From: Hirsutella rhossiliensis
Taxonomy: Eukaryota > Ascomycota > Sordariomycetes > Hypocreales > Ophiocordycipitaceae
Assembly: GCF_020360975.1 (NCBI RefSeq)
Contig: NW_025408673.1
Span: 806,001-870,000, forward strand
Length of the DNA: 64,000 nt
Direction of reading: 5' to 3'
Made by a program: the position numbers and the translations under genes. The notes beneath the pieces are model-generated. The model ran no database searches. It was not told where the DNA came from and was given only the letters and a program-made list of their open reading frames with translations. Positions 1-64,000 of the stretch are shown in pieces; position 1 is the stretch's first letter; the number at the start of each line of letters is the position of its first letter.

Positions 1-3000
1 TACTTAGAGTAAGCCTAGCTTATTATATTATCATATATATAAAAATAGTAACCGGAAAAGGATTTTCCGTCTATTAAATCCGACGCCTAGCTAGAGTCGG
101 TAAAACCCTTTATATATAGATAGGTAAAAGGGATATTATAAATATATTTAATCTTTAGGCTAGGGAATTTATTTAAATATTTCTAAATTATATTTAAAGC
201 CTTAAAATATATCTAGTCGAGCTTAGCCGCGAATCTAGCATAGGAAATTATAGAATATAAGATATCTAGCTTAGTAAATAAGGCTAAGTATAATAGAGAT
301 CCTATTTCTTTCTAAAATTATAATATATCTTTCTTAGAAAGTAATTCCTTTGCTTTTATAAGCTTAAAGCCTACTATAGCGGGTAAGTTTAAAGTTTCCA
401 AACCTTCTTTATTAAATTCCTTTAATTTATTTAAGGTATAATTTTCTTAGGATATATATAGCTCTTTATTCTCTCGGTTTATTATAATATTTAGACCTAA
501 GAAGTCTTTTATATCTCCTAAGATAGTAAAATCTAGGAATTTAGATAATTCTTTAAATAATCTTTCTTTTATTATAGATTTAGAGGGCCTACTATAAGAA
601 AGTCGTCGATATAAATTACTAAGGCTATACTATAGTCCTTATTTATAAATACTCCTTTATCTATTAAAGAGGAAGAAATCTGAGGTTATTTAGTATAATT
701 TTTAAATAATTATACTAGAGCTTAGGACTTTGTTTTAGGCTATATAATGCTTTCTTTAGCTTTGCTTTAATTTAGCCGGTTTTATATAGGTCTAGGAATT
801 TAGTTAATTTAATTCCTTTAGCTCTATAAGCTAATCTATATTTTAAATAATATTCTTTAAGAGCGTATTCTTCGTAGCCTATAGGAAGATCGATATATAC
901 TTCGCTATCTATATCGGTATATATAAAGGCATTTATTATATCTATCTATAAAGCTTCGAATTCGTTAATAATAGCTAAAATAAGTAGAATTCTAATAGAT
1001 TTAGGTCTAGCCGTAGTCGAGAAGGTATCTAGGAAATCTAAGCTATAGATCTGCTTAAATCCCTATATTACGAAACGGGCTTTATATTTTATTATATTAT
1101 TTTAACTATCCTTCTTAATAGTATAGACCTAGCGGCCTCCTATAGCCTCCTATCTTAAGGAGTTAGGAAAATTCTAAGTTTTATATTTAATTAGCTAGCT
1201 AATTTCCTTAATTATAGCTTCTTTCTAAAATACTACTTTAGGGCTATTTATTGCCTATTTATAGGTCTTTAGAATTTTTAGATCCTAATTTTCTATACTA
1301 GCTAGAATTAACTCTATAAAATCGTAGTTTAAAAATAAATTAACGTTAGGGTATTCGATATAGTTAGAATCGAACCCTTCTAGCTTCTTAGGTAATTCTA
1401 CTACTATTTTACTAGTAGTAGGAATAGGATCTTTATTTAAAGACTCTTCTTCTATAGAAGGTAAGGGACTTTTATCTCTAGGTTCTCTAGTAGCTTCCTC
1501 TATAGGGATATAGCTTTCTAGCTTATCTTTATTCGGAATAGAATTAAAATTAAAGGTATTATTACTACTAGAAATTTCTAGATTTTTTATAAATTTATTT
1601 TCTAGTATAGTAATATTTCTAAAGATAGTAATCTTTCTCTTAGAAAAATCCTAGATTTTATATATATTTTCTAAATAGCCTACTATTATTCCCTTAAAAG
1701 CTCTATTATCTAGCTTATCTTTAGGGTCTTTATTCTTATAATATATAAGGCTTCTAAAGGTCTTAATTTTATTTAAGGTCTCGAAGGGTAGTATTATATT
1801 ATCCCTCTTTTCTATAGGACTTTTAAATCCTATCGTAGAATACGGTAATCTATTATATAAATAGGTAGCTATTAAAACAGCTTCTCCCTATAGATATTTA
1901 AGAAGCCTAGTAGTAAATAAAAGAGCTTATACTTTTTTTAATATAGTACGATTTATTCTTTCTATTCTACCGTTAGATTCCGGCGTCCTAGGAGGACTAT
2001 AATTAAAGGTAATTCCTTCTTTTTTGCAATAGAGCTTTATTTTATATATAAATTCTTTAGTATTATTAGAAAATGCTTCTCTAATCCTAGTATTTTTAGG
2101 GTTATTTTCTACCCTATTTTAAGTTATAGGAACCTATCTAAAGCTTCTCCCTTTTTTTAAAAAAGGTATATTTCTAGATATTAGGTTCCTACGTCTAGGA
2201 AAGAAATATAATAGTAATATTTATTATAAGTAGGCACTTTAATTAGCCCCTAAATATCTAATACTATTTTTTCTAAATAAGAATAAGACTTATATAAAGG
2301 TTATTTATTAACCTTATTCGTTGCTTTAGCTTTAATATATATTTCGTATTACCTTATTTTATTTTCCTCTTTTAGAGGCATTTTTATATCCTTATTATAT
2401 CTTTTTAATATTTCTAAAATAGCCCTACTATTTATATACCCTAAGCGTAAGTGCTAAGTATAAAAATCTATATCCTTTACTTTTAAAGATATAATAAGGA
2501 TCGATTAGCTTTCTAATAAAGGTTCTATAAGAATATAATATAATTTATTTCTAAGAAATCCTTTAGTAAGGACCTTAGCCTTATTATCTAATAAAAGGAC
2601 TTTATTTCCTCCTATTAAGGCATAGGTATTATTAAAATAAGATTAGGATAGTATATTTACCCTTGATTCGGGTATATAAAAGCAGTCTCGAAGGATATAC
2701 CTTTTTCTACTATACGGGAACTTAAATACTAAGTCCCCCTTTCCTTTTACTAATATAAAGGAAGCTTTTCCCTAGCAAACTTTAGACTTAATTTCTTTAT
2801 AGTTAATAAGGAAATTCTTATTAGATACTATATACCTAGTAGCTCTAGTATTATAGATAAAATTAAAGATCCTTTTATTCTTATAACTAGGAAATCCTCC
2901 TTCTCTTACCTTTAAAACTAATTCCTTTATTTTAGGAATTAAGGCTTCTAAAGGTCCTAAAAGAAAGTCTTTATTAGCTTTTACTATAGGGGTATTTATA

Positions 3001-4170
3001 AAGGTTAAAATTACCTCTAAATCCTTAGACGTTTATATAGGGGTCGGAGCCCTAAAAAGGTCTATAAGGTCGATATTTAGGTCTATATTTTCTTACAAAG
3101 CTATATTTAAGACCTTATTACTATCGTCCGAATCGGACTCTAGCTCTATAATTCGAGCCTTCCTTCTTTTATTAGTAGTAGAAACACTACTAAAAAGGGA
3201 TTTCTTCCTAGAAGAAGAAGATAAAGAAGAATATTTTCTCTTCTTAGAAATTCGAGTCCTATTATCCTTCTTTCCTTTATTTAAAACCTAATAAGTAGGA
3301 GCCTTATTTAGGTATAATTTATAGCAATTTACTATAAAATGCCCTGGTTTTTTGCATTCCTTATAATAAGGAGTATCTATAGAATTTCTATAGGATTTCT
3401 AAGGCTTCCTTTATATTAAGAAGGCTTTCTCTAAAGATTTATCTATATCCTCTATTTTTCTAGCTTCGTCTAAAAGACTAGCTATTAGGGATTCGAGGGT
3501 AAACGCCGTAGAATTATACCTAAGGCTCTGCGTAATATTTATAATATAGCTTCTAAATTCCTTATTAAGGCAATTAAGAATCTATACTATAAGGATAACT
3601 TCTAGAATTTCTATATTATAGGATTTTAAATCCTCGTAGATTTCTTTTACCTTATAAAGGTATTTCTCTAAATTAAAGCCTAAGGGACTAAGATTAAAGA
3701 GCTACTTTATAAGTAAATAATTTAACGAGAAACTCGACGGATTATATAGCTTTATCAGCTTATCTTAAGTAGCTTTAGTATTTATTAAATGCTTAATTTA
3801 TATTAAAGGGCTATCTTCGACTCGAAGAAAAATCTAGGATAAAGCTTCTATAGTCTTTATATAATTTTCTTACTCTAAGGTAGCGATAAGCTTTTCCTTA
3901 GTAAGGATAGCTCTTATCCTCGTAGTCTAAAGAGTATAATTTAAATTTCCCTTAAGTCTAGAGAATTTATATTCTTTTTATCTACCTATTTTATATAAAT
4001 TCGGTATTATTTCGTTTATAGGGATCGAGAAGTCTAGGCGGGAGTTTAAGAGCGTAGGAAGGTAGAAAAAGTCGTTAGGGGGATTTTCGAAAGGAATTTT
4101 AATCGGGTATTTCGATAAGGAATTTCAAAGGTATAAGTTAATTTCCTAGCTTAAAAGGAGTAAGCTAGGC
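1..4170 (-). mobile_element. RIP-degraded Ty1/copia retrotransposon (gag-pol relic)
   Basis: AT-rich DNA with no open frame, but ordered retrotransposon motifs survive on the minus strand. From high to low coordinate they are: a Gag zinc knuckle (3324-3365), a protease active-site region (about 2811-2873), the integrase region with an NGRIERINR-like motif (about 1931-2000) and the reverse transcriptase box YIDDFL (596-613). Integrase before reverse transcriptase is the copia (Pseudoviridae) order. The first knuckle cysteine is now Tyr, and the protease D-S/T-G triad reads N-T-R; both are G-to-A changes on the coding strand, as RIP produces. CA and TG dinucleotides are visibly rare. The element cannot encode working proteins. 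The promoter-distal end lies at or beyond the left window edge, and I could not place its LTRs. Confidence 0.8.
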
Positions 4171-6930
4171 TTATAACCTCTTAAGGTATATAAGTAAAAG
4201 CGGAATTTTAGGAAATTAAGGAATTACATAAGACTACGTAATAGAGTGGAAGAAGGAGTATAAGGTAGGAATTTTAATAGAATTTATTAGTAGTATATTA
4301 GTATATAGAAGAGGTGTTAAAGTTAATAATACTCTATCTATCTACTAGCGGACATGCTGTCTTATATAGATAATTATAGCTAAACGAAAGAACCTTTCGG
4401 GACTAGATTTAGGCTGCTGTATAGCCCTAAGACTAGGGAATTCCGTGATACCTTAAGTAAATCTAGAAGTGTCTTGGTTCTACTAATATTCGTGTTTAAA
4501 GGAGGTTGGTCGTGCTAGTGTTCTTAAGAGGTCTTAGCTAGTATTCTAAGCTAGCTTTGTTCCTTCGATTCCCGATTATACGATAACCGGCAACCCGTTT
4601 AATGCATAATAACATGCAAAATAATAAGCGATTCTTACTCTATAGGATAAGATTTTGTCTATAATTAATATACTACTTATTAGCTTATATAATTAGGAGA
4701 GTATATTATAGCTGCTTTATTTATAGTAGGAACACCGTTCCTTATAACCTTCTATCGCGCTTAAGGCGCCCTTTACTTACCTTAAGGCGATCTTTTTTAC
4801 TAGTACTTATATATCTTATATAAGCGCCTCGTTAACTATAGCGTAGTACTAGTAGCCCTTATCTATAAAAGCGGTAATAGGTAAGGAGTTATTAATTATA
4901 ACTTATATTAAAGTAAGCTCTTCTTTTATATAAGTAGATAATTCCTCTTTCTCTTTTACTAGTACTAGTAATTAAGGCTTTAGAGCCTATCTTTACTCTA
5001 GAGCTACCTTTTTTCTTCTAGGCCTAAGGGCGCGGAGTCCTCTTTATCGTTTAAGGTAAGGAGCGGTTCTATTTTACTACTTAAATAGCTATAGGCCGCT
5101 TAGCTAAAAGGAAGGGGCACTTTAATATAAAGTATATAAACGCGGTATAATATAGGTAGCGGCCGTTAGCCTTCCTTTTCTTAATTTCCTCGCTTATTAC
5201 TTACTTCGCCTACTACTTAGAGTATAAGATAGTATAAGGGATATTTAAAAATAGCTTCCTACTATATTTAGTTCGGTCTATATAGGTAGCCGATATTAAG
5301 GTATCCTTATTAATATCGATAGTTAGCTATTCCTTTTATAAAGGAGCAGTAATCCTATTACTACTATATAGCGTACGCTTATATAGCTTTTAGAAACGCG
5401 GCGTTTACTTATAGCCTTATACTACCTTTATTAACTAGCTTATATACTTACTATAGTTAGTAGGTATAATTATAAGGATAAGTAGCTCTTATAGGGCTAG
5501 CGTAATTAAATTCTATAACTATATAAGCTTTATGCTATCTTCTTATACTATAGTTCCCGCTGCCTATAAGAGCGTCTCCTTATAGTTAAGGAGAAATTTA
5601 TTAAAGGTTTACCTATCCCTTTACTTAAGGGTCTATAGCCTATCCTATACTTTCTCCCGCTCTTATACGTTGCTAAACGTATATATAAGGCATTAGAAGA
5701 AGTCCTATAGGTCGCGTTTACCCTTAAGGCCGCTCTTATCTTAAAATCTAATAATCCGCTTTATTTAGGGCTCTAGTAGTATATAAAGAAGTAAATACCA
5801 CGCTATATTATAATAGCTATTTAGGCCTTATTTCTTAGTTATTATAAACTTTATTTATAGCTAGCTAAGGAAGAAGTAAAAGGACTTAGGCTTACTATCC
5901 TAAGTTAGCTAAGAAAGCGGCTTCCGCGTTAGTAGTACTACCGCTATAACCGGCGTTATAGAGGTCGTAGGGGTTAACGCTAGTCTTATAGATAGCTCCC
6001 TTAGTATAGCGAGAACCTCGTTCTTCTTACTAGCCGTCGCGCTTTTAATCGCTTCTAGGATAGCTACGATACTTCCTATCTACCTAAGGGGTAGTAGGGT
6101 GCTCCCTTAAGAAAGTAGTACCCTTTTTAAAGAGATATCTATTAAATCTATTAGTTAATAGCTTATACTATTATAAAGTAAGTAAAGGTATATATATAAG
6201 TACTATTTATAAGATAATATTAATAAGCTATACTAAGCTTTTTTATATATAGCTAGCCTATATATATATATAGGATCTAGCCCTTTATATATAACTATAT
6301 AGCTTAGGCTATAGCCTAAGCTTATAACTTATAATAGTTAAAGACTCTTATATTAAGGGTAGCTCTCTTTTACCCCTTTACTTACTTTAAGGGCTAGTTA
6401 GGCTAAAAGTAGCTAGCCTAAGGTAGGGCTAGGCTAGGCCTAAAAAGGCTAGTCTTTAATATAGGCTAGGTATTATCTTCTATCTTAATATCCTTTAGGT
6501 CTTAGTCTTAGGTCCTAGGCCTTTCTTCTAAGGTCCTTAAAAGGCGCTAGCCTTTTAAAGCTTCTTTTAAGCGGGCCCTAGCCTTTAGGGTACTTATTTC
6601 GACCCTTAGGTTAAGAGGGGGTTAAAGTTAAAAGGGCCCTCCTTAGGTCTAAGCCGGGGTCCTAAGTTAGGTCTAGGCTAGGTCCTATTAGTAGGGGGTA
6701 TATACCCTTAGTTAGTAAGGGCGGGGAAGAGTTTTCTACCTATATAAGGGAGAACCTTATATAATTCGTAATCTTTATTAGTATATTATATACCCGCTAG
6801 TAGCTATATAAGGCTATACTTAGGGGGGCGTAATACGCTATTCGCGGCGGCTCTAAGCGTATGCTTTTTTTATATTTTAAGCTTAGTTTCGAAAAGTTAG
6901 CCGAGAAGATATAATAATGTTTTTACTATA
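4171..6930. other. RIP-type AT-rich degenerate DNA, origin not recognised
   Basis: No gene is visible. Most of the stretch is TA-, CTTA- and TAAG-rich and poor in CA/TG, as expected for old repeats after RIP. A less mutated island sits at about 4340-4640, where TG and CA are more frequent; it could hold an LTR of the neighbouring copia element or a separate insertion, but I could not define its ends. No transposase motif was recognised. Confidence 0.6.
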
Positions 6931-8681
6931 AGAGTAGGTTATATAACCTTATTAATCGTAAGTTTAACTCCCCTTAAAATGGAAGAGTAGGTTATATAAC
7001 TATACCTTAAGGGGGGCGCGGTTAATAAACTTAAGGGCCTAAGGAGATAAGATATAAAGAGGGGGGTTCTCCTTATATCCTATCTTCTTAGGTCCTAGCT
7101 TTTATCTTTTATATACTATCCTTTTTACCTAGCCTTATAGTAGCTATATCCCTTATAAGAGGGGTTAATAATAATAGCCTTTAACTACTAAGTTAAGAGG
7201 TAAGATTAAGTTATATAACCCTAATTAACTAATATTCGAACCCTCCTTAAGTAAGAGGGGGTAGCTAGTGCGACGTACTTATATAGTATAAAGTACTAGC
7301 CGCCGAATAATCTTCCCTTTTACTATATTTACCTTCCTTTTCTATAGGATATAATTAAGAGCCTCCTTTATTTTAAGATAACCTCCTTAAATAAATAATA
7401 AAATAGCTGAATTTAATATTAAAATAGCCTTAAATTTATTAGACCGAACGCTTCTCTACCTTTTACCCTACTAACTAAAAGCTAAGGTAGTAAGGGGGTA
7501 TATTAAGGAGAGTAAGTATAAGAGTCTATAGTTATACTTAATAGACCTAATAGTTATATATAAGGAAGCTTGCCTAGCTAATATAACTCCCTTAGCCTAA
7601 GGATATTATATAGGGTTAACTTAGGTATAGGAATATCTTAATACCCTCTTTAGCTAGCTATATATAGTTACTATACCTATATAAGCCCCTTTCTTATCTT
7701 AATAGATAGACTAAGAAATATATTACTTAATTTACCTTTCTAAGCCCTTATTTCTTCTACTATACTCTTAAGCTACTACTTAAGAAAATAGTTATAAATA
7801 TAACTTATAACTATTAGTTAAATAGTAAGAGTAAGTTATATAACCCTTTTAATCGTAAGTTTAACTCCCCTTAAGGTAAAAGAGTAGGTTATATAACTAT
7901 ACCTTAGAGGGGCGCGGTTAACGAACTTAAGGACTTAAGGAGATAGGATATAAAGAGGGGGGTTCTCTTTATATCCTATCTTCTTAGGTCCTAGTTTTTA
8001 TCTTTTATATACTATTCCTTTTACCTAGCCCTATAATAGCTATATCCCTTATAAGAGGGGTTAATAGTAATAGCCTTTAACTATTAGTTAAGTAGTAAAA
8101 GTAAGTTATATAACCTTAATTAACTAATATTTAAACCCTTCTTTAATAAGAGGAGTAACTAGTACTATATACTTAAAGGATATATAGTACTAGTTACTAA
8201 ACTATATTACCCTTTACTTTATTTACCTTATTTTTATAAGATACTATTTAGAGCCTCCTTTATTTTAGGATAACCTCCTTAGATAAATAGTAAGGTAGCC
8301 GAATTTAATATTAAAATAGCCTTATAGTTATTAGACCGAACGCCCTTTTACCTATTACCTTACTATTTAAAAAGCTAGGGTAGTAAGGGGGTATATTAAG
8401 GAGAGTAGGTATAAGAGGCTATAGTTATACCTAGTAGACCTAATAGTTATATATAAGGAAGCCTACTTAATTAATATAACTCCCCTAGCCTAAGGATATT
8501 ATATAGGCCTAACTTAGGTATAGGAATATCTTAATGCCCTCTTTTAGCTAGCTATATATAGTTACTTTACCTATATAAGCCCCTCTCTTATCTTAATAGA
8601 TAGACTAAGATATATATTACTTAGTTTACCTTTCTAAGCCCCTATTTCTTCTACTATGCTCTTAAGCCTCTACTTAAGAAA
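6931..8681 (+). repeat. Two-copy tandem duplication, period about 897 bp, RIP-mutated
   Basis: Copy 1 runs from 6931 to about 7788 and copy 2 from 7828 to about 8681. Both start with a variant of agagta[g/a]gttatataacc, followed by ttaatcgtaagtttaactcc, and end with a ttcttctactat...cttaag block. The copies differ mainly by C/T and G/A transitions. Within each copy the short element GAGTAxGTTATATAAC recurs about three times (for example near 6931, 6988 and 7210 in copy 1); its core GGTTATATAACC is palindromic. No coding potential is seen. Confidence 0.75.
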
Positions 8682-10477
8682 TCCCGTATACAGCGACGGG
8701 CTCAAAGGGGAAGGGGCTTGCCTAAAGCGGAAGGCGGTGGGGGGCGGCGGGGAATTTACAACGACCGACTTTACTATTAATTTAGCTAACTACTCCGTTT
8801 CTTAATTAGGACAGGAACTTACAGAATATCGGCCGCAGCGTTGCCAATAATATGCCTAAGCGATACGTATATTAGCAATATTAGCTCTTCGCAATAATCC
8901 TATATCGCTAAGTGGTTTGCATTATATTAGGTACTAAATGTGCCCTCGGTTGATATTTCATTATATTGCCGAAAGCCCAATATACTGGCAGTGTACATGT
9001 CGGAGCAGAGAGGACTCATACTCGTGCTACGCCCTACCTTTCCGATTTCCGGTTCGCCTTTACCAGCCAAGCTGGCGCTGACGGGCCATTTAGCCGGACT
9101 GGCTACCCAGCCACTTCTTTACACCTCTACTTTCCAGTCCTTCTTATGGCCCTATAGCCACTAGTTCCGCTATATAGAAGCATTTGGCCTAGTTAACCAG
9201 TCATTTGCATATATATGGCCTTTTTTGCGGCCTCTAAACACTATCTTTTGCGTGCGTTATCATATCAAGTCCGGGTGGCATTGACTTTGCATTAGGCCTT
9301 CTATAACCCTACCTCCGCCTTCCATTTGATTGCCCTAGGCTATAGTAAGCACTCCCACCGATTGTAGTAGTGTATTTTTATGGACCCCCGTAGTCGTCTA
9401 GTTTTCTCGGCCAGTTGAATGCGGCTAAGGTCCCTCTTGGTTAAAGGAGCTTGGTACTATTCAGGGTAGCGATTAACGCAACCAACTTAATCTTAGCTCA
9501 TGATTGAGTGAGTTGGCTCCTTAATAAGCCTTTCCTCCGTTGAGTTAATCAACCGGTGTTACGCGCCTAAGGATCTAAATCGCGACATCCTATACCAAAG
9601 TAGGATTGCAATGCGTTGGCAGGAGCCGTCTCCATAGTTGTTAGGTATAAAAGTGAGGGGATTTCTAACCCCAGCTTACTAGAGGGGTCCTTTAGAGATC
9701 AACAATTAAATCAATTGCCCCCCCTGTTCTTTACTCTCTGTTTAGTCGTGCTTGTGTTTCTTACACGCGGCCCTATGTTGAACTGGTCGGCGTTGCGTTG
9801 ATGGTTGACTGGCTCCTTATGCTCCATAGCAATACTTTAATCGAGGCAGGCTTTGACAGCAATCAAGGAGCGTTTACCCGTAAGTGGCCAATTGATTGAT
9901 GAGAGTTATCTAAAGAGCATAAGAAAAGAAAAGGATTGGATGTTTGCATTCGTGCAATATATACCCTAATCATTGCGGCGAAGCCGAGCAGCAGCAGTGG
10001 AAGTGATCCAGCATAAAGTTCCTAAAGCTGTGATAACTAGCCGTCTAAGCTCCTAGAATAAAGCTATATGCTGGAACGCGGGGGGGTTTCCCCGTGATCT
10101 TACGAGGGCCAGGGGTTCTTATTGGTTTCCAAGTTGGAATGTTACAGAGGAAAGCAGCGGGATCAAGGCAGATGCAGCTGAGGAGGCTGTTCATAATATG
10201 TCTGTAGCCCCATGCGGCGCCCCTCGTTTGGGCGGCGCCGGCTGAGGCCAGCTGGATTCCACTCACGTCATCCTGCATCCCTTGCATCTGACACAAACCA
10301 AGGCTGCAGCAATGTCTGATTGGGCCCTGACGCTGGTGACGGCTGACGGCGTGAAAACGACAATGAAAAATTCGATGCTGACTGACAATTATCCCGTAAA
10401 TCAAGCTGATTCCTCAATACTCCCAAAATTCGATACACAAATCACGGTCGGTACAACTTCGAATACTTCGGCCCCAG
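8682..10477. other. Transition zone without a supported gene
   Basis: Composition changes abruptly at about 8690, where AT-rich DNA gives way to a G-rich stretch and then mixed sequence. Short open frames (for example 8940-9164 and 10045-10404) match no family I know and lack codon character. This may be older transposon DNA plus the promoter of the NLR gene that begins at 10478. Confidence 0.5.
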
Positions 10478-13400
10478 ATGGAGGCGGCAGGACTTGCTAT
10501 CGGCGCCGTAGGCCTTATAAGCCTCTTCAACTCATGTCTCGATGCCCTCGATAGAATCGACTCTTTCCGGGAGTTCGGAAGGGAGACACAATACCTCCAG
10601 AATCAACTTGACAGCGCGAGGCTTCGCTTGCGTCAATGGGGTGACGCAGTTGGGTTGGAACGAGGAAAATTGTCCAAATGTCACCATGACCTTCTTGACG
10701 ACTCGGAAACATTTGCACTGATCCAGGAAACTCTGATCATCATTGAGCAAGAGTGCTTCGAGACTGAGGAACCCCAAGGTAAAGATCATGATTTGAAATT
10801 TTGCAAGCACGAGGATGACTATAAAGGCCGATACCGTCAAGCCCATAATCCATCATTTAGGCGAAAACTGGGCTGGTCACTCCGGCGCAAGGAGAAGCGA
10901 ACTGGCCAGATTCAGCGCGTCAGGTCCCTTGTGCAGAACTTGTACGATTTGATACCCCCCGAACATTCGAGCCCTGCGCGCTCGCGTGTCGAGCAGTGTG
11001 ATCAAGGTGAGCATCACGCTCGAAAGTCTGTGCTCCCTTTGACGAGATTCACACATCCAGACAACACTACTAGCAGGGCGATTTCCCTTGCCCAAGTGCG
11101 AGAGAATATTATCAAGATCGAAGCAGACTTGAAAGGCATGTACAGTCACGCTATAAAGGGCTGCCTAGAAAAGCATAGGGGTGTATGCTGGAACATGCTA
11201 ACAGCTGTGCGTACGAAGTTGAGAATGCGAGAGAGGCCAACAAGTGGTTGCTGGGAAAATACATTCCCAATGAACTCTACGAGAGCTGTAGCAGAGTGAG
11301 GCTGAACGGCACATGCGATTGGATACTGGAGCAACCTGCGTTTGTTAATTGGACTTCTCCCCATTTCCAATGGGCTGCCTGCAAGTGGCTGTGGATCAAC
11401 GGGCCTCCGGGATTTGGGAAGACTATTCTTTGCAGCAGGGTAACAGAGCATCTCTCGTCTCGCCTCGACACGCCTGTCGCCCACTTCTTCTTTTCGTCCG
11501 ACTTTGAGAGCTGCGAGGACCCCTTCGTCGCGATACGATCATGGATATCCCAGGCCATTTTCCACCCAGCCGCGGCGGCGCTGGCTCAACGCAGCCAGGC
11601 TTCCCAGTTTCACCAGCCCGTGGCAACCCAAAGGGCGATTGTCGAACTTCTGAGACAGATCGTCCAGGCCATTCCGCACTACACATTCGTGTTGGACGGG
11701 TTGGATGAGTGCACTTTTTGGAGCCGTGATCAAGGTCTTTTACCTAGGAACTCTGCAGCAGACTTGCTCACTGCCATTGATGAAGCATTAAGGGGAACAG
11801 AAACTCGCGTTATAGTGTGCAGTCGGGACGTGCCGGAGCTTCGACGATGTTTGGCCGGCTTAAACGCCTCCGAGTACAGACTAACGCCCGACGACGTTCG
11901 CTCAGATACCGCGGCCTACGCTCGGAGCCTCGTCGACGAGAGGCTGCCCAACAAAGAGCCAGAGCTCAGGAGAGCAATTTCGGATAGGATGTCTAAACGC
12001 TGCGAAGGGCAATTCCTCTGGCTCAAGCTACAGGGAAAAGACTTGCGAGGGGGCAAGAGTAAGCGCAAGCTCATCGAAGCTATTGACCAAGCCCCAACGG
12101 GACTTGAGCGACTATACGATAAACAATGGAGCAAGGTGGAAGCATACCAGGCCGAGGACCGCGACAGAGTCATTTCTCTGTTACGTTGGGCCGCATTTGC
12201 TCTACGCCCTCTGACAGTGTGCGAAATTACCGAAGCCGTGCTCATCCGACTTGACCGGCAAGATCCATGGATAGATAACCTGCCGGACAGTATTGATGAG
12301 GAGTACATACGGACTGAGATTGTCGAACTCTGCGCGTCGCTGCTCGAGATTCGAGACACGCCTTTTCGGACAGATCACATCGGGCGACGAACTGTGCATC
12401 TGACCCATTTCTCGGTCAAGGAATACCTCGTCAATCGCATGCAGGCGCGCGGAATCGCCCTGGAAGGAAACCAGCGCTTGAATTCGACCTTTGAGGCGAA
12501 GCAAGTGGCAGAGCTCGCCAAAATGTGCCTCTACTATCTCCAGAACCCAGCGGTGTGGGGGGAAGACGACGCCGAGCGAGAAGGAAGCCCAAGCATTGGA
12601 GCGTTCCGCAGCTACGCGGCCGGCTCCTGGTACCAGCATGCCTTAGCATGCGGAACAGGAGACTCCGAGCTGACAGAGGCTATCATCAGACTGTTTGATG
12701 CAAATAGCACGGTGTGGGATTCATGGCGGAGATGGTACGACTTCTATCACGGGGAGAGCCAGGAGAACGAAGAAAGCGACGAAGACGCTGCTGTCGATTT
12801 CAGCCCTGTGTATTATGCCTCGCACCTGGGCTTGGAAGGAATAGTCGAGTTGCTAGTACGAAACCAAAACCGCAGTCCAGACGGACAGTGTCCCTCAGGA
12901 CAGACGGCGCTGGCGGCGGCTGCGTATAACAGGCATCTCGGGGTGGTTCGATTCCTTCTCGACAATGGTGCCGAAATTAACGCCCTGGACGCACAAGGCA
13001 GGTCAGCCCTGTTTGCGGCCTGTCGAGGCGGAAGCGCGCAGATCTTGAGACTGCTCCTGGAAAGGGGGGCAGATGTGACGGTGGCAGCCAATGACGGGTG
13101 GTCGCCGCTCATGACTGCTTGTAATCATGGAAAGGCCAACCTGGTCGAGATGCTCCTCGAGAAGGGAGCCGACGCATCGGCCACCGATGATTGCGGGTGC
13201 ACGCCAATCACGATTGCCCTTGAGAAGCAAAAAGTCGACATTCATATTGTCGAGATGATCTTAGATCAGGGAGTCGATGTGACAGCGGCAGGTGATGACG
13301 GCTGGACGCCATTGTCATTCGCCTTACAAAGAGGAAACGCTGAAGTTGTTAAAATGATGCTTGATCGAGGGGCTGACTTGAGGAGCGTGGAGCTCGGGGT

Positions 13401-14397
13401 GTCAACGCCTCTCTTCATGCCCTCGGTATGGGGGAACAGTGAGCTTGCTGGATTACTTGTCGAAAGAGGGGGGGATGTTATGGCCAGGGACAGCGCGGGA
13501 CGCACGCCGTTACATCTTGTTTCGTGCCTGGGCGCCATGGAAGTTACCGAGATGCTGCTCAACAACGGGGCGGATGTTGTGGCCAGTGACGACAATGGAT
13601 GGACACCACTACACTACGCGTCTTACCATGGCAACTTAGGATCCGCTAACACGTTGGTTCAACTTGGGGCGGACCTGATGGCACGGAGCAAACGCGGAGT
13701 GACGCCGCTTCATTTCGCCTCTTCTTCTGGAAACCTGGATCTTGCCCAGATGCTTGTTGAAAAGGGAGCGAGCATCGCAGCCGGCGACCGTTCTGGATCC
13801 ACGCCACTACATGAAGCATCCAGACACGGGCGAACAAAGCTCGTCGAGTGGCTCCTGGAGAGCCCGCAAGCCCAGATCAACGGCCGCGACAACCACGGCC
13901 GTACAGCTCTGTTCCATGCCGCTCGATCAGGATGGGTTGGAATGGTGCGATTGTTGGCTGAAAGAGATGCCACAGGGCTGAACATTGCGGACCAGCACGG
14001 GACGACCCCGCTTTCTGCTGCAGCGAGGAACGGACGGGTCGAAGTCGTGAGGCTCTTGCTCGTTTCGTGGAAGCTTGACACGCACCTCTTGGACGGCTTT
14101 GGCTACTCCCTGGCCTGGTGGGCGTCCAGAAGCGGCAACGAGCGCATAGTTCGGCTCGTCAATCAGGAGGCATTGGACGACCACGATGATCCCGCACTGG
14201 GTGGAAACCAAAGCCCGAATGTTGGCATCATGGACTGGTGCAGGATCTGCACGATGGACATGCCGGAACCCAGGGCGCTGTGCTACGAGTGCGCAGTATG
14301 CGACGGGGGTGGCTTTCGGGTTTGCTTGGGTTGCTTTGAGAGCGGTAGGACATGCCAAGATTCATCGCACCAGCTGATGAAGGCGTTGTCTTATTAG
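10478..14397 (+). CDS. HeLo-NACHT-ankyrin-ZZ NLR (STAND) protein
   Basis: The predicted product is about 1284 aa, from exons 10478-11139 and 11205-14397; the 65-bp intron is inferred because it restores phase between two overlapping frames. The first ~200 residues resemble the HeLo (prion-inhibition/HET-S type) membrane-active cell-death domain, with the AAGLAIGAVGLISLFNSC start. A NACHT NTPase follows: Walker A GPPGFGKT, Walker B FVLDGLDEC, then a winged-helix-like segment (LLRWAAFALRPL). About 13-14 ankyrin repeats cover roughly 12,790-14,170. The C-terminus is a Cys-rich ZZ-like module (WCRIC, CYECAVC, CLGCF, final HQL). By family knowledge this is an intracellular NLR: ankyrins sense, NACHT oligomerises, HeLo executes. 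A real frameshift instead of an intron cannot be excluded. Confidence 0.85.
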
Positions 14398-15474
14398 ATC
14401 TACATGTAAGCATGGTCCTTGGGATTTAGTAGCAACAGCTGTGTAAGGTGTTAAAGAGAGACCTTAGGAAAGCTCTTTCGGAGCTACATACGAAGTAAAT
14501 ATACAGGTAGTTACATGACATCATTTTCTACCTCTGTTACTCCCGGAGTTTTTATTATTACGCTGCCTAGAGTCGCTGCTGGGACAGTCGAAGCCCCGAA
14601 GCAGAGTCCACATCGACGCCCGGGCGTGCTTGACCTGACCACCGGTTGCAAAATATAGCAACGACTGGTTCTCCAGCAATAGGGGTCCAACGACCCTTAC
14701 TAATGCGTGCTAGTAGACATTTACTGGAGAAACGCCCTATAGTGCTGTTGAGTCTGGATATGTTAGTAGAGAAGAATGCAAGTGTATTGCCGGCAAGCCA
14801 TCCTTCTGCTAGAACAACTCAACAAAGCACAGGAAAGAAGTATAGTGCTAAGCAAAGCCGCACCTGCTTATGATCCTAGGTGGGTTTGTGGCGTACAGGC
14901 TTTTCTCTTGCTTGTCCTCCTGCCAGTCCGGAATGGCATGGTTCGGGAATCAAAGTGCAGTCTCCTGAGCGAGCCGTGTATTGGCTCGAAAGGCTTTGGC
15001 GCCTTGGCAGCGCCCGAGCAAGCGCTGTGTTTGGCCAAAGGAGATGGATGCAATTAGCGCTGGGGCGGGTGTGGAGTTTCATAGACGTTGACGAGCACCG
15101 AGTATACCTTCTTGACTGCCCTATTGGTGGTACTGAGTCTTCTACCATGCACAGCTAGCTTCGATTGGCGGGTATTAGGCTAGGCTAGGCTCCTGTATCG
15201 GAGAGCGGTGACGCCTAAAACCCGTTGCACGGTTGCTTGCACCCAACCCCGCCATGCCCTATTAAGCCGCTGCCGTAATTATTAATTACAGTAGTCTGTA
15301 GGGGTGGACCCCCCCCCCCGTTCCGGCACATCGTCAACCCCGCCTGTCACCCTCTGGCGCCCACCACCCTCCAAAGTTGCATCGGAGAGTGCCTTGACGG
15401 ATTGACGAAGCTCCCTCCACCTCTCCCTCCACAACCGCCTGTCCGCCCTCGCGACAGCTCGTCCATCTCCGGCC
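14398..15474. other. Intergenic region, no gene seen
   Basis: This lies between the NLR stop and the Nudix start. Part of 14,480-14,880 is AT-leaning. A short tandem TAGGC run sits near 15,176-15,190. Short open frames here have no recognisable product. The last few hundred bases are C-rich and pyrimidine-rich, as in fungal promoters and leaders. Confidence 0.5.
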
Positions 15475-16272
15475 ATGACCTCCTCGGACGCAAAAGTCCT
15501 CTCCCACGGCCCGCTGGTACGCCCGCGCCCCCCCGCCCACCTTTGCCTTTCCCCTCCGCTCACCGGTTGTCCAACGCGCAGTCCGACGACGAGGCCCGAT
15601 GGATCAAACTGACCAAGTGAGCATCGCCTTGCTCTCTTTCCAAAGCCGCCTTGCCATGTCTCCGCGTCATGGAGCCCGGGCGCGGCCACACCGACGCGAC
15701 ACCACGCATGGCCGACGTCTGCTGATACACGGCCAAGAATCACGTATCGAGACCCCGCCGGCACGACGCGGACCTGGGAGTCTGCCGAGCGCCGGACCCG
15801 GCCCGCCACCACCGACATTGACGGCGTCGGCATCGTTGCCATCCTCGACAAGCCCTCGGGCAAGGAGATTGTCCTGCAGAAGCAGTACCGCCCGCCCATC
15901 GACATGGTCACCATCGAGGTGCCCGCCGGCCTCATGGACCCCGGCGAGTCCCCCGAGCAGGCCGCCGTCCGCGAGCTGCGCGAGGAGACGGGCTACGTCG
16001 GCGTCCCCAGCCAGACGTCGCCCGTCATGTTCAACGACCCGGGCTTCTGCAACACAAACCTGCGCATGGTCCACGTCACCATCGACATGTCCCTGCCTGA
16101 GAACCAGGAGCTCAAGCCCCAACTCGAGGACGGCGAGTTCATCGACGTCTTTACCGTGCCCCTGGCCGACCTGTGGGACGAGTGCAAGAACTTTGAGGCA
16201 CAGGGCTACGCCATCGACGCGAGGATCGGCACCCTGGCCGAGGGCATCCTCATAGCCAGTCAGCTCAGCTGA
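15475..16272 (+). CDS. ADP-ribose/ADP-sugar pyrophosphatase, Nudix (Ysa1/NUDT5-like)
   Basis: Three exons (15475-15516, 15582-15616, 15738-16272) give 203 aa. Intron phases agree at both junctions, and the joined N-terminus reads like fungal Ysa1 proteins: short leader, ARWIKL, then TYRDP and TRTWESAERRTRP. The Nudix box (G-x5-E-x7-REL-x-EE-x-G, from GLMDPGESPEQ to EETGY) is complete, followed by PVMFNDPGF. The family hydrolyses ADP-ribose to AMP and ribose 5-phosphate and clears a reactive metabolite, mainly in the cytosol. The gene ends 91 bp from the stop of a second Nudix gene facing it. Confidence 0.9.
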
Positions 16273-16363
16273 GGGGCAGCAGCTCAGACGGCGGAGGGTA
16301 CAAGGCGGCGAAACGTCGAGGGCAGCAAGGCCCGCACATAGACCATAGACATCAATCGCGACA

Positions 16364-17346
16364 CTACAGCTTCTTCTCTCTCCTCAGTCCCTCCCAGAGC
16401 GCGAGTGCACCCAGCGCCTTGGCGTCCCGCGCACCCTCTCTCCAGAGATGCCTCATGGGCACGACCTTGAGGGTAATCTTCTCGCCCTCGGACCGCAGCC
16501 CCGTCAGCCGCCCGCTCCACTCGCGCAGCTGGTCCCTGGGGATGCGCCGCTCGTGGCTGTAGAGGGTGACGTGCTCGTCGCAGCCGCCCGCGCTGGGAAA
16601 CATGGCCGCAGCAAGGCCCTCGTCGACGTCTTGAGGGGCGGGGCCGGCCATGTCGCTCAGACACGTCAAGTCGTCCTCGTGGATGGTGATGCCCAGCTCC
16701 TCCTCCATCTCCTTGGCGGCGGCGCCCTTGAAGCTGCCCGCGTCGTCCACCATGCCGGCCGGCAGCTCGGCGAAGCTCAGGCTGGCGGCGGGTATGCGCG
16801 GCTGGACCGTCAGGACGGCGTAGCGCTCGTCGGAGCCGGGTGGCGCGTCGTCGGGGATGAGCATGACGAGCATGGCCACCGTCGGACCGCGCAGGAGGGC
16901 CGCGGCGGGCAGGCTCTCGCCGGCAGCGTTGGACACGGAGGCGGTCAGCTTGACGAAGCCGATGCGGCCGCCGCCGAAGCGGTCGTAGGACTGGATGTCG
17001 ATGGAGCGTAAGGCGTAGGGGTCGGCGTGGAAGGGGTGCGAGGCGTTGGCCTGGAGGCCGAGGGATTTATGCAGGGTCGAAGACCAGTCCTGCCAAAGGC
17101 ATCTTAGCTGTGTCTCGTCTCCTAAGAATGCTGGCAGAGGGGAACATGGTATCCACGCACATTAAACGGCCTAAACGACTGTAGCTGGTCCCGGGACATT
17201 CCATCGGGCAGGCTGATGGGGATCTGGTCCAGCCACGCGGCCTTGCTGGTGGCTGCCATGACGCTGCGCTGCGATGACTGCGCGAGGGACACGGGAGGAC
17301 GGCTATGGCGGAGGGTGACGAGCAGGCGATGCGGGAGACTGCTCAT
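16364..17346 (-). CDS. Nudix hydrolase, ADP-sugar diphosphatase type (NUDT14-like), possible mitochondrial leader
   Basis: Exon 1 ends at 17161, the intron is 17108-17160 (53 bp), and exon 2 is 17107-16364. The product has HPFHADPYALRSI, a Nudix box from GMVDD to EEELGI, FPSAGGCDE and a C-terminal LWREGARDAKAL segment typical of fungal NUDT14-like proteins. Two in-frame starts are reasonable. The one at 17346 (309 aa) adds an Arg/Ser-rich, acid-poor leader that looks like a mitochondrial presequence; the one at 17259 gives 280 aa. An ATG further upstream at 17442 is less likely. The box has GSFKGAAAKEMEEELG, so the catalytic REx2EE core is changed to KEMEEE; activity is likely but not assured. 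It is convergent with the Ysa1-like gene. Confidence 0.85.
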
Positions 17347-18529
17347 GACATGGAGCGGTGGTGTTTTCAGAGCTGCAGCCGGTGGTCCAGCCAGAGAGGG
17401 GGCAAAGGCAAGCCAGTAACAAGTCAACGTTGGCAAATGCATGGTTTACTGCTGCATGACGTCATGCGCTTTCATGGCGACTCTGAATACGGAAATAATA
17501 AACTCTCGACAGAATCTATGCCACTAACGTAAGCCACCACGTTTCTGCGCAGCTCCAAAGATAGAAAATATACAATAAAGTCTACCAAAATCTCTTACTA
17601 TAAGCATTTTGATACTGGCAGTAGTGGTAACAATATAGAGAACTTATAATGCTTTAGCTTTACAAGTTAGTATTTATAACAGGTAGAAACGTATTGATAT
17701 ACATCTTCGTACAATCTAGGCTAGTAGTACTAAGCCTAGATCTACTTGCAAGTCTTGGTCCTGCCTCAGTAGCCAGCAGAGTCCAGACCTTGTTGTAAAA
17801 CAGCTTCAAGATATTTTCGGGCTTACAGGCATAAAGATCCTCTCATAGTAATATTATAGAAGCTCCTCGTTATTAGTATTTTCTAGCAGGTGCTTCCCAG
17901 CAGTAGCAATATTAGGGACACTTACAAGCTGTATCTACTAGGCAACAAAGGCGTGCCCTTGCGATACTGCCAGTAACGCCTCTTATTATAGCGACTCTTA
18001 TAATACTAATGCTATTATGGTAGTGTGCTCCTCCTGAGACGTCGTCCTCGACGTCGTCAAGACTCAAGCAAGTTCACGTCTGATATCGTCAAGTTTAACT
18101 CTCCCATTAGCAATAGGGACAACCAGTCGCAAACCAGTCTGATCGCAGAAGCCGACAGCCTGTCCAGAACGCACGTGGTTTCTTTCTGCAGATTCACAAG
18201 GAAACAGCCTGTCAATCTGTCCAAGGGCAATAGGGACAGCCCGTCGCAAACCGGTCTAGTCGCCAGAACCAGCAGCCCGTCTCGAGCTCATACGATCCCC
18301 TTCTGTGGATTGTATTCCTGCAGGCGCCGTGTCATAGTTACTGGTGATACCCTGCATAGATTGGGCAGCGCTGCTAATCATAGGCACCCCCATTCTAGTT
18401 ACTAATGACAAACCAGAGCCGCTGTTTTAACCCACACCTACTCTGTAGATATACCGTTCCTCCTTAGGCTAGAGGTACAGACGTATAGTCTGACGCCAAT
18501 AAAGCTCACCCTGGAGATCGCATTCGTCT
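17347..18529. other. Intergenic, partly AT-rich (RIP-like) DNA
   Basis: 17,530-18,020 is AT-rich with no open frame and looks like a mutated repeat fragment. 18,025-18,405 has an open frame without homology that I recognise; it contains a 117-bp tandem duplication listed separately. The start of the region is the probable promoter of the minus-strand Nudix gene. Confidence 0.5.
18111..18344 (+). repeat. Imperfect tandem duplication, period 117 bp
   Basis: Unit 1 begins at 18111 and unit 2 at 18228; both start with caatagggaca followed by a CGTCGCAAACC-like block. The period is a multiple of three, so the open frame through it repeats an NRDxxSQT...SRxHxxxFC pattern. No function is inferred. 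Confidence 0.65.
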
Positions 18530-18829
18530 TCATGGCCGGTGGCTCACCCTGGCCAGCTTCGGCGCCTTGGTCATGGGTGTGGCGGGAACGGCGGGCGGCG
18601 GACGTCTCGGATAGCGACCCCTTTGCGCGGGGCTCATGGCAGGATTCGGACTGTTGGCTGGCGCCGGGTTGGGCTCCGTCTTCCCGCCCGCGGCCTTTCC
18701 CTCGGTCACCTGGAACGTCTGCAGGGACTCGACGGTGCGCATTATGACGCCGGCCGTGAGCGTTTTTGTGGTTGGAGAGATGGGCTCGGCTGGGCTGCCA
18801 TTGGTGACTTCTTCGACCTCGACTGCGGT
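18530..18829 (-). pseudogene. Displaced C-terminal part of the AAA+ ATPase last exon
   Basis: This open frame continues, in the same frame, from the AAA+ ATPase exon that stops at 24940 on the far side of the gypsy element. Across the 5-bp target duplication the reading passes from IKLTA into VEVEEVTNGSP and runs to the original stop at 18530. It encodes about 99 residues, rich in Pro, Ala, Thr and Lys, with no domain that I recognise. After the insertion it has no promoter or start of its own and is separated from the ATPase. Confidence 0.8.
18825..18829 (+). repeat. Target-site duplication GCGGT, left copy
   Basis: The five bases GCGGT directly before the left LTR match 24940-24944 directly after the right LTR, as expected from LTR retrotransposon integration. 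Confidence 0.9.
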
Positions 18830-19023
18830 TGTGACGGCCTAGCACCGTCACACCCCCTTTGCATACATGACCCACATGTTGCTGAGCCAACGGCCCACAC
18901 GTACGGAAGGCATATTTAGGGAGAGGACACCCAGTTGTATTGTTCTGTTCTCCTTTCTCTTCTTCAGAGCAGAATCTTCGTAATAGAGTCCACAGCCTTC
19001 TGGCTCAGTCCGTGACCGTCACA
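18830..19023 (+). repeat. 5' LTR of the gypsy element
   Basis: 194 bp, bounded by the inverted ends TGTGACGG/CCGTCACA. It contains CATATTTAGGGAG, a plausible TATA-like core. It is identical to the 3' LTR except for one additional C near its start. Confidence 0.95.
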
Positions 19024-19087
19024 CTATTCTGCTCTCTACCACGCCATCGCTGCCGAGCGATTCATAAGAACGCCACGACTTTACCCC

Positions 19088-20445
19088 ATGCCAAGACTGC
19101 GCTCGGCCGGCCCACTTGAACAGGACACGGCCCTCCATAGATCGCAGCTCCCACGACCCGTCTTACCAAGCATCGAAGATCAAGACCAAGACCAAGACCA
19201 AGACCAAGACCAAGACCAAGACCAAGACCAAGACCAAGACCAAGATCAAGATCAATACCAAGACCAAGACCAAGACCAAGACCAAGACCAAGATCAAGAC
19301 CGAGATCAAGACCAAAGAAACAGTTCAGGGACCATCGAATCGCACATAACCATCCAGGAAGGACAGGGACCTAAAATGGCTGACAGAACCAATCAGGAGG
19401 GCAGCAGCGGCTTGTTCACCGAATTGTCTCCCGAGCAGAGACAGCAATTAACCGACCACATCAGCCGAGAAGTGGCCCGTTTGGTCGCCCAAGTACGAGT
19501 GACCGAGCCAAGAGACAGCCAATATGGTGAAGATGAAGTCAGCACACCAGGCCAACGGGAAGGAACAGCCTTTGACGACCGCGAAGAATTCCGGCCGTCA
19601 GGATATGCGGCCCTTTTAGCCTTCCGGAGATATGAGTCGATGGATGGCACCAACCCAAACTATAGAGAGGACGGAAACGTCGGGAGAGAAACCCACCATG
19701 TTCTCCGGCGAAGGACTCCTCGTTTGAAAGCTGGATTAAGCAAGTAGAGGGCAAGTTCGAGGAGGACAACGATACTTTCGCCTCTGAGAAGACGCGGATC
19801 AACTTCGTGATTACGCGTCTCGAGGGCACCGCGTATAAGACCGTAGAAGGACGCCACCACTCGCTGACTCGGCCTTTCACAACATTGGCCGAACTAATCC
19901 AGGTCCTCCAGACAGCGCACACAAACCCAAACAAAGGCGCCGACGCCCGCGCCCAGCTGCGTGTCTGCAAATACGATTGGAAGAAGGACTTCAATATTTT
20001 CTTGGGAATTCAACTCCATGTACGAGGCGGCGGGGTACCAACCTTCAATGCAGAAACAGACCCTGTGGGACTCTCTTCCTGCTCCGGTCAACCAAGCGGT
20101 GGTCGAGAGGGTCTACGATACGAAAGTGCGCTACGAGGACTTCTGTGAGTCAGCACAGCACCAGGTGTTCGTGGCCCGCCACAACTTTTCCGAAGCGCAA
20201 AAGAAGCGCAACCACTCTAGTAGTAGTGGTGCCCGAGGGGTTCGGAACAATGGCGGCAACCGTAACAATGCCCGTGGTCGCCACCGGGAACAAACTGGCA
20301 ACGAAGGGGCTAGCCGGGAAGCTGGAGGAACCGTATCTCCGAGGAAGAGAGGAACGTCGCCGCATCAATAACCTGTGCTACCGGTGCGGAGAATCTGGGC
20401 ATATCGCCCCATTCTGTCGCACCCGCAACAACAACACCCGGAAAG
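19088..20445 (+). pseudogene. gag of the gypsy element, frame-broken
   Basis: The ATG at 19088 opens a frame with a long Asp-Gln repeat. Capsid-like sequence (SWIKQVEGKFEEDN, then QTLWDSLP and VYDTKVRYEDF) continues in other frames, with changes near 19,690, 20,005 and 20,310. A CX2CX4HX4C zinc knuckle (CYRCGESGHIAPFC) lies near 20,375-20,416. Gag packages the element RNA. One programmed shift is possible in such elements, but not this many, so the copy is non-functional as read. Confidence 0.8.
19181..19315 (+). repeat. (CAAGAC)n hexanucleotide array inside gag
   Basis: Roughly 22 units of CAAGAC with a few T variants encode a run of alternating Asp and Gln. The array sits near the Gag N-terminus and is likely to vary in length between copies. 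Confidence 0.9.
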
Positions 20446-20460
20446 GCAACCACGAAGACC

Positions 20461-23400
20461 GTGGAGAGCAGGCGGCCCCAGTCAGCGCAGCGACAACCAA
20501 CACCGCCACGGGCAAGGGCAAGGTTTGCGACCCAGACTCGAGCAGTTCGGAGTCGGAAACGAGTAGGCCAGGACAAAGTCTCGTTCCTGGCCGACTTGGT
20601 GTCTGTGATTGGAGCGGCGGATTTGGACAGACTCATAGGGGGCAAACAGCTGACAATCTCATCTCGCCTTAAATTGAACAACATGTCTATTCTCATTCGT
20701 GCCCTTGCAGACACCGGAGCGAGTATGTATCTCGCCATTAACCATAGGTTAGCGAGAAGAGCGGCCTCACAACTTGGGGCCCAGAGGAAGAGGCTTGATC
20801 AGCCAATTCACCTAAAGGATTACGCGGGAGTCAAGCACAAACACCCGATCAAGGAGGTTTTTATGGACTTCGAGATTGATGGACGACTCTAAAGAACTTA
20901 CCATTCTTGGTCGTCCGGATGGACTACGACATCATCATTGGCAGGAAATGGTTTGAACAACACAGGGTCGCCGTTGCGCCTGGACTCAGGAAACTTCTCT
21001 GGTCATCAGGACGGGAAGGCGCGACGAGATTATCGGGCCGAAGACGAGACAGTCTGGGGAAGCCGTCCTGGCGAAACCCGACGATTCCAACCACGCGAGT
21101 CGACGCCGATAATCCGCAGCAAATCCGCGCTGTTTCCGGTACGGAGCCTATCCAAGGAAGGGGAAAACGGACGACCAAGAGGACGTCATCCGTGACTGTG
21201 GTCGCCTTGCTACCGACCAGCGTCTGGCCGGCCAGAGAGCAATGCCGGCGGGCCGCCAACGTGTTCGGCACAAGCGCAAGCCCCAAGAATTCATGAACTA
21301 GCGTCTCCGGGAGCAAAGGGGACCCAAGTCGACCAGAGTCAATTGCCACAGGATGGACCACCCCACGACCACGACTCTGCAGGCCGACGGGGTGGTTGCC
21401 AGCTTTCTAAACCCGCAACAGGACCGGGAACTTCAGGGCTGCTGACAGCCCGCCTTAAGAAATTCAGAGTGCATCGCGCCTCGGAGAATTGGCTCGAAGA
21501 AGTGTTACGGTGGCTCACGTGAACCCGCAAACGCCAGAGATGCCTAAGGTACCACCGAAGGACACCCGCCCAGTTATCCCACTTCCACGGGGTGAGGATG
21601 ACGAGACGGTCCGCCTGATCAAAGAGAAACTCCCGACCCCGCTGGGCCATCTGGCTGGATTTTTCTCGAAGAAGGAGTCTAACCAGTTGCCTCCTCTCCG
21701 CGGCCCAGGGAGGGACATGAAGATCTACCTGACCAAGCCATTGCCAGAGCGTTCGAGAGGTGTCTACCGCAACCCACATCATCTAGACGAACTACTCCGA
21801 AAGACGATTCAAGATTACCTGGACAAGGGTTTCATCGAGAGCTGCTGGCCTGGATTTGCCTCACCAGCCTTCTTTGTGCCCAAGGGTGACATGGGCATGG
21901 ATTGGAGATTCGTGATCGACTACCGGGACCTCAACGACGCCAGTGCAAAGATGAAGTACCCCATGCCTCTGTTAGAAGATACCCTGGTAAAACTAGCAAG
22001 CGCCAAGTTTTTTACAAAAATCGACATCCGTCAAGCCTTCCATAGGTTGCGAATGGCCCTCGAAAGTATGGATCTGACGGCATTTCGGTGCCGGCTGGGA
22101 ACTTTCCGTTGGAAGGTGATGCCCTTTGGGCTGACGAACGGCCCAGCAATCTTTCAATGCTTTATCAACGACTGCCTGAGGATATCCTGGACATCTACTG
22201 CAGTTCGTACGCCGACGACATCCTGATCTATTCAGAGTCGGCCGAGGAAAACGTGCGCCAGACCGAGGAAGTCATTCGACGACTGGCAGCGGCAGGCCTA
22301 CAGGGCGACATCAAGAAGAGCTCCTTTTGCGTCACCGAGGTGGATTACCTCGGGCTGGTGATTAAGGCGGGAAGGTATCGCCCTTGACCTAAGAAGAAAC
22401 AGGCCATCCTTGAGTGGAGGCTGTCGGACCTAAAATCTACGAAAGCCATCCGATCTTTCCTCGGATTGGTTAACTTTGTCCGACGCTTCTCGAAAGAAGT
22501 AAGCGAGCTGGCGCACCCGCTCAACGAGCTCCTAAAAAGGGCAATCTTCAAGATCGGCAAGCAAGAGGAAGCGGCTTTGAAGCACTCAAGGAAGCCCTGG
22601 TCCGAGCTCCCGGAATGGGCTTCTGGAAGATAGGCGCCCTGACTCGGATAGAGACTGATGCGTCAAAGCATTCGGTAGGCGCCACCGCTTTACAACAACA
22701 GAACGACAACTCATGGAAGCCGGTGGCCTACTTCTCCAAGACCTTGTCGTCAACAGAGACGGTATGGCCTATCCAAGACCGAGAATTCCTCGCCATCATC
22801 CGCGCCCTAGAAGAGTGGAGGCCAGAGCTGGTTGGGGCCCTTTTGAAGTAGTAACGGACCATGAAGCTCTCAAGTACTTTGCGACAAAGCGGGTTTTATC
22901 ATCTCGACAAGCCCGTTGGGCACAGATTCTGTCGGAATTTGACTACAAGATGACATACCGACCCGGGAAGGAGAACATAATTGCAGATGCCCTGTCCCGG
23001 AAAAGCGAGAACTTCGAGACCGTCAGAGCCAGAGACCTGGATTCCCGCACCATGGAACTGGTCCCGAACGATCGGGTACCCGCAGAAGTTCTCGAGGAGA
23101 CACATGTCGAAGCTGCTCCCCTAGACATCGCGGCAAATTCTGAGGACCGCGGCCCAGCAGTACCTGGGGAGGCACCAGCCGGAGTGTTCCTTGTGGAGCT
23201 GATTGTCCGGGAAAATGAGAAACAGATTCCCAAGGAGGACCGGCGGAAGGGAGATCGTATCTGGGTGCCGGAGTACTCGTCAGAAGGGCTCGCACTGCGA
23301 ACTGCCTTAATCCGGGAAGTCCACGAACCCAAATCAAGGGGTCATCCGGGAAGAACAAGATGAAGGCGATGCTGCGGCCGTTCTATTACTGGCCACGTAT

Positions 23401-24706
23401 GGATGAGGATCTCGCGCGCTACGCACGCAATTGCCAGGCATGCCGTAGGAACAAGGTGTGGAAAGATAAGTCACCTGGATTGCTCCATTCGTTGCCCGTC
23501 CCAGAGGAACCTTGGCATACCGTGCTGGTGGACGGAAAGGACATGCCGAATGATCGAAATGGATTCGACTACGTTTGGACGTTCATCTGCAAGCTGAGCA
23601 AGCTGATTCTCACGATTCCGGGGAAAAAGACAGACACCGCCGAAAGACTGGCCAAGCGATATTACCGCCGCGTGTTTGGTCACCTCGGTCTACCGAAGAT
23701 TTGGCTCTCGGACAACGGACCACAGTTCATTTCGAAATTCATGGCCAAGGTCAACGAGATGACGGGAACAGAGCACAAATTCGGCAGTGCCTACCATGCG
23801 CAGACTCAAGGAGGCGTGGAGATTACCAACCAGTATCTTGACCAACGCTTGACGTTTTACGTGTCGTATTTTCAAGACGATTGGAGTGAGCATCTGGCGG
23901 CGTTAGACTTCGCGCATAACTCCACGCCGCACGACTCAACAGGCATGACTCGATCGAGGCCTCCCAAGGGCGAGCACCCCACGCGGCTTTCGTTCATATA
24001 GCGACCGACAAGCAGGTCGGGGATTGGACCGACGCCCAAAAGGCAGCCAAGGACTTTGTGAATCGAGCCAAGAAAGTTTGTTCGCTGGCAAAAAGGAACG
24101 TGGAAGCGGCTCAAAGGCGCCAGGAACGATCAGCCAATTTGAAGAGAAGAGTGCCCGATTTTGATGTCGGTGACTGGGTGTTTGTTTCGAAAAGGGGCTG
24201 GTCAACTGACAGGCCAACAACGCGGCTAGATTCTAAGAACGCGGGTCCGTTCAGAATCGTGGCAAAAAGGGGTCACTCATTCGAGCTGGACCTACCCAAA
24301 GGCATGAGGGTGGCAAAGGTGCTGCATGCCGACCGGTTGAGAAGGGCTGCGCGAGACCCGCTGCCGGGACAGCAGGTGGAAGCTCCGCCGGCCGAGATGA
24401 TTAACGGCGAGCCAGAGTACGAGGTGGCGAAAATATTGTCGTCAAGGATCTCAAAAATTACAGTACCGAGCCGAGTGGGCAGGACAGGACCCTGACGAGC
24501 TATACTACGACGCTGAAGGGTTCAAGAATGGTGCCGCAGCTCTCAGGCGGTTCCACGACGAATATCCCGAGGCACCTGGACCGCCTGTACGATTGGCAGA
24601 ATGGCTGCTAGCCGCTGCGGAAGACAGGTGGGCAGAGAGTCACAACGATGACAACAAGGCTGTCGGCCGTGGGCATGAGCGACGGCGACTGCGACGACAC
24701 TCGTGA
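20461..24706 (+). pseudogene. pol of the gypsy element (PR-RT-RH-IN-chromodomain), frame-broken
   Basis: Protease ALADTGASMY lies near 20,705. Reverse transcriptase runs from about 21,540 to 22,390, with FVIDYRDLN and SYADDILIYS in different frames and a TGA at 22,385. RNase H follows (TDASKHSVGA near 22,650; ADALSRK near 22,988). The integrase has CQACRRNK, then SDNGPQF and GGVEITNQ. A chromodomain-like tail (YRAEWAGQ...DELYYDAEGF) ends at 24,706. Frame changes fall near 20,550, 20,890, 22,170, 22,850, 23,357, 24,000 and 24,455. Conserved residues are otherwise well kept, and the breaks are indels rather than C-to-T changes. Confidence 0.85.
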
Positions 24707-24746
24707 GGCCATCTCCACCGTTGGTGTTCGACGGCTTTAGGGGTAG

Positions 24747-24939
24747 TGTGACGGCCTAGCACCGTCACACCCCTTTGCATACATGACCCACATGTTGCTG
24801 AGCCAACGGCCCACACGTACGGAAGGCATATTTAGGGAGAGGACACCCAGTTGTATTGTTCTGTTCTCCTTTCTCTTCTTCAGAGCAGAATCTTCGTAAT
24901 AGAGTCCACAGCCTTCTGGCTCAGTCCGTGACCGTCACA
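24747..24939 (+). repeat. 3' LTR of the gypsy element
   Basis: 193 bp, identical to the 5' LTR but for one C. Read on the minus strand, it supplies the new in-frame stop (24,921-24,923) for the interrupted AAA+ gene. Confidence 0.95.
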
Positions 24940-27900
24940 GCGGTGAGCTTGATGGCGATGCTCATAGCATTTTTGATCTGCTAGGTCAGCAAAAAGTAAC
25001 TCTGTACCGTTCTGGGGGAGAGGGACCGTGGTAGGCTACAGCCCCCAGACAGGAATCAAGATTGAAGCTGACCTGGCGTCCATTTAGCGGCATATTTGCA
25101 AGCCGCTCGATGCTTTCGGAATCGATCTTGACCGTCATGTTTTTTCTTTCTCGGGCGTCTTGTATGAAATTTAGCCAGATGGCCCTACGAGCTTCGGCAT
25201 CGAGGTTTAGATATTTGTGGCAGAAGTGGGTTCGGCCTGCAGAGACAGAAGAATATCAGCGCCACGGATAACTCGGTAAAGGGAACAAAACGGGCACCGG
25301 GGCAAAAGCTCACTCAGAAAGGCTTCGTCAATCCTATCGATCTGGTTCGTCGTCAACAGCAGGATGCCTTCGTAGTACTCGAGCTCCCGCAAAAAGACGG
25401 AGACGATGGCATTCTGCTTCAGATTCGTCATGGTTCGCTTGGCCAAGAAGACGTCGGCCTCGTCCAGTAGGAGAACGGCCCCCCAGTGCGTCGCTAGCCG
25501 CAGGATTTGCATGAGCTCCGAGTGAATATTGTCGGGTTCGTGGCCGAGGGCACCGGTAGATACAGCGTAGAGTGGCATGTGGCCCGTTTCGGCAATGGCC
25601 TCGGCCGTCAAAGTCTTGCCTGAGCCGGGGGGGCCATGGAGCAAGCCGATGATACCCTTGCCCTTTCCTTTGACGAAATCGTCAAAGTTGGAGGTGCCAG
25701 CGCTATGGGTCTTGATGAGTCCGTACATGATGCTTCGAAGCGATTGCTCCATGACGAGCGAATTCAACAAATTCCTTTTCGCTTTAGCAAATCATGATCC
25801 GATGGGGCTGTTCCTATCAAGCATACCCATTCCATTCGACGTTTGATAGATTATCCACAGGGAAAGCGCCTAGACCAAGAATTGTCAGAGTGCAACCAAG
25901 ACAAGATGTAGAGCCTAGACACAGACGAACCCCATTTAGAAGTGCCAAACGAGTATCCGTACACGAGTGGCGACAAAATCAGCTTTTCCTCTTGCGTCAT
26001 GGTTTCGGGGGAGAGAAGTCGATGCGTCGGGCGCGGGCCGTCTTCCAGTTTGGTTCTGCTCAACTCATCATCAATACCATCTTCATCGGGAGTGGAATTT
26101 CTCGATTCGACCGCCCGAGGTACATACTTTTCTGATTCCATGTCTTCGAGGATTGCGTCGTATGCGCTCTAACCTTGGATTCTTCTGATGAGCAAACCGA
26201 GCCGGAGGTACTCTTTATAGTTCGAGAAAATGAGGTCTTGCCTTGTAGTTTCCTTCGCCGTTGGCTAGGTCAGACACCCACACACGCGACGAGTTCCGGG
26301 CTCTTTTAGGGTCGGGGACCATTTTGTTTCGACCGTCGAATTTGATCCCCCATGCCGGGTGGTACTGTTTCAAAAAGTTTCTGGTCGGCTTTCGACCGTT
26401 GACCTGGACCATCATTGCAGGGTCGACCATGGCACGACCGTAGAGCTGTTTTGTTGTGTTGCTCGTCAGCTTCGCAGTCCATAGGTTGCTTGTCTTCTGT
26501 AACTTGGATTTCTCACACCAAAAGACGCTTGCTCCAAGTCGTCGCCCGATGTGCATAAGCCTAGGCCTTCACACTCTTGGAACCGAAAGCCTTTCCTGCA
26601 GAACCCGAGCTTCTTTTCACTGCGTTTCATAGTCCGCTCCAGCAGGGTGTCCCGTCTGGAGTGATACTTGAGCGGGAAGGCAGTGAGGTCCTCGATCGCC
26701 ATAGCGCCATCAAATTCTTCGATGATCAAATTCGTCTCCACGACGCCCAAGCTCTTGCCATCCCAGTCCACGCACTCAGCAACAATATTAAAGTAGATGG
26801 AATCATCAACCTTCCGTCTCAGAGTGTCGTGGCTGCGCGCCCGCCAGATATTGTCGGCGCCCAGCTTGTCTCTGCTGACGACAAGGCAGTCCGGCGGGAA
26901 GATGGTCCAGAGCAGGCCGAACTCAATGGATGCGGGGAGCAAGTATTCCAGTTTGGTGTGCGTGTGCCCCCATTCCTGACGGATGAAGCTTAGGGCTGCA
27001 TTGATCTCGAAGAGCGAGTTGCTGTCCCCGATGCTCTTATAGTGACGTTCCAGGAGACACAGCTCCGGACGAGCCCAGTAGAAGAAGTGAATATCTTTCA
27101 CCTTATTGCGTGCAAGAATTCGGTCAGTCCAACCGGAAACAAAAGGTTGGGCCACGGAAGACCGGTCAAGTTCTCCCTCACCTCAGCGTCCGCGTTGTAG
27201 GGCGGGGAGAAGCCCTCGGCACTGCGAAAGATGACGCGCAATGCTCTTCGGATCACTTCACCCTTGACGACGACGATAGTATGACTGTATAGCATCTTCT
27301 CGTTGTACACTCTTCGCACAAAAAGTACGAAGCGGTCGAAAGATTCTGAAGAGCTCTGGGATTTTGACGGCATCTTGAGTCTCCATCGCAGTTTTTTTCT
27401 GTCGATGCCACGCCGCGCAACGGCACTGGTCAGTCTTTATTTCATTGTCGGGTCCTGTAGGCACGAGTCGGAGCCGACACGTCAGCGGGCTTGATACTCA
27501 CTTATCCCAACTAAAGCGTGAAGGGTTAGCTAGAGATTGCAAGGTTGACGTGCGGGCAAAGAAAAGGGGGCAACAACAATTGGTCTCTTTGACAGAAGTA
27601 CTCCCGGCCAGCCGATCCTGGCTCGAGGTGAAGTTGAGCCGAGTCTGCCAAACCGGTGTTGGTCTGAACATCCAACTCAGAGCCAGTCTTTACATCCTGG
27701 GGCTCTGACGCCTCCTTGTCGCGCTCGAGATACTTATCAAGTGCTGTACGTTTTTGACGCGAGGTTTGTCAGATCAATCCATACCTAGACTCACAAGAAA
27801 GAGCATATGGAGGTGACCTACCGAGAGCGATATCATCTTTGTAGACGTCTTGTAGCTTCTTGATCTCGCGATCGGACACGGATGTCTGGGCCAACCGTCG

Positions 27901-27960
27901 GAACTGAGCGGCGTCGAACACGTCGCGTCTCTTGGCCACCTCCGCTTGTGGTCGAGGCAT
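24921..27960 (-). CDS. AAA+ ATPase with N-terminal DUF7025-like region, 3' end cut by LTR retrotransposon
   Basis: Firm exons (minus strand) are 27960-27822, 26168-25931, 25869-25827, 25774-25314, 25236-25073 and 24977 onward; exon borders between about 27,740 and 26,550 are not resolved. The N-terminal half has RRVYNEKMLYSHT, FFYWARPELCLLE and YGRAMVDPA blocks seen in the fungal DUF7025-AAA family. Then come LSPLVYGYSFGTSKWG, VDNLSNVEWNG, Walker A GPPGSGKT, Walker B LLLDEADVF, sensor TTNQIDRID and EAFLSR. The exon ending at 26242 appears to use a GC donor (AAG/GCAAGA). The gypsy insertion at 24,940 removes about 99 residues, and the frame ends seven codons into the LTR. The ATPase core is intact, so a shortened protein is possible. 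The partner is unknown. Confidence 0.85.
24940..24944 (+). repeat. Target-site duplication GCGGT, right copy
   Basis: Perfect match to 18825-18829 on the other flank of the gypsy element. Confidence 0.9.
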
Positions 27961-28447
27961 TGCTACCGTGGAATGGGAGTTATGCTATTTGACGAACGAA
28001 AAGTGACGCGGCGCTGGTTTCATTTGTCGACGATGGGGCATTCCCTCGCTCAAATTAGTTGATGATCTAGATAGCCCGGCAAAGCCCAGGCAACATTGCA
28101 GCGACCAACAGCCACACTGTCGGCGTGAGGCAACTCGCCCGGCATATTCAGCTTCTGCGGCAGAATTGATGACTGCGTGCGGCTGAAGCCACTCCGGGCA
28201 CCTTCTGGACCATCAGAGACGGACTGTGTGTGCATGCTCGTTGATGAAACCCTCTTGACCATGCTTTGCGCGCCCGTCAGATTCTGCAGCAAAATGATGA
28301 CTGCATGTCCGCTACGTCTCAACCATGCAGTGATTGGTCGCCCTGTACGTACTTAAGACGGGTTGTTTCCTTGTGCCGATCACCATGATTGACAGGCAAT
28401 CTTTTCCGGCCACCTCAGATCCAGACTTATACTGACAGACGTTGACG
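27961..28447. other. Divergent intergenic region
   Basis: This separates the start of the AAA+ ATPase (minus) from the start of the alpha/beta hydrolase (plus), so it should hold both promoters. An imperfectly repeated block (TTCTGCGGCAGAATTGATGACTG-like near 28,150 and TTCTGCAGCAAAATGATGACTG-like near 28,280) is visible. No gene is seen. Confidence 0.5.
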
Positions 28448-29821
28448 ATGACTACGACCCGCAACCAGGGCGACGACATCAGGCACGAGGAAGAGGAGTG
28501 GCTGAAGCCGCCGGTAGGTGCCTTACCCGTGTGTTATACTGTGCTACTCTGTTGCAGCCTTGTCTGGCTGTAGCACTCGGCCGATTGGAAAGGGTTCCGT
28601 TGACTTTGGGAATAAAGGCCAGTTCGCTGGGGCTACATCAGGTTTACCCCAATCCAAACACACGAAGCAACCCAGACATTGAGTAAGGCGTTCTGCGTTT
28701 CTAATTATGTCCAACCCCCGGCCATCACCCTTCCCCCTACATGTACAGCACTAGAATGTCGCGCCTGGACCCTTCCAGCCCGCCTCATCCATACATCTCT
28801 AGTTCTCTACAGCGCTACGATAGTGACGCGAGCGCCCGCAGTGTTGTCTTTGTGCACGGGTTAGGCGGCGACTCCATCTCGACTTGGACCAAGGACAAGT
28901 CGCTCTGGATCCGCGCGCTGCTCCCCAAGTCACCCCTGTACCAGAATGCCCGCATTCTGAGCTACGGCTACGACGCCCGCGCCTTCGTCCGACCCTTTGC
29001 TCACTCGGTCAATGGCCGCGTCTTCACCTTCGCCGAGGCCCTGCTAGGCGACCTCCGGGACAAGCGCGTGACGGCAGCGGCGCGTGCCCGTCCCCTGATC
29101 CTCATGGGTCACTCGCTTGGGGGCATCGTCATCAAGTCGGCTCTTTTGCAGGCGTCTGCGCGCGAGGCATTGTACGGAGACCTCCTCCGGGCCACCAAGG
29201 CCATTGTGTTCTTCGGCACGCCCCATCAAGGCGCGGGCACGGCCGAGTGGGCGTCATTCCTCGGTGGTCTAGGCCAGGCCGTAGGGCTGCGTTCGACTGA
29301 GGTCGTTGGCGAGCTGAAGCGTTGGTCCCACACGCTCGTGGAGCAGACTACGCTCTTCGCCGACCTCTGGGAACGGTTCGACATCACGACCTTTTACGAG
29401 ACCATGAAGACCAACGGCGTCATGGTAGGACATATCCACCAGTGGGGACCGGCTGAGTTGGAAAAAGAAACAGGGGCTAACTTGACCCTTCGCCCAGATC
29501 GTCCCGGATGGCGCGGCTAGGGTCGGGCAACGGAACGAGCAGGCTCGCAGACTTGTGGCGGACCACATCCAGGTTTGCAAGTTTTCTGAGAACGACGCCA
29601 ACTGGACGACGGTGCGTGGCCGGCTTGACGCCATTGTCGAGGGGATCATGGAGGCGGAGGCGATACAAATGCATGTTGTCCTACCTGACGCCCCTCTCCA
29701 GGAGCCGGCCCGTGCCCAGCTCCGCGGCAGCGAGGCCGACGAGTGGGAGGCGCGGGTGACGAAGCTCAAGCAGACGAATGAGTCGCGAGGCAGCCAATCA
29801 GGCAACGGTAGGAGCGGCTGA
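28448..29821 (+). CDS. Stand-alone alpha/beta hydrolase (DUF676/NLR-effector type)
   Basis: Exons are 28448-28513, 28558-28682, a third ending at 29424, and 29498-29821. The third exon starts at 28755 or 28842; both keep phase, and the second joins GLHQVYPNPN...DI directly to VVFVHGLGG, which reads more like the family. The product is about 365-395 aa. It has the oxyanion block FVHGLGG, the nucleophile elbow GHSLGGIVIKS with its serine intact, FFGTPHQG, and a C-terminal DHIQVCKF block that carries the likely catalytic His. This fold is common as an N-terminal domain of fungal NLRs but is separate here. It lies 552 bp upstream of an NLR with a related but serine-less domain and shares its last intron position. 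Substrate unknown; a lipid or ester is plausible. Confidence 0.85.
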
Positions 29822-30373
29822 CCAACTCGACTATCGCCAGAACTCAAGACTCGTGGCTCGAGACTCGAGGCGGTGGAGTCCTACATGGGCCCGGGCGCTA
29901 GTAAAACCAGACCGCGGGCTATCGAGGGCCTCTCCAGCTGATTCGTGTCTTGGATCGTTGGTTACTCATTGGAGGTTTCACAATGTCGTGTTACTTTGGC
30001 CGCCGTAAGGCGTACAGCCCCCAGGCTGTAAGGCGTACAGTCCCCAGGCCGTGAGGCCCACACTACGTATGTATGTGTTTACAGGGAAATGCAGTGGCCC
30101 GTGGGGTTTCTCAGTTCAATGTAACGGTTTGCATAGGGGGAGGGGGCGGGTGGCCTGACGGGACCTCTATCATGGCGAGATTTGCAAGTAAACCAACGTA
30201 CCGCATGTGACTAGAGGGCTGCCTTACGGCACCTAAAGGGATGCCATGCGAGCCTGCTGCCTTGAGGCTGAAAGCGGCTGCCTTATGTTTCTCGTCCCGA
30301 GGTGGGTGGACTCTCACTCGAGAAGCCATGGCGCTTCTTCGCTCGCGAGACCACGATACGCATTGCCATAGTC
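29822..30373. other. Short intergenic region between hydrolase and NLR
   Basis: It contains a small direct repeat near 30,005-30,050 (two copies of TAAGGCGTACAG...CCCCAGGC). No gene is seen. An open frame continues upstream of the NLR ATG at 30374 to 30302, but it starts with GTG, not ATG. Confidence 0.5.
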
Positions 30374-33300
30374 ATGGAAGGCCAACTTGGACTTCAGATT
30401 CTCTGGCCAGCAGGCCCAGAGCCAATGGACGAGCACAGGCACGAGTATGTCAGCCCAAGTCCCATCTGCTTCTACTCTGCTGACCCGCATTTTCACAGCA
30501 TTGTGCTCGTCCACGACCTCGGCAGCGGCCCTGTTTGCGACTGGCGACACGAAAACGGGACGCTCTGGCCGCTTCTTCTGGGCAAAGACTTGGGCAATGC
30601 TCGCGTCTTTTCGTTTGGCTACAACCACGAGGAAGCGCGTATCCGGCCGCAGGAATATGGAAGCGGTGGCACCGTCTTCAACTTTGGGGAGACCCTCTGC
30701 AGTGATTTGAAGGACAAGAGGACGTCAAACAAGGTCAATATCCCTCGCTCTGCTCTCGGGCCCTAGCGGTTAGACGCTCTCATCTAACCAGGACCAGGCA
30801 CAACCGCCCATCACCTTCATCGGACACGGTACAGGGGGCATCATAATCAAGAGCGTAAGTCGCCTGCCTGCTGACCCGCGCCCAGGTAGAAGCCGGGGGA
30901 CATGATGCCTTTGAATTCTGACCCTTATTTCCCCATCCCTAGGCGCTTCGCTACTCCCAGGCCAGAAAGTACCTGTACGGATCCATCCTGCGCAAGACGG
31001 TGCATGTGGTTTTCCTAGACACGCCGCATATGGGCCTTGAAGACACCAGTAAACACGGCCCGACAGAAAGCGTGAGCGGGTTGGGCATCGGGCAGCTGAG
31101 ACTCTGGTCGACGGTGCTCAACGATCTCCAAATACCATTTTCCGATATGGCCGCCCGTTTCAACATAACGACGGCACAGGCGTATATCAGAGACGGCGAT
31201 AACCCTGTATGTGTCCGCAAAAGACTACAAACAGAGAAGAGAGAAGACGAGATGGATCATTGGCTAACTAGCTGCTGGCAGCCTGGAGAATCCGGCCGGC
31301 TTTACCTTGCGAACGAGCAGCCCCTAATGCTCCATGGCAAAACGCATCAGACCATCTGCAAATTCGCAGGGGAAGACGACCATAACTACCGCCGACTGCT
31401 GGAGCGCATTCGCCACGGTTTTTCGAATCTAACCACAGACCCGGACGATATTCAGAAAATCCGGGCGTGGATCGGAGCCGACGTTGGCTCCCAGTCGGAG
31501 GCCCGGTCCGGGTCAATGGACTGGAACAGTTGGGATTTCGAAGACTGCAGGACCAAACATCTCAAGGGGACATGCAAGTGGCTGATCAGCGACCCATCAC
31601 CCTTCGCTAACTGGGCAAGCAATGACGCCTCCAACCCCATTCTGTGGGTGACGGCACCCGTGGGACGAGGCAAGTCGGTTCTCAGCTGCTTTGCCAATGA
31701 TTGGCTATCCAAGATGGCGCAAAGACCTGCAACACCTTACCTGATGATCAGCTATAATACGCAACGCACACGCCACCAGATGGCCTCAAGTCTTGCCTCG
31801 CAGCTCCTCGAGCATATTGTGAAATCCTCGGTCGGCCAGGGCTTCCCAGGTGGCGTCAACGCCGAGGCTCTTACCCTTGTCTGCCTGGATTCCAAGAATG
31901 TTGAAAACATGCACGATCTCATCCGGCTGCTCGTCTCACAGTGCACGGCCGTCTATTTCTTCGTTGATGGGCTCAATGAGCTACCGTTTGACCGGGAGCA
32001 CGAGTACATTTGTAAAGATCTCTTTTCCACGATTGGTTTCCTCGCCGACCTGGCCAAAAAGAGTGAGACAACCCGCGTCCGGCTCTGGTGCAGCAGCCAA
32101 CGATCTAAAGTCGTCGTTCGGGGGATGGAAGCACTGGCCCCCAGAGAACTGGCCATGGACAAACGCTTGGTATCCAAGGATGTCCAGCGGTTCCTCCGCG
32201 GCGCCGAGGAACTTGTGAAATCTGTCTCGGACGACCCCGGAGAGATGCGATTCGCCGAGTTGAATGGTAAAGCCGGATCCAACTTTCGTTGGGCGGCTCT
32301 GATGAAGAACAGCCTCCAGGGCGCCCACACGCCAAAGCAGCGGGAGAAGATCCTCGAGAAAGGCCTGCCAAAGTCGCTAACCGATATGTACTCGGAGCGA
32401 CTAAAGGAGCTAAAGGCAATGGACATCGAGGATCAGGCCAACGAGGGGTCTCCCTTGTCCATGTTGGTCCTCATTTGCTTCACTTCTAGAAGATCGCTGA
32501 GACTTGACCGCAGGCATATCCTATCTCTCATGACGTTTGCGAAACGGCCACTACGAGTAGCCGAAGTCGAGGAAGCTGTCTCCATTATTGACAGCTCCGT
32601 GAGCCACGCAGGTTGCGACGATCTAAGTGACAGGAACCGCAAGCTCAGGGAGGATATCGTGCACCGATGCGTGCCTCTGGTCGATTTCGTGCCCGACGCC
32701 AGGGGCGGCCACCTCCTGCCATCACACGGCTCCGTCGTCGAGTTCCTACGAAAGTTATTGGTGGCGAGCTCGGATGGAGCGGATGACGATGGACAGAGCC
32801 TAGCATCCTTACCGGCGTCGACAAAGGCCCTCGTAGACGCTGCCGTTATGGCCGACGCTTGTCTCAAGTATCTCTTCCAGAAGCGCTACGCCCGGATGCT
32901 GCATAGACGGTCTAATGACGAGTTCATGCCGAGTCTGATCTCCGACATCGAGGACCACCATTTCCTGCGATATGCCGCCAAGAACTGGTATCGTCACGCC
33001 GACCAAGCGGGCGAGCGGAAGTGCGACGACGTCATGAAGTTCCTCGCCTCGCCCCAGTTTCTCACGACGATCCAGGTGCAGAGTCTCTTCATTGTTGGCC
33101 ATTTCATCAACCGCATCAACTACTTGGGGCAGCAGGTTATGAAGCAGAACTTGCCCGAGTGGTTCCGCACATGCGACGACGGGCGTTCCATGGCGCGAAG
33201 CTACGAGACTTTCTCCGCCGAGTGGAGTCGGTTCCTTCAGTTGGGCATCACGACCTATAAGCAAGCCGAGATTAGACGGTGCTTCTGGGGTGCCTTGGGG

Positions 33301-35950
33301 CCCGGAAACTTTCTCCAAAAGCACGGCGTCGGTATTGAAAGCCACCGCAGCTTCCTGCTCACTGACGACGACGGCGAGCAGAGCCAAGACGCCGACTGCT
33401 CTTATTACGAGATGCTCAGTGACGACGGCAAGCGACTATCCGTCTGGAAAGTCCCTTTTTGCAGGTACGTGGACGAAGATCATATGCAGACATACATGCA
33501 CACACACATATGTCGATATCTTGATCCCTTATATAAACACATATACCTTGTTCCTGTCTTGATCTCATACACACACAATATCTTGATCCCATATATACAC
33601 GCACGTATACATATTGACATCCTGATTCCATACACACACGTATATTCACATTTGATCCGCACAACCCTGCAACCAACTGAACTTGTCCTCCAGCACAACA
33701 GATGAAGCCCAGGGCGAAGCTACGGCGACCCTGGTACACCAACACTGGTTTGTCGACGGCATCAACCCTCCCTTCCGCTACGGTGCCCCGGAAACCCTCC
33801 GGCTTGACATAAATGCCGTCAAGTGGCCACTCTACGACTCGCAGGCCTTCCCCCTTGTTCCTTCGGCAAATTGTCCGATGCGTGTGACCCCCGTTGCCGA
33901 CAGCAAGTACGGCACTGCAGTTCGCGTCGGGTCGGTCAGGTTTCGTCGCCAGCCCGGTCGCGTATGGAAAAGCGACGGGCCGACTTCATACTGGGAGGAC
34001 ATCGTGGTCGAGCGCGAGTACACGGTCCATTCACGTCGTAAGCTCGTCAAGACACGAGGGAAGGAGAAGGAAGGGGGGGCGGCAGGGCGGCTGGCGCAAC
34101 GAGGGAGATTGTCCCATGAGGGCCGGCGTACAAGTGCGAAGCAGATGGACTCGACCCACGATGACGAGCTGGAGCATGAAGCCTCAGAACTGGACGACGA
34201 TGAGCTCGAGAGACTGGGTTGGGGCGCCGTTTCTTCGGCAGACGAACAATGTGATTCCGAATCCTCGGACGGTGCTGAATCGGACGATGGCGACAAGGAA
34301 AGTGATGGTTTGTCGGCTTCATCAGAGCAGGAAGACACTGACGAAATGGTGGATTCTGAAGCTGAAGGCTACATGGCCTTCTCGAGCTGGAAAGCCAGAT
34401 TGATGCCCGACAATGTCGATTTCGACGTGCAAGACGGTGACTTGTCATCGAGCTCGGCAGTCTTGTCGGTTGGCGATTCTCGACATGACGACGCCGACGC
34501 AGACGACGAGGGCGGCGGGGACGAAACAGCGTCCGGAACATCAGATAGTGAGGTCGACAAGGAGCGCCTCAGGCGCTTCCAGCCTCGCATTTATTCGCCG
34601 TCGAGGCCGCAAAGATGGAGCTGTGGTCACTGCGGGAAATCCGGCGGTTCCTCCGACAACAATCCAAAGCTCGAGGTTTTTTACCAATGCCGCCGACAAG
34701 AATGCTACAAGATGGCATCCTCTGATGTCTGCCTGGCCTGCTTCGCCCTCGGCGCCTGGTGCCGGGACGAGAAGCACCAGTTACGCAAGATGACGGTCCT
34801 CCACGGCCGTGTGCGCCGCCGGGAGCTCGTGTCCCGCCACGACTCGAGGCCCGGGCTTGACGTCGTGGTCCGGCAGCGCAGCGGCAATGGCCATGAGCAG
34901 GCCGTCTTTCGCTTCACGAGTAGGACACGGGCGATGCTGTACGGCTCGCCGCCCGTGGTCCATGCCACCTCGCCGCTGCTCGTCTACGCCATCGACGGCG
35001 TGCGCTTCCTCTTTGCCAGCCTCGACGACAACTCGTACTTTGAACACCGTGTACCGCTGGGCTCGGCTGAGACGGGTGACGGAGGCGTCGACGCGTGTAT
35101 CCCCGTGGCGGCTCAGATGGCCTTCTCGCGCTGCGGCGGCTTTCTGCACGTCGCGAGGGTGACGGCCCGCCGGGAGCCAGGCTCACGCACCGCCGTCAAC
35201 CTCTTCGTCCAGGTCTTGACGGTGCAACTCGCCGCCAAGAGGCCGTGCTCGCGACTCCCGCGCACCCTGGCTCGTCGCCGCGGCGTCGCGCTGGGCAGGT
35301 GGGCGTCGGTGGCCGCCATCACCTGTCTCCCCTTTGCCATGACGTGGATCGACGGCGATGTGTACGTGTCCCTGAGCATGGATGAGCTGCGCGTTTTCAA
35401 GATTCCTCTGGATAGGGGCGAGGAGCGGTCGAGCAGCGGCGGCGGCGACGGTAAGAAGGGAGCCGGCGACGGCGAAGCTGCCGGGGGTGGCGAGACGGTA
35501 GACTGCCGAGCTGCTGTTTCTGAAGGTGGTGAAGCCGGCAAAAGGAACGAGACGGCAGACTGCCTGGCTGCTGTTCCCGACGATGGTGAAGCTGCCGGGG
35601 GGGGCGAGACGGCAGACTGCCGAGCTTCCGTTCCCGACGACGACGGCATCCAGGCGCTCGCCAGCCGCGTCTTTCTTCCCTGCTCGGCACGGCGGCGGCC
35701 CGTCTACTTCTTCCCCGAGACGGGAGCGGCCGCGGCCAAGATCGTCTTGGGCGCGCGGCGCACCGAGCAGCAGGCCGAGCCGCCGGCCGTGATATACCTG
35801 CGGGCCGACGACGCCAGAGCGTGGGTGGCGGCCGCCGACGCCGTCGTGTCCTTCGAAGACGCGCCGCTGCGGAAGTGGGACCAGCTCGAGGAATTTGACG
35901 CCGAGGACGATTGCGAGCTGATCCTGTCGTTGCACGACTTTCAAAGATAA
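30374..35950 (+). CDS. NLR with pseudo-hydrolase N-terminus, NACHT-like NTPase, ZZ-type zinc finger and C-terminal domain
   Basis: Exons 30374-30733, 30792-30854, 30943-31206, 31282-33464 and 33694-35950 give about 1708 aa with consistent phases. The N-terminus is an alpha/beta hydrolase domain, but the elbow is GHGTGG (30822-30839) instead of GHSxGG, so the nucleophilic Ser is missing while THQTICKF keeps the late His. The NTPase has Walker A APVGRGKS (first Gly replaced by Ala) and Walker B FFVDGLNEL (usual DGLDE). After a long helical region comes an acidic Ser/Asp/Glu-rich linker (about 34,140-34,560), a ZZ-like finger (CGHC, CRRQEC, CLACF, then HQL, about 34,620-34,790) and a ~400-residue C-terminal domain that I recognise only as recurring in fungal NLRs. 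The 75-bp intron 31207-31281 is in frame and free of stops. Confidence 0.85.
33465..33693 (+). other. Unusual 229-bp intron with TACACACA/TTGATCCCATA repeats
   Basis: GT at 33465 and CAG at 33691-33693 join exons in phase 2. The intron is two to four times longer than most others here and consists of imperfect tandem copies of a 'cttgatccc atatacacac' unit. The frame stays open through it to 33705, which would give a truncated NLR if it were retained. Confidence 0.7.
35471..35641 (+). repeat. 57-bp minisatellite, three copies, coding
   Basis: Three imperfect 57-bp units in the NLR C-terminal domain encode 19-residue repeats of the type GEAAGGGETxDCRAAVPDD. They look like a recently expanded loop insertion. 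Confidence 0.85.
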
Positions 35951-36335
35951 TCCCGTACGGAGGGCATCAGCCCGTCTGGTGAGCCGGTGACCGGGCAGAC
36001 TCCGTGTCGTCTCCGCCTTTTATCGTGTAGTGATTATCAATCCAAATTGATTTGATTCTAGCGGGACGAGCATAGAGTGTAAAACCCATTTGACACCCAT
36101 CTTCGCGGTACTCCTGTCGTCAATGCATGTGTGGTGGAGTGTATTTTGATCTTGATGCTTTGACAGATTCGTCTTATACGTCTTTCCTGGCCACCCAATC
36201 GTGGCATATCGTTGTATCCGAAGCATGTAAATGCATCACATGACAGCCAATCTAGACTTGTCCAACGCTGCTCCAACTTCGTCGTCCTTCAACTGATTCC
36301 TACCTACATGTATGTGCTGTAGTCACATCGTTATC
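35951..36335. other. Intergenic region, no gene seen
   Basis: Terminator side of the NLR and promoter side of the membrane protein. Nothing else is recognised. Confidence 0.5.
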
Positions 36336-37465
36336 ATGGCGACCCCTTCACCCGCAGCCGTCAACCACCCTGGCGCTAGACCCGGCCTGCGCTTGAATAA
36401 GGACCTAGACCAGTTGCTTCAGATTGACGAGGTCGAGACTCCCTCGTTGCCCATGAGAAAATTCCTCAAGGCAACCCTGGAAAGCCCCCATCTGCCCGGC
36501 CAGCCTCGTATCCGTCTGAATCCAGCCGTCGACGCCGACCCGGACGAATTGCTCCAATACTTGCGGAACTGTCACCTCACCGACGAGCTTGATGGACTGC
36601 TGCCCTTTACCAAGTACATCTTCGTGAGTTCATGTTGTCTACACTGTTCTGGTCTGCAGCAGCAGCAGCTAACCTCCCTCAGGTCCAAACGCCTTCGTAC
36701 AGGCACATTATGCCGCTGCATCACAATAAAGCCCATGATCGAAAGGTTGTCGTCGATGAGCATCCTGGCCTGCATCTGCTGTGGTACTATGATAGGATCT
36801 TCATCAAACCCATCCCGGCCTACTTCTACTCAAAGGTCTTCTGGGACTACCTCGAGACTGCCGATCCACAAGTCCACAAAGCTGCTCTAGGCTTCATGCG
36901 AAGTTACTACTTTCTCATCCAGTATCAGATCGATTTCAACCAAGCCTGCGAAATGAGTCTCGTTCCCAAAAAGCCCCGCCAAGGCAATCACCCCACATAT
37001 GAAGAATTCTACGCCTTCATAGCCCAGTTCAAGGATGTCGATGACGTCCACACATGCAGACGTTATCACTTTGGCGAACTCCGCTTAACGCGCATCGACA
37101 AAGCCGTCATGCTCTTCAGCGGCCACCTAGCCTATTTTCACATCTATCCTCAGTGGGGCTCATTCCTGAAGCATATATTTGCGCCTCTTTTCACCATCTT
37201 CGCCGTTGTTTCCGTCGTGCAGGTCGCTCTGGCCGCGCAACAGATCACCAGCGGTAGCACTTCATCTGACTGGAAGGCTTTTATCAGCGTCACTCTGTTC
37301 TTTCCCATTGGCATCATGTGCCTGGTTGTCGTTGTTGTCGCCGCTGGCTTCATAGGAATCCTCATCATGTGTGTCAAGGACTTGGTTTGGGCAAACAGGG
37401 TCAGGCGACAGAAGAATGATGGCGACCAGGGAGCCGGAGAAAAGAGCTATGGAATGATTTGGTAG
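36336..37465 (+). CDS. Two-helix membrane protein, fungal DUF6601-like
   Basis: Exons 36336-36623 and 36683-37465 (intron 59 bp, phase 0) give 356 aa. The block SYRHIMPLHHNKAHDRKV, followed by LHLLWYYDRIFIKPIPAYF, resembles the fungal DUF6601 family. Two strongly hydrophobic helices near the C-terminus (IFAPLFTIFAVVSVVQVAL and LFFPIGIMCLVVVVVAAGF) flank a short Ser-rich loop, and a basic tail follows. No catalytic motif is visible, and function is unknown. The ATG at 36336 is preferred over one at 36312 because MATPSPAA fits a family-like start; this is a weak preference. Confidence 0.8.
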
Positions 37466-39123
37466 TCATTACCAGCTCGTGTATGCTGCGACGCTGGAAA
37501 TTCCTTGCCAGAGTTGAGTGACGCATCAGCCATGGTTGCTCGTGTTTGGCATGTCGTGTAGACTTCTCGATATCAAGCTGCTCGACTTTGCCCATGTTTC
37601 AACTTTCTGCCATCTCCGCCACAGGTAAGTTTCTCAAAATATCATCTCTACCAGCAGCCACTCCCGCCGCTCTCTGAACTAAAGCGTGACGACCTCTAAG
37701 CTCGAGACGGCCACTGGCTTGGCGAACTGCGAGAGTAAAGAATACGGAATAACCTCTTCGGCATTTCCCAGGAGCCAATATCCCGCCATGTCGCCGGTCT
37801 GTCTGAATGGGCAGGCGTATTGCTACTCAGGGATACCCCTTACGCATCCCTTCTTGTGAGCTTTCCAGTTCGCCTTTTGGTGTGCTTTGCCACAGTATGC
37901 CACTGCATGGCATCTGCTGCAACTCTTCACCCCCACCGTCTTCAGGCATATTTTGCATAGCTAGACCTCCATGCAGCTACTGCTTCATCCTTAAACCTCG
38001 GCAACCATCTCGTCCTCCTGCCTCATTTCTTGCATCACCAGCCGCATTCACAGCCTAATCTTGATCTCGCACTCCCTCTTTCCACGTCAAGGGGTCACCC
38101 AGACGACGATGCGTGGTTGCCCTCCATACAACTTGGATATTGGGCTCTGTAGGATGTCCGTAGCGAACCGGCTGCAGCATTCACTGAAAGCCCTCGACGC
38201 GCTCCGACAAGATGACGCATGCTCCCTCATGAGAACTATCATGGACTGAACAAATCGTTCATCGTATTCACCATCCCGCCCGGCACAATGGGCCTCTGTG
38301 ACGAGGCCGCGGGAAATGATGTGGTTGTGTACAAATCGCGTGGCGCCGAAGTGGCATATAATCTCGACGCGGACTGTTGAGGTTTCCGTAGTTCAGTTTC
38401 CGGGCTGTATGTGTGAAATAATGCGTAGGCTGAATGAGAAGAAGGGGCAAGAGACCATGGTTCAAGACCGAATTTCACGCGTCTGACTTTATCTGCTCTT
38501 CCTCTCGCCCCTTCTCACCTTCCCAATGCTTTTTATCGGCACGTTGTGTTGCATGGCATGACTGCGTGTGATCCCGGACCTTCGGCAACGAAGAAATAAT
38601 AAAGATGAAATAGCGGCGTTTTACGGGCCTAAATCTGGCAATAAGACGGGGACCAGGGGCGCTAGGAAAAATCACGATGCATCGGATCTGGCCTATTAGT
38701 AGAGCCTTATTTAATATAGCTTTAACTCTATTAGTCAGACCAAGAAATAAAGATGATAATATGGCGGCGTTTTATAGGCTTAAAATCGGCAATACGACGG
38801 GGACTAGGGGCGCTAGGACGAGAGCTTGTCAGTGTGGCAGCTTAAAAATCACGACGCATCAGATCTGGCCTATGTAGCAGAGCTTTGTTTGCAGCTTCGG
38901 CTCTGTTTTTTTTAGTGATACAAAGAAACGATCAAGGTTAACGCGGCGGAGTTTCATAGTCTTGAATGTGATCACATGCCAGAGGGAGCCAAGCGCCACC
39001 AATTCTCAATGCGGGACCTGATGGATGTCTGTAGCGGTTTCCCAAAGTCCTCGGCAGTGCTTTGATATATAACAAGGCTGCTGCCTATTGCTATTCGGGC
39101 AATAGATCGGGCCGTTCCCAGCG
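37466..39123. other. Gene-free region with degenerate repeats
   Basis: No supported gene. 37,466-38,580 is ordinary sequence with only short frames. 38,590-38,970 carries the tandem repeat listed separately. The end is the presumed promoter or an unseen first exon of the FunK1 gene; a stop at 39103 closes the kinase frame upstream. Confidence 0.5.
38590..38970 (+). repeat. Imperfect tandem repeat, two full copies and a partial third
   Basis: Units begin near 38,590, 38,742 and 38,922 with AAGAAAT(A)A and share GGCGGCGTTTTA, GACGGGGAC and GGGGCGCTAGGA. Unit 2 carries an additional internal stretch. Several differences are C/T or G/A, as RIP would leave. Confidence 0.7.
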
Positions 39124-39267
39124 TTGGTAAAAGTGAACGCCACCTATCTGAATTTTGCCCATAATTCTGGCTTGTTGCCTTTCGAACCTAACTTCACCCT
39201 CCCTGACCCTGTGTTGCCGGAGATCTTCGAACTAGCGAGTACAACCGGTGCTGGCACGACAGTTGAT

Positions 39268-41115
39268 ATGTCCTTCCAAGAACAGTTTCGAATCGAAGAC
39301 ACGAATGCCGCCAGGGATTCCCACACGATTCAGAGCACGGTCAAGGATCTGCTCAGTGATTTCGACGGGCACATCTACGTTGATATTGAAGGACTCGCTG
39401 CGACTTTCCTCGAGGCTCGGCCTTGGTCAGGCCCTGCAATTGCAGTAGCTAGGGAAATTACCGGGCCACACGGACCGGCAATCGGATCATGCGAGGCTTT
39501 TGCTGCCTGGCTCGAGCATTTACAGACTGTCACTCGACCTTACAATGTGCCAGAAGAAACAGCCACTCACTTCACGTGGCTCGAAACGACGTCACCGAAC
39601 TCATCCCTCATCCTCTCAAATTGTGTTCATGGGAAGGATGGCTCCAGATGGTCGAATGTCCTTGCACTTGGCGAGATGAGCATCGACGGGCCCTATAGGA
39701 CGAGGTTTCACAATCTGTGTATTCACGCCAACGAAGTGTTCACCCATCAAACTGCCCGCGAGCTCCTTCATGGTTTCTATCTTTGTGGAGGCGTGTTGGA
39801 AATATGGGTGTTCGACCGGGCGGGGATATACGGAAGTAAGGCCGTGGACGTCAGAAAGACACCTGGCCTACTGACTCAAACTCTTGCCAGCTATCTACTC
39901 ATGGACAGCGCCTCGCTTGGTGTGGGCGATTTGATAAAACATGACCATGTGGGGAACTATATTGAGTGCGAGCTTGACGGTCCGACTGGGGCGAGCCGGC
40001 TGTATCTTGGCGAGCCGACGATTTTCGAACGAATCAGCAAGACCATTGTCGGCGACGGGCTTACTTGCTATCGCGCCAAGGCACAAGGTTCTGATTACTG
40101 GAAGTACGCAGTCAAGGTCAAATGGTCTGAGTCTGACGACAAGTCTGAGGCTGGATTGCTTAAGCTGGCCATGGAGAAGCGTGTCTGGGGGGTTATCCGA
40201 CTTATTCAACACCGGATTGTATGCGGTACGAGCGACTGGCGTTGTGGTTTGATCCTTGGTGAGCCTCGGAAATTCTCATCCTGGGCAGGCGCGGCCAGAC
40301 AGGACAGTCCTGGATCGGCCATTGACCATACGGTTGAACTTTCGAGGAACGAGGAGGCCCACGCCGGCGATGCGCCACACGCAACTATCGATGACAGGAT
40401 CCTTAACTGTGTCGTCATAACGCCGCTTGGCGAGTCGCTCCATCACTGCAAGTCAGTTCCCGGGCTTCTTTATGCGTTACGAGATGCAATAAAGGGCCAT
40501 CGTTCGCTGTATCAAGACGGGGGGATTCTTCACCGGGACATATGCCCCGGGAATATTATCATTCCATCGCGTGGCGCGGGCTCTCGTGACAGCCATGAAG
40601 CCAAAGGTGTGTTAATTGACTTGGATGTTGCAAAGCTGGTAACGGCGCCATCGAGACAATTCGAAAGCGTCGGGACACCACATTTCCAGGCGATCGGTGT
40701 CCTGCAGGCCTACCTACCCGACAACCCTCATACCTATTGGCATGACCTAGAGGCTTTCTTTTACACATTCCTCTTCCTTGCGATATGCAAACGACCAGTT
40801 CCTGCGGGTGAGAACCAACTGCAGCTGCCAGCAACAAGCGCACTACAGATGTGGATTCAAGGTCGGCCCGTGGACAAGGCAAACCGCAAGACAAAGGACA
40901 TGCATGCCGAAAACTTCCGCGTCATAATGGCTGAGTTTACACCCGATTTCAAGGGACTCTTTGAATTGGCGGAGAAACTCAGGTGTCCATTGTTCCCCAT
41001 GAGAGACGGGAAGTTGTGGACAGGGACCGATCATACGACCCAAGGCACGGCAGCCCTATACGACGGGATGATCGAGGCTTTTGACATGGCGGCCAAATTC
41101 GCATGCTCGTTGTGA
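39268..41115 (+). CDS. FunK1-type fungal protein kinase
   Basis: The frame is open from 39106, but the first ATG is at 39268 (615 aa); the 48 codons before it may be a leader lost to an unseen upstream exon or a 5' truncation. VHGKDGSRWSNVLALGE and YLCGGVLEIWVFDRAG are hallmark blocks of FunK1 kinases. The catalytic loop HRDICPGN (from 40531) has its Asp and Asn, and IDLDVAK replaces the usual DFG with DLD, which is common in this family. GTPHFQAIGVL is the activation-segment end. No intron is needed. FunK1 kinases form large accessory families in ascomycetes and mushrooms; substrates are unknown. Confidence 0.85.
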   Translation: MSFQEQFRIEDTNAARDSHTIQSTVKDLLSDFDGHIYVDIEGLAATFLEARPWSGPAIAVAREITGPHGPAIGSCEAFAAWLEHLQTVTRPYNVPEETATHFTWLETTSPNSSLILSNCVHGKDGSRWSNVLALGEMSIDGPYRTRFHNLCIHANEVFTHQTARELLHGFYLCGGVLEIWVFDRAGIYGSKAVDVRKTPGLLTQTLASYLLMDSASLGVGDLIKHDHVGNYIECELDGPTGASRLYLGEPTIFERISKTIVGDGLTCYRAKAQGSDYWKYAVKVKWSESDDKSEAGLLKLAMEKRVWGVIRLIQHRIVCGTSDWRCGLILGEPRKFSSWAGAARQDSPGSAIDHTVELSRNEEAHAGDAPHATIDDRILNCVVITPLGESLHHCKSVPGLLYALRDAIKGHRSLYQDGGILHRDICPGNIIIPSRGAGSRDSHEAKGVLIDLDVAKLVTAPSRQFESVGTPHFQAIGVLQAYLPDNPHTYWHDLEAFFYTFLFLAICKRPVPAGENQLQLPATSALQMWIQGRPVDKANRKTKDMHAENFRVIMAEFTPDFKGLFELAEKLRCPLFPMRDGKLWTGTDHTTQGTAALYDGMIEAFDMAAKFACSL

Positions 41116-42789
41116 GCAAAGTTGTGTAGGGTGCGGGTGGGGATGTTGGTCAAATCATGGCATACACGGCCGTCAGTTTATATTTTGAAGAACGCACAGC
41201 TGGAAGCTAGGATACGTCAAAGGCTTTTACATTCCCAAAGTAATCATTGCGCTGTAGAGACTGATGCACCGCACTGCTGTATATAGTCTAACATTTAGGG
41301 ACTTTGGCCACTGACAGGGTTGCCAGCCCGAACACCAGCGGCTGCGTGCCGCTAGACACGAAACAAAGCTCATCAGGGCAGAACTTGGGCGGGTAGGGCA
41401 AGAAGTGACACGTTTATCTGAAGACTTGACCACCTTTCACAACCTCAGATACAGGGTAGCAGTCCCGGAGCTGGCGCAGCGAGACAAACTTGGAAGGCTG
41501 GAAAGAGTCTGTAAAGCCTCTCTCGACAAGAAAACGACTGTTGTTCGAGGATTAAGGGGGGAGTGCAACGAGTTGCAGCAGCGGGTGCTCAAACTGAAAG
41601 GATATGCCGAGTACAGTATGAACCAGACATCTGCCGGGCTCGGCTGCAGGAGCACTCGATGTCTCGGGGAGTCAGGCAGCGAGCTGTCACATTCCGGCTT
41701 CTGCGAAACTGGCCCGGGCCTACGTATTAAGGACTCGAACTTGCAATCGAAGACCATATAGTAAATCAATTCGTCCGTTGTCATCGCACGATGTATACGG
41801 AAAGCGGCCTCGCCGTCTTGCTACCGTGGCGTAAGCCGTCCTCTGTTCCATTGCTGTGGACAGACGGAAGAAAACACTCTGGCGCCGTCGCCCGGGGGCA
41901 TTGTCGACATATGCCACCGGCTCATTCAAGATTGGTGCCCCCAGGAAGCAGGGGGCGAACCTGACAGTAACCATTAGTCCACCGGGCTTGTGACAGGCAT
42001 TCATGCAGCCAGGGGGGAAATCTATGGGGTGGACAAGTTTGGGTCATCCTACAGGAGCAGTGCTGACAATTGCTACGTTATGGCGAACTGACAAATAATG
42101 AATTGCAACAGCAGTCACTTGCTTGTTTGCAGGGACCTGGAGGAGCGCCTGTTACGAGGATGCTCTTGCGATGCTTGGTGGCACAGTAAGAAAACAGCCA
42201 TACTTCCTTCGTACGACGACGCTGAACAGATTGCGCAGACAAAGTGTCCCCCCAACCTCACCATGCTCAAACAACACTTTGCTGGTCCCTTGCTCGGTCC
42301 CCAGGGCCGTCTCATTGTTCTGCACATGGAACTCGCTTGCCTCGGAGAGCGCTTAACCCTGCGATGCCCTGTCCCAGTTTAAGGATGGAAGCTTGAATCA
42401 CTACTCCCCGGTGTGTCAGCAGCAATATCTATCTACAACTATCGATCTGCATAAAGTCGCGAACGACCCTTTGACGGGCGATGTTCTTGAGGCGAGGAGT
42501 CGACGCTGAGGGTTGTTAGCCTATGACGCCTCGTACGAACCGTGCCCTCGCTGCAGGTCGACGTAAAACTCGACACAAAACCCATTACGGGCCATCAAGG
42601 TCTAGCACTGGTTGGCTCGGGATCTATGAATCGTGCTCCGAACCGACATCCCCAGACACGCATTGCGCTGCGTCGTCCTCAGAATGGCGCTGTCAGTCGT
42701 CACCAGCTATTTGTTTCCAAAGTGCATCGTGGGCGTCTTTCCATTCTGTTGACCGTGCGCTTTGAATGCAGTCGACGTGTTCCGATTGC
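41116..42789. other. Gene-poor region with one coiled-coil-like open frame
   Basis: An open frame at 41,318-41,761 (plus strand) begins at a CTGACAG acceptor-like site and reads as a charged amphipathic helix (RAARHETKLIRAELGRV, then LRGECNELQQRVLKL). It lacks an ATG near its start and could be the 3' exon of a gene I cannot complete, or a relic. The rest, 41,762-42,789, shows only short frames with no product. Confidence 0.3.
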
Positions 42790-44117
42790 TCACCGTGGGA
42801 CTCTAGAACAGCCCCCCTCAGCAGCAACTGCGCCCTCCAACGCAATTTTAGCATTCGCAGCCCGAATCAAATTGTCTCGGTGCCGCTTCGCCAAGTCCCT
42901 CGTATTCCTGAATGCAGTTTCTCCCGCAACGAATGTGTTACGATTGTCCGTCATGTCAAATCCACGTATCTTGGTCATGTGATACTCTGGCCGTCCTCCG
43001 GAGCTGGCCGGAGCCTGGGCTTGGTGAGCGTACAATTTGAGCGTGCCGTCGTGGTAGGTCGAGCTGTAAGTATATGCAAGCCCGTAGCATGCTGGCTCTG
43101 ACTTTCCATAGCTTCGAGCGTCCACAGCGCGGGCTCCATATGCTCCGTCAAGGCATGCCTGCCTCAGTGCCACGTCAGCATCCCCTTTGGATGCCTTCGC
43201 TTCTAGGAAAAAGTTCGGCGCTGCCGGAACACCTGATAGCTTTGTGGGTATGATCATCTGGCTTAGGGCTCTGCTAACTTCTCTATTGACGGTCTCTGGG
43301 TGAGCTCCATCGAAGAAGTCTGGCACAGCCTTAACTGTTGCTTCTTTCGTCAAAGATTCGAGATTGGTAAATGGAAGGTGTCCTTCGTTCGGAATATCGG
43401 CGGTGCCTGCAATGATAGGGACTAAGCTACGCATGACAGTGCCCTCTGAGTTCGTTTTGTTCTTACGTTTGAAGTCCCGATATGCCGACTCGGAGAAGCG
43501 GGATGGCGAAAGTGAAGCCCTGGCAAGTAGCAGGGCCTGATGGACGGAGTCCAAGTTGGCGGGTTCTGGTGTTGCTCGACCGTCTGGGTGTGCATATCCT
43601 TCAGGGAATACGCCGTTGCCAAGCAAATGCTGCTCAAAGTCGTCATCGTATGCCGAGGACCTTCTGGCTCTGGATGACACGGTAGTGGCCCTCGTGGATT
43701 GTGTACGCCGGCTTTGAGAAGAAGCAGAGACAGAGTCGGAAGCCGTTGTTGAAGCTACTTTCGGTTCGGGATACTGGCCATGATTAGCTGACATGTGACT
43801 TACAAAACGAATAGATACAACCGTACCCCTCGAAGATGACAAAGATCGGGCCCTCTGCCCATCGAAAATCGACGGAGATGTGCCGTTACAACCCCAGCAG
43901 AAGTCGCGCAACTGGGGGGATGTTGTGCGTCGTTTCGGCGGTCGAGTTCTCGTAGGGCACGAGGCGAGAGCCAAACCTTGGACAGGTCGTCCCAAAAAGA
44001 CGGTGAGAAGTTGGAGACGTGACAAGCTCTCGTTGACAGCTTGCGTCTCTTCGTCGGAAGATTGTCGTCCAGAAGGTTGTGTCGTTCTCGCCTCTTTCGA
44101 CAGTGCAAACTCGCCAT
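42790..44117 (-). CDS. Fungal DUF7924-like protein with possible PD-(D/E)xK nuclease core
   Basis: Exons 44117-43827 and 43773-42790 (intron 53 bp, phase 0, AGCTAAT branch) give 424 aa. Exon 1 carries FWDDLSKVWLSPRALRELDRRN and exon 2 begins YPEP and continues with SSAYDDDFEQHLL, RASLSPSRFSES, PNFFLEAKAS, ACLDGAYGARA and STYHDGTLKLY, which recur in a large fungal accessory family. A longer single-exon frame starting at 44307 exists, but its N-terminus is the wrong frame of exon 1. The spacing of PDFFDG and FFLEAK resembles the D and ExK of PD-(D/E)xK nucleases (my inference). The cellular role is unknown. Confidence 0.8.
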
Positions 44118-45905
44118 GAGTTACCGTATGCTCCATCAAAGAAGAAAGCCGCAAGGCTCCCAGGTCATGACCAGTGGCCGGCTCTTTATCATGCGACCCG
44201 ACTGTGATGCGCCGCGTGCAGGATGATTGGACAGAAATGCACAGTGATAACCGCTTGCTGTGCCTTGGAGCCGCTGGCGCCGACCGTTGGCTGCTGTGAG
44301 CCAACAATTAGCCGCCGGGCGAGCCATTCAGAGCATTTACACGTCGCACCATGGTCAGCCTGAGTGGCCATTGTAGCAGTTATCGGTCGCAGGACTGGGC
44401 TGTGCATGACGAGTTTCATGGGTGCGGTGCGGCTCACGCGAGAAGGCCACGGTGCGGCCTGTCTACTTGCCGAACCCAACGATTGCTGAAAACATGAAGC
44501 TGGCAGCCTGCACCGACCTTTTGCCGAGCCCCGATGCGTGCATTTATGCATTTCCCTCGCCAACTGGTGCTGCGGGTGCTGCGGGTGCTGCGTTGGCATT
44601 GCCAACTCGCGTGCTCTGGCGACTGAAGATGAAGGTTAATGCTGTTCGGCCAAAAAAAAGGTGCGATATTACTCATCGATTTACTGAGGTTGCTAACAGG
44701 ACATTATCATTCAGAGCCGATAGTTTGGGACGAGTAGGGAGTATGACACCCACTCGACGCCCGTCTGGGTGGTGCCCCTATCTCCAATGCCTGTAGATCC
44801 GAATTCTACGACAGTGACTCCCCCTAGGCATTATGCCGGAGGGGAGCCAAGAGGCGGGCTCGCAAGGGATGTGCCACTGCCGATTCCATACTGAACGAGC
44901 TGCGCGCAGAGACAAAGGATATCGTGGGCAAGGAGGCATGGAGCGCGATGATGAGGGTCGTCTGGAGGTTCGTCTTGAGGGCCGTCAACGCCATAGACGA
45001 CGCGCCTGTCCGCCTCGAGGTCCGCGCAGCAGTCGGCGAGGCTATCAGCGAAGAGGCTCCAAGCTCGCAAGCTCGCACGCGAGGGCCGAAAGTAAGCCGG
45101 ATCAGCGGCGACTACCTGGGCATCCGTGGCCGAGGTGGGGGCTGTGCGGGCCGGGTTCAGCCTGCCCCTCGCCCGTGGGAATAGAGACACCCTAATCAAG
45201 GAGATGGATGGAAGCAGCCAACGGGGTTACGGTAGTCCGGCTTACTGCGGCTCGTCACCGAGTCGCCGGGCATCCACGAACGGCCCTCTGCCTAGGCGTC
45301 GACTAGGCGTCGGCCCCTACCAGGCGTCGGTCCCTACTAGGCGTCGGCCCCCTACTGCTAGTATCAGTATCTGCTACGTATAGGATGCCTTTGATGGGAC
45401 CTCCCCAGGGGCTGGCGCCCTCCCCAACCTGGCAGAGAAGCCGAACCCGGAGCTCCTTTATAACACGAGGGGAGTGCACGCGGTGCCGCCGGGACGACAG
45501 GGATGGCACTTGCCTGGGCCCATCCAGCCATCAACATCTGCAGCAGCGGCCTCCTGCGCAGTCCTTTTAGGGAAGAGCAAAAGCCCCAGCAAAGAGGTTC
45601 TTTTGTCACGCCATTTTGCCAGGCAGAAGTACAGTGGACACTCCAGCAGATGCAGAATTGACTGCTGTTACACGTGACGAACTCGGTGAAACAGTGGCCT
45701 ACAACCCCACCGGCACGCATCTCCCCTTGAGAACGGGGGAAACAACTTCCAACATCTCCCAATCCATGTCGTGAACTTGGCTTTATCCTCCATCTCCTTG
45801 CATCGATACTTGAACATCCATTTTCCTGATCCGTTCTCCTGCCGCAACCTCTTCATCATCATCGCATGCTCCTCGTTCGTCTCGCTGCTCTTGCTCAGCG
45901 TCGTC
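44118..45905. other. Intergenic, no supported gene
   Basis: A GGTGCTGCG trinucleotide-like run sits near 44,570-44,600. An open frame at 44,828-45,184 (ATADSILNELRAETK...) follows an acceptor-like CCCCCTAG but has no start or recognised homology. A short minisatellite lies at 45,291-45,360. A hydrophobic open stretch at 45,771-45,905 begins with GTG directly upstream of the next gene. Confidence 0.4.
45291..45360 (+). repeat. Short tandem repeat, unit about 16-18 bp
   Basis: Four imperfect units of the type TAGGCGTCGGCCCCTAC. No function is seen. Confidence 0.75.
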
Positions 45906-47036
45906 ATGGCCCACGTCATCCCCGCCATGCTCATCCGCCGTTTGCGCGACATGGAACTGCAGCAGCCCGAGAAGCGCGACCCGTCGCCAGCCGCGGGCGA
46001 CGACAACAGCCAAGGCGGATACAGGCCGACGCCCATTGACATTGTCGTTACGCGCATCATGCTCACGCGTAGCAAGCGGCTGCCGCCGGACCTGGTCGAC
46101 TCCATCTTTGACTTTGCCGAGTACTGGGCGCACTCTACCAGTGTCGTCAACTACCCGTCGGAACATCAGGATCACCTGCGCATCAGGGGGACCGGCGCCG
46201 ATGAAAACAAATTTCTGGTGAGCTGCCTTGGGCCGCGCTGTCGGTGCCGCCCTGACTGACCCGCCTTGCCCAGCTTCGCTCATTGCCTCTGGGCCTGACG
46301 ACCATCCACGGAGACCAGAACCTGGCCGAGGAGCTGACCTACGACAGCAACGAGGCGAAGCCGCTGCCCCTGGAAACAGAACACGATGGCGTCTTCTTTG
46401 CGCGGCTGGCCAACTACCCGACCCCACGGCTGGTTAACCCCTGCCGCAAGATTGTCTTTTCCATCAGGAGCCACGACCAGGGATGGGGCGGCCAGCCCGA
46501 GAACAGGGACACGTACAAGTCGTCGTGGACCTGGTTCGAGGCTGGGCTGGAGCGGTTTGATGCCACGCAAAACTGTGAGCTGGCTTTGTCGCGTTGGCCG
46601 GATGGCGCTGACTCTGGCAGGCGACGACAAGTGCACATACGACGTCCGTGGCGATTCGCCGAGCTCGACGCCGCCCGACCTGCCCGTATGCGGCCTGCGA
46701 CCGGTCCATCCCTCGATCGAGCAGGGCGAGTCGGAAGACTACCGATACGTGCACCCGACGCTGCACCAAGACCAATGGGTGATCCGACGAAACAAGACGG
46801 CGTCGAGGGTATGGCAAGATCACGTCGTCACGTGGTCGTACGGCGACGACATCAAGGCCGAGTCGGACGCGGGCATGGAGCTGGACGAGCAAGGCCGGGG
46901 ACGGGGGACGGGAGACGGGACGTTTGTGAGGAGCTTGAGAATGGGGGACGTGGTGACTGTGTGGGGCAAGGCGAGGTTTCCGGCGTGGGTGAACAATATC
47001 GAGTCTGTCAAGATTGAGGTGTACTGGGCCGTCTAG
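45906..47036 (+). CDS. Conserved fungal protein of unknown function (SHDQGWGG motif)
   Basis: Exons 45906-46217, 46274-46574 and 46621-47036 (introns 56 and 46 bp) give 342 aa with agreeing phases. The centre has FSIRSHDQGWGGQPEN, then TYKSSWTWFEAGLERF, a block conserved in many ascomycete proteins that lack an assigned function. The C-terminal part repeats a W-rich pattern (VWQDHVVTWSYGDD, VTVWGKARFPAWVNN), perhaps a beta-sandwich. The frame is open upstream to a GTG at 45771, encoding a hydrophobic stretch (NLFIIIACSSFVSLLLLSVV); if an upstream exon supplied an ATG, the protein would gain a membrane anchor or signal. Confidence 0.75.
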
Positions 47037-49969
47037 ACTCAAGAGGCGGGAGAAGAAACAAAGACGTCGTGGCATCCATGTGCAGAGTCACAATGGCGAT
47101 GGCGAGGAGCCAAGAGGACGACTGGCATCGGGCTTGAAGACCATGATGACTGCAGGCGGTTTCCACCCTGGCGGACTAGACTTGGCACGAAAATACACAT
47201 TTCGTGCTGCGTGGGCGGTGGTTGGCTGAGGTCTGACTGCTTGTGGCGACACGTGTGGCCGGATGCGCGATGGGGACGCCGGCAGATGGGCGTCCGGGAG
47301 CCATGAGCAAGGACGAGGCGGGCGATGGCGCTCGCGGTCGAGAACATTGAGCAGTGGCCACGCGGGTAAATGGGAGAGGGAGCGGGTGAATGGACAGGCA
47401 ACAGTCGCTGCTGTCATGTCAAACCGCACAGGCCGCCCAGTGGACGTGTGTGCATCCACGTGAGGCGGCACGGCAGAGGATGAATGCACTGTCGTCCAAT
47501 GTCTCTATCGCGACGTGGTCTCATGGCCCAGTGGCGGCGGATGAGTGGCGCGCTGAGAGGCGGCGGCAGCGTCGAGGGGCCACGGTAGGGCCGCGTGGCG
47601 TGTTGGGTGGGGGGGAGGAGTTGGTGTGGAAATGATGGTGATGTGCTGCAGCACTCCTTGTTGATTATGGCGGAGTTGTAAAAGGGAAGAAAGGGAGAGG
47701 GAGGAGGTGAGAAAGAAAGAGGAGATGCTTCGGCGCAGGTCTGGGCGCGTTTCCGCAGACGCCGTCACCACGCCCGGGTAGCATTGGATGCTGAGACGGA
47801 GGAGCGAGAGGGGGGGCAGAGGGAATGCTTGCATGCGCCATTTAGTATTCCGCCGCATTTCTCCGAACCAGCTGCTGCTATTCGTGTTGCTACAGCACAG
47901 AACTGTACCTGCGTGCAAGTGTGTGTGCGTGAGTGGGTGAGAGAGTGAGGCCAAGATGGGGTTAGGCCAAGGCGAGTTGAGTCAGAGTCTGTGCGCACAG
48001 CAGCAACTGTAAATCGAGTTCCCGGCCCCCCCTTCTCCCCGCTCCCGCTCCCGTTCCTGCAGAGTGGGTTGCTTTTGCGCAATCAGCCTCATGGCCGGGT
48101 GTCCGGCTGGCTAGTGCCGAAGGCGAGGATCTTCTTCTCTTGTTTCTTCCAAGCAACACCTCGCGGCCCTCATTGCTCCACCCCGGCCGGATACATGCCG
48201 CTTTGGGCCGCCATTGTGGGGGGCCTTGACTCCGGAGCTGTACGGGCTCCGGGGCTACCTACTCGCGATGCGATAAAAGAGAAGCTTTGCTCAGGAAAGC
48301 GAGGATGGGGTAGGTAGACAAGAGTGGGAGAAGGGCGGCTTACTCCCTGTGCCGGATGCAGCACGTGCACGGTATTTACGCGAGGCGCTGCGAGTGGCAT
48401 CGATGGCTGGCAAGCCCGAGAATCTAACACATGAAGCAATAAGTCAATAACCATGTTTTTACCCACCCATGTCATCGCACCAATCTGTGAAGACGGCAAA
48501 ACGCCTCAACTCTCTTCTTGCGTGCAATCAAAACCCGCCAGCTACGGATAAAAAGCTGGAAAATTTTCTCTGCGGCCCCTCCCACGCCCAGCGCCGATCC
48601 GGCCTCGGCACCAGAAGGCCCTGCTGTTGGGCCCTTTATCTCGAGTTGGGGCGCAGCTCTCTGCCAACGGCGAGGTCGAGGGCGGATCTCCGGCCCGGGC
48701 CAAGCCACCGAGCACTGCCCCGGGCCCCTACAAGATAAGAAAGTGGAATATCTCATCAGGGAGTCTCATCGGGGAGAGAAAGAGACGGGGAGAGATGAGA
48801 CGGTTGCAAAAGACGCGACGGCTCCTTCGGCGCAGGAACTGCCCCCTCCGCTCAGGGGAAGCCGAGGCGGCAGAAAAGCAGCGCTGAGACCAACCGGGAT
48901 GCCCAAGAGGCGCACTCCAGGCCAAGCCTCCAGCGTCCGCGTAGAAGCATATCCTCATTTTTTTTTAGCCTTGCATCATGTCCCGGCAGCAACAAACACG
49001 CGTGGACCCTGAGCTTATTACCCCCATTTTCCCCATTTCTCAGCCGCACCACCACCGATTAGGTAGTGTCGACAACCTCGCTCCCCACACTCCCCTCCTC
49101 CACCACTTGCGCTTTGTTGCAGTCATTAATCTATCAACGAGGCTGTGTCGACGCGAGCAAATCTCTCTTCGTCCCTGTTTGGCCAACGCCGCGTGCATCG
49201 CTTGGCTTTTCGTAGCGCCTCGCCTCGTAGTTGCCCTTCGGCCTACCGAGTAAAGAAGGTGGTTATGATATGACCCACGTGGGCAGAGGCGGTTCCCAGC
49301 CGAGCAGCCGGCCGAGCAGCCGGCCGAGCAACCAGCCAAGCAGCCAGCCAAGCAATCGGTTAAGCAGTCGTTTATTAAGCAGGCAGCCTTGAATTAAATG
49401 CCTCGTAACTATTCCCATGGACGAGGTCTCCGCATTTCCCAGCAGCAAGGTTGCGAGGCAGCGAGGCGGGCAAATAGACGACAAAATAACTTTTTTTCTT
49501 CTCCCCTCGCCTTGAGTCACCACCGCCAGTCGACTAATCAGCAACACCAGGTAATCAATACGTACGTACCTGCCTGCATATAACCTCCCACCCGCCGACA
49601 TCAACCCTCCTTTTATATTCCTTTTCCCGTCCTCACCCGCCGCACTCTCGAGACGCAGCAAAGTCCGTCCGCTGGCTGCACCTCTGGAACGCCTCGCTCG
49701 CACAACATACACGTCCTCCTTCTTGTTTCTCGCTCCCCCGCCTACCCCCCCGGCTCACGCACTCGTGAGCTGCATCCCGCAAATCTGGAGGATCTCGCCC
49801 TCGACGCCTTCGCAGCCGTGGCGGCGGCATCGACCCTGCAGCCAATTCGTCTCAAGCCGCCATAGCGTCCGTCTTTCTGCATCAGCCTCATCGCTCCCAG
49901 CATAGGTCCGCAGCAGCCCATAATACCAGCCAGCCGCCGCAGCACCAACACCAGCGTGCCTATACTGGC
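47037..49969. other. Long gene-free region upstream of the Mg2+ ATPase
   Basis: Nearly 3 kb without a supported gene. Many short frames exist on both strands but none has a recognisable product. 49,300-49,390 holds a degenerate repeat of AGCC(G/A)AGCAGCC. The last kilobase is C/T-rich, as in fungal promoters and leaders, consistent with a long 5' UTR for the ATPase. Confidence 0.5.
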
Positions 49970-50029
49970 ATGAGCTCCAAGACCCCATCTCCGTCGTCGG
50001 CACCATGTCCTCGCTCGCCAACTCCGTAA
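49970..50029 (+). promoter_or_regulatory. Proline-rich upstream ORF overlapping the ATPase start
   Basis: An ATG at 49970 opens a 19-codon frame with six prolines that ends with TAA at 50027-50029, in a different frame from the main ATG at 50005. If the transcript starts upstream, ribosomes meet this ATG first. The overlap would reduce main-ORF translation unless scanning is leaky. Confidence 0.45.
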
Positions 50030-53000
50030 TGGCCCGTCTGCCCGCCCGCCTCCGACCCGCCCGCTCCGCCGCCTGGCCGCCGAGCATGTCGTGGATTTCC
50101 CTGCCTCCCTCGGCCCGCGACGCCTCCCCCGAGGCCGTCCTCGCCGCCTTTGCCTCGTTTCACGGCGAGCAGGCGCTGCAATTCCTGCAGTCGCACGTCC
50201 ATGGCCTGTCCGACTCCGAGGCCGACGTCCGCCGCGTCGTCAAGGGCGCCAACATACTGCCCACCCAGCGGCCGCCGTCGTGGATCCTGACGCTGCTCGG
50301 TGCCATCCCGAACCCGTTCAACGTCCTGCTCATCTTCCTGGCCATCATCAATGCCTCTGTTCCTGATCGCAACTGGGTAAGTCATGACTCCACCATGCCC
50401 AAGTCGGATCTCGACACTGACTGCTGAAAAGGCGGGGATAACGGTCCTCCTCATCATGGTCTGCGTCTCCGTCCTTGTGCGCTTCTGGCAAGAGTACCGC
50501 AGCAGCGTCGCCGTCTTCCGCCTCCAGTCGTCCATCACAAACACCCTCATGGTCCGTCGCCAATCCCCGCCAAAAGCCGCGGGCCTCGAAGGCGCCCTCG
50601 GGCCGACCCCGGTGTCCGTCATGGAAAAGGACCTCGTTCCCGGCGACGTCGTCGTGCTCTCTCCGGGCTGCATCGTTCCCGCCGACTGTCTCATCCTCGA
50701 CGCCTCCTTTTTGCGCATCAGCCAGTCGACCTGGACCGGCGAGAACGAGCCCGCGGCCAAGATGGCAAACCCCCTTGCAGACAAGGAGGCCACCCTGTTC
50801 GACTTGCCCAATCTTGCCTTTATGGGCACCAGCGTCATCTCCGGCAACGGGCTCGCCCTCGTGCTTCGAACGGGAGGAGGTGAGTGGCCGGCGCCAAGAC
50901 CACATGTCACCGGCTGTACCTTGGTTAACCCTTTTTAGATGTCCTCATCGCGAGCATGGCCAATGAGCTCAGGAAGAGGCGCGAGCGGAATGCCTTTGAA
51001 AAGGGCATCCGCAACGTCAGTTGGATGCTCATCGGCTTCATGTGTTTCATGGTTCCCATCGTGAGTTGACCCCGAGACCCTCCCCTTTACCTCGTCCATA
51101 ACCAAGACTGCTGACTCGTTCGTCTGCTAGGTCCTCGTCATCTCCGGCAAGAAGACCGGTGACTGGAACGCGGCCGCCCTCTTCAGCATCAGCGTTGCTG
51201 TCGGTCTTGTCCCCGAAATGCTCCCCGCAATAGTCAACGCCAACCTCGCCCGCGGCGCCTACACCCTCTCCAAGAAGAAGGCCATTGTCAAACGCCTCGA
51301 CTCGGTGCAAAATCTTGGCGCCATGTCCTTTCTCTGCAGCGACAAGGTCAGCGTGATCCTCGACCACGACCCCAACCCCGTTTAATACGTCAGGCCCGAA
51401 AGAGAGTTCGTACTGACCTGTCTCCTCGCAGACGGGCACCCTCACCAAGGATGAGATTACCCTTAGCCAGTACCTCGACTATGCCGGCGTCGAAAACATG
51501 GCCGTGCTCAAGCTGGCGACCGTCGACGCCCACGTCCAGGGCGCCAATGGCAACAACATCGACCTGGCCATTCTCAACCACCGTCTCGCGGAGGGCAAGA
51601 CTGTGAGCGTCGCGCAATACGAAAAGGTCGCCGCCATCCCCTTTACTTTTGAGCGGCGCCGCTCCTCGTGCATCGTCCGCGGCGCGACCGGTCAGAACCT
51701 GCTCATTTGCAAGGGCGCCTTTGACGAGGTGCTCGAGCTGTGCACGTCGGTCCGCCAGGGAGGCGTCGCGGTGCCGCTGGACGCGGAAAAGAAGAGAGTG
51801 CTGATGGAGCTGTCGGGCGCGCTCAACAAGGACGGGTACCGTGTGCTGCTGATTGCCGAGAAGAAGCTGTCCAATGTGAACCTGGACGACGAGGATGGCC
51901 TGGGCGCGCTCGAGACACGCATGACGCTCGAGGGCGTGCTCAGCTTCATCGACCCGCCCAAGGAGGACGCGGCCGTGTCGATTGTGCAGCTCAAGGCGCT
52001 GGGCGTGCAGGTCAAGGTGCTGACGGGCGACAGCCTGCCGGTGGCGCTCAACGTGTGTCAGTCGCTGGGGCTGGTGGGCGCCGACGACGAGACCGACGAT
52101 GACGTGCAGGCCGTGACGGGCCCACAGCTGGCGCAGGTCGAGGACACGCCCGAGTTTGACGCTACGGTCAAGGCGTGCACCGTGTTTGCCAAGCTGACGC
52201 CGCAGCAAAAGGCCCTCGTCGTCGGCAGCCTGCGCAGCGCCGGGCACTGCGTGGGCATGCTGGGCGACGGCATCAACGACTGCATGGCCCTGAGAAAGGC
52301 CGACGTGGGCATCTCGGTGGACTCGGGCGCCAGCGTCGCCAAGGACTGCGCGGACCTCATTCTGACGGAAAAGGGGCTCGGCATCATCGTGGCCAGCGTC
52401 AAGACGGGGCGCATCACGCACGGCAACACGATCAAGTACATCAAGGTAGGCCTGGTGCCATAGACGAGCAGCGCGAGCTGTTGACTGACGTGCGTGGCAG
52501 ATGGTGGCGTCGTCCAACTTTGGTAACGTATTCAGCGTCTTGGCCGCAAGTGCCTGGGTGCCCTTTCAACCGGTAGGTCGAGCTTGTTGGGCGAGGCATG
52601 AAAGGATGGGCCAGCTAACAGGTTCACAGATGCTGGGCCTGCAACTGCTCGCGCAGAACCTGCTCTACGACATTAGCCAGATTGCCATTCCGTGGGATCG
52701 CGTCGACCCCGAGTACATGCAGACACCCAAGTCGTGGAACACGCTGGACCTGCTGCGCTTCGTCATTGTCCTGGGCCCGACGAGCTCTGTCATCGACATC
52801 CTGACGTTTGCGCTGGGCTGGTTCTACTACGGCGTGCAGTCGGAGGCCAACACCGAGGGCGTCGAGATGTTCCGGGCGCACTGGTTCCTGCAGGGGTGAG
52901 TTTGGTTCTCGTCGGTGGGTGATATATCGTCGGCTGACGGTGATGCTGTAGGCTCCTCACGCAGACGCTCATTGTCCATTTGCTGCGGACGGCCAAGATA

Positions 53001-53225
53001 CCCTTCATCCAGAGCCGGTGCACGGTGCCGCTGGCGCTATCGACGGCGACGATTATGCTGGTCGGCTTCTCCATCCCGTGGATCCCGCCGTTCCGGGCGG
53101 CACTTGGGTTCGCGCAGCCTGCGCCGTCGTACGTGGGCCTGCTGGCAGCGGAGCTGATGCTGTACTGCCTCGAGGTGCAGCTTGTCAAGATGGTTTACAT
53201 ACGCGTCTTCAAGACGTGGCTGTAG
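50005..53225 (+). CDS. P3B-type (MgtA-like) Mg2+-transporting P-type ATPase
   Basis: Eight exons (50005-50376, 50432-50879, 50939-51060, 51131-51346, 51432-52445, 52501-52572, 52630-52895, 52952-53225) give 927 aa; all phases agree. Features: WTGENEPAAK in the actuator, VPEMLP in transmembrane helix 4 as in bacterial MgtA, the phosphorylation site CSDK/TGTLT split by an intron, LTGDSLPVAL, and the hinge MLGDGINDCMALRKADVGIS. The C-terminal part contains further membrane helices. By family, it pumps Mg2+ into the cytosol at the cost of ATP. P3B pumps are mainly bacterial but occur in some fungi, so ancient transfer is likely. The substrate is inferred from the family. Confidence 0.92.
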
Positions 53226-53864
53226 AGGCCCGCTGGCGATTCCAAGGTGCGCGCTGCGTGCGCGAGGCTAATAGATGGGGGGTGAAGTGGTGGTGGCCGT
53301 AGATTCGGGGGGGTCACTTGTCTTGTGTATCGCTGACCCCGGGCCATTTAGTGGGTTTAAGAGGAGATGAGGATTCAACAGCTGCCATTGGTCAACGCTA
53401 GCTACTTCAACAGCGGTTAGAAAAGTTATAAGCGTGCAACGTTGATGCCGTCTGTCCATGATGTAGAGTCGTCATGTCGCGGAAGGGCGAGAGAATGCGA
53501 TGGACGGGTATGTTCGGGTGGCTTGTAGAAATGTATCCTGCTGCCAAATCAGGACATGCTCGGTAATCCTGCCGGTTGTGCATGGAAAAGAGGACGGAGT
53601 TGTGATGCGGAAAGTTCGGCCACTTGTGAGGCGGGAGGTTGGAAAAGCGGGGGTGGGGGTAAGTGGGGAAGGGAAATGATCTCATAAGCACGTGAAATGG
53701 TGTGCGTGGATGAGTAATCCATTTGCGGTGCTGTAAAAGCCAGTCCGCCCGTCGCATCGATTGTTGGCGCACCATGCATGGGGCTTTGGATGGATAAAAA
53801 GATCCGACAGGGCCAGGAGTCCCTTTCCTTCATCGAATGAGTCCAATCAGCGCATTCTTTTGCC
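53226..53864. other. Intergenic region, no gene seen
   Basis: Terminator side of the ATPase and promoter side of the acetyltransferase; GGATAAAAAGATCC near 53,792 is a weak TATA-like site. Confidence 0.5.
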
Positions 53865-53954
53865 ATGGCGTCGTCGCCATCTTCAACAGTCCTGAGGGCT
53901 GCGCTGAGACCCATTACGTCATCGCCGAGACCGCCGACTTCACTTGGACGGACC

Positions 53955-53985
<31 letters not shown>

Positions 53986-55541
53986 CGCCTCGCAGGAACC
54001 ATGAGATCGGCGTCGCCCTGCGGCACGGGCCTGGATCCCGGGCCCTGCTTCACTCACCCGCCGCCCGCCGCTCCGGGGCCACGGCCGCCGCTCCGTCGTC
54101 GAACCCGGCCATGGCCTTTCCCTGCCTCGACAAGCTCGAGACTCGCTCCGAGACGCTCAAAGAAGCCGCCGCCGCCGCCCTGTCGTCGCCGAGGTCGAGG
54201 TTAAGGAACAGCAGCCACCCCGAGGAGCCGTCGTACACGTCGGGCGCTACCCTCGTCCACCACTGCCGCGAGCCCCTCGCCCTCGACTGGGGCGGCGTGC
54301 TGCCCGACTTCACCATCGCCTACGAGACCTGGGGCCGCCTCAACGCCGACCGCTCCAACGCCATCCTGCTGCACACGGGCCTGTCTGCTTCCTCCCACGC
54401 CCGCTCCACCGACGCAAACCCGCAGCCCGGCTGGTGGGAGCGCTTCATCGGGCCCGGCCGGCCCCTCGACACGGACCGCTTCCACATCATCTGCACAAAC
54501 GTCGTCGGCGGCTGCTACGGCTCCACCGGGCCCGGCAGCATCGACCCGGCAAACGGCGAGCGCTATGCCACCCGCTTCCCCATCCTCACTGTCGAGGACA
54601 TGGTCCGCGCCCAGTTCCGCCTGCTTGACGGCCTCGGCATCCGTCGCCTGTACGCCAGCGTCGGCGCCTCCATGGGCGGCATGCAGTCCCTCGCCGCCGG
54701 CGTCCTCTTCCCCGACCGCGTTGCTCGCGTCGCCTCCATCAGCGGCTGCGCCCGGAGCCACCCCTACAGCATCGCCATGCGCCACACCCAGCGCCAGGTG
54801 CTCATGATGGACCCCAACTGGAACCGCGGCTTCTACTACGACGACGTCCCTCCCCACGCCGGCATGAAGCTCGCCCGCGAGATTGCAACCGTCACCTACC
54901 GCTCCGGCCCGGAATGGGAGCAGCGCTTCGCCCGCCGCCGCGCGGACCCCCGCCAACCCCCGGCCCTGTGCCCGGACTTTCTCGTCGAGACGTACCTCGA
55001 TCACGCCGGCGAGAAGTGGTGTCTCGAGTACGACCCCAACAGCCTGCTCTACGTCAGCAAGGCCATGGACCTCTTTGACCTCGGCCGCGAGAACCAGCTC
55101 GCCGCCGCACACCGCCGCGCCCACCGCGACACGGACCTGCGTTCCGGCGCATGCCTCCCCGGCGACGCCCGGTGCGGCCTCACCCTGCCCGACTTTCCCT
55201 ACGAGGAGCAACCCGAGACCCAGCCCGACGCCTCTGCCGCCTTGGGAGGGCAGCAGCCGCAGCAGGAACAATCCCTCGACAACGGCGCCTCCCGCCCGCC
55301 CACTGACCTGGTCCTCGGCCTCGCGCCCCTGCGCGACACACCGACGCTCGTCATGGGCGTCGCCAGCGACATTCTCTTCCCCGCGTGGCAGCAGCGCGAA
55401 GTTGCGGAGTCGCTGCGTCTTGCCGGCAGCAGCAGTGTCACCTACACGGAGCTGAGCGAGGAGCAGAGTCTCTTTGGCCACGACACCTTTCTGCTCGACC
55501 TGGAGAATGTGGGGGGGAACCTGCGCAAGTTCCTGGGCTGA
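53865..55541 (+). CDS. cysA: Serine O-acetyltransferase-like enzyme (homoserine acetyltransferase fold), mitochondrial
   Basis: A single exon of 558 aa. The first ~80 residues are rich in Ala, Arg and Ser with hardly any acid, like a mitochondrial presequence, and include a poly-Ala run. The catalytic part has [30 protein letters not shown] and the nucleophile GASMGGMQS (Ser269); the family triad is completed by Asp502 (GVASDILFP) and His539 (FGHDTF). [15 protein letters not shown] and the leader favour the fungal serine O-acyltransferase (A. nidulans cysA / S. pombe cys2) over homoserine acetyltransferase (met2). The enzyme would make O-acetylserine for cysteine synthesis. Residues from about 450 to 490 are an unconserved Gln-rich insertion. 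Confidence 0.8.
53955..53983 (+). repeat. (GCA)n coding microsatellite
   Basis: About nine GCA units encode the poly-Ala run in the predicted mitochondrial leader of the acetyltransferase. Confidence 0.9.
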
Positions 55542-57504
55542 ATGAGGTGTGCAGAGCCTGAACACACTCGACGAATCATTCGACGATGGAAGAGGAAGCC
55601 GAGTTGTCTTTTGATGCAGAGACGCTGTTTAAAGTGCGGGCTCGGTAGGTCTGCTTCAGCCGCCCAGTGACTATGCAGACTCGGGGACTGAGAGCGCTTG
55701 ACCGGCCCAAAATGCACAGACAGCATGGTGAGTCTCGGGTGCGTGGTACACTGGCGTCGACAATGCAGATGACGTTCGAAGCGTCTCTAGCAAGTCCACG
55801 CCTGGGCCAAGCCTGGAGGCGCGCTGAGGCTGTTGATGGAGACTGGAGGCCAAGGAGGATGAATGGGCACGGAGAAAGGAGGGGATTCGTGCATGTCTTC
55901 GCGCGGAGATGCCCACTATCGCCAGGGCCAAAGGCAACGAGCGAGCAGGTCTTGTCACGGGTCGAGGACCATAGGTGCACGCAAGGAGTCGTGCAGCAAG
56001 TTGCGATGGTTGCACTGGCGAATAGATTTGCGAGGAGAAGATGTACCAGTTGAGCGTGCAAATGCTTGAATGTTCGAGTTGAAATTGCCGGACGACTTGC
56101 CGTGGAGGGAACCATGCATAATATGCCACCATGGTGTCCACATGATACGGTTCATCACGCCTACAAACGTCGGCTGAGGGGGAATCGAAACGGCTTAGCA
56201 ACGGCCGCTGAGGGGGGGACGAAAGCAATGGACAATTCCCATGATAAGCCTCGGCTTATTTCGTGTCAGTCGTCTACTGAGTGGTCTGCGTGTATCGAAC
56301 AATCATACACCGGGCAACTCTCTTTCCTTGCGGGGCGCCTGAAGTCTTGACTCTGTTCTTGGCCATTGCTGGCTGACCTGCAAAGCTACGCAGCTGCTCT
56401 TCCTCGAGCGCATAGGGAATTAAAGCCACTTGGTTTGTACACGCGTTATCCCGCTCATTTACATGTATGAAGAAGCAGGCTTGCATTCTAAGCTTCCTCT
56501 CAACCGGGATGGTCGACGAGCCGGTTCCTCGAGGCAGATGGCCGTGCCCGATCTTGCATCGTCTTGCTCCGCATGTGCTGTGTCGTCCTGTCCCTCTGGT
56601 ACCTGGGCTGCCTGCTTACCCTCGAGGGGAGAAGCAGCTACGTGACTGAATTTTCTGGCTCAGTATGGCCCGCATGTTATGGTACTACTGATGGGATGCC
56701 GGGCGCCTCGCCGCTGTGCACCGCAGTCGAGGCGGCTCGACTCGGGGTAGGGCATCATTGCTCATTGCAGGGTCTATGTTTCCTGTCCAGGCACTGGCCA
56801 CAACTTTGCCAAGCATGCGGCTCTTGTCCATGCCATCGCAGGTCATCGCACCACGAGGGTAAAGCCCTGCGTCCGCGCGGTTGCGCCGCTTCCAGCGAGG
56901 GGAACGTGCGGTCGAAAAGAGACTCCATGGCCGGGAGCGCGCGCGGCGGAAACAGCGGCGTGAATGGCTTCGGAGTGGGCAGAGTCGTTGACGGCGGAGG
57001 ATTCTGCTGGCGCCACGAGTGCCTCGGCCAGCCACGCTGCTCCACCTTCGTGCCCGGTCGCCAGTCAGCAATAGCAGTCACATCATTCATCAGGCATAAA
57101 CCTTGCAAGTCGACATCATCATTATTTGCCCTTCAACTCACATCGCCAGCTCGGCTCGCATCCGCTCATCCCCCATCTCTCGTCCAGTTCAAGATGGCGC
57201 GCGTGCAAAGTCCTCCGAGGGTTCTCGACCGCCTACTCACCCAAACTGTCCAAAAACAAGAGGGTATAAGATTCCAAAGTCCCATCAAGGCCGCCCCCGG
57301 GGCAGCCCAGGTCACCTTTTCCAACGTGCGTGCAGCAGACGTAGCTGCACAAACTGTAAGACCAAAGAAAAAGACAAACAGAGGCATCAACGCGCATCGG
57401 CGGGACATATGAGGGCCGGCGCCGTCTTCTCAGGTATCGTAAGAGAAACAGGGCATAACAGGACAGGGACAGGGAGCAAACACATGGCCTCGCCATTCGA
57501 TGCC
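55542..57504. other. Gene-free region between two convergent genes
   Basis: The acetyltransferase (plus) and the disordered protein (minus) end on either side. An open frame at 56,564-57,412 has no family features and no codon regularity that I can see. No repeat or RNA gene is recognised. Confidence 0.5.
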
Positions 57505-59629
57505 TCAGATAAAGCCCGCCGCAGCCGCCCCCTCAGTCCGCGACCGCAGGGGAAGCGCCCCCACGCGGTCCGACAACGATGGCGGCAGCGTGACGGGCAC
57601 CTCCGGCCGCGGAGGCGCCTTCTTGGCCTCGACGCGCGTGGGACTGCCGCCGCAAGAGCCGAGGCCGGAGCTGGCGCTCGGGATGCGATCCAGCGGCGAC
57701 CCTAAGCCGCTGCCCAGCGACTCCGCCAGGGCCAGCTCAAACGACCTGGCCAGGTCCAGGCTCGAGCCTGAGATGGACGTGGTCAGCGACGGGAACGTCG
57801 GGCTGGGGAGGCGTGGCGCGGCAGTCGAAGGAGTCGACGAGGCAGTCGACCGGGCCGGGGACCGCGTCAGGGTGGACAGGGGAGGCGGCACAGCCGAGTG
57901 GCGGTGAGAGGCGTTATCGAAAGATGGCCATGCAGGAAGAATGGGGCCAGTGTCTTCGTCGTCGGTCTCGTGGCCCTCTTCGTTGTCACTTTCCTCCTCG
58001 CCGTCGCTAGAGCCAGAGAGCGGCATCACGGGCGGTTCGAGCAGACGACCGCGGGGAAGGCCGCCTTTGGACTTGGGAAAGTCGCCCGCCATTGGCCGTC
58101 GTCCAAGAGGGCTCACAGGCGGGAGGTCTGAAGGCCGACGCGGGAGCTCCAGGTCCGCGTTCCGGACGTAGTTGCCCTCTCCTTCGGCAGAGGGTCCATA
58201 GGGACTCGGCAGACTCGGCTTGACCTGGTCCATCGACAGCAGTGGCGGCATGGGACCGAGTGCTTGCGGGGGAGGCGCTCTCGGCAAGCGGTGCTTGGAG
58301 TCGATCCGTGCCGGGAAACTCTGGCCCGGGACGGCTGCACCGCCAGACCCAAGTTTGGGATCGCTCTCTACCGACGACGCCAGAGAAGCGCCGCCAAACT
58401 CGGATTCTTCGCATATGGTGCTCGGCGGCTGAGGAAAGGGAGCCGTCGCCGTCGTCGGCCGCATCCCCGACAGAGACGGCGCCGAGGCGTGGCATGGCAG
58501 CCGTGCCTTGGGATTTTCGGGCTGCCGAAGCCACTGGTCCACCTTGGACTGGGCGCCGTTGTGAGTCTCGCATCGGGCGCTGTCGGGCGACTCGCCGGGC
58601 CTCGACACGGTAGCGCCAAAGTCAAAGTCGGCAAAGTTGCCGCTGAAGCCCTCGACGTGCTGCTTCTTCTTGATCGTCGGCTGGTCGTCATAGTCAAGCT
58701 TAAAGGTCCGCCGGCGCTGCAGGCCCAGGGCGAGCGGGTCGGGGCCGTCCCTGGTGCAGGGAGGGGACGGGGCCGGGCTCGGGGGACAGGCACCGATGGC
58801 GGCCGTGTCGACGTTGCGGAGGGCGCTCGGCGCGTTGCATCGGCTGCTGGGGCGGCTGTCGGGGCTGACGCGGCCAATCGACGGGTGATATGGAAAGTAG
58901 GATCTCTCCGAGACGCCGTCCGACTGTGGAGGCGACGGGTATCCACTCGCGCCGACGCCGTCGTCTGCCTTTGACTTGGAGGCGCCAAGGGGCTCGTCCA
59001 TGAGCGCCTCCATGTTCAAGTCAAGCTTGCCAAAGGGCGGGAGTCGGCAAGGGAGAGCAGCCTTGGTCGCCGGTGCGGCGCCAGGACGAACGCTGGAGGC
59101 GTCTCGGCAGAGATTGGCATCAACAGGATTCACCCAGTCCGACTTTGACGCGTCGGGTGCCGTCGAAGATCCGGGGCGCACGCCGCTCCCCCCCGGGGTG
59201 GTCAGGCCGGCGGTGCAGTCTTGGGCGGCGCGGTGGGAGCGCAGGCTCACCTCGGAAGCGTTGTGGCGCAGGTTGCTCATGACGGGGGGCTTCAGATCCG
59301 TCATGGACGTGGCGGCCCCAGGGTTGCCGAAGACGGCACGCCAGGTGCGAGCTGCCGGGGCCGTGGTGCCAGCGCAAGCGGTGCCGGGTCGGAGAGAAGC
59401 GGGGACGGCGAGCGAGGGGCGGGAGAAGTTGTGGCCAAAGTACTGGTCTTTGCCGAGTGTGTTCTGGTCGATGCGATCCCATTTTTTCTGCTGCTGCTGC
59501 TGCTGCTGCTGCTTGTCCTGAGCCTTTCTGTCGTACACGTCAGTCGAGTTCAGTGGGTGGGAGTCGAGGGGCGCCGTACTGAGACTTTTTCCTATCGCCA
59601 CGAAATTTGAGGCCAAAGAAGGAGACCAT
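57505..59629 (-). CDS. Conserved ascomycete protein, largely disordered (MVSFFGLKF start)
   Basis: Exons 59629-59580 and 59527-57505 (intron 52 bp, ACTGAC branch) give 690 aa. The start MVSFFGLKFRGDRKK, a poly-Gln run and KWDRIDQNTLGKDQYFGHN follow the pattern of a widespread fungal family. The rest is rich in Ser, Pro, Gly and Arg, with short conserved islands (FKLDYDDQPTIKKK, GNFADFDFGA) and an acidic stretch (DGEEESDNEEGHETDDEDTG) near residue 550. No enzymatic domain is seen; it may be a scaffold or regulator (inference). The frame could also be read from 59616, but that start ignores the conserved N-terminus. Confidence 0.8.
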
Positions 59630-60763
59630 GGCGGGCAACAGAGGGAAGAGGATTAGATATTACGATTGCCGATTAGGCGAGCCCAAGATAACAATGCCGG
59701 CCGAAGAGGCAACGGCGAGCCTCGATGTGATACAGAGGCGTCGGGAGGAGTGGTTGAACAGCCGGCAGCGAGTGTGAGGATGGATGACGCCGAGAGCGAG
59801 CGTCGAAAGCGAACGACGAGGAGATGGATAGCGAAAGAAAGTGTTTGCGAGAGAAGGAGAGCGTATTATCGCCATACGCCGTCGAAGCGACCCAGCCAGC
59901 CGAGGGTGACCATTCCAGGCGTCGACGGAGCAGCAGCTGGTGCGGTTGCCACAGCAGAAGCTTTGGCGGATAGGATTGGGGGCAAGGCGAGACAGTTCCT
60001 TTATCGGTTGATGGCCACGATGGCGCTGTTCGTCAGTCGTCGGTCGTCGAGGAAACGGGCGTGCGACGGTGAGACGTCGAGAGGAATGGGGATTTGTGCC
60101 CGGCGCTACGTCACGGTCGGCGAGATCAGGAGCGGGAAAAAAGGAGCGTCGTGTGGCTCGTTGGGCCCCGGGCAAGAGAGGATCGAGGACGGAGGGCTGA
60201 GGTTGTTTGGGAGATTGTTTGGTGAGGCGATTTGGAGCAGCAAGCAACAGGGATCGTCGTGGACGGACCAGGCGGCCCTGGCAGATATAACACACTGACA
60301 GGCGCCGCGGTACGGAGTACGGATGGTAGCTTGGGGTTGGAGGGAGGAGTTGGAGGGCGGCAGCAGCACGTGTGTCTTGCTGGAGGTCTCATTTCGCTCT
60401 CTCGCATCCTCGCACCCCATCGTCCACTTGCTGCCTACCGACACGGTGCTCCAAGCCTGTACCCGGTGCAAAGGGAGGACAAGCACCGAGAGGGAGGCAG
60501 CGGCTTTGGAATAATAAAATGGAAATAGAAAAGGGGGTGTACCGGCGGTGCAGTTGGTTGGCCGATGCGGATCATCTTCCTTTCCCCAGATTAATCTCCC
60601 CAATGCACTAATGGAGAAAGGAGATGACCAGAAAAGCACTGGCTGCAGCAGACATGCAGTAGCTTGTGCGTCTTGTCGTCGAAAAGAGGCCTTGCTTCTG
60701 CCACCGGCGTTTCCCAGAGCAAGGCGGCGAGAGTAGAGGAGACGAAGAAAGAAGAAAAGAAAA

Positions 60764-60798
<35 letters not shown>

Positions 60799-61717
60799 GC
60801 CAAGAAAGGGCAGAGACAGAAGGGCAATCAAACAAGGGTCTCGCTGCACCCCGTCCATTCCCAAAGAAAGACGCTCCTTTTTCTCTCGGCCGCCGGCTCG
60901 TGTTTGCCCCTGCATGTGCCTTTTTTTTCTTGGCGGCCGAGGACGAGCAAACGGCGCTGGCCATGCATTCCGGCACTTGCGCCCTCTGTAATACCCCCCC
61001 TAGACGCCGCTCAGTCAATGCTTCCTACAGCACCTGGCCCCTGCTGGAATGCCGCCGAGAGCAACAAACGTCCCTGCATGCATCGCCATCCCGCCCCCTG
61101 TGCTTCGCCAGCCGTCATTCTGCGCAACACGGCAAGGCGCATACAAGACGCACGTTGAAGCCGAGAAGCAGCAAACTGCTCCCAGCGACTCCATGAAGCG
61201 CAGGCTCCCGCTCAACGCCACACCCAAGAAAGCAACCCAAGAAAGCAGCCCCAGACCACGCCCTGCCGAGCGGCAAAGAGGGCCTCCCTCGAGCAGCGCC
61301 CCAGGCGACCCAGAATCCATTTCGACTCCATCGAATACGTGGCACTGGGCACTATTTCCCGTCAAGCCCCTCCCCTCCATCAGCTGCCAGTCCGACTCTA
61401 GCCGAAGCTCTCGCCATGCTGCCGGCGCTGCCCTCGGCACGTTCTTGTCGCTGCCACTTTTCACGCGGCGCAGCCAGTTGGCCACCCACGCACTTGTTTG
61501 TCCAGCTTCACTGTCCAGCTGGCCCGCACCGACGTAGCCTCTCGGCATTGGGGGTATATAGAAATCGTACAAGCCAAGAGATGACCCCAAAACACCCAGC
61601 CTTCCAGTGCCAACTGCCCAGCTCCTGTAGACGCATGCCTCGGCTCTGCTGCCCCTCGTATCCAGTGCGCCCGTTGCAGCCTAGCCTGTGACGAGACAGC
61701 CTCTCGCAGGTAATACC
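59630..61717. other. Gene-free region with a CA microsatellite
   Basis: This is the promoter and leader side of the disordered-protein gene and the terminator side of isy1. Open frames on both strands lack family features. A (CA)15 tract lies at 60,767-60,796. Confidence 0.5.
60767..60796 (+). repeat. (CA)15 dinucleotide microsatellite
   Basis: Fifteen uninterrupted CA units. Confidence 0.95.
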
Positions 61718-62542
61718 CTACAGCTGCTGGAGCAGCTTCTGCCTCCGCCTCTCCAGCAACTCCTCCTGCACCTCCTCCATCGTGGGCAGCACCCACACCT
61801 CGCCATCCCCACCCTCGCCCGGCAGTGCCTCCCAGCCCTCGGGCGGCGCCTGGTCGCCCGTCTTGAGCAAGTTCTCAGCCGCCTGCCGCTCCTTTTCCGC
61901 CTCGTACCGCAGCAGCTCCTCCGTCTCCTCGTCGGGCCCCCAGCCGTAGTAGGCCGCGTCCACGGCCCTCCGCAGCGCCCTGTCCTCGCCCGCCGCCGAC
62001 GCCTTGTCGTCCTTGCCCGGGCCCTTGGACGCCGCCTCAAACAGCTCCTTGACGCCCGGCAGCTCCTTGGCCCGGCCAAAGTAGCGGTAGCCCTTGCCGC
62101 CGCCGGGCACCTCCCTGCCCTGCTCATCGTAGACCCTGGCGCCGCCGCGCATGTAGTTTGGCCCGCCGAGGTTGCGCACCTGCACCTCCCACATGTGCTT
62201 CTCGCGCATGAGCTTGTTGATCTCGTCGTTGAGGTCGCGGATCTGGTAGTCGCTCAGGATGGGCTCCTGGATGCGCGACACCTTGCGCGAGATTTCCCGC
62301 AGCACCTGGCCGCGCCATTTCTCGCACGCGGGGATCGAGTCCACCTCGGTGATAAGCTTGGGGCGGCGCGTGCGGCCGGCGTCGATGATGCCCAAGTCTG
62401 CAGCCTGTGCCTCGCGGAAGCGAAACAGCATCGACTGGGCCTTCTCCGAGTTACGAGCCTATTTACATGCGGACCAGGGTGAGCATGGGAAGGGTCTACG
62501 GGGATGTAGAGGCATGTGCAGGGCGGGGAGAGTACGCACCAT
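61718..62542 (-). CDS. isy1: Pre-mRNA-splicing factor Isy1
   Basis: 247 aa. Exon 1 (62542-62540) is only the ATG; the intron 62539-62459 starts GTGCGT and ends TAG; exon 2 (62458-61718) resumes with ARNSEKAQSMLFRFREAQ, the conserved Isy1 start. Further family blocks are RPKLITEVDSIPACEKWR, QIRDLNDEINKLMREK, VQVRNLGGPNYM and GKGYRYFGRAKELPGVKELF. Isy1 belongs to the Prp19/NTC complex and helps position the branch site during catalytic steps in the nucleus. The C-terminal third is acidic and less conserved. A long open frame on the opposite strand is only its mirror. Confidence 0.95.
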
Positions 62543-63220
62543 CTTGGAGGCCGCGGCGGGACAGGTTGCCTTGGGCACTGCACAGAGTCTGTGTCCTGGC
62601 GCTGCAGGTGCGTAGAGTCTTTCCCTGGTGGCTGCTGGTGTGTAAAGTCGCGTGCCGCTGAACAGCTGCTCGGCCAGCCAGCCGGCAAGCAGATTGGCGG
62701 GCGTGGGGGGTTGGTGCAGCGTGTGTCGAGACGGCCTCGTGCCCGCTGTTGCAGTCGATGAAGTCTGCCAGCCAGCCAGCCAGCCAGCCTCGTGACAGGC
62801 GGCTGAATAAAGCTTCGCTACCTACGTACCTAGGTACCGTACTGTAGCTAGGTACGTAGGTACCTACCTAGCCAGGCACCGAGAAATAACTGGGCCGCCC
62901 ATCTCCCGCAAAACTTGGCAGCCGTCAGCCTTACATGTGCCCCACTTTACTGATCTGATCTGTACAGCTGCAGACTTGGCTTCGTGATTCAGTCAACCTC
63001 TCCTCAACACCACGGCCGTTCGCACCTCAATAGCTATTCAGCCCCCCACCCGGTGACGCGCTTCATCTCAATTCTGCCGCCGCTGCCCGCCCAGGCGACC
63101 CAATCACGGTCCATTGCCTCTGTCAATCACGCCTGCGCCCGCACATGATTGGCGGCAGCCGGCGGCCGAATTGCTCTGCGCTCACCTCGCTCGAGTGAGT
63201 GACGCAATTGAAGCCTCGAT
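62543..63220. other. Divergent intergenic region
   Basis: This lies between isy1 (minus) and the putative transcript at the right edge (plus). It contains a GCCA tetranucleotide run (about 62,767-62,790) and the TACCTA/GTAC cluster listed next. No gene is seen. Confidence 0.5.
62815..62876 (+). repeat. TACCTACGTACC/TAGGTAC palindromic cluster
   Basis: Several overlapping copies of CCTACGTACC, TAGGTACC and their complements can form a long imperfect hairpin. Similar CCTAGGTA arrays occur in sordariomycete intergenic DNA. Confidence 0.8.
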
Positions 63221-63355
63221 GCCTGAGGCGATGCGGGTGATTGCGAGGCTGCCTGAGGCATTGCGAGCTCTGGTTCACGCCTATAAATACCACTTCTGGC
63301 CCCCAACTTCTTCCTTTCTTCTCTTCTTCATCGACATCATCACCAACATCCAAAG
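63221..63355 (+). promoter_or_regulatory. Promoter and leader of a right-edge transcript
   Basis: Two copies of the palindrome GCCTGAGGC lie 30 bp apart (63221 and 63251), followed by a TATAAATA box at 63282-63289 and a CT-rich, initiator-like leader ending in CATCCAAAG. No ATG in the leader opens a convincing protein. Confidence 0.6.
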
Positions 63356-63442
63356 GTAACAGTCACAACAACCTTTCATCCTTCCCTTCCTGCCCTGCCC
63401 CACTCTTCTCTCTTCACTTGTTTACACAGCTGACACTTGCAG
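63356..63442 (+). other. Intron of the right-edge transcript
   Basis: 87 bp, donor GTAACA, branch-like CAGCTGACAC, acceptor TTGCAG. Its strong consensus supports a spliced plus-strand RNA. Confidence 0.6.
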
Positions 63443-63471
63443 GTCACCGCCACCTTTTGGTCCGACAACCT

Positions 63472-63600
63472 CGACGACCCTCCTCCACCGACGCCGCTCG
63501 ACGACCACTCCCCTCCACCGACGCCGCTCGACGACCACTTCCCTCCACCGACGCCGCTCGACGACCACCCTCCTCCACCGATCCCTCTCGACGACCATCG
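63472..63600 (+). repeat. 30-bp minisatellite, four copies
   Basis: Four units, the first three nearly identical, of the type CCTCCACCGACGCCGCTCGACGACCAC. In one frame they encode PPPTPLDDHx repeats, but no strong start precedes them, so coding is unproven. Confidence 0.85.
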
Positions 63601-63663
63601 ACAATTCGGACCGGGACCTAAGGGGTGACGACCGGATGTCCTCACATGCCCACTACCATTAAC

Positions 63664-63769
63664 CCGAAGTGATGATAAAACTCTGAAAGAGGGAGACAGA
63701 TCCCAGGTTCACCCGGGGGCCTGCTCTGTCAGGCTTCGGCCATGACCAAGAGAACAGATATCTGATCGG
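63664..63769 (+). ncRNA. Candidate box C/D snoRNA
   Basis: A C box GTGATGA (63669-63675) and a D box CTGA (63762-63765) are brought together by a 4-bp terminal stem, CCGA (63664-63667) with TCGG (63766-63769). An internal hairpin GCCTG/CAGGC lies between them. The C' box is weak (CATGACC), and the nearest D'-like CTGA is too close to box C to carry a guide. The element may lie within a second intron ending in TTTTCAG at 63858. I could not assign a target. Confidence 0.4.
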
Positions 63770-64000
63770 ACAATTTTCCCCCTTTCCTTTTGTCTCTCCC
63801 ACCCCTTCCTCCACCACCCCAAGTCCTGATTTCCTTCAGTCCTGGTTTTGCTTTTCAGTGTCTTTGCATCTCTGCCGCTTTCCTTTCTCCATGCTCACGC
63901 AGCCGCAATGAATGACAAAATTTTGTACACATGCCTGATGAGGGTGACTATGGCCTTTGCATGACGGAACTCCATGTAGTTTTCAATCTGAGCAGGCTGA
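63770..64000. other. Right edge, no gene seen
   Basis: C/T-rich sequence with acceptor-like TTTTCAG at 63,858; the putative transcript may continue beyond the window. Confidence 0.4.

Follow-up and report, generated by a model that had tools for sequence, protein, structure and literature searches.

Why should a fungal NLR carry at its N-terminus a hydrolase domain without catalytic residues, when an apparently active member of the same family is encoded next door? The question arises in Hirsutella rhossiliensis, a nematode-parasitic fungus, in a window of 64,000 nucleotides (the whole stretch of DNA analysed here), within which 552 bp separate the stop codon of a stand-alone alpha/beta hydrolase gene (gene 1) from the start codon of the NLR gene HRG_006830 (Table 1). 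Our tentative answer, which we regard as a serious candidate though short of probable, is that the two genes form a conserved module of receptor and effector, with the dead domain of the NLR acting as an adaptor that would dock and cluster the live enzyme once the receptor is triggered.

Table 1. Features of the hydrolase-NLR gene pair, in positions of the window
Feature	Position	Strand	Basis or remark
Gene 1, stand-alone alpha/beta hydrolase, 345 aa, 4 exons	28448..29821	+	spliced exons equal P0001 (deposited protein)
Gene 1 exons	28448-28513, 28618-28682, 28842-29424, 29498-29821	+	
Gene 1 intron, phase 2, inside Asp codon before first core strand	28683..28841	+	same alignment column and phase as NLR intron 30445-30498
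Gene 1 Ser135 codon, predicted nucleophile (GHSLGG)	29113..29115	+	alignment of 63 domains
Gene 1 Glu230 codon, predicted acid (FYE)	29398..29400	+	alignment
Gene 1 intron, phase 0, before block leading to late His	29425..29497	+	two alignment columns from NLR intron 31207-31281
Gene 1 His261 codon, predicted catalytic His (DHIQVCKF)	29564..29566	+	alignment
Degenerate MIM1-like stretch WEARVTKL near gene 1 C-terminus	29744..29767	+	relaxed pattern
NLR gene HRG_006830, 1688 aa, 6 exons	30374..35950	+	spliced exons equal P0082
NLR exons	30374-30444, 30499-30733, 30798-30854, 30943-31206, 31282-33464, 33694-35950	+	
N-terminal dead hydrolase domain of NLR, about residues 1-262, introns inside	30374..31438	+	DUF676; BLASTP to gene 1; P0108 model
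NLR intron, phase 2	30445..30498	+	column-matched to gene 1 intron 28683-28841
NLR Gly113 codon (GHGTGG), expected nucleophile Ser position	30828..30830	+	non-Ser in 8/8 dead domains
NLR Ala201 codon, aligned to gene 1 Glu230	31180..31182	+	non-Glu in 8/8 dead domains
NLR intron, phase 0	31207..31281	+	counterpart of gene 1 intron 29425-29497
NLR His231 codon (THQTICKF), retained late His	31345..31347	+	His in 7/8 dead domains
NACHT-type nucleotide-binding domain (NPHP3_N), P-loop APVGRGKS at 31654	31567..32097	+	62.8 bits, cut-off 24.8 (Pfam)
NLR last exon: acidic stretch, zinc-finger-like Cys cluster near 34616, strand-rich C-terminal part	33694..35950	+	

Gene 1 matched Abhydrolase_6 and DUF676 above the Pfam cut-offs, in a search that used a 330-aa model with a different start. 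Its fold and the residues Ser135, Glu230 and His261 apparently make it a serine hydrolase of the SesB-like type, predicted to be active. In an alignment of 63 domains, all 27 proteins of the gene 1 family have both Ser and Glu, and 25 of the 27 have the catalytic His. Against NCBIfam there were weak matches alone, far under the curated cut-offs; PADLOC returned a single weak profile (E 2.5e-6 for gene 1, 0.023 for the NLR relative P0108, no match for P0082); and the sole match of gene 1 among PDB sequences was a proteasome subunit (E 0.93).

The N-terminal domain of the NLR matches DUF676 at 21.4 bits (Pfam cut-off 20.3), a known N-terminal type for fungal NLRs, and the GKS of the P-loop is invariant in six of six aligned relatives. 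For the C-terminal part there was no Pfam match and no repeat family (ANK, TPR, WD40 or HEAT) at E <= 1; its model has low confidence (mean pLDDT 54.5), with weak, propeller-like matches.

The initial annotation set GHSLGG and DHIQVCKF of gene 1 against GHGTGG and THQTICKF of the NLR. These motifs are real and align with one another, and its claim that the NLR domain lacks the nucleophilic Ser and keeps the late His holds, with Gly113 at the first position; the one relative without the His, P0087, has Arg. Beyond what had been noticed, the NLR copy also lacks the acid, with Ala for Glu230, and HDLGS replaces HGLGG. Ser and Glu are both absent from all seven family NLRs with a gene model that spans this region and from one distant relative (8/8), and by this alignment the loss is ancient. 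Recent pseudogene decay was rejected, since the losses are common to all eight relatives and conservation of the dead domain is strong: the domain is better conserved than NACHT in 8 of 10 ortholog pairs, with the reverse in the other two. Nor could the adjacent Thr be taken to rebuild the active site, as it is not conserved (GHGTGG, GHGVGG, GHDVGG). With nucleophile and acid both missing and no conserved Thr beside them, activity through another residue is unlikely. In P0107, with an Asp one position further on, and in P0088, with a Glu two positions further on, the acid may be displaced; both lack the nucleophile as well.

The hydrolase fold is complete in the predicted structure of P0108, and its structural neighbors include D14 and KAI2, plant hormone receptors that bind ligands with a hydrolase fold. 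One can thus envision a sensor, in which the dead pocket takes up a lipid or an ester as ligand and the NLR signals alone. We think this highly improbable; D14 and KAI2 stand among many hydrolases and are not specific matches, and the linkage to a live twin would be left unexplained.

That the two domains are duplicates, as had been suggested, is well supported. BLASTP aligned gene 1 and the NLR over 253 columns at 35% identity (E 4e-29), far beyond chance. The intron that the initial annotation placed ahead of the late-His block is indeed at a matching place, in phase 0 in both genes and two columns apart, and a further shared intron, absent from that annotation, splits in phase 2 the Asp codon of D-[VI]-V-x-V-H. 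In two trees, the dead domain and the gene 1 family form one clade (support 97/95 and 100/99), and ordinary SesB-like NLR domains group apart; neither tree favors an ordinary SesB-like NLR as the source of the dead domain. Whether the dead domain is nested in the gene 1 family or sister to it, either placement fits (p-AU 0.461).

The pair recurs in other fungi. In Xylaria longipes, Acephala macrosclerotiorum and Colletotrichum melonis, the contigs that bear a hydrolase and a family NLR are equal in length, and in the last the locus tags are consecutive. Counting H. rhossiliensis, linkage is seen in four of the nine named species with a family NLR, a count that rests on cluster representatives, among which linkage is not visible for the other five. 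The split system that the initial annotation thought possible thus gains recurring linkage in three further species, one with consecutive tags; in five of nine, linkage is not visible at the level of representatives. Retention of a linked pair in some relatives suggests a two-part system of receptor and enzyme. Hydrolases of the gene 1 family also occur in species without a listed family NLR, so the gene 1 enzyme may have a different job. It is quite unlikely, in our judgment, that an old tandem duplication and fusion simply left the genes adjacent, with a role of the dead domain unrelated to gene 1. Linkage in just four of nine species would fit such neutral inheritance, as would P0112, a related NLR with a different N-terminal part. 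However, the linked species span what we take to be four orders, distances at which local gene order is usually lost, and the dead domain is strongly conserved.

How does this arrangement compare with known ones? In the sesA/sesB/het-eN and HET-S/NWD2 clusters, as described in the available portions of PMC3321046 and PMC5485727, an effector gene, hydrolase-type or other, adjoins an NLR-type gene, and the two stay linked from species to species; the H. rhossiliensis pair is alike in this. In the models proposed in the accessible text of PMC3321046, sesB-type hydrolases next to NLR genes are separate effectors. The analogy to HET-S/NWD2 drawn in the initial annotation stands for gene organization, but not for the amyloid motif. 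According to the same partial sources (PMC3321046, PMC5485727), the NLR of these clusters has no effector domain of its own but a short amyloid motif in common with its neighbor, whereas the H. rhossiliensis NLR has instead a dead homologue of the neighbor's entire domain. No separate motif region is seen, because only 23 residues precede the hydrolase core and residues 5-11 of this stretch form a strand of the hydrolase fold in the P0108 model. Pairing by amyloid motif was rejected from the domain layout, as a whole hydrolase domain occupies the motif position. All-in-one SesB-like NLRs, in the text seen of PMC4986451 and PMC9815663, likewise have an alpha/beta hydrolase N-terminal to the nucleotide-binding domain. 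The 12 such domains that we compared group apart from the dead family and mostly retain Ser and Glu (each present in 11, with one gap each), unlike the H. rhossiliensis domain, which lacks both. In the literature on inactive SesB-like NLRs, the text found does not describe the present arrangement; searches for fungal NLR pseudoenzymes (subscription papers lay mostly outside them) and for H. rhossiliensis NLRs gave nothing relevant.

We imagine that a hydrolase gene was duplicated and that one copy remained a free enzyme. The second copy would have come to form the N-terminus of an NLR, may have lost Ser and Glu at an early stage, and would have been retained for binding. The C-terminal half would sense a signal, the NACHT switch would oligomerize, and a ring of dead domains could dock the live sister enzyme via the common fold. 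Docking would cluster the gene 1 enzyme and activate it or position it at a membrane, where it might cleave lipids or esters as part of a cell-death or confinement response. The association of the two proteins, the direction of control, the substrate and cell death are what we infer; the anatomy, homology and joint ancestry of the pair are observed, as are the conserved loss or retention of Ser and Glu, recurrent linkage and conservation of the dead domain. For this module speak the Ser/Glu contrast (8/8 versus 27/27), the joint clade, linkage (4/9), conservation (8/10), the P-loop of the NLR and the sesB precedent; against it, family hydrolases without a listed NLR, the five of nine species, two of ten pairs, and P0086, an NLR relative whose predicted protein includes a HET domain as well, so that a different output is possible. 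Control could also run the other way, the resting NLR keeping the live hydrolase inactive through its dead twin and freeing it on activation. Linkage and a shared fold would serve as in the adaptor model, and the initial annotation, which had the NLR template or restrain its neighbor, would fit, but the free enzyme seemingly exists without a listed family NLR and would be unrestrained there; we consider this very unlikely.

The gene 1 family has one further feature. Within the final 30 residues, a relaxed MIM1-like pattern is found in 20 of 27 proteins, against 0.17 expected, including free enzymes both with and without a listed NLR partner. This bears on a decoy or guard, an unlikely reading in which gene 1 encodes an enzyme of the cell (brought by its tail, perhaps, to ESCRT-III/Vps4 membranes) that parasite or non-self factors attack, the dead duplicate is bait, and linkage co-inherits bait and target. 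The distribution of the tail would agree, as would the grouping of the dead domain with free enzymes, apart from ordinary SesB-like NLR domains. In the text available of PMC12258605, integrated decoys derived from a host kinase are proposed in Sordariales NLRs; in these too, one domain has its homologue in a separate protein of the host, which here would be gene 1. By the same partial source (PMC12258605), they differ in that the kinase decoys are at the C-terminus, whereas our domain is at the N-terminal effector position and its homologue is genome-linked. Divergence would moreover be expected under attack, yet the dead domain is strongly conserved.

Returning to the adaptor, it may be that a third route from NLR to effector exists, in which a conserved pseudoenzyme twin is the adaptor and the MIM1 tail of the effector meets the Vps4/ESCRT membrane-repair machinery. 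We hold this combination to be unlikely; it differs from both modes already known, a fused live enzyme and a shared amyloid motif. Were it true that the tail binds Vps4 or another MIT protein, fungal NLRs would be tied to membrane repair. More generally, a dead, conserved domain linked to its live twin in one lineage indicates that an N-terminal NLR domain can be retained for a non-catalytic purpose, departing from the direct effector role proposed for such enzyme domains (PMC4986451, in the part available), and so small a two-gene system makes the pseudoenzyme-adaptor and decoy models directly testable. No MIT domain was found in the NLR by Pfam at E <= 1, and our literature search found nothing linking the MIT-interacting motif to fungal NLRs, or MIM1 or ESCRT-III to fungal esterases. 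PDB sequence searches with two tails give no independent support for the MIM1 reading: with the first, a MIM1 peptide of CHMP1B ranked last among seven matches (E 0.85), behind designed inhibitors of the Bcl-2 family and a ribosomal protein, and with the second a DNA-binding protein was alone (E 3.2). The tails resemble the MIM1 of ESCRT-III proteins, as given in the excerpts of PMC6862464 and PMC7240154, in C-terminal position and residue pattern, a likeness of sequence only; the literal consensus (D/E)xxLxxRLxxL(R/K) is C-terminal in 2 of the 27, and the tail in the window is degenerate. The C-terminal end encoded by an ESCRT-III locus of the H. rhossiliensis genome is DDDLQARLDSLRK.

The two genes lie in tandem on the plus strand, 552 bp apart, and their spliced exons agree letter for letter with the deposited Hirsutella rhossiliensis proteins P0001 (gene 1) and P0082 (the NLR, HRG_006830). 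Gene 1 encodes a 345-residue alpha/beta hydrolase, with Pfam scores, taken from a 330-aa model with another start, of 27.9 bits for Abhydrolase_6 (cut-off, 26.3) and 24.1 for DUF676 (cut-off, 20.3). At its N terminus the NLR carries the dead domain, which matches DUF676 (21.4 bits; cut-off, 20.3), followed by a NACHT-type domain (NPHP3_N; 62.8 bits). Its C-terminal half had no Pfam match at E <= 1; this half is acidic, with a zinc-finger-like Cys cluster seen by eye and a strand-rich part whose model, of low confidence (mean pLDDT, 54.5), bears a weak likeness to propellers.

That the hydrolase and the dead domain are duplicates, as the initial annotation thought probable, is supported. They are 35% identical (E 4e-29), and relatives of gene 1 and dead domains fall together on one side of a branch (support, 97/95; 62 rows, both catalytic columns and P0064 taken out); this held when nine other hydrolase domains of the same genome were added (100/99; 69 rows, leaving out P0064, P0117, and P0035). 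The dead domains form a clade of their own (100/99 and 100/100), a sister position to the gene-1 family not being told apart from one inside it (p-AU, 0.461); the rows were drawn from own-genome loci and from matches to both query proteins, and other branches may be missing. The intron said to sit at the same place in both genes is indeed shared, in phase 0 and two alignment columns apart, and a further one, in phase 2, occupies the same column.

Gene 1 is the dead domain's best match elsewhere in the same genome (42%; E 1.1e-27). The nine other hydrolase-domain loci, a lower bound as are all our own-genome searches, carry Ser at the elbow in seven cases (L017, L018, L019, L020, L021, L024, and L025) and Cys in the near-identical L022 and L023; none has Gly. 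Judged by eye from translated matches, the phase-2 intron site is read through unbroken in six (L017, L018, L021, L022, L023, and L025) and is uninformative in L019, L020, and L024, whose matches start no more than a few residues away. Since the phase-0 site, too, seems interrupted in L017, the shared phase-0 intron may predate the gene pair. L022 (own-genome C16) and L023 (C3) read ASCLGG at the expected nucleophile Ser, keep the acid, and each adjoin a P-loop frame.

In 8 of 10 pairs among the family NLRs P0082, P0083, P0084, P0086, and P0087, with P0085 left out, conservation is higher in the dead domain than in NACHT (for example, 51% versus 47% and 63% versus 55%); P0082-P0087 and P0083-P0087 go the opposite way. 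Such conservation without catalytic residues is most simply read as a putative binding role.

Linkage was read from contig sizes and names in the protein database, without coordinates, and equal size denotes linkage rather than adjacency. Hydrolase and NLR contigs are of equal size in Xylaria longipes (826,769 bases; F4801DRAFT_528534 and _528531), Acephala macrosclerotiorum (316,533), and Colletotrichum melonis (154,028), where consecutive tags (CMEL01_16554 and _16555) make adjacency likely. The search for adjacent pairs in other genomes that the initial annotation called for gave a shared contig in three further species, with adjacency likely in C. melonis only. Including the window, at least four of nine named species with a family NLR show linkage among the matches listed, the homolog lists being filtered by word and length. 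No hydrolase is listed on an equal-size contig for Phialocephala subalpina, Xylaria digitata, Pestalotiopsis fici, Amniculicola lignicola, or Colletotrichum sojae, which is no negative, as contigs are given for cluster representatives only.

The available text of PMC3321046 and PMC5485727 describes two fungal layouts, in which the effector is either fused to the NLR or encoded by the next gene, with a short amyloid motif common to both. Here, in contrast, the effector-like gene adjoins an NLR carrying its dead twin. Of five readings of such an arrangement, we would tentatively favor the dead domain as an adaptor, albeit at somewhat less than even odds. That it might be a decoy is a weaker second possibility; neutral linkage of the two genes seems unlikely, restraint of the hydrolase a little more so, and ligand sensing would be the least probable. 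In P0086 (P. fici), which has no linked hydrolase listed, a HET domain (PF06985) lies in the same predicted protein as the dead-domain NLR, either as another output or as a gene-model fusion. P0112, a C. sojae NLR, has a C-terminal half of the same kind joined to another type of N-terminal part, suggestive of domain exchange.

Over a short stretch, the tails of many gene-1-family proteins resemble the ESCRT-III MIM1 motif, whose consensus is given as (D/E)xxLxxRLxxL(R/K) in the available part of PMC6862464. The pattern was devised with the tails already in view, which makes the counts a guide rather than a prior test, and other amphipathic helices resemble these tails too. A relaxed pattern, [LMW]xxR[LMFV]xx[LI] in the last 30 residues, occurs in 20/27 family proteins (0.17 expected from shuffling); among the 92 other proteins collected it turned up once, in P0028, which is 41% identical to gene 1 and absent from the tree rows. 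A narrower one, in the last 60 residues, occurs in 13/27 (0.02 expected) and in 0/15 and 0/25 other hydrolases; the literal consensus occurs in 2/27. In gene 1 itself the stretch is no more than a degenerate version, WEARVTKL, lying 17 residues before the C terminus. One ESCRT-III locus of the genome ends in DDDLQARLDSLRK, and of the genome's two MIT matches, one resembles Vps4 by eye.

Features of the window and of the same genome
Feature	Location	Strand	Content
Gene 1	window 28448-29821	+	stand-alone alpha/beta hydrolase
NLR	window 30374-35950	+	dead domain, NACHT-type domain
Second NLR-type locus	window 10478-14397	+	HeLo (87 bits) in one frame, then NPHP3_N/NACHT, ankyrin repeats, weak ZZ-finger match
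Putative Ty3-type retrotransposon	window about 19000-24500	+	open frames like gag, reverse transcriptase, integrase, by eye
Putative fungal protein kinase open frame	window 39106-41115	+	likeness by eye
NLR relative L046-L047	own-genome C2, about 3365-3373 kb	-	NACHT and C-terminal matches

The pieces of L046-L047 are split by unrelated open frames and, by eye, look interrupted by insertion. Positions 1 to 8000 of the window are AT rich (GC, 27 to 34%, versus about 51 to 67% from 10 kb on); such a low-GC stretch fits the look of RIP-degraded repeats.
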